NCBI GenBank assembly: GCA_029881655.1
Contig: JAOUME010000007.1
Location: 1-43,545 of the forward strand
Direction: 5' to 3'
DNA from: Deltaproteobacteria bacterium
GTDB taxonomy: Bacteria > SAR324 > XYD2-FULL-50-16
DNA: 43,545 nt
Below the pieces are notes generated by a model that was not told the origin of the DNA, ran no database searches, and saw only the letters and a program-made list of their open reading frames with translations. Below are positions 1-43,545 of this stretch, piece after piece (the first letter of the stretch is position 1; each line of letters opens with the position of its first letter). The position numbers and the translations under genes are program-made.

Positions 1-1
1 G

Positions 2-736
2 ATCAAGACCACCTACGCCCAGTTCCTAAAGGAGGCCGATGAGTTTGATGAGTATAGCCAAAACAACGCATCAGACAAATCAAGAAAAAAGAAGCTACCC
101 GTCATACCAAAAAATCAAGACAGCATCTCCATCGTTCACGATAACTATCAAGTCGTCGAAACCGATATTATCTCATTTAGGGGAGAGTATGACGGAGCCA
201 GCCAAAAAGACATCGGCTACAGTGCCCGGCTGTTTCATCAGGAAGAACTGACCATCTTTCGTTTTCATACCACTTTTGAAAAACTTTTTATTTCTTTGGC
301 CAGCAACCCACTGGTCAAAGCTATCCACTTCCAGACCCAGAGAAACATCAAGGAATACTATGCTGCGTTTAGTTTTCAAGACAAACTGATCGCCATTGGA
401 ATAACCCACCAGAAAACCTCCAGCAGTACAATTCAGGAAAAGGATCTTTTCCCTTATGTAATTTTATTTTCTAAAAGTGATGAAAAAGTTTACGGTAGGG
501 TCATCAGCCGGGAAGTGCAAGACCAAAATGGTCTTGCACTCTACAATGAGGAATCCATGACCAATAACAATGCGGTATATTTTTACGAATCACTTTACCA
601 TATCCTTCATCTTTTACCAGACAAGGACTGGTCTCAAAGCAATTGTCAGATGGTGATTCGTTTCTTAATCGAAGAGCTGATAAAATTGAAAAGCAGAAAC
701 ATCCGCCCCCTTTTTCTAAATGCTTTCCCCGAATAG
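2..736 (+). CDS. Unrecognised protein, 5'-truncated by window edge
   Basis: The frame starting at base 2 is open from the left edge to the TAG at 734-736, giving 244 residues with the true N-terminus outside the window. A TTG at 296 would give only the last 146 residues, but the frame is open and protein-like well before it, so I read the whole stretch as coding. The upstream part has a basic, low-complexity linker (residues about 22-36, rich in S, K and R) followed by a mixed alpha/beta region with many aromatic residues. There is no signal peptide, membrane segment or catalytic motif that I recognise. It converges on the zinc-ribbon gene 75 bases downstream. A perfect 12-base inverted repeat lies inside the coding region at 514-540. 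Function unknown. Confidence 0.7.
   Translation: MKTTYAQFLKEADEFDEYSQNNASDKSRKKKLPVIPKNQDSISIVHDNYQVVETDIISFRGEYDGASQKDIGYSARLFHQEELTIFRFHTTFEKLFISLASNPLVKAIHFQTQRNIKEYYAAFSFQDKLIAIGITHQKTSSSTIQEKDLFPYVILFSKSDEKVYGRVISREVQDQNGLALYNEESMTNNNAVYFYESLYHILHLLPDKDWSQSNCQMVIRFLIEELIKLKSRNIRPLFLNAFPE
514..540. repeat. Perfect 12-bp inverted repeat inside a coding region
   Basis: Left arm AGTGCAAGACCA (514-525), loop AAA (526-528), right arm TGGTCTTGCACT (529-540). All 12 pairs match. It lies in the middle of the unrecognised first gene and is not followed by a T-run on either strand, so it does not look like an intrinsic terminator. It could be an mRNA hairpin or a protein-binding palindrome. Confidence 0.8.
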
Positions 737-811
737 CTTTATTAAATCCGAATGATCGCAAATTTCTATAGAAAGGGCAAAAATTTGTGATGTGCTTTAT
801 CGAAATTTAAT

Positions 812-1000
812 TTAGGCGTTCCAGTTAAACTCCCATTTTTTATCGCCATTATCCCAAATCTTTTTCCATGAGCCGTGATTCCCGCAATAAGGACACTCGA
901 AATCGGTAATTTGAATGGTTAATGATTTCTTGCATTCGGGACAGTCAACCTCTACTCCCTTATCAATTTTGACACTCTTTAGATTCAGTGGATAATTCAT
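812..1000 (-). CDS. Small zinc-ribbon protein, 62 aa
   Basis: This 62-residue protein has two Cys pairs, C20-P-E-C23 and C36-P-Y-C39, separated by 12 residues, a classic zinc-ribbon arrangement. The C-terminal third is rich in Trp and Lys/Asp. The start is supported by a strong ribosome binding site (GGGAGG) a few bases before the ATG. It has its own transcription unit: it converges on the first gene and diverges from the UPF0016 gene across a roughly 290-base A/T-rich gap. The fold suggests a nucleic-acid or protein contact role, but nothing in the sequence identifies the partner. Confidence 0.75.
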   Translation of the reverse strand: MNYPLNLKSVKIDKGVEVDCPECKKSLTIQITDFECPYCGNHGSWKKIWDNGDKKWEFNWNA

Positions 1001-1291
1001 CGGTTCCTCCCTTAATATTCATTATTAATTGATGTCTGTTTTTTTATATTTTATTTATAACTATGTTGATCATTTTTGTCAAGTATTAAAGTTTTGTTTT
1101 TCATCAAAATGTAATGTTCTTAATCAGATTTTAATATTCACTCCACTTAACCTTGGAATATTACATCTTCCATGCCATTAATACGATTATTTATTCATGA
1201 ATTGATAGACCCAGATACTTTAAACCGCTTATATTTGTATTTTAATATAAATTTATAACTATTCGAACCTCTTTCTGGAGTTGAAATTAAT

Positions 1292-1573
1292 ATGGCTAGT
1301 ATTTGGTTTGTTTTTATCAGCATATTTGTAGCGGAATTGGGTGATAAGACTCAATTGGCGACTCTTTTGTTTTCAACCGACCAACAGGTCAATAAACTTC
1401 ATGTTTTCCTTGCGGCTTCTTCGGCACTTGTTTTGTCTAGTTTTCTGGCGGTATTAATCGGTTCCCAACTATATAACTGGATCAACCCGAGAATACTACG
1501 GATCATATCAGGCTTGGGATTTATCATGATTGGATCCTTTATCTTATTTAAAGCATTGCGTCCCATGGGCTGA
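1292..1573 (+). CDS. UPF0016/GDT1-family half-size membrane protein
   Basis: The protein has 93 residues and carries the family signature E15-L-G-D18-K-T near the N-terminus, followed by two hydrophobic segments (about 37-58 and 68-88). Full-length GDT1/TMEM165/MneA-like cation transporters have two such halves; this is the single-repeat form, which would need to pair with itself or with another half. Members of the family move Mn2+ or Ca2+ across membranes; the substrate here is inferred. A GGAG sequence about 11 bases upstream supports the ATG. No second half-gene is adjacent. The TGA stop is followed by a non-conserved reading frame, so I take it as a genuine end. Confidence 0.8.
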   Translation: MASIWFVFISIFVAELGDKTQLATLLFSTDQQVNKLHVFLAASSALVLSSFLAVLIGSQLYNWINPRILRIISGLGFIMIGSFILFKALRPMG

Positions 1574-1679
1574 CGCTACGTGTTCGGAAATCGTAAAGAC
1601 AATTCGGTTGAACAACCTTGATTATTAAATTAGCTTATTACATATTTTTAAATTATTCAAAGTTAAAAATAGCCTCGGC

Positions 1680-1713
1680 TATGATAAACCCTTAGTTCAT
1701 GGGGTTTATCATA
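1680..1713. repeat. 12-bp perfect inverted repeat (hairpin) after the UPF0016 gene
   Basis: Arms TATGATAAACCC (1680-1691) and GGGTTTATCATA (1702-1713) surround a 10-base loop. It lies about 105 bases after the UPF0016 stop and 140 bases before the TPR gene. The plus-strand copy is followed by AAAAG rather than a T-run, so if it terminates transcription it is not of the classical intrinsic type. Confidence 0.6.
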
Positions 1714-1785
1714 AAAAGAGTACCAATTTAAAAGTAACTGGATTAAGATTAACTAATGTTTTATCTTAGAGTTAAATACCAGTAA

Positions 1786-1837
1786 AGCTCAATTTGCGTA
1801 TGGTTTTTGAATAGCGTTAGGTCAGTTTGAGCTAACG
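1786..1837 (+). promoter_or_regulatory. Two mutually exclusive hairpins in the leader of the TPR gene
   Basis: AGCTCAA (1786-1792) can pair with TTGAGCT (1827-1833), and CGTTAG (1815-1820) can pair with CTAACG (1832-1837). The two right arms overlap, so only one hairpin can form at a time. The element ends 14 bases before the ATG at 1852. It may be a leader switch, but the stems are short (6-7 bp) and this could be chance. Confidence 0.25.
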
Positions 1838-1851
1838 AATTAATAATTAAT

Positions 1852-3720
1852 ATGCTAGATCAATTATCCATCAAAAAAGATTCAAGAAACCGTCAAAAAG
1901 CGGGCGAGCTTTTTGCTAAGGGTATCGATTTGATCCATTCCAAGCTCTTTGCCAGAGCGACGATAGAACTACAAGATGCCTATGATGCCGATCCCTCTTC
2001 AATCGCTCCCAAGCTGGATACGGCGTTCAACAATTATTTTTCGGTTTCAGATTACGAAGCGTCTTTAGCGGTTGGTCTCGTTTTAATCAAAGCAAAGAAT
2101 ACCGATTATGAATTGGCCAATAAACTGGGTAACTGCGCCCGGCATCAAAGAAACTTTAAGCAAGCCAACAACCTTTATCGTCACGCCTTAAAAATCAATC
2201 AGAAATACAGCGTCGCTTTATGGAATTTGGCGGCGAGTATGTCACGGGTCGAAAAATATGACGATCAGGTTCAACGAGCCCTGCAAAAAATGTTGCAGAT
2301 CCCAAGCTTCATCCTTCCGGATTACTATCAGGACCCGGAAATCATCGATAAGATAAGCGATGATATTAGCCATGCCAATGAATCGTCACGCGAGGACCGC
2401 ATTAACGCCCTTGTATCCAGAAAGAACGAAAAGCTAAAATATGGAGAGGATTCTGAGGTTGAAAATATCGTAAAACTGATCATACAGGAGGAAAAGTCCT
2501 CAACGGCACCTACCTACAAACAAGTTAGTAATCGACTCCAAGAGATAGTCATTGAAAACGAAAAACCCTTCCGGGATATTGAGGCGACGATCCTTAGAAA
2601 AGATAATTCAGGCTCCAACAGTGTCAGCCAAGAGGATACCGGCGGTGATCTGGACAGCTTCTTATTGTTTCAGGATTCCAAAAACAAATATCATGGAGCC
2701 CTATATGATGTTGGTCTTTTTTCCATCGTCAATAATGATTGGTCAAAAGCGTTGGAAATATTCAGTAAGCTAAAACAGGAAAACTCCCAAATTGAGTATA
2801 TCGACATGTTGATCGATCTGGCTAAATACTCGACCGGCAAAGAAGATGAGGCCATTGAGGATATTAAACAGCTTTTGGGGAATGACACCTCGAACCGTTT
2901 TTTAAACGTCAATATCGGGTTGATGTATAAGAAAACCGGGAACCGACTTTTGACTTATAAATATCTTGTCTGCGGGGCAGCTTTGTTAGAAAGATCAGAT
3001 GGGTTTTACCGTCGATCGGACATGGTTCGAGTCGCCGACCGCCATGCTGACGAGGGTCGTTTTAAAAAAGCTCTTGCCATCTACAAGGTTGTCATCTCTG
3101 AAACAAAGGAGACTTCCTACTGGATGAAAACCGGTGAAATCTATCTTTTATCCGAGAGATACCCTGAAGCAACCCAGATCTACAAGGACATCTTATCTTT
3201 TGATCCCAATTTCGAACCCGCAAAGCAAGGCCTTCATCATATCCATGATATTTATGCCAAGCGAGCTGATGAAAATTACCGCGATTCTAAATTCAAACCC
3301 GCCGCTGTGTTATATGAAAAAGCGTTACTGGTCTTAAGATCGCCTGAAACCCTAAAGAAAATCATCGCCATCTACAAAGTATTGAATGTTAAAGCAAAAG
3401 TCGAGGCTTTCACCAAGGAGTTCGAAGATTTGCAGGAACAATTAAGACAGGAAGAAAACGAAAAAACAAGACAATCCCACATCCAACAGGCTCTTTCCTA
3501 TAAGAAATCGAAAAATTACTTTTTGGCGATCGAGTTCTTCGAAAAAGCATTTCGTATGAAGCTTGATAAGGATATCTTGATGCAGTTAGCGGCCATCTAT
3601 AAAGGGCTGAAAAAAAACTACGAATTACAGGATTTGATGCTACGCTGGAATAATATGGTTGAATATGAAGAAAAACTTAAAAAATTCAAAAAACAGGAAG
3701 AACGAAGCATGTCCAAATAA
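1852..3720 (+). CDS. Large TPR-repeat protein, 622 aa
   Basis: The protein has no signal peptide or membrane segment and consists largely of helical repeats. TPR-like units can be seen at about residues 18-50, 84-145, 280-340 and 345-465, and again near the C-terminus (about 475-600), with the usual pattern of small residues and an 'A..Y..A' spacing. The C-terminus is very rich in Lys and Glu and probably coiled. TPR proteins are scaffolds for protein-protein contacts; the partner cannot be read from the neighbourhood. The start is the first ATG after a long A/T-rich leader, and there is no clear Shine-Dalgarno sequence. Confidence 0.8.
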   Translation: MLDQLSIKKDSRNRQKAGELFAKGIDLIHSKLFARATIELQDAYDADPSSIAPKLDTAFNNYFSVSDYEASLAVGLVLIKAKNTDYELANKLGNCARHQRNFKQANNLYRHALKINQKYSVALWNLAASMSRVEKYDDQVQRALQKMLQIPSFILPDYYQDPEIIDKISDDISHANESSREDRINALVSRKNEKLKYGEDSEVENIVKLIIQEEKSSTAPTYKQVSNRLQEIVIENEKPFRDIEATILRKDNSGSNSVSQEDTGGDLDSFLLFQDSKNKYHGALYDVGLFSIVNNDWSKALEIFSKLKQENSQIEYIDMLIDLAKYSTGKEDEAIEDIKQLLGNDTSNRFLNVNIGLMYKKTGNRLLTYKYLVCGAALLERSDGFYRRSDMVRVADRHADEGRFKKALAIYKVVISETKETSYWMKTGEIYLLSERYPEATQIYKDILSFDPNFEPAKQGLHHIHDIYAKRADENYRDSKFKPAAVLYEKALLVLRSPETLKKIIAIYKVLNVKAKVEAFTKEFEDLQEQLRQEENEKTRQSHIQQALSYKKSKNYFLAIEFFEKAFRMKLDKDILMQLAAIYKGLKKNYELQDLMLRWNNMVEYEEKLKKFKKQEERSMSK

Positions 3721-4040
3721 TCCTTTTGTCCCTTGCTTTGCATTTTATCTAGTCCTTTTCTTGCCGGACAGCTTTTTTACAAACCGCCGTCTTTTACCTT
3801 TAAAACACCCCCATATCAACTATAAACAAGCTGCCTAAAACGACCCATGAGTTCTTAAGGTATACCAGATCAATTAATAAGCTCTTACTCTAGATCGATA
3901 GCCTTATCATGAAAGATCAACTGAGTTTATGAGTTGTCCAATATTTATTATATCACATTCACCAAAAAGGCTTGATTAAACAGCCGTTAGCAGATAGATT
4001 CGGTTTCAAGAACAACAAATCTAAAGCCTAACATAATCAA
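3721..4040. other. Intergenic region, no gene seen
   Basis: These 320 bases between the TPR gene and the YggT gene contain stops in all frames and no open frame that looks like protein. I see no tRNA, terminator with a T-run, or convincing promoter pair. A promoter for the YggT gene is expected here but could not be placed with confidence. Confidence 0.5.
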
Positions 4041-4328
4041 ATGCAGGACTTGCTTTTTTTTATTATCGATATTTTAAAATTCGCCTTAACCCTTTTAACC
4101 TACGCAATCATTATCCGCGCTGTGCTAACATGGTTCATACCAAGTACCGACAACTACTTGTCCCGAGTTCTTTATAAGGTGACCGAACCCATTCTAGCCT
4201 CAATCAGAGGATTTTTACCAACGGTGGGTATGTTTGACCTGTCTCCAATCGTGGCGATTTTAGCTATCCAGGTCCTTCAGAATTTTGTTTTGGATTATAT
4301 CGCGAAAATATTATTGGGAATTCCCTAG
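4041..4328 (+). CDS. yggT: YggT family integral membrane protein
   Basis: The protein has 95 residues with two hydrophobic segments (about 5-28 and 66-90). The region between them carries the family pattern of Arg-Ala-x-Leu-Thr-Trp-Phe-x-Pro and a downstream E-P-I-L/x-x-I-R motif (T-E-P-I-L at about 52-56), typical of YggT/Ycf19 proteins. These are small inner-membrane proteins linked to cell division or osmotic tolerance in some bacteria and plastids; the biochemical role is not settled. The start ATG lacks a clear Shine-Dalgarno sequence. Its 3' end overlaps the convergent RNase gene by 18 bases. Confidence 0.85.
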   Translation: MQDLLFFIIDILKFALTLLTYAIIIRAVLTWFIPSTDNYLSRVLYKVTEPILASIRGFLPTVGMFDLSPIVAILAIQVLQNFVLDYIAKILLGIP

Positions 4329-6341
4329 GGAAGGTGTCACTTTTAACGCAGGATTGTATTTTATTAACCTAACTTGATCTAACAATGGATCTACCCCATC
4401 GATTTTAACTTGGAAATAAGTCCCCACATCGATCTCCGGCAACGTCATCTCCGCAATAAATTGAAGCTCAACCAAACACACCAAAGCCAGATTGCCCTTA
4501 AGATAACGAACTAGCTGGGCTTTAAACATTTTCCCCACATTCTGGAACAGATACTTGATCTTCCAGTGGTCGCTCAAAAGTCTTTCCGTCTTGGCGTATA
4601 TTTTGGTAGTCTCATCAACATGCGCTACCCATGATAGAAGCTCTTCAGATAAAAACAAATTCTTCCCTTCAGACAGATGTTGAAAAATCGCACCCTGAGC
4701 GGCCAGGTCCAAAAAACGTCGAATCGGAGAAGTAGCCTGAAGATAGCTTTCGACTCCCAAAGCAGCATGCCCCATCGACTCAAGATTCAGTTTTGCCGAC
4801 TGTATCTGAACATTTTCGATTGAGGGACGCTCACCCTCATCTGGATTCGAAACGAGCGTATAGGGAGCCTGATTGCGAAAAAGCGTGTTAACTTGATGTG
4901 TCTTCATGTACGTAGCTGCGATGCTGTTCGCCAGGATGGCCAACTCCTGTACCAGCATCATGGAAGGCAAATCCTCATAGAGAGTTTTAAGTTGAATGCT
5001 CTCCTCGTCAGATATATCCAGTTTTGCTTCGATCCTCTTCAGATCCAAAGCTCCTTCCTCGAGCCTTTTGCTCTTTTGTTTAAGACAAATCTGATAGAGT
5101 TCTGGCCAAAACCCTTGCTTGCTCGAAATCATCCGATCAACCTCATCGAAGTTTAGATTACGCTCAACCTGGATCAAAGATCGATATATTTTTGTTTCCA
5201 AAATCTCATTGTTTTCACTTAAAACAACCTCAAACGTCATAACCGGACGCTGCTTTTTTTCGATTAAAGAAAACCTTCCTTCCGACAGACCACGAGGCAA
5301 CATCGGGTAGCTCCCTTTTAGCGTATAAAGCGTCATGACCCTTTCCTCGGCTTTCTTAAAAAGGGGATCACCCTTTAAAACATAAGACGCGACATCAGCT
5401 ATAAAGATGAAAAGTTTTGTGTACCCGTCCTCCTTCTCAAGGGTAATAGCGTCATCAAAATCCCGTGTGGAATTACTATCAACCGTGAAGACCCGCTTAT
5501 CGGTTATATCCGCTGTTTCCAGATTAAACACGGTATCCATAGGGTCGCCTTGGTTGATCCGGTCCGCCTGAGTTAATTCTTCCTGAGAGAAATCAAAGTT
5601 GATACGGGTCCGACTCAGAATCATTTGCCCCCAACTGAAACGCTCTCCAGCCAACTCAAGATAACGTAGAAGCTGTCTCTCGGCCATGATTTGATTATTC
5701 AGATCTAAAGAAAAAAGATATCTGAAATATTCCTTTTCCTGGGATTGATGAAAAAAGATTAAAAACTGCTTTAGCCTGTATACAAACCTCTCCCAAACAA
5801 TCTGGTGACCTTCCTCGATTTCTGGCAGACAATTGTTGATAAGACTTTCAGCCCATTGTTTCTCGATGAGTTGATGTAATTCCTGCTCATCTTTTTTTGT
5901 CTGCAATATCAACAGGTCTTCCATTTCCTTTTCATTTCTGGGCTTAAACTGATCCTTGTTTTGCTGAAATAAAAGACTATTGTTTTGCAAAGCCAAAAAA
6001 AGGGCCGCCTTGTCCTCTCCATTTTGAGAGTCTTCCAAAAAGCAGTCCGCCAATTCATCAATGAAATAATTTTTTGATGGTTCGCAAAGCTCATAAATGG
6101 TTTGTGTATCGATTTTTTCCGCTTTGTTTAATATCAATCGAGATTGCTCAGATAAAAAGGATAAAGCCTCTTTTTCGCCTTTGAATTGCGGTGAAGGCCA
6201 TTTGAGGATGGCTTGATTTTGACTGCAGACGAATTCACGCCCCAGGAGAGGTAAAACAAGCAGGCGGTTTTTGACGAGTTCCTTTATCCAGCCGAATTGA
6301 ACTTGATTGTTTTTGTAATAAAGACAAAAAAATTGATTCAT
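4311..6341 (-). CDS. RNase II/RNB-family 3'-5' exoribonuclease
   Basis: The protein has 676 residues, close to the size of RNase II. The RNB catalytic domain covers about 280-580. Its metal-binding aspartates appear as D288, D294, D296 and D297 in the segment around S-T-R-D-F-D-D-A, the same spacing as D201/207/209/210 of E. coli RNase II. The T-S-P-I-R-R-F-L-D-L motif near residue 555 is also typical. The N-terminal 270 residues do not show an obvious cold-shock domain and resemble the divergent N-termini of cyanobacterial-type RNase II. A small C-terminal beta region may be an S1-like domain. The expected reaction is processive hydrolysis of single-stranded RNA from the 3' end. The gene lies 91 bases after the flavin oxidoreductase on the same strand. 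Confidence 0.9.
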   Translation of the reverse strand: MNQFFCLYYKNNQVQFGWIKELVKNRLLVLPLLGREFVCSQNQAILKWPSPQFKGEKEALSFLSEQSRLILNKAEKIDTQTIYELCEPSKNYFIDELADCFLEDSQNGEDKAALFLALQNNSLLFQQNKDQFKPRNEKEMEDLLILQTKKDEQELHQLIEKQWAESLINNCLPEIEEGHQIVWERFVYRLKQFLIFFHQSQEKEYFRYLFSLDLNNQIMAERQLLRYLELAGERFSWGQMILSRTRINFDFSQEELTQADRINQGDPMDTVFNLETADITDKRVFTVDSNSTRDFDDAITLEKEDGYTKLFIFIADVASYVLKGDPLFKKAEERVMTLYTLKGSYPMLPRGLSEGRFSLIEKKQRPVMTFEVVLSENNEILETKIYRSLIQVERNLNFDEVDRMISSKQGFWPELYQICLKQKSKRLEEGALDLKRIEAKLDISDEESIQLKTLYEDLPSMMLVQELAILANSIAATYMKTHQVNTLFRNQAPYTLVSNPDEGERPSIENVQIQSAKLNLESMGHAALGVESYLQATSPIRRFLDLAAQGAIFQHLSEGKNLFLSEELLSWVAHVDETTKIYAKTERLLSDHWKIKYLFQNVGKMFKAQLVRYLKGNLALVCLVELQFIAEMTLPEIDVGTYFQVKIDGVDPLLDQVRLIKYNPALKVTPSLGNSQ

Positions 6342-6393
6342 TCCGATATTAATTTATGCGGGACTGGAATAGCATGAAATCAGGCTTAGCAAG

Positions 6394-6444
6394 ATCGCAG
6401 GCGGCAATAACGGTCTTACCTGAAAAATAACTTCAGCCTGCGAT
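6394..6444. repeat. 9-bp inverted repeat spanning the oxidoreductase stop
   Basis: ATCGCAGGC (6394-6402) pairs with GCCTGCGAT (6436-6444) across a 33-base loop that itself holds CTGAA/TTCAG (6420-6424 and 6432-6436). On the plus strand the right arm runs into seven T residues (to about 6450), like an intrinsic terminator facing the plus strand. On the minus strand it separates the oxidoreductase and RNase genes and could act as an mRNA hairpin. The large loop makes terminator function uncertain. Confidence 0.45.
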
Positions 6445-7407
6445 TTTTTTCTGAAGGAACTGATACCAATTCGGTCTTGAAAAAAGGGCTTTATCAATAC
6501 CGTACATGGTTGCTTTGTCGATCGCCAAAACCTCTTTAAGAACCTGGGTGGATTTAATATTTCCTTCCACGATGATGCTTTTATCGGTATATTTCGATAC
6601 CCATTCCAAGAGGGTTTCCTCGCTATCGAAGAACTTATTCATAACATGAATGGTGATGGGATGAAAAATATCCACTCCGGCCTTTTCCAATTGCTTGATA
6701 ACGGTTTTTAGGTTCTTGGCGTTAAACCCATCCTCCAGCTTATCGTGGATCGAAAAAAAATAGCCGATCATCAGTCTGGACTTGACTCTTTCTTTCATCG
6801 CTTCGACGATCCTGCACGCAAGTTTGAGGCGATTTTCAAGCTTACCCCCGTAATCATCCTCACGGCCATTGTATCTTGGGTGAAGACATTGATCCAATAG
6901 CTGTTGTTGCGCTCCATTAAGTTCAACGAAATCAAAACCAGCCTCCTCGGCTCTTTCAATCGAATGCGAATAAAAAAGACAAAGTTCCTCAACGTCGTCT
7001 TCGTCAAAAGACCGGCTTAAATCGAAATCCTTGCCAAAATTAATTGAGGAGGGACCGATCGGCTGTTCTCCGCAGATTTTTTCGGAAGTCTTCGCGCCGG
7101 CATGCGACAGTCTTATACCCGCAACAACCCCTTCGGCTTTAATATGTTTAACCAAATTCCGCAGGCCCGGTAAATGCTCTTCTTCGGCTATCCCCAACTG
7201 AAGGGGGTGTGACTTCCCCTGTTGTGTGATATATGAGGAGTTGACGATCACGACACCGGCGCCTTGTCTAACCAATCGAATCAAGTGCTCGTAGATAGCA
7301 TGGGAGACCCTGCCGTCTCTTTGTGCTAATCCATCATGATAAGGTGGAACCAATATCCGGTTTTTAGCACGGATATTACCAAGTTTAAAAGACTCAAATA
7401 AGGACAT
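6433..7407 (-). CDS. Old yellow enzyme-like NADH:flavin oxidoreductase
   Basis: The 324-residue protein is a single FMN-binding TIM barrel of the OYE family. Family landmarks include the N-terminal L-F-x-x-x-x-L-G-N-I-x-x-K-N-R-I motif, the G-x-x-x-G-I-R-L-S-H-A-G-A strand near residue 95-107, the F-D-F-V-E-L-N-G-A segment near 160, and the D-D-Y-G-G-K-x-E-N-R motif near 185-195. The C-terminal G-N-I-K-S and 'alpha-C' region that binds FMN phosphate is present. It lacks the Fe-S and second flavin domains of 2,4-dienoyl-CoA reductase. Such enzymes reduce activated C=C bonds with NAD(P)H; the substrate is unknown. The ATG at 7405-7407 is used because the residues right after it match the family start. 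Confidence 0.85.
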   Translation of the reverse strand: MSLFESFKLGNIRAKNRILVPPYHDGLAQRDGRVSHAIYEHLIRLVRQGAGVVIVNSSYITQQGKSHPLQLGIAEEEHLPGLRNLVKHIKAEGVVAGIRLSHAGAKTSEKICGEQPIGPSSINFGKDFDLSRSFDEDDVEELCLFYSHSIERAEEAGFDFVELNGAQQQLLDQCLHPRYNGREDDYGGKLENRLKLACRIVEAMKERVKSRLMIGYFFSIHDKLEDGFNAKNLKTVIKQLEKAGVDIFHPITIHVMNKFFDSEETLLEWVSKYTDKSIIVEGNIKSTQVLKEVLAIDKATMYGIDKALFSRPNWYQFLQKKIAG

Positions 7408-7549
7408 CGTTATGCATTTTTAGAAGTTAAAGCAAAATGTGGTAAGAATATTTCTTCAGCTTTACAGCCTGGGATATTTTCGGTTATAAAAATTTATATT
7501 TTAGTATAATCTTGTTATCTTGATTTTTATCCTTTATCTCCATTGTTTG

Positions 7550-7729
7550 ATGAGCGTCAATCAAAAACCGAGTTGTTACAAATGCCGGCATTATTATGTG
7601 ACCTGGGAAAGTAGCCATCCCTATGGTTGTAGGGCTTGGAAATTTAAAACGCCTCTAAACCCGAATATAGCGGTTTTAAATGCATCTGGTAAAGATTGTC
7701 AGCTTTTCGAAGAGAAAGTCAAAAATTAA
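7550..7729 (+). CDS. Small Cys-containing conserved protein upstream of coaD
   Basis: From the ATG at 7550 the protein has 59 residues. It contains C-Y-K-C, a later G-C-R-A-W, and K-D-C, with the pattern C..C..Y...W.....YGCR..........P........G..C. Short proteins with this pattern occur in several proteobacteria and are sometimes labelled 'uracil-DNA glycosylase' in databases, without evidence that I know of; it is far too short to be one. The Cys arrangement suggests a structural metal site. An upstream TTG at 7520 is in frame but gives an extension with no family support. It lies directly before the CoaD-like gene and probably shares its transcript. A TATAAT hexamer is present at 7505-7510, but I see no convincing -35. 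Confidence 0.65.
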   Translation: MSVNQKPSCYKCRHYYVTWESSHPYGCRAWKFKTPLNPNIAVLNASGKDCQLFEEKVKN

Positions 7730-7793
7730 ATTTGATTGGATTGATTTAACAAGCAATAAAAACTCATTTCATCACAAAACCAAAAGTTCAATT

Positions 7794-8279
7794 ATGTCTA
7801 AAAATATAGTTGTCTATCCTATCAGTGCCAATCCCCCTACTTTCGGACATGCCGATATCTTAGTCAGAGCATCGAGGTGTTTTGAACAGGTTTACTGGGT
7901 TGCGGCCATAAACAGCACAAAGCAAAGTACCATCGCTCCCAAGGTTCAACTGGAAATGATGAGAGATTATGTCGAACACTTCCAATTGAAAAATATCCAC
8001 ATCGAACATTTCGAGGGGTCTTTGGTCCGTTTTGCTATGAGCAAGCAAGCCAGATTCATCCTGCGGGGTATCCGCAACATCACCGATATGCAATCCGAAA
8101 TGGATCTGGCGACCGGTTATAGGGGTGTCAGCCAAGAAATCGAGACGATCTGTTTTTTTTCCACTCCCGGTCTTACGATGGTCAGTTCGAGTCTGGTCAA
8201 GGAATTGGCCAGGGTCGGAGAAAACATCGACCAATATGTTTTGCCTTCAGTTGCCGAAATATTAATGGATTATCTTTAA
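7794..8279 (+). CDS. coaD: Phosphopantetheine adenylyltransferase-like (CoaD)
   Basis: The 161-residue protein matches CoaD in length and in its motifs: the nucleotidyltransferase T-x-G-H (T16-F-G-H19), F-I-L-R-G-I-R at 88-94, the acidic S-E-M-D-L-A at 101-106, and V-S-S-S-L-V-K-E at 130-137. The expected reaction is ATP plus 4'-phosphopantetheine to dephospho-CoA and pyrophosphate, the penultimate step of CoA synthesis. The N-terminal loop is unusual: where CoaD normally has G-T-F-D-P it reads I-S-A-N-P, so this loop looks more like a NadD-type N-P-P-T-x-G-H. The ATG at 7794 is chosen over an upstream TTG because it begins the first beta strand. Its last four bases overlap the convergent rdgB-like gene. 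Confidence 0.85.
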   Translation: MSKNIVVYPISANPPTFGHADILVRASRCFEQVYWVAAINSTKQSTIAPKVQLEMMRDYVEHFQLKNIHIEHFEGSLVRFAMSKQARFILRGIRNITDMQSEMDLATGYRGVSQEIETICFFSTPGLTMVSSSLVKELARVGENIDQYVLPSVAEILMDYL

Positions 8280-8857
8280 CCCTGACCGTTGATTATCCAG
8301 TCGTGGAGTTTTTCGACCGCCAAAGCTCGATGACTGTGTCGGTTTTTTTCATCTAGACTCATCATGGAAAAGGTTTTTTCACTCCCAAGAGGCTGAAACA
8401 CCGGATCAAAACCGAATCCATCCATACCTTTCGGATCAACGATCTCGCCTTCCACCTCGGCCGTAAACGAAACAACCTTTTTCTCTCTTAATAACCCGAG
8501 GCTTAAAGCGCAAACGGCGGTAGCTTTCTTCTGTTTGCCGTCCAAAAGCCGATAGATCCCACCTGCCCCCAATCGCTCTAAAAACCATTTAACCATCGGC
8601 CCTGGCAGTCCTGATAGGCCCTCTAAAAAAAGGCCCGTATCATCGGTTAAGACAGCGTCCCATTCTGCTCGATCCTCTAGCAATTCCATCGCCTGAACCG
8701 TCTTATGGTTTCCGACTGCTGACAGGTCCATGCTCTGAATTTCGTCTGCCTCCAAAGACCTAAAATCAAATCTTAATTGATCCAATTTCAAAAGCTGTTT
8801 GAGTTCCCTCGCCTTTCCGGAATTTCCCGTAACCATTAAAAGGCTTTTTATTTTCAT
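8276..8857 (-). CDS. rdgB: ITPA/RdgB-like XTP/dITP pyrophosphatase
   Basis: The 193-residue protein has the HAM1/RdgB motifs: T-G-N-S-G-K (10-15), D-D-T-G-L (72-76), F-G-F-D-P (148-152) and S-H-R-A (175-178). The enzyme removes non-canonical purine nucleotides by hydrolysing XTP, ITP or dITP to the monophosphate. The segment around residues 80-105 (G-L-P-G-P-x-x-K-W-F-L-E-R-L, then G-I-Y-R-L-L) resembles human ITPA more than the usual bacterial G-x-P-G-x-x-S-A-R-Y sequence. It lies 32 bases after pckA on the same strand and converges on coaD with a 4-base overlap. The start lacks a clear Shine-Dalgarno sequence. Confidence 0.9.
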   Translation of the reverse strand: MKIKSLLMVTGNSGKARELKQLLKLDQLRFDFRSLEADEIQSMDLSAVGNHKTVQAMELLEDRAEWDAVLTDDTGLFLEGLSGLPGPMVKWFLERLGAGGIYRLLDGKQKKATAVCALSLGLLREKKVVSFTAEVEGEIVDPKGMDGFGFDPVFQPLGSEKTFSMMSLDEKNRHSHRALAVEKLHDWIINGQG

Positions 8858-8889
8858 CGTCTAAAACAGCGAATTCATCTTCTGGTGAT

Positions 8890-10473
8890 TTAGTCGATCT
8901 TGGGACCCGCATCCACCAGTTCAGGCGCGCTTTTTTCGTATTTTTTAAAATTCTGGATAAACATCTCGGCCAGTTTGATGCGCGTTTTATCATACTCCTC
9001 AGGAGTCGACCATGTGTTGCGGGGTCTTAAAAGCCAAGAGTTAACACCTGCCAGGCTCTTGGGTATGCCTGCACGAAAGATGGTTCCCCTTTCCCATTCA
9101 CTATTATTTATTGAACCATCCAAAATGGCCGTGATGATCTTTCTAGTATCCGATAGATGCATACGGTGGCCGATTCCGTAAGGCCCCCCCGTCCAACCAG
9201 TGTTCACAAGATAAGCCATCACTCCATGCTGGTTCATTTTATCCGTCAGTAGTTTGGCATAAACTTCAGGGTTTAAGGTTAAAAACGGCGCTCCAAAACA
9301 AGCCGAAAAGGTCGCTTCTGGCTCGGTGACCCCCCTTTCGGTACCTGCGATTTTAGCGGTGTACCCACTTAAAAAATGATAACTTGCCTGTTCGGGAGAA
9401 AGCCTCATGACCGGCGGCAAAACGCCAAAAGCGTCACAAGTCAAAAATATGATGTTTTTGGGATGGCCAGACTTACTGGGAATTAAGGAATTGGGTATCG
9501 AATGCAAGGGATAGGAAACCCTCGTGTTTTCCGTTTTTGATACATCGTTGTAGTCAACCACCCGGTTTTCATCGTAAACCACGTTTTCCAAAATAGCCTC
9601 GAAACGAATCGCGTTCCAGATATCTGGCTCCTTTTTCGGATCCAATTTGACGCACTTCGCGTAACAACCCCCTTCCAGGTTAAAAATACCGTCATCAGAC
9701 CATCCATGCTCATCGTCCCCGATCAACATCCGGTCAGGATCAGCCGAAAGGGTTGTCTTCCCTGTGCCCGATAGTCCAAAAAACAAAGCGACATCGCCTT
9801 CTTTGCCGACATTGGCTGAGCAATGCATCGACATGACCTTTTGAAGGGGTAAATAGTAGTTCATAACCGAAAAAATCCCTTTCTTCATCTCCCCGCCATA
9901 CTCGGTTCCCCCAATTATAGCCAGTTTCTTTGTCAGGTCGAAAATAATAAAGACTTCGCTGTTTAAACCTAATTCCTTAAATTCTTTTTCAAAATATCCC
10001 GACGCGTTTAAAATCGTAAACTCCGGCGTAAAGCTCTCCAAATCATCCTGTTTAGGCCTGATGAACATATTTCTCACGAAATGGGAATGCCAGGCTTTTT
10101 TGGTAACGATTCTGATCGGCATACGGTATTTTTTCTCTGCACCACAATAACCATCAAAGAGGTATAGATCCGATCCCGACAAGAAATCGACGACCCTTGA
10201 TTGTAGTTTTTCAAAAACCTCCAGCGTGATTTTCGCATTGACCGGTCCCCACCAAAGATTATCTGTTGATTCTTTCTCATCCACAAAAAACTTGTCTTTC
10301 GGTGATCTGCCGGTAAACTTCCCGGTCGATACGATTACCGAGCCATTGGGACCGATAACTCCTTCTTTATTAAATATCTGATGCTCTACTAATTTTTCTA
10401 CCGGGAGGTTGCGATATAACTTACCAAATTTTTTAAAACCCAGTTTTTCCAGACCATAAGTAGCGGTTGACAT
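8890..10473 (-). CDS. pckA: ATP-dependent phosphoenolpyruvate carboxykinase
   Basis: The 527-residue protein has the hallmarks of ATP-type PEPCK: the P-loop G233-L-S-G-T-G-K-T240, the metal-binding I-G-D-D-E-H-G-W just after it (251-258), and the substrate-binding G-R-S-P-K-D (55-60). It converts oxaloacetate and ATP to PEP, CO2 and ADP, the entry step to gluconeogenesis. Its length is close to the 540 residues of the E. coli enzyme. The ATG is preceded by a good Shine-Dalgarno (CAGGAG). It is divergent from the barrel-protein operon across a gap of about 475 bases. Confidence 0.97.
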   Translation of the reverse strand: MSTATYGLEKLGFKKFGKLYRNLPVEKLVEHQIFNKEGVIGPNGSVIVSTGKFTGRSPKDKFFVDEKESTDNLWWGPVNAKITLEVFEKLQSRVVDFLSGSDLYLFDGYCGAEKKYRMPIRIVTKKAWHSHFVRNMFIRPKQDDLESFTPEFTILNASGYFEKEFKELGLNSEVFIIFDLTKKLAIIGGTEYGGEMKKGIFSVMNYYLPLQKVMSMHCSANVGKEGDVALFFGLSGTGKTTLSADPDRMLIGDDEHGWSDDGIFNLEGGCYAKCVKLDPKKEPDIWNAIRFEAILENVVYDENRVVDYNDVSKTENTRVSYPLHSIPNSLIPSKSGHPKNIIFLTCDAFGVLPPVMRLSPEQASYHFLSGYTAKIAGTERGVTEPEATFSACFGAPFLTLNPEVYAKLLTDKMNQHGVMAYLVNTGWTGGPYGIGHRMHLSDTRKIITAILDGSINNSEWERGTIFRAGIPKSLAGVNSWLLRPRNTWSTPEEYDKTRIKLAEMFIQNFKKYEKSAPELVDAGPKID

Positions 10474-10949
10474 TTAAAGGCTCCTGAATCAATTATGAAT
10501 TAAATTGTTAAGTTAGTTTATAATATTTGATTTTTAAAATTTTATCTAGGGATTTGACAACTTATTTTCACGTTAATCACTATCTTGACGGAGATAATGA
10601 TTGTTTAAAGAATTCTAAAAACTGTTATATTCCCACATGCAGTCTTTTTAACTGATTTAATTGTTTTTTTACTCTCTATTATCTACTTGCGTTTGTGCAA
10701 TTCATTTTAATATGTTACTTTAGCATGAGTAAAACGAAACTGAATCATTTTGATAGACTATTTTTGTCTAGGCGGGGTTATTGATTTGTGATTTAACTAA
10801 CTAATTTTGTTGGTTTGATAAGTTTTTATTTAGAAGTGCACCTATTTTGCATGTTAGAGATTATAATGCCTAACAGTTGCAATTTCGTCGAAGAAAGGCA
10901 TCATTGCCAACCTTATATATTTAACATCCGGCTTTTGGGTATAAAAACG
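10474..10949. other. Divergent intergenic region between pckA and the barrel-protein genes
   Basis: This A/T-rich region must hold the promoters for pckA (minus) and for the plus-strand operon. A possible minus-strand promoter for pckA is TAGATA (10543-10548) and TATTAT (10520-10525) with a 17-base spacer; it is a weak match. A TTGACA hexamer lies at 10554-10559 on the plus strand but has no well-placed -10. A 19-codon frame starting at 10725 is not convincing as a gene. The frame open from 10815 into the barrel gene is not a likely N-terminus because a signal peptide starts at 10950. Confidence 0.4.
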
Positions 10950-11894
10950 ATGAAATTTAAAATTATTTTGCTCGGTATTGTGATCTTGGGCTTGTTTTCT
11001 GCCAAGTTATATGCGCAAATCGTAACCCCATCGCTTGATCCCGCCGTCGCGACCGAACTATCAGCCGCAATCAGTTGGCGGTTTGGTTCAACCATCGGTG
11101 TCGAAACAACCCAATTCCAAAAAACCGATGCCGTCTTAAGGAAAACCGACGGTAAAACTGTCAAGACGGAAGATAACCGCTCAAGCGCACTCGTAGCCTA
11201 TCAGCCAACCCATACAACGATCCAACTTTTTATGGTTCCGGCCGAAAAGGATTACGACTGGGATCCAAGCACCGATACCTATCAATCCTTCCAAAGAGCT
11301 TATAACAAAGCAAGCTTAACCGTCAGAGGTAAAAATATTTTTTCCATTGGGGTCGGGGCTAACAATTTCACCATCACTAAAAATTCAATTATCAATCAAG
11401 TCAAATCATATGGAGGCAGTTTTTCCGTCAGGGTTTTTAAAGGGATTTTCATGGGGGCCGGACTTGAAAAGGTCACCGAAACACCGGGCCAGTTAGACCC
11501 GAGAAAATGGGACAAGCAGTATAGCGGTATCGCTTTTATGTACGGAGACCCTTTAAGTTACATGTTTCGGACTGAGCTTTCAGCCAGCAGCTCGAAAGAA
11601 GTCAAAACGGGTCCTACTGAAGATGAGATTCATCCAAAGACTTCTTATACTAACATAGCCGCGGAAGCTTTATTAAAAGGGTATCTTTTGACTTATCAAA
11701 AAACCCTTGAATCGGTTTTCGCCTATAACGAGCAGGGCGATGACAAAAAAAGAGATATGACCCGGTATGGAATCGGGATGAGAGGCTCGAATCTATCCTA
11801 TGGATTTTACTTTTCTGAGGGTGAGGAAAGTATCAATACCATGTCCAGACCGATTCAGAAATATCAACTGACATTTGGCTTCAGTTTTATTTAA
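10950..11894 (+). CDS. Secreted beta-barrel-like outer-membrane protein, paralogue 1
   Basis: From the ATG at 10950 the protein has 314 residues and a clear signal peptide (basic start, hydrophobic core at 5-17, likely cut after L-Y-A22). The mature part begins Q-I-V-T-P-S-L-D-P and then consists of alternating polar/hydrophobic stretches with turns and few long helices, ending in F-G-F-S-F-I, like an outer-membrane barrel. It is a diverged paralogue of the next gene: both share the T-P-S-L-D-P start of the mature chain, a G-x-G-[IL]-E-[KR]-V motif and a later F-R-T-E-[IL]-S motif. The frame is open back to 10815, but only the ATG at 10950 gives a signal peptide. No specific family recognised. 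Confidence 0.7.
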   Translation: MKFKIILLGIVILGLFSAKLYAQIVTPSLDPAVATELSAAISWRFGSTIGVETTQFQKTDAVLRKTDGKTVKTEDNRSSALVAYQPTHTTIQLFMVPAEKDYDWDPSTDTYQSFQRAYNKASLTVRGKNIFSIGVGANNFTITKNSIINQVKSYGGSFSVRVFKGIFMGAGLEKVTETPGQLDPRKWDKQYSGIAFMYGDPLSYMFRTELSASSSKEVKTGPTEDEIHPKTSYTNIAAEALLKGYLLTYQKTLESVFAYNEQGDDKKRDMTRYGIGMRGSNLSYGFYFSEGEESINTMSRPIQKYQLTFGFSFI

Positions 11895-11931
11895 CCGAAA
11901 GTCCAAATCGTCCCAATTATAAGGAAAGACC

Positions 11932-12921
11932 ATGTACTTTTCAAAATTGAAATCCTTTATTTTAATTGCCTTACTTAGCTGTGGATTTTATAGCGGTAGC
12001 GCGTTGGCTCAGGTCATAACGCCTTCACTAGACCCCACCCAACCGATTGCGGCTCCGTCTCCAGCTGGATGGGTCAACAAAATGAGTGCCGGTGTTGGCT
12101 ACACTGAACAAAGCGGAAACCGAGAACTAGGCGGCATTCAGGAATACGAATTCGATACCAAGGGAACCTCGGTGAACTTGGCTGTTTCCTTCAAAAACTT
12201 CTATCTGTCAGCGTCATCCTTTGCATACAACACGGCGACCAAACTCAACATTCCTATTGAAGGACCCTATAACATCAAAGATGCTGGAAGCCAAATTAAT
12301 CTGTCTCTGGTTGGAAACCAGTTTGTTTCCATTGGACTAGGAGCCCGGGTAGCGGAATCGACCGATTATCTATCAGCTCTGATGCCCGAAGCTATCAACA
12401 AAGAGCAGTCCACCCTGGGAAATATCTCAATTTCGGTTAAGGAAATTTTTTTCATTGGTGGGGGTATTGAACGGGTCAAGAGGAGCAACGACTACGAAGT
12501 CCAGGGCCTCTGGAGCAACACTTCGGCCGGAATCGCTCTCAAATTAGGTCAACCTAGCGGAGTTCAGTTTCGAACAGAAATCTCCTCGACAACCTCTCCG
12601 GAAACAGCGAACGCTCCTAAAGGAGCCCTGTTGGAAGCAAAGCACTATAAAACAGCAACGACTCGGTATGCCATGGAGATCATGTTTAGTGGATTGATTT
12701 TTTCAGCGCTGAAAGTCGAAAAATCTACTAACGAACCTTATATTGACCAAATCACACTACAAAACAGCACCACGAATAATGAAGCCAATACCCAAGGAGG
12801 TGTTTTATGGATACCTGAACAAGGTCTGGTTTTAGGTTTTTATTTCAACAACATCTACTTAGAGCGTGATTATAATGACAAACACAGCTCATTTAGAATT
12901 CAGGCCGGCTATGTATTTTAA
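11932..12921 (+). CDS. Secreted beta-barrel-like outer-membrane protein, paralogue 2
   Basis: The 329-residue protein has a signal peptide (hydrophobic core about 9-20, likely cut after A-L-A26) and a mature N-terminus Q-V-I-T-P-S-L-D-P, nearly the same as its upstream neighbour. The body is beta-rich with repeated aromatic-ended strands and the chain ends in A-G-Y-V-F, a C-terminal aromatic residue typical of proteins inserted by the BAM machinery. The start has a good Shine-Dalgarno (AAGGA). The gene follows paralogue 1 by 37 bases, so the two are almost certainly co-transcribed and arose by tandem duplication. Porin, lipid-transport or surface roles are all possible; I do not recognise a known family. 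Confidence 0.7.
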   Translation: MYFSKLKSFILIALLSCGFYSGSALAQVITPSLDPTQPIAAPSPAGWVNKMSAGVGYTEQSGNRELGGIQEYEFDTKGTSVNLAVSFKNFYLSASSFAYNTATKLNIPIEGPYNIKDAGSQINLSLVGNQFVSIGLGARVAESTDYLSALMPEAINKEQSTLGNISISVKEIFFIGGGIERVKRSNDYEVQGLWSNTSAGIALKLGQPSGVQFRTEISSTTSPETANAPKGALLEAKHYKTATTRYAMEIMFSGLIFSALKVEKSTNEPYIDQITLQNSTTNNEANTQGGVLWIPEQGLVLGFYFNNIYLERDYNDKHSSFRIQAGYVF

Positions 12922-12941
12922 TTTTCAGAGGGTATAACATT

Positions 12942-13580
12942 ATGAAGACGGATTGGTTGCCAGAGTTTTCAGAACTCGTCCCTAAATTGCGTTTCATCGA
13001 CCCTCTTGGCGCGTTTTTAACTGGAAACACGGACCCGCAACCAGTGGAATACGGCTTTACTGACCTCGTCAAACTGAGTGGTCATTCATGCCCTACCATT
13101 GCTAGTGCCTACGGTATGGTTCTCGAGGCCATGACCGCTCTTTATACTGAAAGTGAAACTCCCGTCCGTGGGGAAATCAGAGTCATCTGCCCAGGACAAC
13201 CAACCATCGGCGCTAACGGCCCTTTGAGCCAGGCGATCGGATTTTTGACTGGAGCCGCAACCGAAAATGGTTTTAAAGGGTTGGCAGGCAAGTTTAAAAG
13301 ACAAGACCTGCTCGAATTCAACGGCGATGAGACCCATAAAGCGCCTTTCAGTTTTATCAGGCAAGATACAGGGAAAAAAATTCAAATCCGGTTTCATCAC
13401 GACAAAATCCCAGCCTCTCTCCAGCTTGGCGAATTAATGCAGAAATGTCTTTCCAATAACGCCAGTACGCTTGAAGTTAAAGAGTTCGGCAGGCTTTGGC
13501 AGGAAAGGGTTCGTTTCATTTTAGTCGAGGATAATAATCGAAAAGCCCTCTTTGAAATCCTAAATGGGTCATCAAGGTAA
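12942..13580 (+). CDS. FmdE-domain protein
   Basis: The 212-residue protein contains the FmdE (formylmethanofuran dehydrogenase subunit E) type domain, recognised by G-H48-S-C50-P followed by the A-x-x-Y-G-M helix, and a downstream region of C-P-G-Q-P-T-I-G-A-N-G-P. The His and Cys of this motif are the probable metal ligands in family members. It has no C-terminal zinc ribbon of the kind found in some FmdE proteins. Free-standing FmdE-domain proteins occur in many bacteria without methanofuran chemistry and their role is mostly unknown. An AGAGGG sequence before the ATG supports the start. It lies 20 bases after the second barrel gene. Confidence 0.75.
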   Translation: MKTDWLPEFSELVPKLRFIDPLGAFLTGNTDPQPVEYGFTDLVKLSGHSCPTIASAYGMVLEAMTALYTESETPVRGEIRVICPGQPTIGANGPLSQAIGFLTGAATENGFKGLAGKFKRQDLLEFNGDETHKAPFSFIRQDTGKKIQIRFHHDKIPASLQLGELMQKCLSNNASTLEVKEFGRLWQERVRFILVEDNNRKALFEILNGSSR

Positions 13581-13596
13581 CAAATAATTTATATCC

Positions 13597-13758
13597 TTGG
13601 CATTCCCCACCCGTCATCTATCTGTTTTGGATAATTTCCATTTTCCGGTTGAAAAAATTACAGCAGAAAAGCAGAATAAAAAACCACTCTTTTTTGAAGC
13701 CGATAGTTTCGGCAGTCTTACTTTAACAAACCCTTTCATCCACAACTTATTAACATGA
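13597..13758 (+). CDS. Possible small ORF coupled to purC (non-ATG start)
   Basis: The gap between the FmdE gene and purC carries an open frame whose TGA (13756-13758) overlaps the purC ATG as ATGA, a layout typical of translational coupling. From a TTG at 13597 it would encode 53 residues, containing L-F-F-E-A-D-S-F-G-S-L-T and a hydrophobic tail, and it reads like protein. There is no ATG and no Shine-Dalgarno sequence, so the start is uncertain. It may be a real small gene, the remnant of one, or a chance open frame. Confidence 0.25.
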   Translation: MAFPTRHLSVLDNFHFPVEKITAEKQNKKPLFFEADSFGSLTLTNPFIHNLLT

Positions 13759-14639
13759 ACCCCATAGAAAAACAGCTGATCTGTCCTAAACTTAAACTTT
13801 TTCTCAAGGGCAAAGTCAGAGAGGTTTACGATTTTGACGACAAGCTCCTTATTGTCGCGACCGATCAAATATCGGCCTTCGATGTCGTTTTGCCGAGCGT
13901 CATCAAGGGGAAAGGCGAAATCCTCAATAAAATATCCAACTTCTGGTTCGGTCACTTTTCAAAAACGGTGAAAAACCACCTCATTTCCACTGATGTTAAA
14001 AACTTTCCATCCGAATGCCAAGAATACAAGACCCAGCTAGAAGGCAGATCAGTTCTGGTTTTGAAGACCCAAATGGTTCAATTCGAGTCGATCGTTCGAG
14101 GTTATCTGTCCGGTTCGGGATACAAGGATTATTTAAAGACCGGCGCGGTCTGCGGAATCGAGTTGCCCAAGGGTCTTTTAGATTCGGCTAAGTTGGAAAA
14201 ACCCATTTTTACCCCTTCCACCAAGGCCCATCAAGGTCATGATATCAATATTTCAGAAAAGGAACTAAAAACTCAAGTTGATTCGGGTTTGGTCGATAAA
14301 ATCAAAAACGTATCCCTTGATATCTATTCAAAAGCTCATAAATTCGCTCTAGGAAAAGGCATTATCATCGCTGATACCAAGTTTGAATTCGGAATTTTAA
14401 ACGGTGAGATTATTCTAATCGATGAGATTTTGACCCCGGATTCATCCCGTTTTTGGCCGGCGGATGAATATGTCCCGGGTAAAACTCAAAACAGCTTCGA
14501 CAAACAGATCATCCGTAATTACTTAGAGGGGCTTAACTGGGATAAAAAATACCCCGGACCAGCCTTACCCCAGGAGGTCATCGACAAGACAATCGTCAGA
14601 TACAGTGAGCTTTACAACAAAATTGTCGAACCTGCTTGA
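13755..14639 (+). CDS. purC: SAICAR synthetase (long form)
   Basis: The 294-residue protein matches the long form of phosphoribosylaminoimidazole-succinocarboxamide synthase, as in yeast Ade1, rather than the roughly 237-residue E. coli type. Motifs are K-G-K-V-R-E (18-23), A-T-D-Q-I-S-A-F-D (35-43), E-S-I-V-R-G-Y-L-S-G-S-G (111-122), F-T-P-S-T-K-A (152-158) and D-E-I-L-T-P-D-S-S-R-F near 225. It joins CAIR and aspartate using ATP in purine synthesis. No Shine-Dalgarno sequence precedes the ATG; initiation may depend on the overlapping upstream frame. pyrE follows after 11 bases, so purine and pyrimidine genes are paired. Confidence 0.95.
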   Translation: MNPIEKQLICPKLKLFLKGKVREVYDFDDKLLIVATDQISAFDVVLPSVIKGKGEILNKISNFWFGHFSKTVKNHLISTDVKNFPSECQEYKTQLEGRSVLVLKTQMVQFESIVRGYLSGSGYKDYLKTGAVCGIELPKGLLDSAKLEKPIFTPSTKAHQGHDINISEKELKTQVDSGLVDKIKNVSLDIYSKAHKFALGKGIIIADTKFEFGILNGEIILIDEILTPDSSRFWPADEYVPGKTQNSFDKQIIRNYLEGLNWDKKYPGPALPQEVIDKTIVRYSELYNKIVEPA

Positions 14640-14650
14640 AATAAATTGAA

Positions 14651-15256
14651 ATGAAAGATAAAATAATAGATGAACTTATTTCAATCCATGCAATAAAATT
14701 TGGAGATTTTACCTTAAAGTCGGGTATTCAGTCCCCCATTTACATCGACTTGAGAATTTTGGTGAGTTACCCAAGGCTCATGTCTGATTTGGCGCAAATT
14801 TTTTTTGAACTTTCTGAGAAAATCGAATTTGATCTCGTTTCGGGAATACCCTATACCGCTTTGCCGATAGCCACCCTCTTCAGCCAGTTATGTGCCCTGC
14901 CAATGATCTATTGCCGCAAGGAAAAAAAGAGCTACGGTACGGCCAGACAAATAGAGGGAATTTTTCAGCCAGGCGAGCAGGTTTTGATTATCGACGATCT
15001 CATCACCAATGGCCAGTCCAAAATAGAGACCCTGGAGCCATTTAAAGAAGCGGGTTTAATTGTTAAGGACGTGCTTGTCTTAATTGACCGTAAGCAAGGT
15101 GGTGAGGAACTTTTAGGACAAATGGGAATTCGGCTTCATTCTTTTTTGAGTGTATATGAAATTTTGGACCGCGTTTATCAACAAAATATAATCGACCATA
15201 ATAAATACTCTCAAGTTTTAATATTTTTGAAAAACTCGACGAAACAGACTCACTGA
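14651..15256 (+). CDS. pyrE: Orotate phosphoribosyltransferase
   Basis: The 201-residue protein shows the PyrE features: F-T-L-K-S-G (20-25) and Y-I-D-L-R (31-35) at the N-terminus, the catalytic-loop segment R-K-E-K-K-S-Y-G (89-96) and the PRPP-binding V-L-I-I-D-D-L-I-T-N-G (111-121). It converts orotate and PRPP to OMP. The closest look is to the OPRT domain of the OPRT/UMP synthase group, but no OMP decarboxylase domain is fused. The start follows an A/T-rich leader. It sits between purC and ftsH in the same direction. Confidence 0.93.
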   Translation: MKDKIIDELISIHAIKFGDFTLKSGIQSPIYIDLRILVSYPRLMSDLAQIFFELSEKIEFDLVSGIPYTALPIATLFSQLCALPMIYCRKEKKSYGTARQIEGIFQPGEQVLIIDDLITNGQSKIETLEPFKEAGLIVKDVLVLIDRKQGGEELLGQMGIRLHSFLSVYEILDRVYQQNIIDHNKYSQVLIFLKNSTKQTH

Positions 15257-15310
15257 ATTTCGGTATCATCAAAAAGATACTACCGGATGAAAGGCCTTTA
15301 GGAGAAACAA

Positions 15311-17152
15311 GTGAACAGCAGATCATTACTGACCGGCCTCGTGCTTCTGGTCTTATTCTTTACCATCGTCAACAGTTTCCAGTGGCAATCTTCCAACGTC
15401 AAAGAAGTCGATTACAGCGATTTTTTACTTTCTCTCGACAAGGGGCAAATCCGCTCAGTTGAAGTCAAGGGGAACCGCATCAAGGGCATCAACAACGCCG
15501 GTATGCCCTTCCATACACAAGGAACCTACGATCCTACCCTGATCCCGAAACTTCGCGCGCACAATGTCAATATCCTGATTGAGTCTGAAGACAACACGCC
15601 TTGGTATCTCGTTTTACTTCTACAATGGGGTCCGCTTTTGCTTTTGATCGGTGTTTGGATTTTCATGATGAAAAAAATGCCCGGTTCGGGAAAAATCATG
15701 TCGATTGGCAAATCAAAAGCCCGTCGTTATGAAGAAGAAACAAAGGATATCACTTTTGCCTGCGTCGCGGGAGTTGAGGAAGCCAAGGAGGAATTAAGCG
15801 AAATCGTCGATTTTCTAAAAGACCCCGCCAAGTTTCAGAAACTGGGTGGTAAAATCCCCAAAGGCGTTATCATGATCGGACCACCGGGCACAGGAAAAAC
15901 CATGCTGGCTAAAGCAGTCGCGGGAGAAGCAGGCGTTCCCTTTTTTAGTATTTCTGGTTCAGACTTCGTCGAGATGTTCGTCGGTGTTGGCGCTAGCCGG
16001 GTGAGAGACCTTTTCGATGAAGGAATCAAAGACGCGCCCTGCATTATCTTCATTGACGAGATCGACGCGGTTGGTAGGCACAGGGGTGCGGGTCTCGGAA
16101 GCGGCCATGACGAAAGGGAACAAACCCTGAACGCCTTGCTGGTTGAAATGGACGGATTCGATGGATCAGAAGGGGTTATCACCATCGCCGCAACCAACCG
16201 TCAGGATATCTTAGATCCAGCGTTGATGAGGCCAGGCCGTTTCGATCGGCAGGTTTATGTCGGACTTCCCGATATCCGAGGCAGAAAACAGATCGTTGAG
16301 GTTCACAGCAAGAATATCGTTCTTTCAAAAAATACGCCCTTAGATAGTATCGCCAAAGGGACCCCTGGTTTCAGCGGGGCTGAACTGGCCAATCTCGTCA
16401 ACGAAAGCGCGTTGCACGCCGCCAGATTAAATAAAAAAGAAGTGGAACTAGAAGACCTTGAATGGGCTAGAGACAAGATCATGATGGGGGCTGAACGAAG
16501 ATCTCTAATCATGAAGGATGAGGAGAAAAAAGCGACCGCCTACCACGAGGCAGGCCACGCGCTGGTGTCTTCTTACCTCAAAGGCACCGATCCGGTTCAT
16601 AAAATCACTATCATTCCCAGAGGCCGGACTCTCGGCACCACCTCCTTTCTGCCTGAAACGGACCGTTTGAGTATGGACAAAGAGGCTCTCACCAACAAGA
16701 TCACCATCGCCCTCGGTGGTAGAGCCGCCGAGATGCTGATCTATGACGACATTACCACCGGTGTCGAAGGGGACTTGAAGAGCGCGACCGATATCGCCTA
16801 CAAGATGGTGTGCCAATGGGGCATGAGCTCTCAGTTGGGCGCGATGACAATTCCTCAGGGCGATAGTGGCAACTACCTGGCGATGGACTATATGCCTGAG
16901 GAGACGGTCTCGGAGGATATCCAGAAAATCGTGGATCAGGATGTCCAAAGTATCATAGCGGACTGTAACTCCAAAGCCGCCAAAATTCTCATTGATCACA
17001 AAGAGGAGTTGGAAAAATTGGCTGAGCTTCTGATCGAAAAAGAAACGGTCAACCTTGAAGAATTAAACGAAATATTAGGCAGGGAGACACCAAAGGAAAC
17101 TCCCATACCGAGTTTCGGTCCCGATGAGCCTCAAGAAGAGTTTCTATCATGA
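15311..17152 (+). CDS. ftsH: ATP-dependent zinc metalloprotease FtsH
   Basis: The 613-residue protein has the full FtsH architecture: TM1 at about 5-22, a periplasmic domain, TM2 at about 98-120, the AAA+ domain with Walker A G-P-P-G-T-G-K-T (190-197), Walker B I-I-F-I-D-E-I-D (245-252) and the second region of homology ending at R-P-G-R-F-D (307-312), then the M41 protease with zinc site H412-E-A-G-H416. It degrades membrane and regulatory proteins at the inner membrane. The start is GTG, preceded by AGGAG. Its stop overlaps the psd start by four bases. Confidence 0.98.
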
Positions 17153-17982
17153 AATATTTATTTTTTCAGCTCTTACCGAAAAACCTGTTAAGCCGCCTGA
17201 TGGGAGTGCTCGCTGATATTAAATTCCCATCGCCTTTTTTGTTATCCATCATCAAGGCCTACAGCTACCTTTACGGTATTAATATGAATGAAATGGCCAA
17301 GTCGCCTAATGAATTAAAAAACTTCAACGAATTTTTCACCCGAAAGCTCAAACCTGAACTCAGACCGATTGACCCTGGTGAAAAAAGCGTTATCAGCCCT
17401 GTAGACGGAACTATCTCGGAATTCGGCGCGATCAAAGAGGGGCTCTTAACGCAAACCAAGGGAATCTTTTATACCCTAGAGGATTTAGTGGGGGAAAAGT
17501 ATTCCAAACTCTTCGAGCAGGGTTATTTCATCACGATCTATCTTAGTCCCGCGGATTATCACCGCATCCACACACCCGTTAGCGGGAAAGTCAGCAATTT
17601 CAATTATTTTTCAGGGAACCTCTGGCCGGTTAACCGGTTTGGGGTCGAGGAGATCGGCGCTCTCTTGGCGATCAACGAACGGATCGTAACCCCGATTAAA
17701 AACAAGGTCGGTATCGTTGGATTGGTCAAGGTAGGGGCGTTGGTCGTTGGAAAGATTACCCTCGATTATAGCGATATCAGTAGCAACTCAAAGGGTTTAA
17801 AATCTTTGCATTTGCCTGTCCTGCCCGAAAAAAACTATGATAAAGGTGACGAAATCGGGAAATTCATGCTAGGCAGTACCGTGATTCTTTTGTTTCAGAA
17901 AAACCAGTTTAAACCCGGTGAGCTTCATAGAGATAAAAAAATCCGTATGGGAGAAAAAATCGGCGAAATGATCAGCTCTTAA
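17149..17982 (+). CDS. psd: Phosphatidylserine decarboxylase proenzyme
   Basis: The 277-residue protein carries the motifs of the membrane-bound Psd class: F-N-E-F-F-T-R-K-L (59-67), S-P-V-D-G (83-87), D-Y-H-R-I-H (136-141) and the self-cleavage site L-G-S-T (241-244), where S243 becomes the pyruvoyl group. It makes phosphatidylethanolamine from phosphatidylserine at the inner membrane. The ATG overlaps the ftsH stop (ATGA), so the two are probably translated together. Its 3' end overlaps cheB on the other strand by 11 bases. Confidence 0.97.
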   Translation: MKYLFFQLLPKNLLSRLMGVLADIKFPSPFLLSIIKAYSYLYGINMNEMAKSPNELKNFNEFFTRKLKPELRPIDPGEKSVISPVDGTISEFGAIKEGLLTQTKGIFYTLEDLVGEKYSKLFEQGYFITIYLSPADYHRIHTPVSGKVSNFNYFSGNLWPVNRFGVEEIGALLAINERIVTPIKNKVGIVGLVKVGALVVGKITLDYSDISSNSKGLKSLHLPVLPEKNYDKGDEIGKFMLGSTVILLFQKNQFKPGELHRDKKIRMGEKIGEMISS

Positions 17983-19006
17983 GCATTTCGATCAAGGTCG
18001 AAGGAATCTTGTCCAATGACACGACTTTTCCAGCGCCTCCGTTTTCTACCGCTTCCTTAGGCATGCCATAAACAACGCAGGATGCTTCGTCCTGAGCAAT
18101 GGTCAAAGCTCCACTATTTCGCATCTCCAGCATTCCCTTAGCCCCATCAGCCCCCATCCCCGTCAAAATAACACCTATGGCGTTTTTACCCGCGCATTCG
18201 GCGGCTGAATGAAAGATCACATCGACCGAAGGACGGTGGCGGTTGACCAAAGGCCCTTTCTTGACTTCGACGAAGTACTGGCTTCCCTGTTTTTTCAACA
18301 ACATATGGTTATCCCCTGGCGCGATCAAGACCAGTCCGTTTCTTAAAATATCCCCGTTTTCGGCTTCCTTGACATCCAGTTCAAGGCATATTTGATTAAG
18401 ACGATCAGCAAACGATTTGGTGAAACCTTCGGGCATATGCTGGACGATTACGATGCCGGGGATCGTTCCAGGTAAGCCTTCCAATACATGTCTGATAGCT
18501 TCGGTTCCACCCGTCGAAGCGCCGATAACAATCACTTTTCCAGTAGCCAGGGATGAAGTTAATTGATGCTTGACCATCAAGGAAGAGGATTTTTGCTGTA
18601 AACGGGCTTTCGCACCGTGATAAAGCATATCGCATAGCTGACTGATAACCTTAGGCAAACGGTTAGCGACATCGTACTGAGGTTTTGGAAAAAGATCGAT
18701 GGCTCCCAACTCCAAGGCCTTGATACAAAGCTCCCGGTTATCATTTAAAAGCGAACTAATCACGATAATCGGAATTGGCCAATGTTTCATCAGCACTGAG
18801 ATGAACTCGAGACCGTTCATCCTGGGCATGTTCAAATCCAATGTTATGATATCTGGTTTTAACTCAATTATCATATCGCGAGCTTCATACGCATCTCCGG
18901 CCGTACCCAACACCTCAATCCTCGAATCTTTGGAAAATCCTTTTTGAAGGATGCTCCTGACTACTGCGGAGTCATCAACGATGATCACTTTCACCTTTTC
19001 GCTCAT
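17972..19006 (-). CDS. cheB: Chemotaxis response regulator protein-glutamate methylesterase CheB
   Basis: The 344-residue protein has a receiver domain (about 4-122) with phosphoacceptor D57 and a C-terminal CheB methylesterase domain (about 155-340). The catalytic triad is visible as S164 (G-A-S-T-G-G), H190 (V-Q-H-M-P) and D287 (G-M-G-A-D-G), matching E. coli CheB. It removes methyl groups from receptor glutamates when phosphorylated by CheA, giving adaptation. It is the last gene of the Che cluster and starts three bases after the cheD stop. Confidence 0.97.
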   Translation of the reverse strand: MSEKVKVIIVDDSAVVRSILQKGFSKDSRIEVLGTAGDAYEARDMIIELKPDIITLDLNMPRMNGLEFISVLMKHWPIPIIVISSLLNDNRELCIKALELGAIDLFPKPQYDVANRLPKVISQLCDMLYHGAKARLQQKSSSLMVKHQLTSSLATGKVIVIGASTGGTEAIRHVLEGLPGTIPGIVIVQHMPEGFTKSFADRLNQICLELDVKEAENGDILRNGLVLIAPGDNHMLLKKQGSQYFVEVKKGPLVNRHRPSVDVIFHSAAECAGKNAIGVILTGMGADGAKGMLEMRNSGALTIAQDEASCVVYGMPKEAVENGGAGKVVSLDKIPSTLIEMLKS

Positions 19007-19009
19007 CTT

Positions 19010-19531
19010 TTATGCCTTTATCTCGTTAAGTTCCTTTTCAAAGTTAAACTGACCCAAGTAATTGTGAACAATCTTTCCCGTACGAACGTCAAATTGAATT
19101 TTTCTTCCCGTATGACCGCCAATATCCCTTCCGGTTATTTCCAATTTCAATTTACCCAATACTTTTAAGGTGATCTCAATATTTCTGTCACCCACATTCA
19201 CTCCTCCCTTAAAACCGTACTTCGCCATTCCGTTCGCTCCGCCAAAAATCTTGGCCTGTATAAACCGGGGGTAACAACCCTCCTCCCTTAGCATATCATA
19301 CAGAACGTAGGTCGCTACATTGCCGTACCGAGTCGAAATCGGTTGATCATCTGGATTGACCGGCAACATTACATGGTTCATCCCGCCGATTTGCCTCTTG
19401 CTGTCCCACAAACAAACCGCGACGCAAGAGCCCAAAACCGTGTTGATAACCATATCCTCCTTGCTGATGAAAATCTCACCAGGATGAAGATGGTAGCTCT
19501 TCTTTTTAATTAAAAAAACACTACTACCCAT
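19010..19531 (-). CDS. cheD: Chemoreceptor glutamine deamidase CheD
   Basis: The 173-residue protein shows the CheD signature G-S-C36-V and a downstream G-G-M-N-H53-V-M-L-P, giving the catalytic Cys and His. It deamidates Gln to Glu in chemoreceptor signalling helices; in many species it also binds CheC, but no cheC is present in this window. The start overlaps the last bases of the receiver gene by eight bases, showing tight coupling. The presence of CheD, CheB and CheR together implies classical receptor-methylation adaptation even though no receptor gene is nearby. Confidence 0.95.
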   Translation of the reverse strand: MGSSVFLIKKKSYHLHPGEIFISKEDMVINTVLGSCVAVCLWDSKRQIGGMNHVMLPVNPDDQPISTRYGNVATYVLYDMLREEGCYPRFIQAKIFGGANGMAKYGFKGGVNVGDRNIEITLKVLGKLKLEITGRDIGGHTGRKIQFDVRTGKIVHNYLGQFNFEKELNEIKA

Positions 19532-19892
19532 TTAAAAGTTCCTCAATCTTATCCAAGAGGATATTCGCTCTAAAGGGTTTTGTCATATAAGCGTCCGCTC
19601 CGACAGAAAAGCCTTCCTCCTCATCTTGTTTTCTTCCTTTGGCCGTCAGAAGAATAATTTTGATTTTTTTTGTTTTTTCGTCACTCTTCAGCCTTTTGCA
19701 GACTTCATAGCCGGTGATATCCGGCATCATAATATCCAGCACGATCAACTCAGGTGGGTCTTTTTCCACACTTTGAATCGCTTCGGTACCATTGCTGGCG
19801 TTTTGTACCTGATAGCCTTTGAATTCCAAGCGAAAAGCAACCAAATCCCTGATTTTTTTTTCATCATCCACTATAAGAACCTTTCTACTCAT
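19524..19892 (-). CDS. Single-domain response regulator (CheY-position receiver)
   Basis: From the ATG at 19892 the protein has 122 residues: a lone receiver with the acidic pair at D9-D10, phosphoacceptor D53, the T85 of I-L-L-T-A and K105 of T-K-P-F. A strong Shine-Dalgarno (AAAGGAGG) just upstream fixes the ATG; an in-frame TTG one codon earlier is less likely. The sequence looks more like a PhoB/PilH-type receiver than motor-binding CheY, so I do not name it cheY. It is the likely output or phosphate sink for one or both CheA kinases or for the adjacent histidine kinase. Confidence 0.93.
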   Translation of the reverse strand: MSRKVLIVDDEKKIRDLVAFRLEFKGYQVQNASNGTEAIQSVEKDPPELIVLDIMMPDITGYEVCKRLKSDEKTKKIKIILLTAKGRKQDEEEGFSVGADAYMTKPFRANILLDKIEELLNG

Positions 19893-19920
19893 CAAACCTC
19901 CTTTATGCCATCGTTAACAA

Positions 19921-20733
19921 TTATTTTTGATAAATCGCGGGTTGCAAATATTTAAGGGATGTTTTAATACCGCTTAAACTTTCCGCATTTCCAATAATAA
20001 ATATACCACCTGCCGTTAGCTGCCTGGCAAGTCGTTCGACTAGACGTTCTCTCGTTTCCTTATCGAAATAGATCATCACATTGCGACACAATATCACGTC
20101 AAATTGAGCTTTCAGGGGAAAAGGTTCCATCAGGTTCAGACGGCGAAAAGAAACCAACTCCTTTAATTGCTCCTTCACCATGTAGTACCCATTCCATTGG
20201 TTATGTCCTTTATAGAAATATTTTTTTAACTGCGCGACCGGAATCGGTCGGACCAGTTCTTCCGAATATACACCAGCTTCAGCCTCGGCCAAAACCTTGG
20301 TCGAAATATCCGTCGCCAGAATCTTAATGTCTTTGTCTTTTGCGTCGCGAAGATGCTCCAATATCGTAATCGCCCAAGTATAGGCTTCCTCTCCGCTCGA
20401 ACTCGCTGCGCTCCATAACCTGATCTTGTTTTTCCTTTCCAGCCGCGGATAGACATTATTTTTTAAAAACTCAAAATGGACCGACTCCCGGAAAAAATCA
20501 GTCTTATTAGTAGAAATGACGTTTAACATCTGGCTGAACTCATCGTGATGATCAGGATGCGTCACATATTCTCGGTATTTTTTATAAGAAATGATGTTTA
20601 AAGCCACCATCCTCTTTCTGAGACGCGTCATCAAGAGTTGTTTCTTGTTATCGGTAAAGTTGATACCACAAGTATCATAAATCAAGCGTTGATACTGATT
20701 GTACTCAGCGTCCGACATTGCTGTTTCGATCAT
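19921..20733 (-). CDS. cheR: Chemotaxis protein methyltransferase CheR
   Basis: The 270-residue protein has the CheR N-terminal helical domain and the S-adenosylmethionine-dependent methyltransferase domain. Landmarks are T-N-K-T-D-F-F-R-E (75-83), W-S-A-A-S-S-S-G-E-E (107-116), A-T-D-I-S (140-144) and I-L-C-R-N-V-M-I-Y-F-D (214-224). It methylates receptor glutamates, opposing CheB. Its ATG overlaps the stop of the upstream histidine kinase gene as ATGA, indicating that the kinase and CheR are made together. Confidence 0.96.
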   Translation of the reverse strand: MIETAMSDAEYNQYQRLIYDTCGINFTDNKKQLLMTRLRKRMVALNIISYKKYREYVTHPDHHDEFSQMLNVISTNKTDFFRESVHFEFLKNNVYPRLERKNKIRLWSAASSSGEEAYTWAITILEHLRDAKDKDIKILATDISTKVLAEAEAGVYSEELVRPIPVAQLKKYFYKGHNQWNGYYMVKEQLKELVSFRRLNLMEPFPLKAQFDVILCRNVMIYFDKETRERLVERLARQLTAGGIFIIGNAESLSGIKTSLKYLQPAIYQK

Positions 20734-23048
20734 GTGGTCTCTAACCTCTTTCCAATTTTATATGGCAGGCGGAATTTAAAAACCGCTCCATTAGAATTAT
20801 TTTCAGCCCAGATTGTCCCCATATGCCCTTCGATGATCTTCTTGGAAATGGTTAATCCCAAACCAGTGCCTTTAGCATTATAACCGCTTCTTTTGATTTG
20901 CTGAAATTTTAGAAATATATCACTTAATTTCTCAACTGGGATACCCGGTCCCTGATCTCTGATGGAAACCGTAAAATCATCAGCCCCCTGCTCTACCCCA
21001 ATCTCGATCTTTCCATTATCAGGAGAGTGTTTAATCGCGTTGCCCAAAAGATTAACCAATGCCTGGGTTATTCGGTCTCCGTCTCCGTAAAATTGTATGT
21101 CCACAGGATTGTAATTTATTGTAATATTATTATCTTCTGTCAACAACCCTCCAACTGAGTGGATCGACCTCTTTATTTCGTCATCCAATTTAGTTTTTCT
21201 AAAATCGAACTCGACAGGTCCGGATGTCATTGTCGATAGATCCAGGATATTTTCGATCAATTGATTCAACCGTTCTGATTCTTCTATTATAATATAGCAA
21301 AACTTCTTTTTTTGTCCATCATCCAAATCGCATTCGGCGATCGTATCCGCATAACCCAGGATCGACGCGATCGGTGTTCTCAATTCGTGAGAGACCGTCG
21401 CTAAAAAATCGTCCTTTAACCTATCAAGACTTTTTAACTCTCCAAGCGCTTTTTCAAGACGATCATTGGCGTTTTTCAAATCCCTAACCCTTTCCTGCAC
21501 CTTCTGTTCGAGTCCATTTTTAGTGTTAATCAATTCTTCTTCGATCTTTTTTCTATCTGAAATATCTTCTTTTATCGCCAAATAATTAGTGATTTCTCCA
21601 TCGACGTTCCTTAAGGGAGAGATTGAAGCGACCTCCCAGTAATACTCTCCGTTTTTTTTCTTATTGTAGAGCTCCCCTCTCCAAGTCTGCCCCCTTAATA
21701 ACGTTTGCCATAACCCCTCATAGACTTCTTTTGCCATTTTCCCTGAACTGAAAATTCTTGGATTTCCCCCAATAACTTCCTCGGCTGAGTACCCTGTCTC
21801 CTCACAGAAATAGGGATTGACATACTCAATCACGGCATCGGTGTTAGTGATGATGACAGACACGGGACTCTGATCCACCACCTGAGATAGGGTCGCGATC
21901 ACTTCCGCGTCAGCTTTCTTTTGCGTTAGGTCCTTCACTAAAAAAACAACCCCTTCTCGCCCTTCCAATTCGCTAGCTAAGACATTCCCCGAACACAAAA
22001 CAGGTACTTGCTTGCCCTTTTTAGTCAACCAAATCGTCTCGAAGGTTTTATCCTGACTTTTTAGACTCGCCGAATCCCAACATAGATCAATATACCTCTG
22101 TTCTTTTTCTTTAAAAAATTCATCGAACTTCATCCCCATCAAGTCGGTTTTATCAGCGTCCAACATTTTCAAACCAGCGGGGTTAACCCTACTTACCTTT
22201 TTATCCAAAGTAAAAACGATCAGTGTATCATAAAGGGAATTGATGATATCTTCGGTCTGTTCATTCACACGCGACAAATTTCTCATCATCGCGTTTCGGG
22301 ACTCCATGATCAGCCCCAATTCATCGTTGTGGATATCAGAATCATCGATATAGGAGAATTTGGAAGACTGGCTAGACTCCAGGTTTTTTGAAATGATAAG
22401 ACGGATCGGTCGATGAATCCGGTAATAATAATGAATCCATGTTAATGCCGATAAAAAACCCCCAAAAAAGATCATGACGATAAAAAATTGAAAAAAATCA
22501 TCAAATTCCTTGATGATTAGCGAATTATATGAAAACCGCAGACCGATAACAAAATAATGGTCCTTATTCATTGTATTCGTATAAAAAGGCTCGAATACCA
22601 ATATTTCTTTACTGTTAATTCGATAACTCCCTTCCTCGCCGGCGATCATTTTTTTAACCAATTTGGATGGATATTCATCGTTGATACTTTTAGATTTATT
22701 AATTGTTACTGGCTCTCCTTTGGAGTAAAAAAGGAGATAGTTGCCTTCCTGATCCAAAACAAAAAAGCTTTCGCTTTGCCTCTTAAGATAAAATAATTTC
22801 TCAGGAAGATTATTCAGGTAAGGCGTGAAATTACCATCCTCTGAGGACATAAGTCTTTCGTGGAAATGAAAAGCTGTTTTATGCATGATCATCTTCGATT
22901 TGGCTTCGAGATATTCACCCTGAATATCAACCAGAAGATACCGACCAAACCAACCCATCAAAAGCAGAGGGATCGATAAGAGCAAAAGCTGAAAGAGTAA
23001 TAAATTTCTAAAAATCCAACTCTTATTTAATATTTTAACGAGCTTCAT
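20730..23048 (-). CDS. Membrane PAS-domain sensor histidine kinase
   Basis: The 772-residue protein has TM1 (about 13-31), a periplasmic sensing region of about 150 residues, TM2 (about 186-206), a HAMP-like linker, two PAS domains (about 262-375 and 383-500, the second with a PAC region), a coiled coil (500-545) and a histidine kinase core. H554 (S-H-E-L-R-T-P) is the phosphorylation site; the N-box N-L-L-G-N670, G1 D-Q-G-P-G-I (698-703) and G2 G-T-G-L-G-L (727-732) are intact. It is embedded between cheA1 and cheR with a 4-base overlap into cheR. It may phosphorylate the nearby lone receiver, linking a two-component input to the chemosensory array; that link is inferred. Confidence 0.93.
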   Translation of the reverse strand: MKLVKILNKSWIFRNLLLFQLLLLSIPLLLMGWFGRYLLVDIQGEYLEAKSKMIMHKTAFHFHERLMSSEDGNFTPYLNNLPEKLFYLKRQSESFFVLDQEGNYLLFYSKGEPVTINKSKSINDEYPSKLVKKMIAGEEGSYRINSKEILVFEPFYTNTMNKDHYFVIGLRFSYNSLIIKEFDDFFQFFIVMIFFGGFLSALTWIHYYYRIHRPIRLIISKNLESSQSSKFSYIDDSDIHNDELGLIMESRNAMMRNLSRVNEQTEDIINSLYDTLIVFTLDKKVSRVNPAGLKMLDADKTDLMGMKFDEFFKEKEQRYIDLCWDSASLKSQDKTFETIWLTKKGKQVPVLCSGNVLASELEGREGVVFLVKDLTQKKADAEVIATLSQVVDQSPVSVIITNTDAVIEYVNPYFCEETGYSAEEVIGGNPRIFSSGKMAKEVYEGLWQTLLRGQTWRGELYNKKKNGEYYWEVASISPLRNVDGEITNYLAIKEDISDRKKIEEELINTKNGLEQKVQERVRDLKNANDRLEKALGELKSLDRLKDDFLATVSHELRTPIASILGYADTIAECDLDDGQKKKFCYIIIEESERLNQLIENILDLSTMTSGPVEFDFRKTKLDDEIKRSIHSVGGLLTEDNNITINYNPVDIQFYGDGDRITQALVNLLGNAIKHSPDNGKIEIGVEQGADDFTVSIRDQGPGIPVEKLSDIFLKFQQIKRSGYNAKGTGLGLTISKKIIEGHMGTIWAENNSNGAVFKFRLPYKIGKRLETT

Positions 23049-23060
23049 TAACTTAATATT

Positions 23061-25220
23061 TTAATTCTGGTTTTTCCAGGCATTAACGATGGACTTCGTA
23101 TCCATTATCAACCCAAAGCGACCGTTTCCTAATATCGCTCCTCCGCTGATACCGATTAGACCGTCCAGATGGTCCTTTAAGCTTTCCACCACAACCTGTT
23201 GTTGAGACAGCAACTCATCGGCCAGCAAACCATAAGGCTTGTCTTGCTCCCGAACCACAAAAATCACCTTTTTGGTAATATCGATTTCATCGACCGGGAT
23301 ATTAAACACTTTGCCCAATTTAACGATCGGCATGGCCTGATCCCGATAAATCACAAACTCGTCGTTCTCATCTTTAGCTCGTTTGATATCTCCTTTTAAA
23401 ACGCTAAAGGTATGTTCCACCGTAAATATCGGGAAAATAGCAAACGTTTTGCCTATTCTGGCGACCAACCCATCGATAATCGACGTGCTGGTCATGATCG
23501 GCAGATGAATCATGAAGCAGGTTCCTTTGCCTTTTTCGCTTTCAATGATAATTCTTCCGCCCATTTTAATGATTGCGGTTTTAACCACATCCATCCCGAC
23601 ACCCCTTCCAGAAACATCTGATATCTCATCGGCGGTAGAAAACCCTGGTTGAAAAATCTGTTCAAAAATTTCCTGGTCTGTTAATTCCGCATCCGGTGCA
23701 AGCAAACCCTTCTCTGTCGCTTTTTTTAATATTTTTTCTTTGTCGAGACCCTTACCATCATCTGAAATCATTAAAATAATCTTATCGCTGGTCAATTTAA
23801 TACTGACCTTAATCAATCCTGACAGGGCCTTGCCGACGCGAATCCTGTCATCTGGGAGTTCAATACCGTGATCAACCGAATTTCTGATCATGTGGATTAA
23901 AAAATTTGACAGGGTCTCGAAGGTGTTTTTATGAATCTCGATTTGTTCACCGACCGTTTCAAAAGCCACCTTTTTATTTTTCTTTTTGGCCAAGTCCATC
24001 ACCAGTCTCTGAAGCCTCTTAAAGATGCCCACCATTGGAAGCATATGGGTATCGGCGACTTTGGTCCTGAGATTATCAGTAACACGAATGAGATTTTCAA
24101 TCTTGTTTCTGGTGCTGAAATGAGCGTTGTGAATGGTCGGGTCCTCCTTGATAGCGTTCATCAGCACCGTCAACTCACCAATCATGCTGTAGAGTTCTTC
24201 CATCTTGGTCGTGGATATCCGAATGGAATCTTCCTTGTTTTCTTGAGTACTTGCTTGGGCTGCCGATTGATCAGACACAAAATTCTTCTTGACCGAATCC
24301 AAATCCAAATCCTGAATGCTTTTTCCCTCAATCAGGTTTTCAATCCCTTTCAAAAGAGGCTCAAGCTGGATCACGGCAGGAAAACGAGGTTTTTTATCTT
24401 TTGACTGCTCCAGCTTCATGCTGAGGTTGCTAAACAGAAGCCTTATCATATCAACCACACGTAATGTGGTTCTGATAATCGTCTGAGATAATATATCAGG
24501 GTTGGAGCGTACATGATCTAAAAGATTTTCACCTGCGTGGCTGATATGCTGAATCGAATTTAACCCCAAAAAGGAAGCCGTCCCCTTAATGCTGTGCAGG
24601 TGACGAAAAATACTATCGATATCCAAATTTTTGGGATCGTCTTCCGCCGATAACAGCTTATCCTCAATCTCCTCCATAGGGTCTAACGCTTCCTGTATGA
24701 AATCCTCGATGATAACCCGGTTTTCAGCGTCCGTAGTTCCAAAATCAAAAAAGGTCACTTCCTTGAAAACCTTGTCCACCGTCGCGCGTTCCTTTTCAGA
24801 AAGAACCCTTTTTTCCTCTTTTTCTGAAACAAACATCTGATAGATGCCGTTGACCAGTTCAAATTCCTGCTCAGAAAAGCCTTTCTCCAGACCCTCCTCT
24901 GAATCCAACGCAGTTTCGATTACCTCAAAAATATTTAAGGCATAACTTAATCCCGTGAAATGGCTTTCACCTCCGGCTTCAACCGATTTTAATATATTTT
25001 CAAGCTTACCGAAGGAACTTCCTAGGTTTTCTAGCTTATGAATCGAACAGGATTTTCTGATTTCCAGGAGGATCGGTGTGATTTCCTTAAGATCTGGCGG
25101 TGTCGAACTGAAAATATCAAGCTTGGTAAAAATAATTTTGAGGCTCTTTAATTGGGGCAGGACATCTTCCAACTCCTTGACTACAGTCTTTAATTTCGCA
25201 TCCTTTGCCATTGTTTCCAT
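23061..25220 (-). CDS. cheA: Chemotaxis histidine kinase CheA1
   Basis: The 719-residue protein contains an extra N-terminal helical region (about 1-150), the P1 phosphotransfer domain with H209 in L-H-S-I-K-G-T-A, no clear CheY-binding P2, a P3 dimerisation region (about 333-395), the P4 kinase domain (N447 of R-N-S-V-D-H-G, G1 D-D-G-K-G-L at 487-492, then G-R-G-V-G-M-D at 538-544) and a C-terminal CheW-like P5 (about 580-715). All kinase motifs are intact. The extra N-terminal region is shared with CheA2. Two ATGs three codons apart (25220 and 25211) are both possible. The gap to cheW is 189 bases, unusually long for this cluster. Confidence 0.96.
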   Translation of the reverse strand: METMAKDAKLKTVVKELEDVLPQLKSLKIIFTKLDIFSSTPPDLKEITPILLEIRKSCSIHKLENLGSSFGKLENILKSVEAGGESHFTGLSYALNIFEVIETALDSEEGLEKGFSEQEFELVNGIYQMFVSEKEEKRVLSEKERATVDKVFKEVTFFDFGTTDAENRVIIEDFIQEALDPMEEIEDKLLSAEDDPKNLDIDSIFRHLHSIKGTASFLGLNSIQHISHAGENLLDHVRSNPDILSQTIIRTTLRVVDMIRLLFSNLSMKLEQSKDKKPRFPAVIQLEPLLKGIENLIEGKSIQDLDLDSVKKNFVSDQSAAQASTQENKEDSIRISTTKMEELYSMIGELTVLMNAIKEDPTIHNAHFSTRNKIENLIRVTDNLRTKVADTHMLPMVGIFKRLQRLVMDLAKKKNKKVAFETVGEQIEIHKNTFETLSNFLIHMIRNSVDHGIELPDDRIRVGKALSGLIKVSIKLTSDKIILMISDDGKGLDKEKILKKATEKGLLAPDAELTDQEIFEQIFQPGFSTADEISDVSGRGVGMDVVKTAIIKMGGRIIIESEKGKGTCFMIHLPIMTSTSIIDGLVARIGKTFAIFPIFTVEHTFSVLKGDIKRAKDENDEFVIYRDQAMPIVKLGKVFNIPVDEIDITKKVIFVVREQDKPYGLLADELLSQQQVVVESLKDHLDGLIGISGGAILGNGRFGLIMDTKSIVNAWKNQN

Positions 25221-25409
25221 CCCTTGTAATCATAAACAAAAAAGACAACTAAAAAATCACCAATTAACTTTAAAGTCTTGTTGCCTGCCATGCTTAATCG
25301 GGTATAACAACACTCTTGTGATAGTATCTAGTTACAAAGGAGGAGCCGTCACAATCAACTTTCCCTATGATCCACAACAATTTAATTACATCCGCAAAAA
25401 CAAATTTCC

Positions 25410-25898
25410 TTACACGCTTTCAGGCTTGCTAATCAAAACCAATTCTTCGTTAGTCAATATTTTTGCCATATCCAATACGATTATCACCCTTTTATCCAGT
25501 TTGGCCATCCCACGGATAAAAACCGTATTGATATTAGAACCGAGATCTGGACTATCTTCAAATTCGGCTTCGTCAATGGTGACAACACCCACTAAAAAAT
25601 CGACAATTGTGCCGGTTAATTTCCCTTGTATATCCACAACAACAATGCAGGATTCGCTGGAGGGTTTCCTTTGTTCCATCCTGAATTTCAATCTTAGATC
25701 AATGACCGGAATAATTTTCCCCCTAAGATTAATCACTCCCTTCATAAAATCTGGAGTCTGAGGTACAGGATCGATTTCCAGCATCCCCACTACCTCCCTG
25801 GCCTCAAGGATCTGTATCCCATATTCTTGCTCACCAATTAAAAATGTTAGTAACTTACCGCCTGATTCTTCAAACAGCTGATTTCCACTTTCGCTCAT
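25410..25898 (-). CDS. cheW: Chemotaxis coupling protein CheW
   Basis: From the ATG at 25898 the protein has 162 residues and is a single CheW domain: L-L-T-F-L-I-G-E-Q-E-Y-G-I near residue 17, then R-E-V-V-G-M, the F-M-K-G-V-I-N-L-R-G-K-I-I-P-V-I-D-L core, and a C-terminal V-I-I-V-L-D-M segment. The start is set by a strong Shine-Dalgarno (AAAGGAG) seven bases upstream; an earlier ATG at 25925 lacks one. CheW bridges receptors to CheA. It is the only CheW here for two CheA kinases, so it could serve both. Confidence 0.96.
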   Translation of the reverse strand: MSESGNQLFEESGGKLLTFLIGEQEYGIQILEAREVVGMLEIDPVPQTPDFMKGVINLRGKIIPVIDLRLKFRMEQRKPSSESCIVVVDIQGKLTGTIVDFLVGVVTIDEAEFEDSPDLGSNINTVFIRGMAKLDKRVIIVLDMAKILTNEELVLISKPESV

Positions 25899-25981
25899 AA
25901 ATCTCCTTTCGAGAATATTTTCCAAGTAATCTATAACTTGTAAGATAAATTATACGAAATTACGCTATTATTTACAAATAG

Positions 25982-28225
25982 TTATTTAAAACTATGGGTT
26001 TTCTGAATAAAGCTCACCGGATCTATGATTAGCCCAACCCTACCGTCACCTAGGATCGTCCCCCCCGAAATCCCTTTGAGGCCCGAAAAGCGTTCGCCCA
26101 TATTTTGTATTACGATTTGCTGCCGGTGAATCAGTTCATCAACCATAAGTCCATACTTCTTGTTTCCGTCATTGACCACCACGATGACCGCCTCGGATGG
26201 GTCTTTTACTAAAGGTTCAATGTGGTAGATCCGATAGATTCTAACTATTGGGATTAAATCGCCCGCCAGTAAAAAAAACTCGTCATCCCTACCCTGGAAT
26301 CCCTTTAAAGAGCTTTTATCCGGCGTTACCGTCTGATCGACATCCAAAATAGGTAAGATAAAACGATTTTCTCCCACCGCAACGACCAAACCCTCGATAA
26401 TCGATGTCGTCAGTGGCATTTTTAAGATGAAAGTCGTGCCTTTCCCAATCTCGCTCTCTATATTAATTTTTCCTCGCAGGGATTCCACCGTTTTAGTAAC
26501 AACATCGAGACCAACTCCCCTACCTGAAATATCGGTAATTTTTTTTGCTGTTGAAAAGCCCGGCATAAAAATAAAACCGAAAACCTCCTTGTCGGTCAGT
26601 TTATCGGTTTCTTTTGCCAAGCCCTTTGAAATCGCCTTTTGAAAAATGACATCCCGGTTTAGCCCCTTACCATCGTCTGTTATTTTCAGCATGATGGCAT
26701 CGCCTAAATGTTGTGCGCTGAGTTGCACAAGCCCTGCTTTTTTCTTTTTGGAGACCTTTCTTTCCTTCTCCTCTTCGATACCGTGATCGATTGAGTTTCT
26801 GACAATATGCATTAAGGGCGCATAGATATTGTCGATGATGCTTTTATCGACCAGCGTTCCAGCACCACTAACCTCTAAATTAATCTCCTTTTTGGATTTT
26901 TGGGATAAATCACGCACTTGTCTGGATAATTTGGTGAAAATAGTACTGATGGGAAACATGCGGATTCCAAGAACCTTATCCCTTAAACTTTCGGTGATTT
27001 TCTCCAAATGATCCAGATGACGGTGGAGACTTCGGTCTTTTAACTCAGCTATAATTGGGTTTTGAGTCAACAAGGACAAGGCTACCACCATCTCTCCAAC
27101 TTCACCGGAAAGCTCATCCAGCTTGTCTGCCGGAACTTTCAACATTTCAACAACCTTACTTGCTTTCCCGCCTTCCGATTGGGCTGAAACTTTCGTCTTT
27201 TTCACCTCAATCGGTTTTTCTATCAGGTTTTGGCGTTCATCATCCTGATACTCGATTTTATCAGTGATAACATCCCTGTTCTTTTCAACTTCATCAAAGG
27301 GGATTTTTGATAAAACTTCTTGATCCCCCAGGTCCTTCGCACCAATTGGCAAGTCTTGTTGTTGCCGCTTTTCACTTTTATTCTCGAGATTATCCAAACA
27401 GGTAAAAAATTCTTGGATGCTAACCGTCTCGACTTCTCTGCCTTCAATCAACTCTGTCAATTGGGACACCAATCCCTTTAAAGTATCCACCGAAATAAAA
27501 AGCAAACTGATAACATCCCCGTCGATTTCTTGTTTTCCATCCCGAACTACCCCCAACACATCCTCAGTCCGGTGCGCAACCTTGCCGATCGTTGAAATCC
27601 CCAGAAACCCAGCAGTTCCCTTGATGGTGTGCATCACCCTGAAAATCTGATCGACGAGATCCTTGCGAGCAAAATCCTGTTCCAATTCCATTAAGTTGCT
27701 CTCGACCAACTCAATGCCTTCGGTCGCCTCATTGATAAAATCGGAAGCCAGACCATCGTCGATAATATCCTGAGGGGGCAAATTCTGAATAACTTCGGTG
27801 GGCTCCTCATGCTCAACTTCTAGGTTCTCCGTCTTTTCAGCGAACATCTTCTGTAATCGTTCCAAAGCCTTGTCGAAATCATCGAAGGTATCCTCTCCAT
27901 GGATATAGGATTCTAGAGTTTCATCTAAAAATTCGTAAAGATTTAAAACATAAGACAACCCCGTATAATGGCTGATATGCTCGGTTACCACCTCCGTTAA
28001 AAGCTCGTTAATAAAACCGATCGCTCTCTCGAAGTAAGGGACATTAAATTTCTTAAATTCACCCAGCAGGAGATCAAAGAGATTCATTATCTCACCGCAA
28101 CCCTGAATCTTGTAGATCCTTAAATCCGCCATTACCAGCTTTAAATTCAGGTTATCACGGATTGGAAGCAATTCAACTTCAAATTGCTTTCTCTCCTCAT
28201 CGTTTAATTTTAGATGTTCTGTCAC
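25982..28225 (-). CDS. cheA: Chemotaxis histidine kinase CheA2
   Basis: The 747-residue protein starts at a GTG and is the first gene of the Che cluster. It has the shared extra N-terminal region (about 1-135), a P1 domain with H199 in M-H-T-I-K-G-T-A, a charged linker (280-355) without a recognisable P2, P3 (about 360-425), P4 (N477 in R-N-S-I-D-H-G, D-D-G-K-G-L at 517-522, G-R-G-V-G-L-D at 568-574) and a C-terminal CheW-like P5. All phosphotransfer and ATP-binding residues are kept, so it should be an active kinase rather than a scaffold. The upstream 230 bases are A/T-rich and must hold the cluster promoter. Confidence 0.95.
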   Translation of the reverse strand: MTEHLKLNDEERKQFEVELLPIRDNLNLKLVMADLRIYKIQGCGEIMNLFDLLLGEFKKFNVPYFERAIGFINELLTEVVTEHISHYTGLSYVLNLYEFLDETLESYIHGEDTFDDFDKALERLQKMFAEKTENLEVEHEEPTEVIQNLPPQDIIDDGLASDFINEATEGIELVESNLMELEQDFARKDLVDQIFRVMHTIKGTAGFLGISTIGKVAHRTEDVLGVVRDGKQEIDGDVISLLFISVDTLKGLVSQLTELIEGREVETVSIQEFFTCLDNLENKSEKRQQQDLPIGAKDLGDQEVLSKIPFDEVEKNRDVITDKIEYQDDERQNLIEKPIEVKKTKVSAQSEGGKASKVVEMLKVPADKLDELSGEVGEMVVALSLLTQNPIIAELKDRSLHRHLDHLEKITESLRDKVLGIRMFPISTIFTKLSRQVRDLSQKSKKEINLEVSGAGTLVDKSIIDNIYAPLMHIVRNSIDHGIEEEKERKVSKKKKAGLVQLSAQHLGDAIMLKITDDGKGLNRDVIFQKAISKGLAKETDKLTDKEVFGFIFMPGFSTAKKITDISGRGVGLDVVTKTVESLRGKINIESEIGKGTTFILKMPLTTSIIEGLVVAVGENRFILPILDVDQTVTPDKSSLKGFQGRDDEFFLLAGDLIPIVRIYRIYHIEPLVKDPSEAVIVVVNDGNKKYGLMVDELIHRQQIVIQNMGERFSGLKGISGGTILGDGRVGLIIDPVSFIQKTHSFK

Positions 28226-28364
28226 ACCTGCCCCAAAAATAATTTAAAAAGAAAGCGGATTGGTCTCATTTGAAACAGGTGAATGAACCGACCCTCACAA
28301 ACCTCCATTTGTTTAATCGACAAGATATTTATTTTAATATTAAATTTACCAATTAATTATTTTT

Positions 28365-28383
28365 ATCACAATGTAATTGTCAC
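28365..28383. promoter_or_regulatory. Imperfect palindrome upstream of the Che cluster
   Basis: ATCACAAT (28365-28372), spacer GTA, ATTGTCAC (28376-28383): six of eight pairs match across a 3-base centre. It lies about 140 bases upstream of the cheA2 start, between cheA2 and cysE, where the cluster promoter should be. It could be an operator for a dimeric regulator, but the match is imperfect and no regulator gene is nearby. Confidence 0.25.
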
Positions 28384-28456
28384 TTCAATTCTCATTATAA
28401 TATAAAAAATAAAATCATACAGATTTAATCAATGAATAACCGTTTCTTTTTAAGCC

Positions 28457-29374
28457 CTATTTTTTTTGGAATCGGCGGTATTCTTGCTTGGTTACATCAA
28501 AAGTGATAACCGTTCTCGATGGCACCGACTCGGTAATCCAGACGTTTCCACCGATAACCGAGTCTCTGCCGATAACCGTATCGCCTCCCAAAATATTACA
28601 CCCAGCATACAGTACAACATTGTCCTCGATGGTGGGATGCCGTTTTTGTCCTTTTACCAAAGCACCGTTATCATCCTTTCGAAAACTTAAGGCACCCAAC
28701 GTTACTCCTTGATAGATCTTAACATTATCACCAATTCTACAAGTCTCGCCAATAACCACTCCGGTTCCATGATCGATAAAAAGACTCTCACCAATTATTG
28801 AGCCTGGATGGATATCAATCCCGGTCTTGGTATGAGCGTATTCGGAAATCATACGTGGAATAAGCGGTACATCGCGAATATACATCTCATGGGCGAAACG
28901 ATGAAGCGATATCGCCTGAATGGATGGATAGCTCATGATGACTTCCTCATGACTTTGAGCGGCAGGATCTCCTATATAAGCGGCCTCCACATCCTTTTTT
29001 AAAAGCACTCTGATTTTAGGTATCTGCGCTAATACCTCAAGGGTTATTTTCTCGGCCTCCTCCTGATGCTCCTGATGTTTATTTTGCTTCCGATCAAAAC
29101 AAAGGCTTCTTAATATCTGCAAAAACAATCTCTGGTAGACCGCATCCAGAATATAACCACTCCAGTTACTCAGATTTCCGCTGTGGATTCTCTCGACACT
29201 ATAAAATCCGGGAAAAAGCAAATGCATCAGTTTTTTTACGATATCAACCATTTCAGGATTTGAAGGCAAATTGACACCCTCAACATGGTTGATACCCCCC
29301 TGCAAATCGTAGGTCTTGACAATCTCGTTGTGAATGATCCCCAGTTGTTCTTCCGTTTTTAGTTTTTCAGGCAT
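28457..29374 (-). CDS. cysE: Serine O-acetyltransferase
   Basis: The 305-residue protein has an N-terminal helical region and a left-handed beta-helix hexapeptide repeat domain (about 183-290). Catalytic residues are visible as D136-P-A, H158 (S-L-H-R-F-A-H) and H202 (I-D-H-G-T-G), the same set as in E. coli CysE. It makes O-acetylserine for cysteine synthesis. It is longer than E. coli CysE (273 residues) because of an extended N-terminus of the kind seen in the EpsC-like long group. The ATG follows an A/T-rich leader without a Shine-Dalgarno sequence. It follows lpxK by 23 bases. Confidence 0.95.
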   Translation of the reverse strand: MPEKLKTEEQLGIIHNEIVKTYDLQGGINHVEGVNLPSNPEMVDIVKKLMHLLFPGFYSVERIHSGNLSNWSGYILDAVYQRLFLQILRSLCFDRKQNKHQEHQEEAEKITLEVLAQIPKIRVLLKKDVEAAYIGDPAAQSHEEVIMSYPSIQAISLHRFAHEMYIRDVPLIPRMISEYAHTKTGIDIHPGSIIGESLFIDHGTGVVIGETCRIGDNVKIYQGVTLGALSFRKDDNGALVKGQKRHPTIEDNVVLYAGCNILGGDTVIGRDSVIGGNVWITESVPSRTVITFDVTKQEYRRFQKK

Positions 29375-29397
29375 TATAATATTTCAAACGTTAAAGG

Positions 29398-30483
29398 TTA
29401 TCCCTGTTGTAATAAATTAAATTTAGCCCAATTTATTAAGAAGCTAACAGCTTCATCCTTGAGTTTCAACTCTATTTTCAATCGGCAAATCTCAGGCAAA
29501 TATTCTTTGAAAGACTCCAGTTTCGACCAGTCTTTCTCGGTACACAAAATCAAATCATATTCGTTTTTCTGAAAATATTTCTCTAGTCGTTTTTGTGTCT
29601 CACTTTGATATCCTTCGTGGTCAGGAAAAACCAAATGATCCACGACGATCCCACCAAGCGAATCAACTAACTTTGTGAAACTCGATGGATTCCCAACCCC
29701 GGAAAATAAGAGGCATTTCTTTCCGTTTAACCATTCTGGCTGTTTTATCTCCGCTCTCTTTGAAGATAAAATAGCCATCGGCGTTAATTCGCTTTCCCAT
29801 TCCTTGATTTTTCCCGGCAGAAATCCACGTATCTTCTCCATTATCTCATCGGCCGATTTCAAGTTGCAACGAGTATAAATAATCACATCAGCCCTTTTCA
29901 ACTGATTTAAAGGCTCTCTGAGTGGACCCAACGGCAAGAGGTAGCCATTACCAACGCCGGCCATGGAATCGATCATAACGATATTCAGGTCTCTCTTCAG
30001 ACGAATGTGCTGCATGCCGTCATCCAGCAAAAGCAAATCAGCCTTAGGCTCCGCCAGCTTAGCCGAAAGATATCTCTCAGGCGAAATATAAAATGAGGTC
30101 TTAGGATGCTTTTGAAACAACATCCAGGGTTCATCTCCGAATTCAACGCAGGAACCACTTGGGGCTGTCTGTTGATTCAGGATAACCACTCCCCCACCTT
30201 TTTTTGACTTATACCCCCTTGTCAATACGGCTGAGCTCAAACCGTTTTCATCAAATATTTCAAGCAGTCGATCAATCATAGGACTCTTACCGGTGCCTCC
30301 AACAGTGATATTGCCGATCGATATCACCGGTTTTTGTGACGATCTGGTTTTAAAGATTCCAATCCTGAACAAAAAAAGCCTGATACGAACCAAAAAAGTG
30401 TATACCTGACTAATAGTCCATAAAAAAGACCACTTGATGATATTTCCCCATTTCGGCTCTAGTTGAAAATCGATCAAAACCAT
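29398..30483 (-). CDS. lpxK: Tetraacyldisaccharide 4'-kinase LpxK
   Basis: The 361-residue protein has the LpxK N-terminal hydrophobic anchor (about 17-40), a P-loop G-N-I-T-V-G-G-T-G-K-S-P (57-68), the D-D-G-M-Q-H motif and a long C-terminal domain with L-C-T-E-K-D-W. It phosphorylates the disaccharide precursor of lipid A at the inner membrane, direct evidence for a lipopolysaccharide-bearing outer membrane. The ATG is preceded by GAGGGA at a longish spacing. It lies between selU and cysE with no functional link to either. Confidence 0.95.
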   Translation of the reverse strand: MVLIDFQLEPKWGNIIKWSFLWTISQVYTFLVRIRLFLFRIGIFKTRSSQKPVISIGNITVGGTGKSPMIDRLLEIFDENGLSSAVLTRGYKSKKGGGVVILNQQTAPSGSCVEFGDEPWMLFQKHPKTSFYISPERYLSAKLAEPKADLLLLDDGMQHIRLKRDLNIVMIDSMAGVGNGYLLPLGPLREPLNQLKRADVIIYTRCNLKSADEIMEKIRGFLPGKIKEWESELTPMAILSSKRAEIKQPEWLNGKKCLLFSGVGNPSSFTKLVDSLGGIVVDHLVFPDHEGYQSETQKRLEKYFQKNEYDLILCTEKDWSKLESFKEYLPEICRLKIELKLKDEAVSFLINWAKFNLLQQG

Positions 30484-30509
30484 TTGCCACTATCCCTCAT
30501 GGACTGTTA

Positions 30510-30521
30510 AATATGCATATT
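30510..30521. repeat. 12-bp perfect palindrome between lpxK and selU
   Basis: AATATGCATATT reads the same on both strands. It lies 27 bases upstream of the lpxK start, between lpxK and selU. A symmetrical A/T-rich palindrome can be a binding site for a dimeric regulator, but palindromes of this composition also arise by chance in A/T-rich gaps. Confidence 0.3.
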
Positions 30522-30578
30522 CCATTTTTTGACTTGTTTTGAGATACCCTTGAATTTTGCGTAATATCCCATTTGGGT

Positions 30579-31622
30579 TTATGGGTTGCCAGCGATTTCG
30601 CTCAACTCCGCGACTGCCATATCAATATCTTCGGTATCTATTCGCCTCATTATATTCATTCCCTTGAGTGAAAGTGTGTAGAGTCTGTCGTAATAATTCT
30701 CAAGAATATACTTAAAGCAAATATGATCTTCCCCCCTGTCGAAGAGTTCCACCAACCAATAGATCCTGTCTTTTCCAAGACTTCTTTTCAGCTTAAGGAT
30801 AATCTCTCTTATCAAAGGTCTGTTTTTACCCTCCTCATCAATATATTCGTCAATGGTCCTCTGCGTCCTGGTTTTAATAGAGGCTTCAAGCAAAATCACC
30901 TTCGCTTTTTGCATACCCTCAAACACAACTCTCGGTATGGTAAGGTTGCCAATTTTTCTGCTTTCTCCTTCGATAAAAAGAGCCCTGTTTAAGTCAAGCA
31001 AGCTCAGCTGACGAAAAAGCTCACCCTCAAAAACCTTCTGTTTTCTGGGCGATTTCCCAACGGCTCCAAACAGTGATCCTCGGTGCTGTGCAATTCCCTC
31101 AAGATCCAGCGCATTATCAAGCCTTTCGATAACCAGGGTTTTGCCTACCCCTGTTTGTCCACACAACAGAAAAGGTTCCCTAAATTCGATTTCATCAAGT
31201 CCTTTTAGCACCCATTGTCGGTAGGCTTTATACCCTCCCTGAAGTCGACAAACCTTAAAACCGTAGCTCATCAGCAAAGAAGTGATCACCTTTGACCTAA
31301 GGCCACCTCTTGCGCAATAAGCGACAGTTTTAGAAGAATTCTCGTAGGATTTGAACTGATTTCTTAATTGTTCGAGTTTGGGCTTTAGTAGTTGATAACC
31401 TTCCCTGATCGCTTCTGGTTGACCAAAATTCTTATACAAAATCCCGATCGTCTCACGTTCGGCGTTTTCCAAAAGAGCGATATTTTCAGCTCCAGGAATA
31501 GCCCCATCCTGAAACTCCGATGGAGAACGCACATCAATAAAGCGGATTCCAGGAATTCGGTTTGCCACCTCAAAAGATATTTCTTCGACCTTTAAAAGGT
31601 GCAGATCTTCCCGCATCATCAC
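30579..31622 (-). CDS. selU: tRNA 2-selenouridine synthase
   Basis: The 347-residue protein has an N-terminal rhodanese domain (about 8-140) with catalytic C103 in Y-C-A-R-G-G-L-R-S, and a C-terminal P-loop domain with G155-Q-T-G-V-G-K-T162. This is the SelU/MnmH architecture, which replaces the sulfur of 2-thiouridine at the tRNA wobble position with selenium taken from selenophosphate, by way of a geranylated intermediate. Its presence implies that the host makes selenophosphate (SelD), which is not in this window. The start has three ATG codons in a row and no Shine-Dalgarno sequence. It follows the act operon after a gap of about 120 bases that holds a long hairpin. Confidence 0.95.
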   Translation of the reverse strand: MMMREDLHLLKVEEISFEVANRIPGIRFIDVRSPSEFQDGAIPGAENIALLENAERETIGILYKNFGQPEAIREGYQLLKPKLEQLRNQFKSYENSSKTVAYCARGGLRSKVITSLLMSYGFKVCRLQGGYKAYRQWVLKGLDEIEFREPFLLCGQTGVGKTLVIERLDNALDLEGIAQHRGSLFGAVGKSPRKQKVFEGELFRQLSLLDLNRALFIEGESRKIGNLTIPRVVFEGMQKAKVILLEASIKTRTQRTIDEYIDEEGKNRPLIREIILKLKRSLGKDRIYWLVELFDRGEDHICFKYILENYYDRLYTLSLKGMNIMRRIDTEDIDMAVAELSEIAGNP

Positions 31623-31676
31623 AAACCGGGTGCTTTAAATATAGAATAATAAAACGATAATGGATTTTTATAGGTT

Positions 31677-31718
31677 ACTTGATTTAGTATGTTTTGTGAA
31701 GGACATACTAAATCAAGT
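31677..31718. repeat. 16-bp perfect inverted repeat between actF and selU
   Basis: Arms ACTTGATTTAGTATGT (31677-31692) and ACATACTAAATCAAGT (31703-31718) flank a 10-base loop. All 16 pairs match, the longest perfect inverted repeat I found in the window. It stands 23 bases after the actF stop on the minus strand. Neither strand has a T-run after it, so it is not a standard intrinsic terminator. It may still stop or stabilise the act transcript. Confidence 0.75.
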
Positions 31719-31740
31719 TGGCAGAAAGGCCTTGTAAATC

Positions 31741-33042
31741 TTAATGGTGGGATACTTGAAAAAAACGTTTGTCTGAAATCGGCACCACGGGAATCCTTTG
31801 CAAAAACCAAAGAGCGCAGAACAGAAACCCGCCTAAAACACCCAGTGTGATGGCGAAATCATAAAGGTTATACTCAAATCCGGGAAGTCCGTGTTCAGCT
31901 GCACCATGCCCAGCGGCGGCGAGATTCTCTTGAATCGATGGGACGATAAGAAAATATTTCTCAAGCCAGACGCCCACTAAAATATCGATTGCGATTATCC
32001 TCGAAAACCAGACCGAATTACTGGAGGTCCTGCTCATCAACCCGAAAAAGGGAATAATGAAAAGTAGCACCATGATCAACCAGAATACCCATCCCCATTC
32101 GTGAGACTGCATTCTTAAGATAACATAAGGGGTCTCCTCCGGAAGATTCCCATACCAGATCACCAGTACTTGCGAGAAAATCAGGTAGGTCCATAGTGCG
32201 CAAGCTGAAAATCCAAGTTTCGATACATCGTGGTAGCGGTTGACGCTGATATAGTCCTCAAGGCGAAGACGGCTTCTGGCAAAGCCTGAGAAGATCATCA
32301 GCATGGCGAGAGCCCCAATCATATTGGCAATCGCGTACTGAACCCCAAACATCGTGCTGAACCATTCCTGATCAATCGACATCATCCAGTCGAAAGCTAT
32401 CAAAGTACTCAAAAGGGCAAACGCAATTCCAACAAAAGGCGCCAGTCTCCGGGTTATACGAATAGATTGCAACTCCTCTTCTTCTTGGTCGCCGTAGTTC
32501 TTGATAAACCGGTTGGCAAAGTTATTGCCAAATTGGGTCAGTCTTTTCGCCAGACCAACATCGGGTCGCACAGAAGCCTTAAGATAAAACCAGCCCAAAA
32601 TCATAAAAATGATAAACAGGATCACGTTCCTTTCAACGAAAAAGGGATAGCTCAACCAACCTGCCTTAGAATGAATAACCTTATCATGATCCATCCATTC
32701 GAAAAAATGATGCCCCCCGAAGAAAAGAATAATAAATAAAATCCCCGCAAACGGAGTAAAACTGGCCATCGATTCGGCCAGCCTTTTAATAGGTCTACCC
32801 CAGTTGGCTTCAGTTACCGTCATAATCACCGAAAACATCAATCCACCGGTGGATATCCCTCCGAACAGAATCGTATTGATCAAAAGCGCACGCCAGGCCA
32901 GTCCCGAATGTCCGCTCACAAGTCCAACGATAAATCCGATGACACCTATGGCCATAAGAACAATCAATAAATTACGGATACCATTGCCAAGCTGAAAAGC
33001 ACTGTTGGTCAGCACTTCTTTCATTTCATCATTCCTGGTCAT
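31741..33042 (-). CDS. actF: Alternative complex III subunit ActF
   Basis: The 433-residue integral membrane protein has about ten hydrophobic segments and closes the act operon, the usual place for ActF, a smaller relative of ActC-like quinol-binding subunits. Landmarks are H-H-F-F-E-W-M-D-H-D near 107-116 and F-D-W-M-M-S-I-D-Q-E-W near 225-235. It is expected to help form the membrane part of the quinol:electron-acceptor oxidoreductase. A GGAGAAG sequence supports the ATG at 33042. The gene overlaps the end of actE by 14 bases. No cytochrome oxidase genes follow. Confidence 0.88.
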   Translation of the reverse strand: MTRNDEMKEVLTNSAFQLGNGIRNLLIVLMAIGVIGFIVGLVSGHSGLAWRALLINTILFGGISTGGLMFSVIMTVTEANWGRPIKRLAESMASFTPFAGILFIILFFGGHHFFEWMDHDKVIHSKAGWLSYPFFVERNVILFIIFMILGWFYLKASVRPDVGLAKRLTQFGNNFANRFIKNYGDQEEEELQSIRITRRLAPFVGIAFALLSTLIAFDWMMSIDQEWFSTMFGVQYAIANMIGALAMLMIFSGFARSRLRLEDYISVNRYHDVSKLGFSACALWTYLIFSQVLVIWYGNLPEETPYVILRMQSHEWGWVFWLIMVLLFIIPFFGLMSRTSSNSVWFSRIIAIDILVGVWLEKYFLIVPSIQENLAAAGHGAAEHGLPGFEYNLYDFAITLGVLGGFLFCALWFLQRIPVVPISDKRFFQVSHH

Positions 33043-33589
33043 GCTTCTTCTCCAGTAGTCTTACAAAATTGACAATATCCCATCGGTCCTTTGATGTTGT
33101 CGCTATTCCAATAGGCGGCATCACTGCCCCCCCATATCTGATTTTATGATAGATATAGCCGTCCGAAAAGGCGGGTGATAAGTCTGAAATTATCGGAGCG
33201 ACCATTCCCTTGCTATTGACCTGGGTTTTTGCGAATCCGTCCTCGTTCGCCTCAGATGTGATTCCGTGACAAACAGCGCAATAGGTTTTGTATTTAAACT
33301 CCCCATTTGCCAGAGATTCCGCGCTCGACTTGATTGGGTTCCTGGTCGTCGTTTTTGGGCTCATTTCCCTGGAAAGCCAGTCGAATCTGTTCTCATAATT
33401 TTCATAAATCCGCCCATCGGTCGATACCGAGCCAATAGGAAAATCGATCATGCTACCCTCTTCCTGAGGCTTGATACTCTTTTGGTTATACATATCGGTA
33501 ATCCAGACGAAAAGGCTCGATTTTCCGAAAATGGTTCCAGCCCCAATGAGGATAAACAAACCAAACAGCAGTATGATTTTACGCTTCAC
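33029..33589 (-). CDS. actE: Alternative complex III subunit ActE, monohaem cytochrome c
   Basis: From the GTG at 33589 the protein has 186 residues. It has an N-terminal membrane anchor or signal (about 5-21), one c-type haem site C104-A-V-C107-H108 and a distal Met candidate M157 in G-A-V-M-P-P. It would pass electrons from the ActA haems or Fe-S clusters to a periplasmic carrier or oxidase. The GTG has a strong GGAGG upstream and overlaps the actD end by 11 bases; a longer TTG start at 33646 would add 19 residues inside actD and is unlikely. Confidence 0.88.
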   Translation of the reverse strand: MKRKIILLFGLFILIGAGTIFGKSSLFVWITDMYNQKSIKPQEEGSMIDFPIGSVSTDGRIYENYENRFDWLSREMSPKTTTRNPIKSSAESLANGEFKYKTYCAVCHGITSEANEDGFAKTQVNSKGMVAPIISDLSPAFSDGYIYHKIRYGGAVMPPIGIATTSKDRWDIVNFVRLLEKKHDQE

Positions 33590-34109
33590 GGTTGACCTCC
33601 TCGGCTTGATATTTTTTGAATATTTCAACCACCTTATCCACCTCATTTTTAGAGCAGGGTACTACAACTCCGAATCGGTCATTCATGAACCGGTCGTAGT
33701 TCTTATACTTATCGCTGGTAGGAAAGGAATGCTTTTTTGTATCTCTCAAAATCAAAAGCACCATTCCCAAAACCGTACAATAGATTGCCATGATCACCCC
33801 GAGCTCAAACAAGATCGGCCCCATAACCGGCACTGAAACCACCGGCTTACCTGAGACCGGCAAGATCCAATCCAACGTCATGGTGATGATCAATAAAATT
33901 CCGATACCGATCCCCACAAACATCCCAAACAATGTGAAAAAAGGAACCCTGCTCTGGGGGTTTCCCAGAGCATGTTCTATCTCGTGCCTTGGACAGGGCG
34001 TGTGTGTCGTGATTTTTTCAATCCCCTGCTTCCTGATTTCTTTGATGGAAAAACACATATCGTCCAAAAATTCAAAAGTCGCCCAAACTCCACTAAACTC
34101 CTTTTTCAT
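33579..34109 (-). CDS. actD: Alternative complex III subunit ActD (DUF3341)
   Basis: The 176-residue protein has a soluble N-terminal half and two hydrophobic segments (about 57-80 and 93-122), the DUF3341 layout of ActD. It has no cofactor motif; in known complexes it is a structural membrane subunit. The ATG is preceded by a strong Shine-Dalgarno (AAGGAGG). It overlaps the actC stop by four bases and runs into actE, so the five downstream subunits are translationally linked. Confidence 0.9.
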   Translation of the reverse strand: MKKEFSGVWATFEFLDDMCFSIKEIRKQGIEKITTHTPCPRHEIEHALGNPQSRVPFFTLFGMFVGIGIGILLIITMTLDWILPVSGKPVVSVPVMGPILFELGVIMAIYCTVLGMVLLILRDTKKHSFPTSDKYKNYDRFMNDRFGVVVPCSKNEVDKVVEIFKKYQAEEVNREA

Positions 34110-35428
34110 TGAGACCTCCTTAAAGGCGGATGAAGTGCTTCTTTCAATTCAGCCACAGCTAAAGAAGGCATAATCTTCACAAAGATAAAAAACCACATAA
34201 AAAACCAGCCGAAACTCCCCACCGTTATCCATATCTCGACCCACTCGAACTTGTACATGCTCCAGGCAAAAGGATCAAAATCATGCGCCAGAGACGTCAC
34301 AACAATATTAAAACGCTCAAGCCACATTCCGACATTGACCAGTATTGAGATGAAAAACAAAGCGGGGATATTGGTCCGGATCTTTTTGATCCAAAGCGGT
34401 AAAGCCGAAACACAGTTACAAAAGACCATCAGCCAGAAAAAATACCTCAACTCGCCGAAAGGGCGAAACCAGAAAAGGGCTCTTTCAAATTTCGCGCCGC
34501 TATAATAAGCGATGAAAAATTCAATCGAATAAGCGTAAGTAACCAAGATGCCCGTCATTAAGATCATCTCGGCCATCCCTTCCAAGTCTCTAACCTTGAT
34601 GATCTCCTTAAACCCGGGAAAAGCCACCCTTAAGGGAATCATGATCGTCAATACCATGGCGCACCCCGAAAAGATCGCTCCAGCGACAAAGTAGGGAGCA
34701 AATATCGTCGTATGCCACCCTGGGATACTGGACATCGCGAAATCCCAGGATACAATCGAATGGACAGAGAAGACCAAGGGGGTCGCAATGGCGGCAAACA
34801 AAAGATAACCCCTCATATAATGGAGCCACTGGTGGTTGGTTCCCCTGAATCCGACAGAAGCAATGCTATAGAAAAACCGTTTCAGTTTACTTTTACAGCC
34901 ATCTCTCACCGAAGCCAGATCAGGAATCAAACCCAGTATAAAAAAAGCGATCGACACCGACATATAAGTCGATACCGCAAAAACATCCCATAAAAGAGGC
35001 GATTTGAAATTGATCCAAAGTTGCCTCTGGTTGGGGTAAGGCAAAAGCCAATAAAAATTCCAGGCACGACCGATATGAATGATCGGAAACAGACCCGCCG
35101 TCATAACTGCGAAAACCGTCATGGCCTCAGAAGCGCGATAGATCGAAGTCCGGAAAGGGGCTCTCACCAAAAACAGCACTGCTGAGATAAGAGTCCCCGC
35201 ATGGCCGATCCCGATCCAAAAGACGAAGTCGGTTATATAGACTCCCCAGCCGATGGGATGATTGATTCCGCTCCATTCCATACCGTGCATAATCTGGTAG
35301 GTCCAAGCGAAAATCCCCAGTCCAAGGGCACTCAAGATAATACCAAGACTGATCCACCATGTTTTGCCGGGAGGCTTTAGCGAATGCAGGACATCTTCGT
35401 TGATACTGGTATAAGTGATATTGCTCAC
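34106..35428 (-). CDS. actC: Alternative complex III subunit ActC (NrfD-like)
   Basis: The 440-residue polytopic membrane protein has about ten hydrophobic segments and belongs to the NrfD/PsrC family, the quinol-binding subunit of Act complexes. Conserved-looking patches are W-S-G-I-N-H-P-I-G-W-G-V near the first loop and H-I-G-R-A-W near 117-122. It would oxidise quinol at the membrane and feed electrons to the ActB Fe-S clusters. The start is a GTG with GGAG upstream. It follows actB closely and overlaps actD by four bases. Confidence 0.93.
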   Translation of the reverse strand: MSNITYTSINEDVLHSLKPPGKTWWISLGIILSALGLGIFAWTYQIMHGMEWSGINHPIGWGVYITDFVFWIGIGHAGTLISAVLFLVRAPFRTSIYRASEAMTVFAVMTAGLFPIIHIGRAWNFYWLLPYPNQRQLWINFKSPLLWDVFAVSTYMSVSIAFFILGLIPDLASVRDGCKSKLKRFFYSIASVGFRGTNHQWLHYMRGYLLFAAIATPLVFSVHSIVSWDFAMSSIPGWHTTIFAPYFVAGAIFSGCAMVLTIMIPLRVAFPGFKEIIKVRDLEGMAEMILMTGILVTYAYSIEFFIAYYSGAKFERALFWFRPFGELRYFFWLMVFCNCVSALPLWIKKIRTNIPALFFISILVNVGMWLERFNIVVTSLAHDFDPFAWSMYKFEWVEIWITVGSFGWFFMWFFIFVKIMPSLAVAELKEALHPPLRRSQ

Positions 35429-35436
35429 ACAGGCTC

Positions 35437-38400
35437 CTATGCTTTACGATTATTATGCTTGACTTTCTTTAAGTACGTAATCGAAGGCTTGAAGTTCACT
35501 TCCTCCAATTGTTTATAACCTCGTTTGGTAGTGGAAACAATTTTATTAACTTGACTCTGCTTATCCATGATGTTTCCGAAGGTAATGGCTTTCGCGTTGC
35601 AAGTCTGCTGACACGCGGTCTTAATTTCACTATCGGCCACAACCCTGCCTTGATCCTTGGCGATGTCTTTCATCTCCCTGATGCGTGAGTAACAGAAGTT
35701 ACATTTCTCCATGACACCCATTTCCCGGACAGTCATGGCCGGATTCAGCTGTAAATGAAGGGGGCTTGGGAATTCGTAGCTTCTCCAGTTGTATTTTCTT
35801 TGCTTGTAAACGCAGTTGTTAGAGCAGTACCGGGTACCGACACAACGGTTGTAGATCATGGCGTTGATCCCATCTTCGTTGTGATAAGTAGCGTATACCG
35901 GACAGACCGGCTCGCACCCTGCGTTGCCGCATTGGTTGCACATCTCCGGAGTATAGTATATCTCGGGGGTACCGGTCTCCTCGTTTTTCTCGATGTATCT
36001 CTCGATCCTCAGCCAACTCATCTCACGTCCCACGGCGTTGCGGTCCTTACCGACCACGGGGATATTATTCTCTGCGTAGCAAGCCACGACACAAGCCGAA
36101 CATCCCGTACATCGATCAAGATCGATGCTCATCTCCCATTTATAAGGATCATAATATTTGGGTTTTTTCTTCCCGGCCCATTCGGCATGATAGGCAACGT
36201 CCTCTTCCCTGGGATCGTAAAAATCCGTGTTATCCTTACGGTCCATGGTATACAGGCGGTGCCGCAAATGATGGCCATGAGCCTTTTCCTCTGAATGTCC
36301 CAGCATGTTTCCCATGGTCGTTGTTTGGACAAACCCACGCCCTTTTTGGCTACGGTCCCCCATCAGTCCGAGTGTATCGGCCTCCAGCGCTTCGATATCG
36401 TCTTTGAACTGCCCATCCATGGTTACTAAATAGGCTTTCTTCCCCAGAGGCTTAATGCTGACACCGCCGCTGGTAAAAACCAGGTCACCGGATTGGGCAT
36501 CCGTCTTAAAAGGCAGGACCCCAGCCGCGTTCTCACCTACCTTGAAACCTTCGACTCTTAAATCGGACTTTGTTTCGATGACCGGCGTGATGATGCTTTT
36601 ACCATGGCTGGATTTATAGGTCGGAAAAGGCACAGATCTTCCCATTCCAGCGGGCACGACCAGAGTGTTTTCCTCGATTCCGTAATAAAAATATGCCGCC
36701 AGTTCCAATGAACCCTTCGGAGTTTTGACCTCCACCAGATCGCCGTGCTTGATTCCCAACTTCACCGCCGTTTTTGGATGGATTTCAACCCAACTGTCCC
36801 AAACGATCTGGGTGATCGGATGGGGAACCTCCATCAGCCAGGAACGGTTAGCCGCCGCTCCGTTGGAATGATGAAGTGTCGTATTAACCGCCAGCAGGGT
36901 CATGCCATTCACACTCAGGGAACTCTTTACCTTTTGTTTTAAAGCTTTCGTGGAGAAAGACACCTTATCTGATGAAAAGTCTCGGTATTGACCGCCTTTT
37001 TTGAGCGAATCCGTCCAAAATGTTTGAAAAGCAGACCTGTCACCCATCTTTTTCTGTACGGCTTGCCATTGTTCCTTAAGGTATTCCTGGTAATTGTCAG
37101 CATCAAATCCGCTTAAGCCCGCGCTACTACCAGCCAACAAAATCAGATCCCCGATTTCCTTGGTTGAAAACATGGGCAATTTGGCCATAACTGGTTGTTG
37201 AAGTCCAAAAACGCCGTTTCTTGGAGTCGAGTCTCCCCAGCTTTCGAAATAGTGGGAGGTCGGCAGGTGCAGATGCGCCAGAGCGGAAGTCTCGTCCCGC
37301 TCAGTTGATAATGATACCACGAAAGGCGCGCCTTTTAAGGCTTCGACAACGCCTGAATCCTGTGGGAGAGCGTAGGCCGGATTGACGTTTTCTATGAAAA
37401 CGATATCATACTTGCCTGCGTCTTTAAGTGCCTGGACGATTTCTTCGGTACTGTCGCCACCGATCCTGTAGTCCGCTCCAAAAACAATCGTCTGGCCAAT
37501 ATTCCCCGCGACATAGTTAAGGATATTCACCGCTACTTGAAGCTGAGTCGCGTCGGCTCCCGCCGTATTTCCACCTGCGATCGCGATGCTCTTACCATTT
37601 TTACCGAATTCCTTGGCCAGTTCTTCGAGCTTGCTTGTTCTAACCCCTGTCTGTGAGGCGACCTGCTCGGCCGAAAATTCCTCTAGGTAATCCCTCAGTG
37701 CTTTTTTCTCGCTTCCGGAAATTTTGGATTTCCCCAAAAGCTGATTGGCGATACCAAGCGCAATTATAGCTTCACCTCCTGAAGGACAAGAAACCCATTC
37801 GTCGGCATTGCTCCCCGTCAGACTCATATGGGGCGAAACATGATAGTATTTCCCTTTGACCCCATGCTTAAAAGCATGCATCTCGGTATAGCTTTTAGTC
37901 AGCTTGACCGGATAAACCCAGCTTTCCAGAAAATCGGCACCGAAACTGATCAGAGTCTTGGCCTTTTCAAGTTGATAGTCAGGAATTTCGTTTTTATTAA
38001 AAGTGATCTGATTGGCCTGCTTGATGCTGTTGGTTGGGGAACTGTCGAACCTCAAGTATTTGGCTGAGCCAAGGCCCTTTACAAACCGGTCTATTAGTTT
38101 GTTGATCGACCCAGAACGGGCTGGGCCGATATAAAGAACCTTTCCTTTTTTCGCTTTAGTCGCTTCAAGTTTCTCACTCAGGATACCCAACCCTTTATCC
38201 CAGCCGATCAGGGAACTTGAACCGTCGTTTTGGGTCGCTGGCGATTTGGCCCTAGACGGACTGTACATCCCCTGTAGCGATGATTGTCCGATCGCGCAAA
38301 TTCCGCCTCCGCTTAACGGGTGTTCGGGATTTCCCTCAGCTTTGATCGCCCGGCCTTCTCTTGTTCTGATGATCAGTCCGCAGTTGGCCGCGCATTCTTG

Positions 38401-38568
38401 GCAGGTCGTCGCGAAATGAATCGATACTGCGGGTACGTAGTCTGACGGTGGAACCAGCATGGGGATTATTTTTTCGACCGGGTCTTCCGTACAACCGACC
38501 ACCGCCACGGCGGCACCGCTAGTAGCCGCAACCTTAAAAAAATCTCTCCTTTTCATCCCTTTACTCAT
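35437..38568 (-). CDS. actB: Alternative complex III subunit ActB (molybdopterin-like plus Fe-S)
   Basis: The 1043-residue protein fuses a molybdopterin-oxidoreductase-like domain to a ferredoxin-like domain, the standard ActB layout. A twin-arginine signal K-R-R-D-F-F-K (6-12) and a following C26 in V-V-G-C point to Tat export. The C-terminal domain has 15 cysteines in four groups (C820/823/826/830; C877/880/885/889; C909/915/919; C956/959/986/990), which fits three 4Fe-4S clusters and one 3Fe-4S cluster. The N-terminal domain keeps a C56-x2-C59-x3-C63-x27-C91 set like that of cofactor-bearing relatives, although Act complexes generally lack molybdenum. The ATG at 38568 has AGGAG upstream. 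Confidence 0.95.
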   Translation of the reverse strand: MSKGMKRRDFFKVAATSGAAVAVVGCTEDPVEKIIPMLVPPSDYVPAVSIHFATTCQECAANCGLIIRTREGRAIKAEGNPEHPLSGGGICAIGQSSLQGMYSPSRAKSPATQNDGSSSLIGWDKGLGILSEKLEATKAKKGKVLYIGPARSGSINKLIDRFVKGLGSAKYLRFDSSPTNSIKQANQITFNKNEIPDYQLEKAKTLISFGADFLESWVYPVKLTKSYTEMHAFKHGVKGKYYHVSPHMSLTGSNADEWVSCPSGGEAIIALGIANQLLGKSKISGSEKKALRDYLEEFSAEQVASQTGVRTSKLEELAKEFGKNGKSIAIAGGNTAGADATQLQVAVNILNYVAGNIGQTIVFGADYRIGGDSTEEIVQALKDAGKYDIVFIENVNPAYALPQDSGVVEALKGAPFVVSLSTERDETSALAHLHLPTSHYFESWGDSTPRNGVFGLQQPVMAKLPMFSTKEIGDLILLAGSSAGLSGFDADNYQEYLKEQWQAVQKKMGDRSAFQTFWTDSLKKGGQYRDFSSDKVSFSTKALKQKVKSSLSVNGMTLLAVNTTLHHSNGAAANRSWLMEVPHPITQIVWDSWVEIHPKTAVKLGIKHGDLVEVKTPKGSLELAAYFYYGIEENTLVVPAGMGRSVPFPTYKSSHGKSIITPVIETKSDLRVEGFKVGENAAGVLPFKTDAQSGDLVFTSGGVSIKPLGKKAYLVTMDGQFKDDIEALEADTLGLMGDRSQKGRGFVQTTTMGNMLGHSEEKAHGHHLRHRLYTMDRKDNTDFYDPREEDVAYHAEWAGKKKPKYYDPYKWEMSIDLDRCTGCSACVVACYAENNIPVVGKDRNAVGREMSWLRIERYIEKNEETGTPEIYYTPEMCNQCGNAGCEPVCPVYATYHNEDGINAMIYNRCVGTRYCSNNCVYKQRKYNWRSYEFPSPLHLQLNPAMTVREMGVMEKCNFCYSRIREMKDIAKDQGRVVADSEIKTACQQTCNAKAITFGNIMDKQSQVNKIVSTTKRGYKQLEEVNFKPSITYLKKVKHNNRKA

Positions 38569-38581
38569 TCAATCTCCTAGG

Positions 38582-39202
38582 TTATTTGTGGCAAATGTAA
38601 CAATCCTTTGAGCCCTGTAAGGTTCCATCTTGCTTTGGTTGAGGAGCATTCTGGACAACCGGCCCCCCCCTGGTCTCTCGGACCTGACCGATCACCTTGT
38701 CACCTGAAGTGATGTGCTCTTTCTTGTGGCAGTCTACACACCATCCCATGCTCAAATCCGCCTTCATGTCATCCATGGTTATCACGTCCAGGTTTGATAT
38801 CTCTCCATGACATTCGGTACAGTCAAAACCAGCCTGAACATGACGTTTGTGTGAAAAGTGCACAAAGTCCGGCAGATCGTGAATTTTCTTCCAGGGGACA
38901 GGTTGCTTCTTGTTCCAGTACTCCTCGATTTTTTTGATTTCCTTTTTCTGATCGTCCTTGGTCCCCTTAATAACACTGTGGCATTGATTGCAAGTGACCA
39001 GAGGCGGAATCCCTGAAGAATTAGAGCGTCGGGCGTAAATATGGCAAAACTCGCAAGGAACCTTATTGTCGCTGGCGTGAGTTTTATGGCTAAAGGCGAT
39101 TGGTTGTTGAAAATCCTCCGCAACCGCGACTTGTGGTTGAAAAAGATAAAATATCATTACACCAGCAATGAGACTGCTCAGGCCTAGAAGTATTTTTCGC
39201 AT
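38582..39202 (-). CDS. actA: Alternative complex III subunit ActA, pentahaem cytochrome c
   Basis: From the ATG at 39202 the protein has 206 residues, with a signal or anchor (about 4-29) and five C-x-x-C-H haem sites at 50-54, 71-75, 128-132, 155-159 and 201-205. Several extra His residues (for example S-H-K and H-K-R-H) are good axial ligands for bis-His haems. It is the first gene of the operon and would carry electrons from the Fe-S subunit outward. An in-frame TTG two codons upstream is less likely as the start. It lies 13 bases before actB. Confidence 0.95.
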   Translation of the reverse strand: MRKILLGLSSLIAGVMIFYLFQPQVAVAEDFQQPIAFSHKTHASDNKVPCEFCHIYARRSNSSGIPPLVTCNQCHSVIKGTKDDQKKEIKKIEEYWNKKQPVPWKKIHDLPDFVHFSHKRHVQAGFDCTECHGEISNLDVITMDDMKADLSMGWCVDCHKKEHITSGDKVIGQVRETRGGPVVQNAPQPKQDGTLQGSKDCYICHK

Positions 39203-39639
39203 AGTCAAACCAATCAGATTAATTTACTTAAACTCTCGATAGTAGCAATATTGTTCCGTTTGTCTCGCCTTGAATATTATGTCAATCATGTTAGTACTGT
39301 AAATTACTAATTCGTGAAGGTGCTGGATTGAATCACAACTTTTGCTTTAATGCAATATTCAAAATTTAATTTTTTTGTGTTGATCAGGGTTAATTATTTT
39401 ATTTCTTTGATATTATGGCGTTTAAAAAATTATATTTTTTTGGACATCCACATTATACGAATAAATTAATATACTATCTATAATCACAGCTTAACAACCA
39501 ACCCGAAGCAGCCATTTTTATTAGGAAGGGTGATCATAAAACAAGTTGCTTTTTCTTAAAGATTTTAGTTGGACGAAAAGCAATAGGACCCGTAATATTT
39601 TGGAAGAAAACATTATATAAATGATTATACAAGGAAAGG
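39203..39639. other. Divergent intergenic region between actA and the EcsC gene
   Basis: This roughly 437-base A/T-rich gap separates the act operon from the EcsC-family gene on the other strand. It holds the candidate actA promoter and, on the plus strand, a TATAAT at 39479-39484 without a good -35. I see no open frame, tRNA or repeat that suggests a further gene. Confidence 0.5.
39275..39302 (-). promoter_or_regulatory. Candidate sigma-70-type promoter for the act operon
   Basis: On the minus strand TTTACA (plus coordinates 39297-39302) and CATAAT (39275-39280) are separated by 16 bases; each matches the consensus hexamer at five of six positions. It lies about 73 bases upstream of the actA start. 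It is the best promoter match I saw in the divergent gap, but no transcript data are available. Confidence 0.4.
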
Positions 39640-40338
39640 ATGAAAAGTCCATTTAGCGGAGGTTCTTTTGGTACATCCGAACAAATCAAGCAATCCATTA
39701 AGCTTTTAAATCAACTGCTGGACTACGGGATAGAAGGCTTTGGACCCATTTGCGGCGCCAAAAAGTTAGCGGAGGGCTATACCGTCAATGCAGACCATAA
39801 AAACAAGCTGGCCAGCATTGAAGCGTTGATTAAAAAGGAGGAATTGAAAAATTTCACCAGCGGTTTCTTAACCAGTGTCGGTGGAATTATAACGCTTCCG
39901 GTCACCATTCCCGCTTCAATTGGAATCAACTGGATTTTGCAGATTCGCATGGTTGCGGCTATGGCTTATATCGGAGGATTCGATATCGATGAACCAGGTG
40001 TAAGAATCACGATTGCCCTTTGTATTCTGGGCAAAAAAGGAAAGGAAATCATCAACGCACATCCAAGCGAAATCGCCGGACTTTTACAGACTGGCGGTAT
40101 CACTCATTTCCCAAGAAACACTATTTTGATTCTAAATCAGACGATTGCCATGCGTTTAATGCGAGTCGCGACGCAAAAAGGCTTTACGAGACTGAGCAAG
40201 GCGATCCCTTTGCTTGGTGGTTTGGTGGGAGGGGCTTTGGATTATCATTCCTGCCATGAGACTTCCCAATTCGCGAAAGAGCTCTTTCAATTTGAGCTCA
40301 CAAACGAAGATGAAATATCCAGCATTTCTGACAAATAA
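39640..40338 (+). CDS. EcsC-family protein
   Basis: The 232-residue protein resembles the EcsC family, with a long hydrophobic, Gly-rich central region (about 70-110, including S-V-G-G-I-I-T-L-P-V-T-I-P-A) and a second one near 190-200 (L-L-G-G-L-V-G-G). It has no signal peptide. The B. subtilis relative is encoded with an ABC transporter, but no transporter genes are adjacent here and the function is unclear. An AAGGA sequence precedes the ATG. The GT9 gene follows after 27 bases. Confidence 0.7.
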   Translation: MKSPFSGGSFGTSEQIKQSIKLLNQLLDYGIEGFGPICGAKKLAEGYTVNADHKNKLASIEALIKKEELKNFTSGFLTSVGGIITLPVTIPASIGINWILQIRMVAAMAYIGGFDIDEPGVRITIALCILGKKGKEIINAHPSEIAGLLQTGGITHFPRNTILILNQTIAMRLMRVATQKGFTRLSKAIPLLGGLVGGALDYHSCHETSQFAKELFQFELTNEDEISSISDK

Positions 40339-40365
40339 CCATACCCACTTGAAAGAGCATTAAAA

Positions 40366-41409
40366 TTGAAGATCCTGTTGATTCAGCTCAAACAGATTGG
40401 CGATGTCCTGATGACGACTCCCGCCTTAAGGGCTTTAAGAAAAAAACATCCTGGTGCCGAGATCCATTTTTTAACTCAAAAACCTTCAAACCAGATATTC
40501 GAATTTAATCCTTTCGTTGATCGAGTCATCGATTTTCCCACGAAAAGTGATTTCAGAGAAAGACTTGGCTTTATTGAGTCATTGAGAAAAGAAAAATATG
40601 ATGTCGCCATCGATTTTTTAGGGTTGCCAAAAACGGCATTACTCACCAAACTCATCGGGGCGAAAAAAAGAATCGGTTTTAAAAAATTCGGCCGAAGTCT
40701 ATTTTACACCGAAAGGGTTTTCGCCTCCGATGAAAACCTTTACTCAGTCGAGCATAAGATTCAATTACTGCGCTCTTTGGGAGTTCATTCCACTGATTTT
40801 CAGCTTGATTTTTTTTATGGGAATCAAGATTTATCCAAAGCCCAAGCCATTCTTCAAGATCTTCACCCTAAAAAAATAGGTCCTCTAATCTCGATCTCTC
40901 CGGTCTCAAGACAAGCCTACAAAGTCTGGCCCGCTGAGAATTTCGCGGTTACGGCGGATTACCTGATCGACAAATACCAAGCGGACATCCTTTTTTTGTG
41001 GGGTCCAAATGAATACGGTTTCATCAAGGCCGTCAAGGACAAGATGAAGAACCAACCTCTTGGAGACTACGATATTCCGACTATCCGTGAAACGGCAGCC
41101 TTATTAAAACTGGTGGATCTTCACATCGGCAACGACAACGGCCCCATGCATTTCGCGATAGCCGTAAAAACGCCTAGCGTCGCCGTCTTCGGCAGACCTA
41201 AATTATCTAACTGGACGCCGCCTGAGAGCAAAACACATCTGGCCATCGAATATGACCCCGGCTGCAAGTCAAATTGTGTCTACCCTCGTTGCGAATTACA
41301 ATGCCTAACAGGGGTTGAGATTTCAAAAGTAATCGAACTGGCAGACCTGTCGCTAAATCAGCAATTTATGATTTCATCAGAACTGAAATTAAAATCAGCG
41401 AACATCTAA
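40366..41409 (+). CDS. Glycosyltransferase family 9 (heptosyltransferase-like)
   Basis: The 347-residue protein has the GT9 features: an N-terminal K-Q-I-G-D-V-L-M-T-T-P-A-L segment, a middle I-S-P-V-S-R region, and the C-terminal H-I-G-N-D-N-G-P-M-H-F-A donor-site motif. GT9 members mostly transfer ADP-heptose to the inner core of lipopolysaccharide, in line with lpxK in the same window. A C-terminal Cys-rich stretch (C-K-S-N-C-V-Y-P-R-C-E-L-Q-C) is seen in several family members. The start is a TTG preceded by GAAAGAG. It probably shares a transcript with the EcsC gene. Confidence 0.88.
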   Translation: MKILLIQLKQIGDVLMTTPALRALRKKHPGAEIHFLTQKPSNQIFEFNPFVDRVIDFPTKSDFRERLGFIESLRKEKYDVAIDFLGLPKTALLTKLIGAKKRIGFKKFGRSLFYTERVFASDENLYSVEHKIQLLRSLGVHSTDFQLDFFYGNQDLSKAQAILQDLHPKKIGPLISISPVSRQAYKVWPAENFAVTADYLIDKYQADILFLWGPNEYGFIKAVKDKMKNQPLGDYDIPTIRETAALLKLVDLHIGNDNGPMHFAIAVKTPSVAVFGRPKLSNWTPPESKTHLAIEYDPGCKSNCVYPRCELQCLTGVEISKVIELADLSLNQQFMISSELKLKSANI

Positions 41410-41423
41410 AACTGGTAAGATAC

Positions 41424-41555
41424 TTGCTTAATGAAAGCTACGATAATGAGGAAGAATTGTACCGTTATGATCTTTCCGTTACAGTGAGATCGGCTGGTTT
41501 TTGGCAAGCGATCCCAATTCAGGCTAGATTAGCGTCAGCATTACAAAATAAATGA
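41424..41555 (+). CDS. Possible small ORF coupled to the TPR lipoprotein gene
   Basis: A frame open from 41319 ends in a TGA (41553-41555) that overlaps the next gene's ATG as ATGA. From a TTG at 41424 it encodes 43 residues; the 35 codons before that TTG, which overlap the GT9 gene end, are also open. The peptide is acidic near its start (N-E-E-E-L-Y) and ends in a mixed segment with A-G-F-W-Q-A-I-P. There is no ATG or clear Shine-Dalgarno sequence. It may be a small gene, a remnant or chance. Confidence 0.3.
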   Translation: MLNESYDNEEELYRYDLSVTVRSAGFWQAIPIQARLASALQNK

Positions 41556-42031
41556 TCAAAATAACTTATTGGGCAATTAAAAAACCATTTATAATGATAC
41601 TCCTCCTGGGAATGTTTTTCACTGCTCAATCCTGTGGACCGACGCTGGAGGAAATAAAGATCAGTGCTCTTGATCATTTCAAAAGAGGCAACGACTTTCA
41701 GCAGAGCTATAACTACAAGGCCGCCATCCAGGAGTACAAAACGGCGATCGCCTTGGACTCCGAACAGTCTTATTTTTTCTATAATCTTGCTCTGGCCTAT
41801 GAAACCCTGATGCTTCATGACAAAGCGCTGGAAACGTATCGAATGGCCATTGAGCTTCAGCCTGATTTTGCCGAGGCTTGGTATAACCTGTCTTTGATCC
41901 TTTATAAGAAAAACGACACTGAAAATGCCTTTGTCGCTTATGAAAAATACTTAAAACTGAACAAGGACACGGAAATAAAGCGTTTGAGATCAAAAGACGA
42001 AATAAAAAATGCTCCCAATATTATCAAGTAG
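41552..42031 (+). CDS. TPR-repeat lipoprotein
   Basis: The 159-residue protein has a lipoprotein signal peptide with the lipobox T-A-Q-S-C28, so the mature chain would start at C28 with a lipid anchor. About three TPR units follow (about 34-70, 72-105 and 106-140), with the usual Y-x-x-A and W-Y-N-L patterns. A later ATG at codon 15 would still give a signal peptide and cannot be excluded; neither start has a good Shine-Dalgarno sequence. It is a likely periplasmic or outer-membrane scaffold or assembly protein; the partner is unknown. Confidence 0.8.
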   Translation: MIKITYWAIKKPFIMILLLGMFFTAQSCGPTLEEIKISALDHFKRGNDFQQSYNYKAAIQEYKTAIALDSEQSYFFYNLALAYETLMLHDKALETYRMAIELQPDFAEAWYNLSLILYKKNDTENAFVAYEKYLKLNKDTEIKRLRSKDEIKNAPNIIK

Positions 42032-42114
42032 GGAAATACTTCTACTTAATATATAAACGGCTGTTGTATTTTGTGACAATGTTTTGTACTTTACTTACAT
42101 TTAGCGACCTAAAA

Positions 42115-42131
42115 CAGGCCTTGTTTTTTTT
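42115..42131 (+). terminator. Weak terminator-like element
   Basis: AAAACA, a 5-base loop GGCCT and TGTTTT form a 6-bp stem that runs directly into further T residues. It lies about 85 bases after the TPR lipoprotein stop. The stem has only one G-C pair, so it is a weak candidate. Confidence 0.25.
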
Positions 42132-42202
42132 GATGAATTTACTTTCGACTTCCCATAATAAGTTTTATACTGACAATAAACAAATCAATTCCATTAAATT
42201 TA

Positions 42203-43192
42203 ATGAGCTCAAACACCCCTAATACCTTTAAAAAAATTTTAGAGCCGATCGAAAATTATCTCATTAAAGTCGAAGATCTCGTTTTAAAAAATCTAGAAAC
42301 CGAAATACCTTTATTGACGGAAGTCGGCCAATACCTTCTAAATTCTGGCGGGAAACGCTTTAGACCTGCCCTTCTTTTATTCGCGGCTGGCTCAGTCGGC
42401 AAATTAAGCGACAAGACCTGTCTGGCCGCCAATATCATCGAATACATTCATACAGCTACCTTACTCCATGACGATGTCGTCGATAATGCCGATATCCGGC
42501 GTTCAAAAAAATCAGCCAGATCCATCTGGGGTAACGAAGCCAGCGTTCTGGTCGGAGATTACCTGTTTACGGTGTCTTTTAAACATCTGGCATCCCTAAA
42601 GAACATGAAAATGGTCGAAACCCTTTCCAAGGCGACGACCATGATGGCTAAAGGCGAAATCCTCCAATTGACTAGAAGTTACGAAAACACGACAGAAAAC
42701 GAGTATCTGGAAATCATCATCAACAAAACGGCTTGCCTAATGGGCGCGGCGATGGCCATCGGAGGAATTCTCGGAGGGGCGGATGAACAACAGCAGGAAG
42801 CCCTTTATCAGTGCGGCAACAACATCGGTATTTCTTTTCAACTGATCGACGATGCGCTTGATTATCAACTGGAGAACAGTTCCCTGGGAAAACAGCAGGG
42901 TGTTGATCTTAAGGAAAGGAAGATAACCCTTCCCTTAAGCCACCTTTTGAGCAACGCAAGCGAAAAAGATAAAAACGAAGTCCTCGCCATCTTAGACCTG
43001 GATGAAATTAACGATCAACACGTCAAAACGGTCAGCCAGCTGATCGACTCATACCGCTCAAATGAATATACCGTCCAAAGGGCGAATCATTATTGTATTC
43101 AGGCTAAAAAAGCACTATCGATCATACCGGACAACGCATACAAATTGGGAATTATCCAGTTGGCCGATTTTGTGGTTAACAGGAACAGCTAA
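42203..43192 (+). CDS. ispB: Long-chain trans-polyprenyl diphosphate synthase
   Basis: The 329-residue protein has the first Asp-rich motif D90-D-V-V-D94 and the second D216-D-A-L-D220, with the R-R-S segment after the first, as in octaprenyl diphosphate synthase. The residue five places before the first motif is the small A85, as in long-chain rather than short-chain synthases. It would build the side chain of the respiratory quinone used by the act complex. The start lacks a Shine-Dalgarno sequence and follows an A/T-rich leader. The exact chain length cannot be read from the sequence. Confidence 0.93.
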   Translation: MSSNTPNTFKKILEPIENYLIKVEDLVLKNLETEIPLLTEVGQYLLNSGGKRFRPALLLFAAGSVGKLSDKTCLAANIIEYIHTATLLHDDVVDNADIRRSKKSARSIWGNEASVLVGDYLFTVSFKHLASLKNMKMVETLSKATTMMAKGEILQLTRSYENTTENEYLEIIINKTACLMGAAMAIGGILGGADEQQQEALYQCGNNIGISFQLIDDALDYQLENSSLGKQQGVDLKERKITLPLSHLLSNASEKDKNEVLAILDLDEINDQHVKTVSQLIDSYRSNEYTVQRANHYCIQAKKALSIIPDNAYKLGIIQLADFVVNRNS

Positions 43193-43218
43193 ATAATACT
43201 GGATTATTAATAATAAAA

Positions 43219-43545
43219 ATGAAAAAAGACCTCTTGCAGGAAGATCCAAAATTACTCGCGAAAACCATAAAGGAAATCGGTGCGACTCCCTATTTCCGTT
43301 CGCTGGATCATATGCTTTTAGAAAAAGTTTTCGTTTCAGGCTCCATCTACTCCCTTAAAAAAGGTGAAACCCTGATCCGCCAAAGCGATAAAAGTAATCG
43401 CATGTTCTACATTCTTATCTCTGGCGAATTCGAGGTTTACGCGGATAATCAATTCATCTTGAGGCTGGATGAGCCTGGACAAACCCTCGGCGAAATGGCG
43501 ATCATAAACCCGCGACCAAGAACGGCTGATGTGATCGCGTCCAAA
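43219..43545 (+). CDS. Cyclic nucleotide-binding-domain protein, 3'-truncated by window edge
   Basis: The frame from the ATG at 43219 is open to the end of the window (109 codons). It contains a cyclic nucleotide-binding (CAP_ED) fold: the beta-roll L-K-K-G-E-T-L-I-R-Q-S-D, F-Y-I-L-I-S-G-E-F-E-V-Y, and the phosphate-binding G-E-M-A-I-I-N-P-R-P-R-T-A-D-V segment, close to the PRRTAxV consensus. Because the C-terminus is missing, it is not known whether an HTH, kinase or other output domain follows. It lies 26 bases after the polyprenyl synthase and may share its transcript. Confidence 0.85.
   Translation, partial: MKKDLLQEDPKLLAKTIKEIGATPYFRSLDHMLLEKVFVSGSIYSLKKGETLIRQSDKSNRMFYILISGEFEVYADNQFILRLDEPGQTLGEMAIINPRPRTADVIASK

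Follow-up and report, generated by a model that had tools for sequence, protein, structure and literature searches.

A predicted P1-like domain without phospho-accepting histidine precedes P1 in two CheA kinases of an SAR324 bacterium

The window analysed here, a stretch of 43,545 nucleotides from a 3.0-Mb genome in 304 contigs (G000), carries a chemotaxis operon with two cheA genes, and the question raised by this locus is what stands at the head of both kinases. Approximately 135 extra residues precede the P1 phosphotransfer domain in each protein, and the initial annotation had taken them for an undescribed domain common to the CheA proteins of this lineage, possibly serving in docking, in dimerisation or as an extra phosphotransfer module. 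On the basis of predicted structures we consider it likely that each CheA starts with a silent, histidine-less P1-like (Hpt-fold) domain, a ‘pseudo-P1’, placed ahead of the true P1 and the usual kinase core. Throughout, CheA1 denotes the product of the gene at 25982-28225 and CheA2 that of the gene at 23061-25220, the numbering of the initial annotation seeming to be reversed; the features of the locus are compiled in Table 1.

Table 1. Features of the che operon and of its two CheA proteins (window positions)
Feature	Position	Strand	Remarks and basis
CheA1	25982-28225	-	747 aa, GTG start, first gene of the operon; N-domain, P1, P3, P4, P5 (Pfam)
CheA2	23061-25220	-	719 aa; N-domain, P1, P3 (weak), P4, P5 (Pfam)
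CheA1 N-domain, residues 8-138	27812-28204	-	predicted P1-like fold without phospho-histidine (model, Foldseek, VIA-align)
CheA2 N-domain, residues ~7-136	24813-25202	-	predicted P1-like fold without phospho-histidine (model and structure comparison)
CheA1 motif, residues 85-98	27932-27973	-	H86 starts helix 4 (sequence and model)
CheA2 motif, residues 86-99	24924-24965	-	H87 starts helix 87-105 (sequence and model)
CheA1 D51, putative place of the P1 phospho-histidine	28073-28075	-	whole-domain structural alignment; register supported by structure and not by sequence scores
CheA1 true P1 (Pfam Hpt, residues 160-255)	27461-27748	-	motif histidine at residue 199 (Pfam)
CheA2 true P1 (Pfam Hpt, residues 170-248)	24477-24713	-	motif histidine at residue 209 (Pfam)
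CheW	25410-25925	-	171 aa, between both cheA genes; PF01584, E 2.4e-37
PAS-PAS-HisKA histidine kinase	20730-23048	-	within the che operon (Pfam)
CheR	19921-20733	-	Pfam
Single-domain response regulator (CheY-like)	19524-19895	-	between cheR and cheD
CheD	19010-19531	-	Pfam
CheB	17972-19006	-	Pfam

Both true P1 domains retain their motif histidine (Table 1), and Pfam analysis placed a CheW-like domain at the end of both proteins and revealed no receiver domain in either. In CheA2, a second ATG at residue 4 is located nine bases after an AAGGG in the upstream sequence and may be the true start. The 227-aa ORF at 25078-25761 is an overlapping frame read from the opposite strand.

Alignment of residues 1-135 of CheA1 with residues 1-137 of CheA2 confirmed that the two regions are alike far beyond chance, with a score of 88, whereas 2000 shuffles averaged 30.3 (sd 5.2) and went no higher than 66; blastp aligned the two N-termini across 39 residues with an E-value of 2e-7. 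The motif S-H-[FY]-T-G-L-S-Y-x-L-N-[IL]-[FY]-E, by which the likeness had been recognized, is indeed found once in each protein, from residue 85 in CheA1 (H86) and from residue 86 in CheA2 (H87), whereas the later [QK]-M-F attributed to residues 128-130 of both proteins is there only in CheA2 (Q-M-F), the K-M-F of CheA1 occupying residues 126-128. The Pfam Hpt (P1) match starts at residue 160 in CheA1 and at residue 170 in CheA2, and ahead of it no Pfam family reached its cut-off in either protein, nor was any family named by NCBIfam or PHROGs for either N-terminus alone. The shared helical domain is thus without a name at the cut-offs of these three libraries, as had been supposed. PF18077 (DUF5595) was rejected as its identity, since the match with CheA1 (E 3.5e-4) fell below the cut-off of that family and was obtained with only one of 11 members. 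These 11 members, namely the N-domains of nine CheA1 proteins, of CheA2 and of a standalone protein, make up the profile used below (A1), in which five rows are near-identical. A sequence search with A1 against PDB chains gave 4ow2_A (E 6.8e-5), which was likewise discarded, as no stretch passed alone and the match was taken as a repeat effect. The P2 (CheY-binding) domain of CheA sits between P1 and P3 and has an alpha/beta fold, whereas the N-domain precedes P1 and is all-helical in both models.

Near full-length CheA1 orthologues were detected among 58 searched genomes in three other members of the window genome's family (55-60% identity) and in four genomes of the genus g10, family f3 (45-47% identity), with a partial one in G035. 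With profile A1 the N-domain was detected in 9/52 genomes from the phylum, all of one class in this set; the window's genome is among the nine, all of which carry CheA1. The domain is present in all nine CheA1 proteins with a readable N-terminus, across two families. Two more members of the CheA1 clade, in G013 and G045, have unreadable N-termini, their matches beginning within approximately 130 and 90 bases, respectively, of a contig end, near which G013 also has an in-frame stop. At an E-value of 1e-4 the domain was detected in 0/291, 0/77, 0/4 and 0/17 genomes (0/389) of four other phyla, which are solely those of the four distant genomes from the first search, and it may occur elsewhere. 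The presence of the domain in CheA proteins of this lineage was borne out for those of the CheA1 type. Plasmids searched with the CheA1 N-domain gave no match, and 17 pattern matches in viral contigs included no relative. In a Vallitaleaceae sequence found by the contig scan, the match starts at residue 152 and the protein has its own P1 at the N-terminus.

The standalone protein is encoded in the window's genome by an open frame of 156 aa (L054 982-1452, contig C111), which ends with an N-domain 33% identical to that of CheA1 and carries Cys at the place of the motif histidine. Inspection by eye of the three forward frames after it revealed no P1 remnant. The frame lies upstream of an open frame that, again by eye, resembles a sensor kinase with a PAS domain, an arrangement like that of FimL.

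A degenerate Hpt fold had been proposed for the N-domain before the results of the structure searches were obtained. AlphaFold2 modelling of the CheA1 N-domain with profile A1 (pLDDT 81.2, pTM 0.74) predicted helices at residues 9-32, 40-59, 63-80, 86-108 and 114-138, of which helices 1-4 form a four-helix bundle. The CheA2 model (pLDDT 85.1, pTM 0.78), with helices at 2-17, 21-33, 47-60, 64-81 and 87-105, a short one at 108-113 and a last one at 117-149, was built from the same sequences with CheA2 placed first, and the two models are therefore not independent. Both are helical bundles that, built from one alignment, agree with each other, as the initial annotation had anticipated. The up-down helical bundle of Hpt domains, five-helical in CheA P1, was thus found in the predicted models, and the helix order is predicted to be that of CheA P1 helices A-E.

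Foldseek comparison of the CheA1 model with the PDB returned CheA P1 chains at all of ranks 1-8, the best E-value being 0.013 and the TM score reaching 0.69 by query and 0.76 by target. Designed or synthetic proteins (6ff6, 6fes, 2lch with 3u3b, 7t03 with 7t2y), which match the true P1 of CheA1 in sequence and are P1-derived, stood at ranks 9, 10, 11, 12, 14, 15 and 19. With the CheA2 model, CheA P1 occupied ranks 1-5 (best E 0.059) and unrelated proteins followed from rank 6; neither model gave a PDB match at an E-value of 0.001 or better. VIA-align superimposed the CheA1 model on 1i5n_D with a Z of 14.8 (rmsd 2.9, 128/129 residues), the first listed chain outside the Hpt and P1-derived group having a Z of 10.2, and the CheA2 model on 1i5n_B with a Z of 12.8 (rmsd 3.6, 123/125 residues), a value inside the program's caution range for helical bundles, the first listed unrelated chain having a Z of 9.7. 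Thus, the term ‘undescribed’ holds for the sequence family and does not hold for the fold, as the nearest solved structures are those of CheA P1; a match to a known CheA domain, which had been named as the outcome that would speak against novelty, was obtained in structure and not in sequence.

Sequence comparison was less favourable to this relationship. None of the 11 N-domains (0/11) matched Pfam Hpt at E-values up to 10. Profile comparison of the N-domain with P1 in the structural register gave a global score of 11.0, which was higher than 200/200 column shuffles and lower than 26/32 rotations of the P1 profile, and these controls speak against that register. The best local profile match (E 0.0018) lay in another register, with helices 4-5 against P1 helices C-D, and its score of 24.5 compares with a maximum of 18.5 in 150 shuffles, 18.7 with the reversed profile and up to 24.0 with rotations. 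At the level of sequence, the profile comparison does not carry a sound kinship of the N-domain with P1. The structural register is nevertheless preferred because helices 1-4 constitute the four-helix bundle of the model, 1tqg (Thermotoga maritima P1) being aligned by VIA-align with CheA1 residues 7-109 (Z 11.9).

These data bear on the chief rival reading, which we hold to be considerably less probable without being far-fetched, namely that the N-domain arose separately as a helical bundle, has only a likeness to P1 and acts as a docking or dimerisation module. The missing sequence kinship to Hpt, the out-of-register position of the best local profile match and the ease with which helical bundles look alike are all compatible with such an origin. 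It is opposed by the structure comparisons, in which P1 chains and P1-derived designs top both VIA-align lists, with the P1 chains aligned across all five helices and the best of them 4.6 (CheA1) and 3.1 (CheA2) Z units above the first unrelated bundles, and by a sister CheA with a Gln-bearing P1 copy at the same place. This other CheA (L033 1039-3225, G004) belongs to the window genome's family; its N-terminal domain, which matched the P1 profile across 117 columns (E 4.9e-11), has Gln at the phospho-site and is followed by the true P1, the only one listed by Pfam at E-values up to 0.1. Its P1 copy does not match profile A1 (E 0.27). A histidine-less P1 ahead of P1 does therefore occur in the window genome's family. 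Three CheAs of family f4 (L015, L016 and L018) each have two Pfam Hpt stretches as well as further short, helical-looking N-terminal stretches; the latter were rejected as kin of the N-domain (profile E 0.46 with A1 and 0.2 with P1).

In the whole-domain structural alignment, D51 of CheA1 faces the P1 histidine. Given this register, the corresponding column of the 11-row alignment contains no His: the nine CheA1 proteins have D (four) or E (five), CheA2 has L and the standalone copy has K, and the phospho-accepting histidine of Hpt domains on helix B, in an HxxKG-like motif, is accordingly not seen at this place. As the five E rows are near-identical, the acidic residues represent two kinds of ancestor and not nine events. 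The CheA2 residue at the place of D51 is Leu in the multiple alignment and Pro in the pairwise alignment. The end of helix 2 at residue 59 and the start of helix 3 at residue 63 in the CheA1 model suit the D51 register, given what we take to be the helix ends of P1. There is no His within helix 2 of CheA1 or CheA2, and no column of the alignment has His in more than six of the 11 rows. A His occurs after helix 2, in the column of CheA1 F60, in four of the 11 rows, and the rows of g10, G001 and G005 carry a His inside helix 2 or at its end, in columns other than that of D51; these other histidines slightly weaken the P1-like reading and slightly strengthen that of a separate origin.

The acidic residue admits a further reading, an improbable one in our judgement, according to which the N-domain permanently imitates the phosphorylated state of P1 and would act as a constant decoy for CheY or P4, setting the basal output. 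On this view, the copies with Leu (CheA2) and Lys (standalone protein) would lack the mimicry and compete with it.

Conservation within the domain was examined in the same alignment. Among the four CheA1 proteins of the family, identity amounts to 70% in loop 3-4, 49% in helix 4 and 48% in loop 1-2, while helix 2 has 42% and helix 5 has 27%. The differences are smaller when all 11 rows are included (helix 4 41%, helix 1 38%, loop 3-4 38%, helix 2 31%). G89 is invariant and L90 and E98 are near-invariant in the 11 rows. Between CheA1 and its three family orthologues the N-domain is 36-39% identical, as compared with 58-63% for the true P1 and 23-29% for the P1-P3 linker. The faster change relative to the true P1 would fit a decaying remnant, left by the duplication of P1 and now without a role, which is nonetheless very hard to reconcile with an N-domain that changes less than the linker, that has been kept in nine CheA1 proteins of two families, in CheA2 and in the standalone frame, and in which the residues just named have persisted. 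Least credible of all is the extra phosphotransfer module using H86/H87 that the initial annotation had considered, as this residue is H in CheA1, CheA2, G001 and G003 (4/11 rows) but elsewhere S (G005), Y (five rows from g10) or C (standalone protein), so that the motif histidine is no conserved phosphate acceptor, and as it begins helix 4 and does not lie on helix 2.

The N-domain is thus most likely a silent P1-like copy with a docking or regulatory function, and not a domain of a new kind; docking or dimerisation is the role that we infer. Devoid of a phospho-accepting histidine, such a pseudo-P1 would be unable to receive phosphate from P4 and would act by binding. Its face formed by loop 3-4 and helix 4, which carries the motif, would dock on a partner in the array, be it a neighbouring N-domain, the true P1, or CheA2 in the case of CheA1, and docking could tune the access of the true P1 to P4. 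The motif face is proposed as the docking face because it is the best conserved part among the four family CheA1 proteins, unlike the helix-2 face, which in P1 is the surface used for P4 and CheY. This binding role is suggested by the pattern of conservation together with the published P1-P1 and P1-P4 contacts discussed below.

In G001, G003 and G005 the operon has the order cheA1-cheW-PAS kinase-cheR-cheY-cheD-cheB and lacks cheA2, which in the window lies between cheW and the PAS kinase gene; a similar kinase to the PAS-PAS-HisKA kinase of the window is thus found at the same place, between cheA/cheW and cheR, in these three genomes. In G005, cheD is split over two frames (L036 4515-5087), which indicates a broken gene or a sequencing error. 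Upstream, positions 28457-38568 of the window hold a molybdopterin/Fe-S, NrfD and cytochrome c cluster, a rhodanese-domain protein, LpxK and a hexapeptide transferase, which lead co-directionally into the che operon, and the order of respiratory cluster, LpxK and hexapeptide transferase upstream of this operon is kept in three relatives. A FliM match was obtained in 52/52 genomes, and flagella are therefore likely throughout this set.

A search of 50 genomes with CheA2 gave no other match covering its N-domain except, in part, CheA1 of G001, and CheA2 is accordingly, as far as seen, an addition in the window's genome. In a tree of 26 CheA cores, which included the g10 rows and from which L028 was left out owing to its long branch, CheA2 was placed beside the CheA1 clade (support 99/98) on a branch of 2.56, a length that makes its exact place unsure. 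CheA2 and CheA1 share only 25% identity in P3 and 44% in P4. Its position next to CheA1 in the tree and the N-terminal domain that both share make CheA2 most likely a duplicate of CheA1, either old or rapidly changing.

Among known systems, the N-domain is closest to CheA P1/Hpt itself (PF01627; 1i5n, 3kyj, 1tqg, 2ld6), with which it shares the predicted helical fold, the size and the place before the kinase core, and from which it differs in having neither phospho-histidine, HxxKG motif nor sequence match and in being an extra copy ahead of the true P1. None of the titles and abstract openings returned by searches of open-licence papers for pseudo-P1, His-less or tandem P1 domains in CheA describes this family. 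Excerpts of a survey of CheA architecture report Hpt domains without histidine in ChpA and in Rhodobacter CheA3, a further ChpA domain that is Hpt-like by predicted structure only, the role of such domains being yet to be determined, and a C-terminal receiver domain in more than 90% of multi-Hpt CheAs (PMC10782961); an excerpted review states that four of the nine ChpA domains are not phosphorylated and have an unknown role (PMC12632253). Since histidine-less Hpt domains have already been described in CheA (PMC10782961), the N-domain would represent a novel sequence family within an established kind. An Hpt-like predicted fold without phospho-histidine beside an intact Hpt, as in ChpA, was found here as well, whereas the C-terminal receiver domain that is usual, if not strictly defining, for that kind is lacking in CheA1 and CheA2, and a single histidine-less domain stands at the N-terminus; the likeness drawn here to ChpA and CheA3 is one of description.

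A pattern for the possible action of a pseudo-P1 is offered by Escherichia coli arrays, where, in the excerpted account, the model has two P1 domains paired in antiparallel fashion and lodged between P4 domains, with P1-P1 and P1-P4 contacts that are non-productive (PMC10653900). That dimer is formed by true P1 through helices A and B, whereas the family conservation observed here is highest at loop 3-4 and helix 4. For the standalone protein, the counterpart is FimL of Pseudomonas aeruginosa, according to excerpts a separate protein with two Hpt-like domains that carry Gln and are related to the N-terminus of ChpA (PMC3019171, PMC3535393). FimL would thus stand to a CheA N-terminus as L054 does to that of CheA1, with the difference that FimL has two domains with Gln, the two cases being likened by description. 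In ChpA such domains occur amid nine Hpt-like ones, whereas here a single one stands at the head of a CheA that is otherwise simple and has an intact P1, and it also exists as a separate small protein, so that a deletion or binding test would be easier to read.
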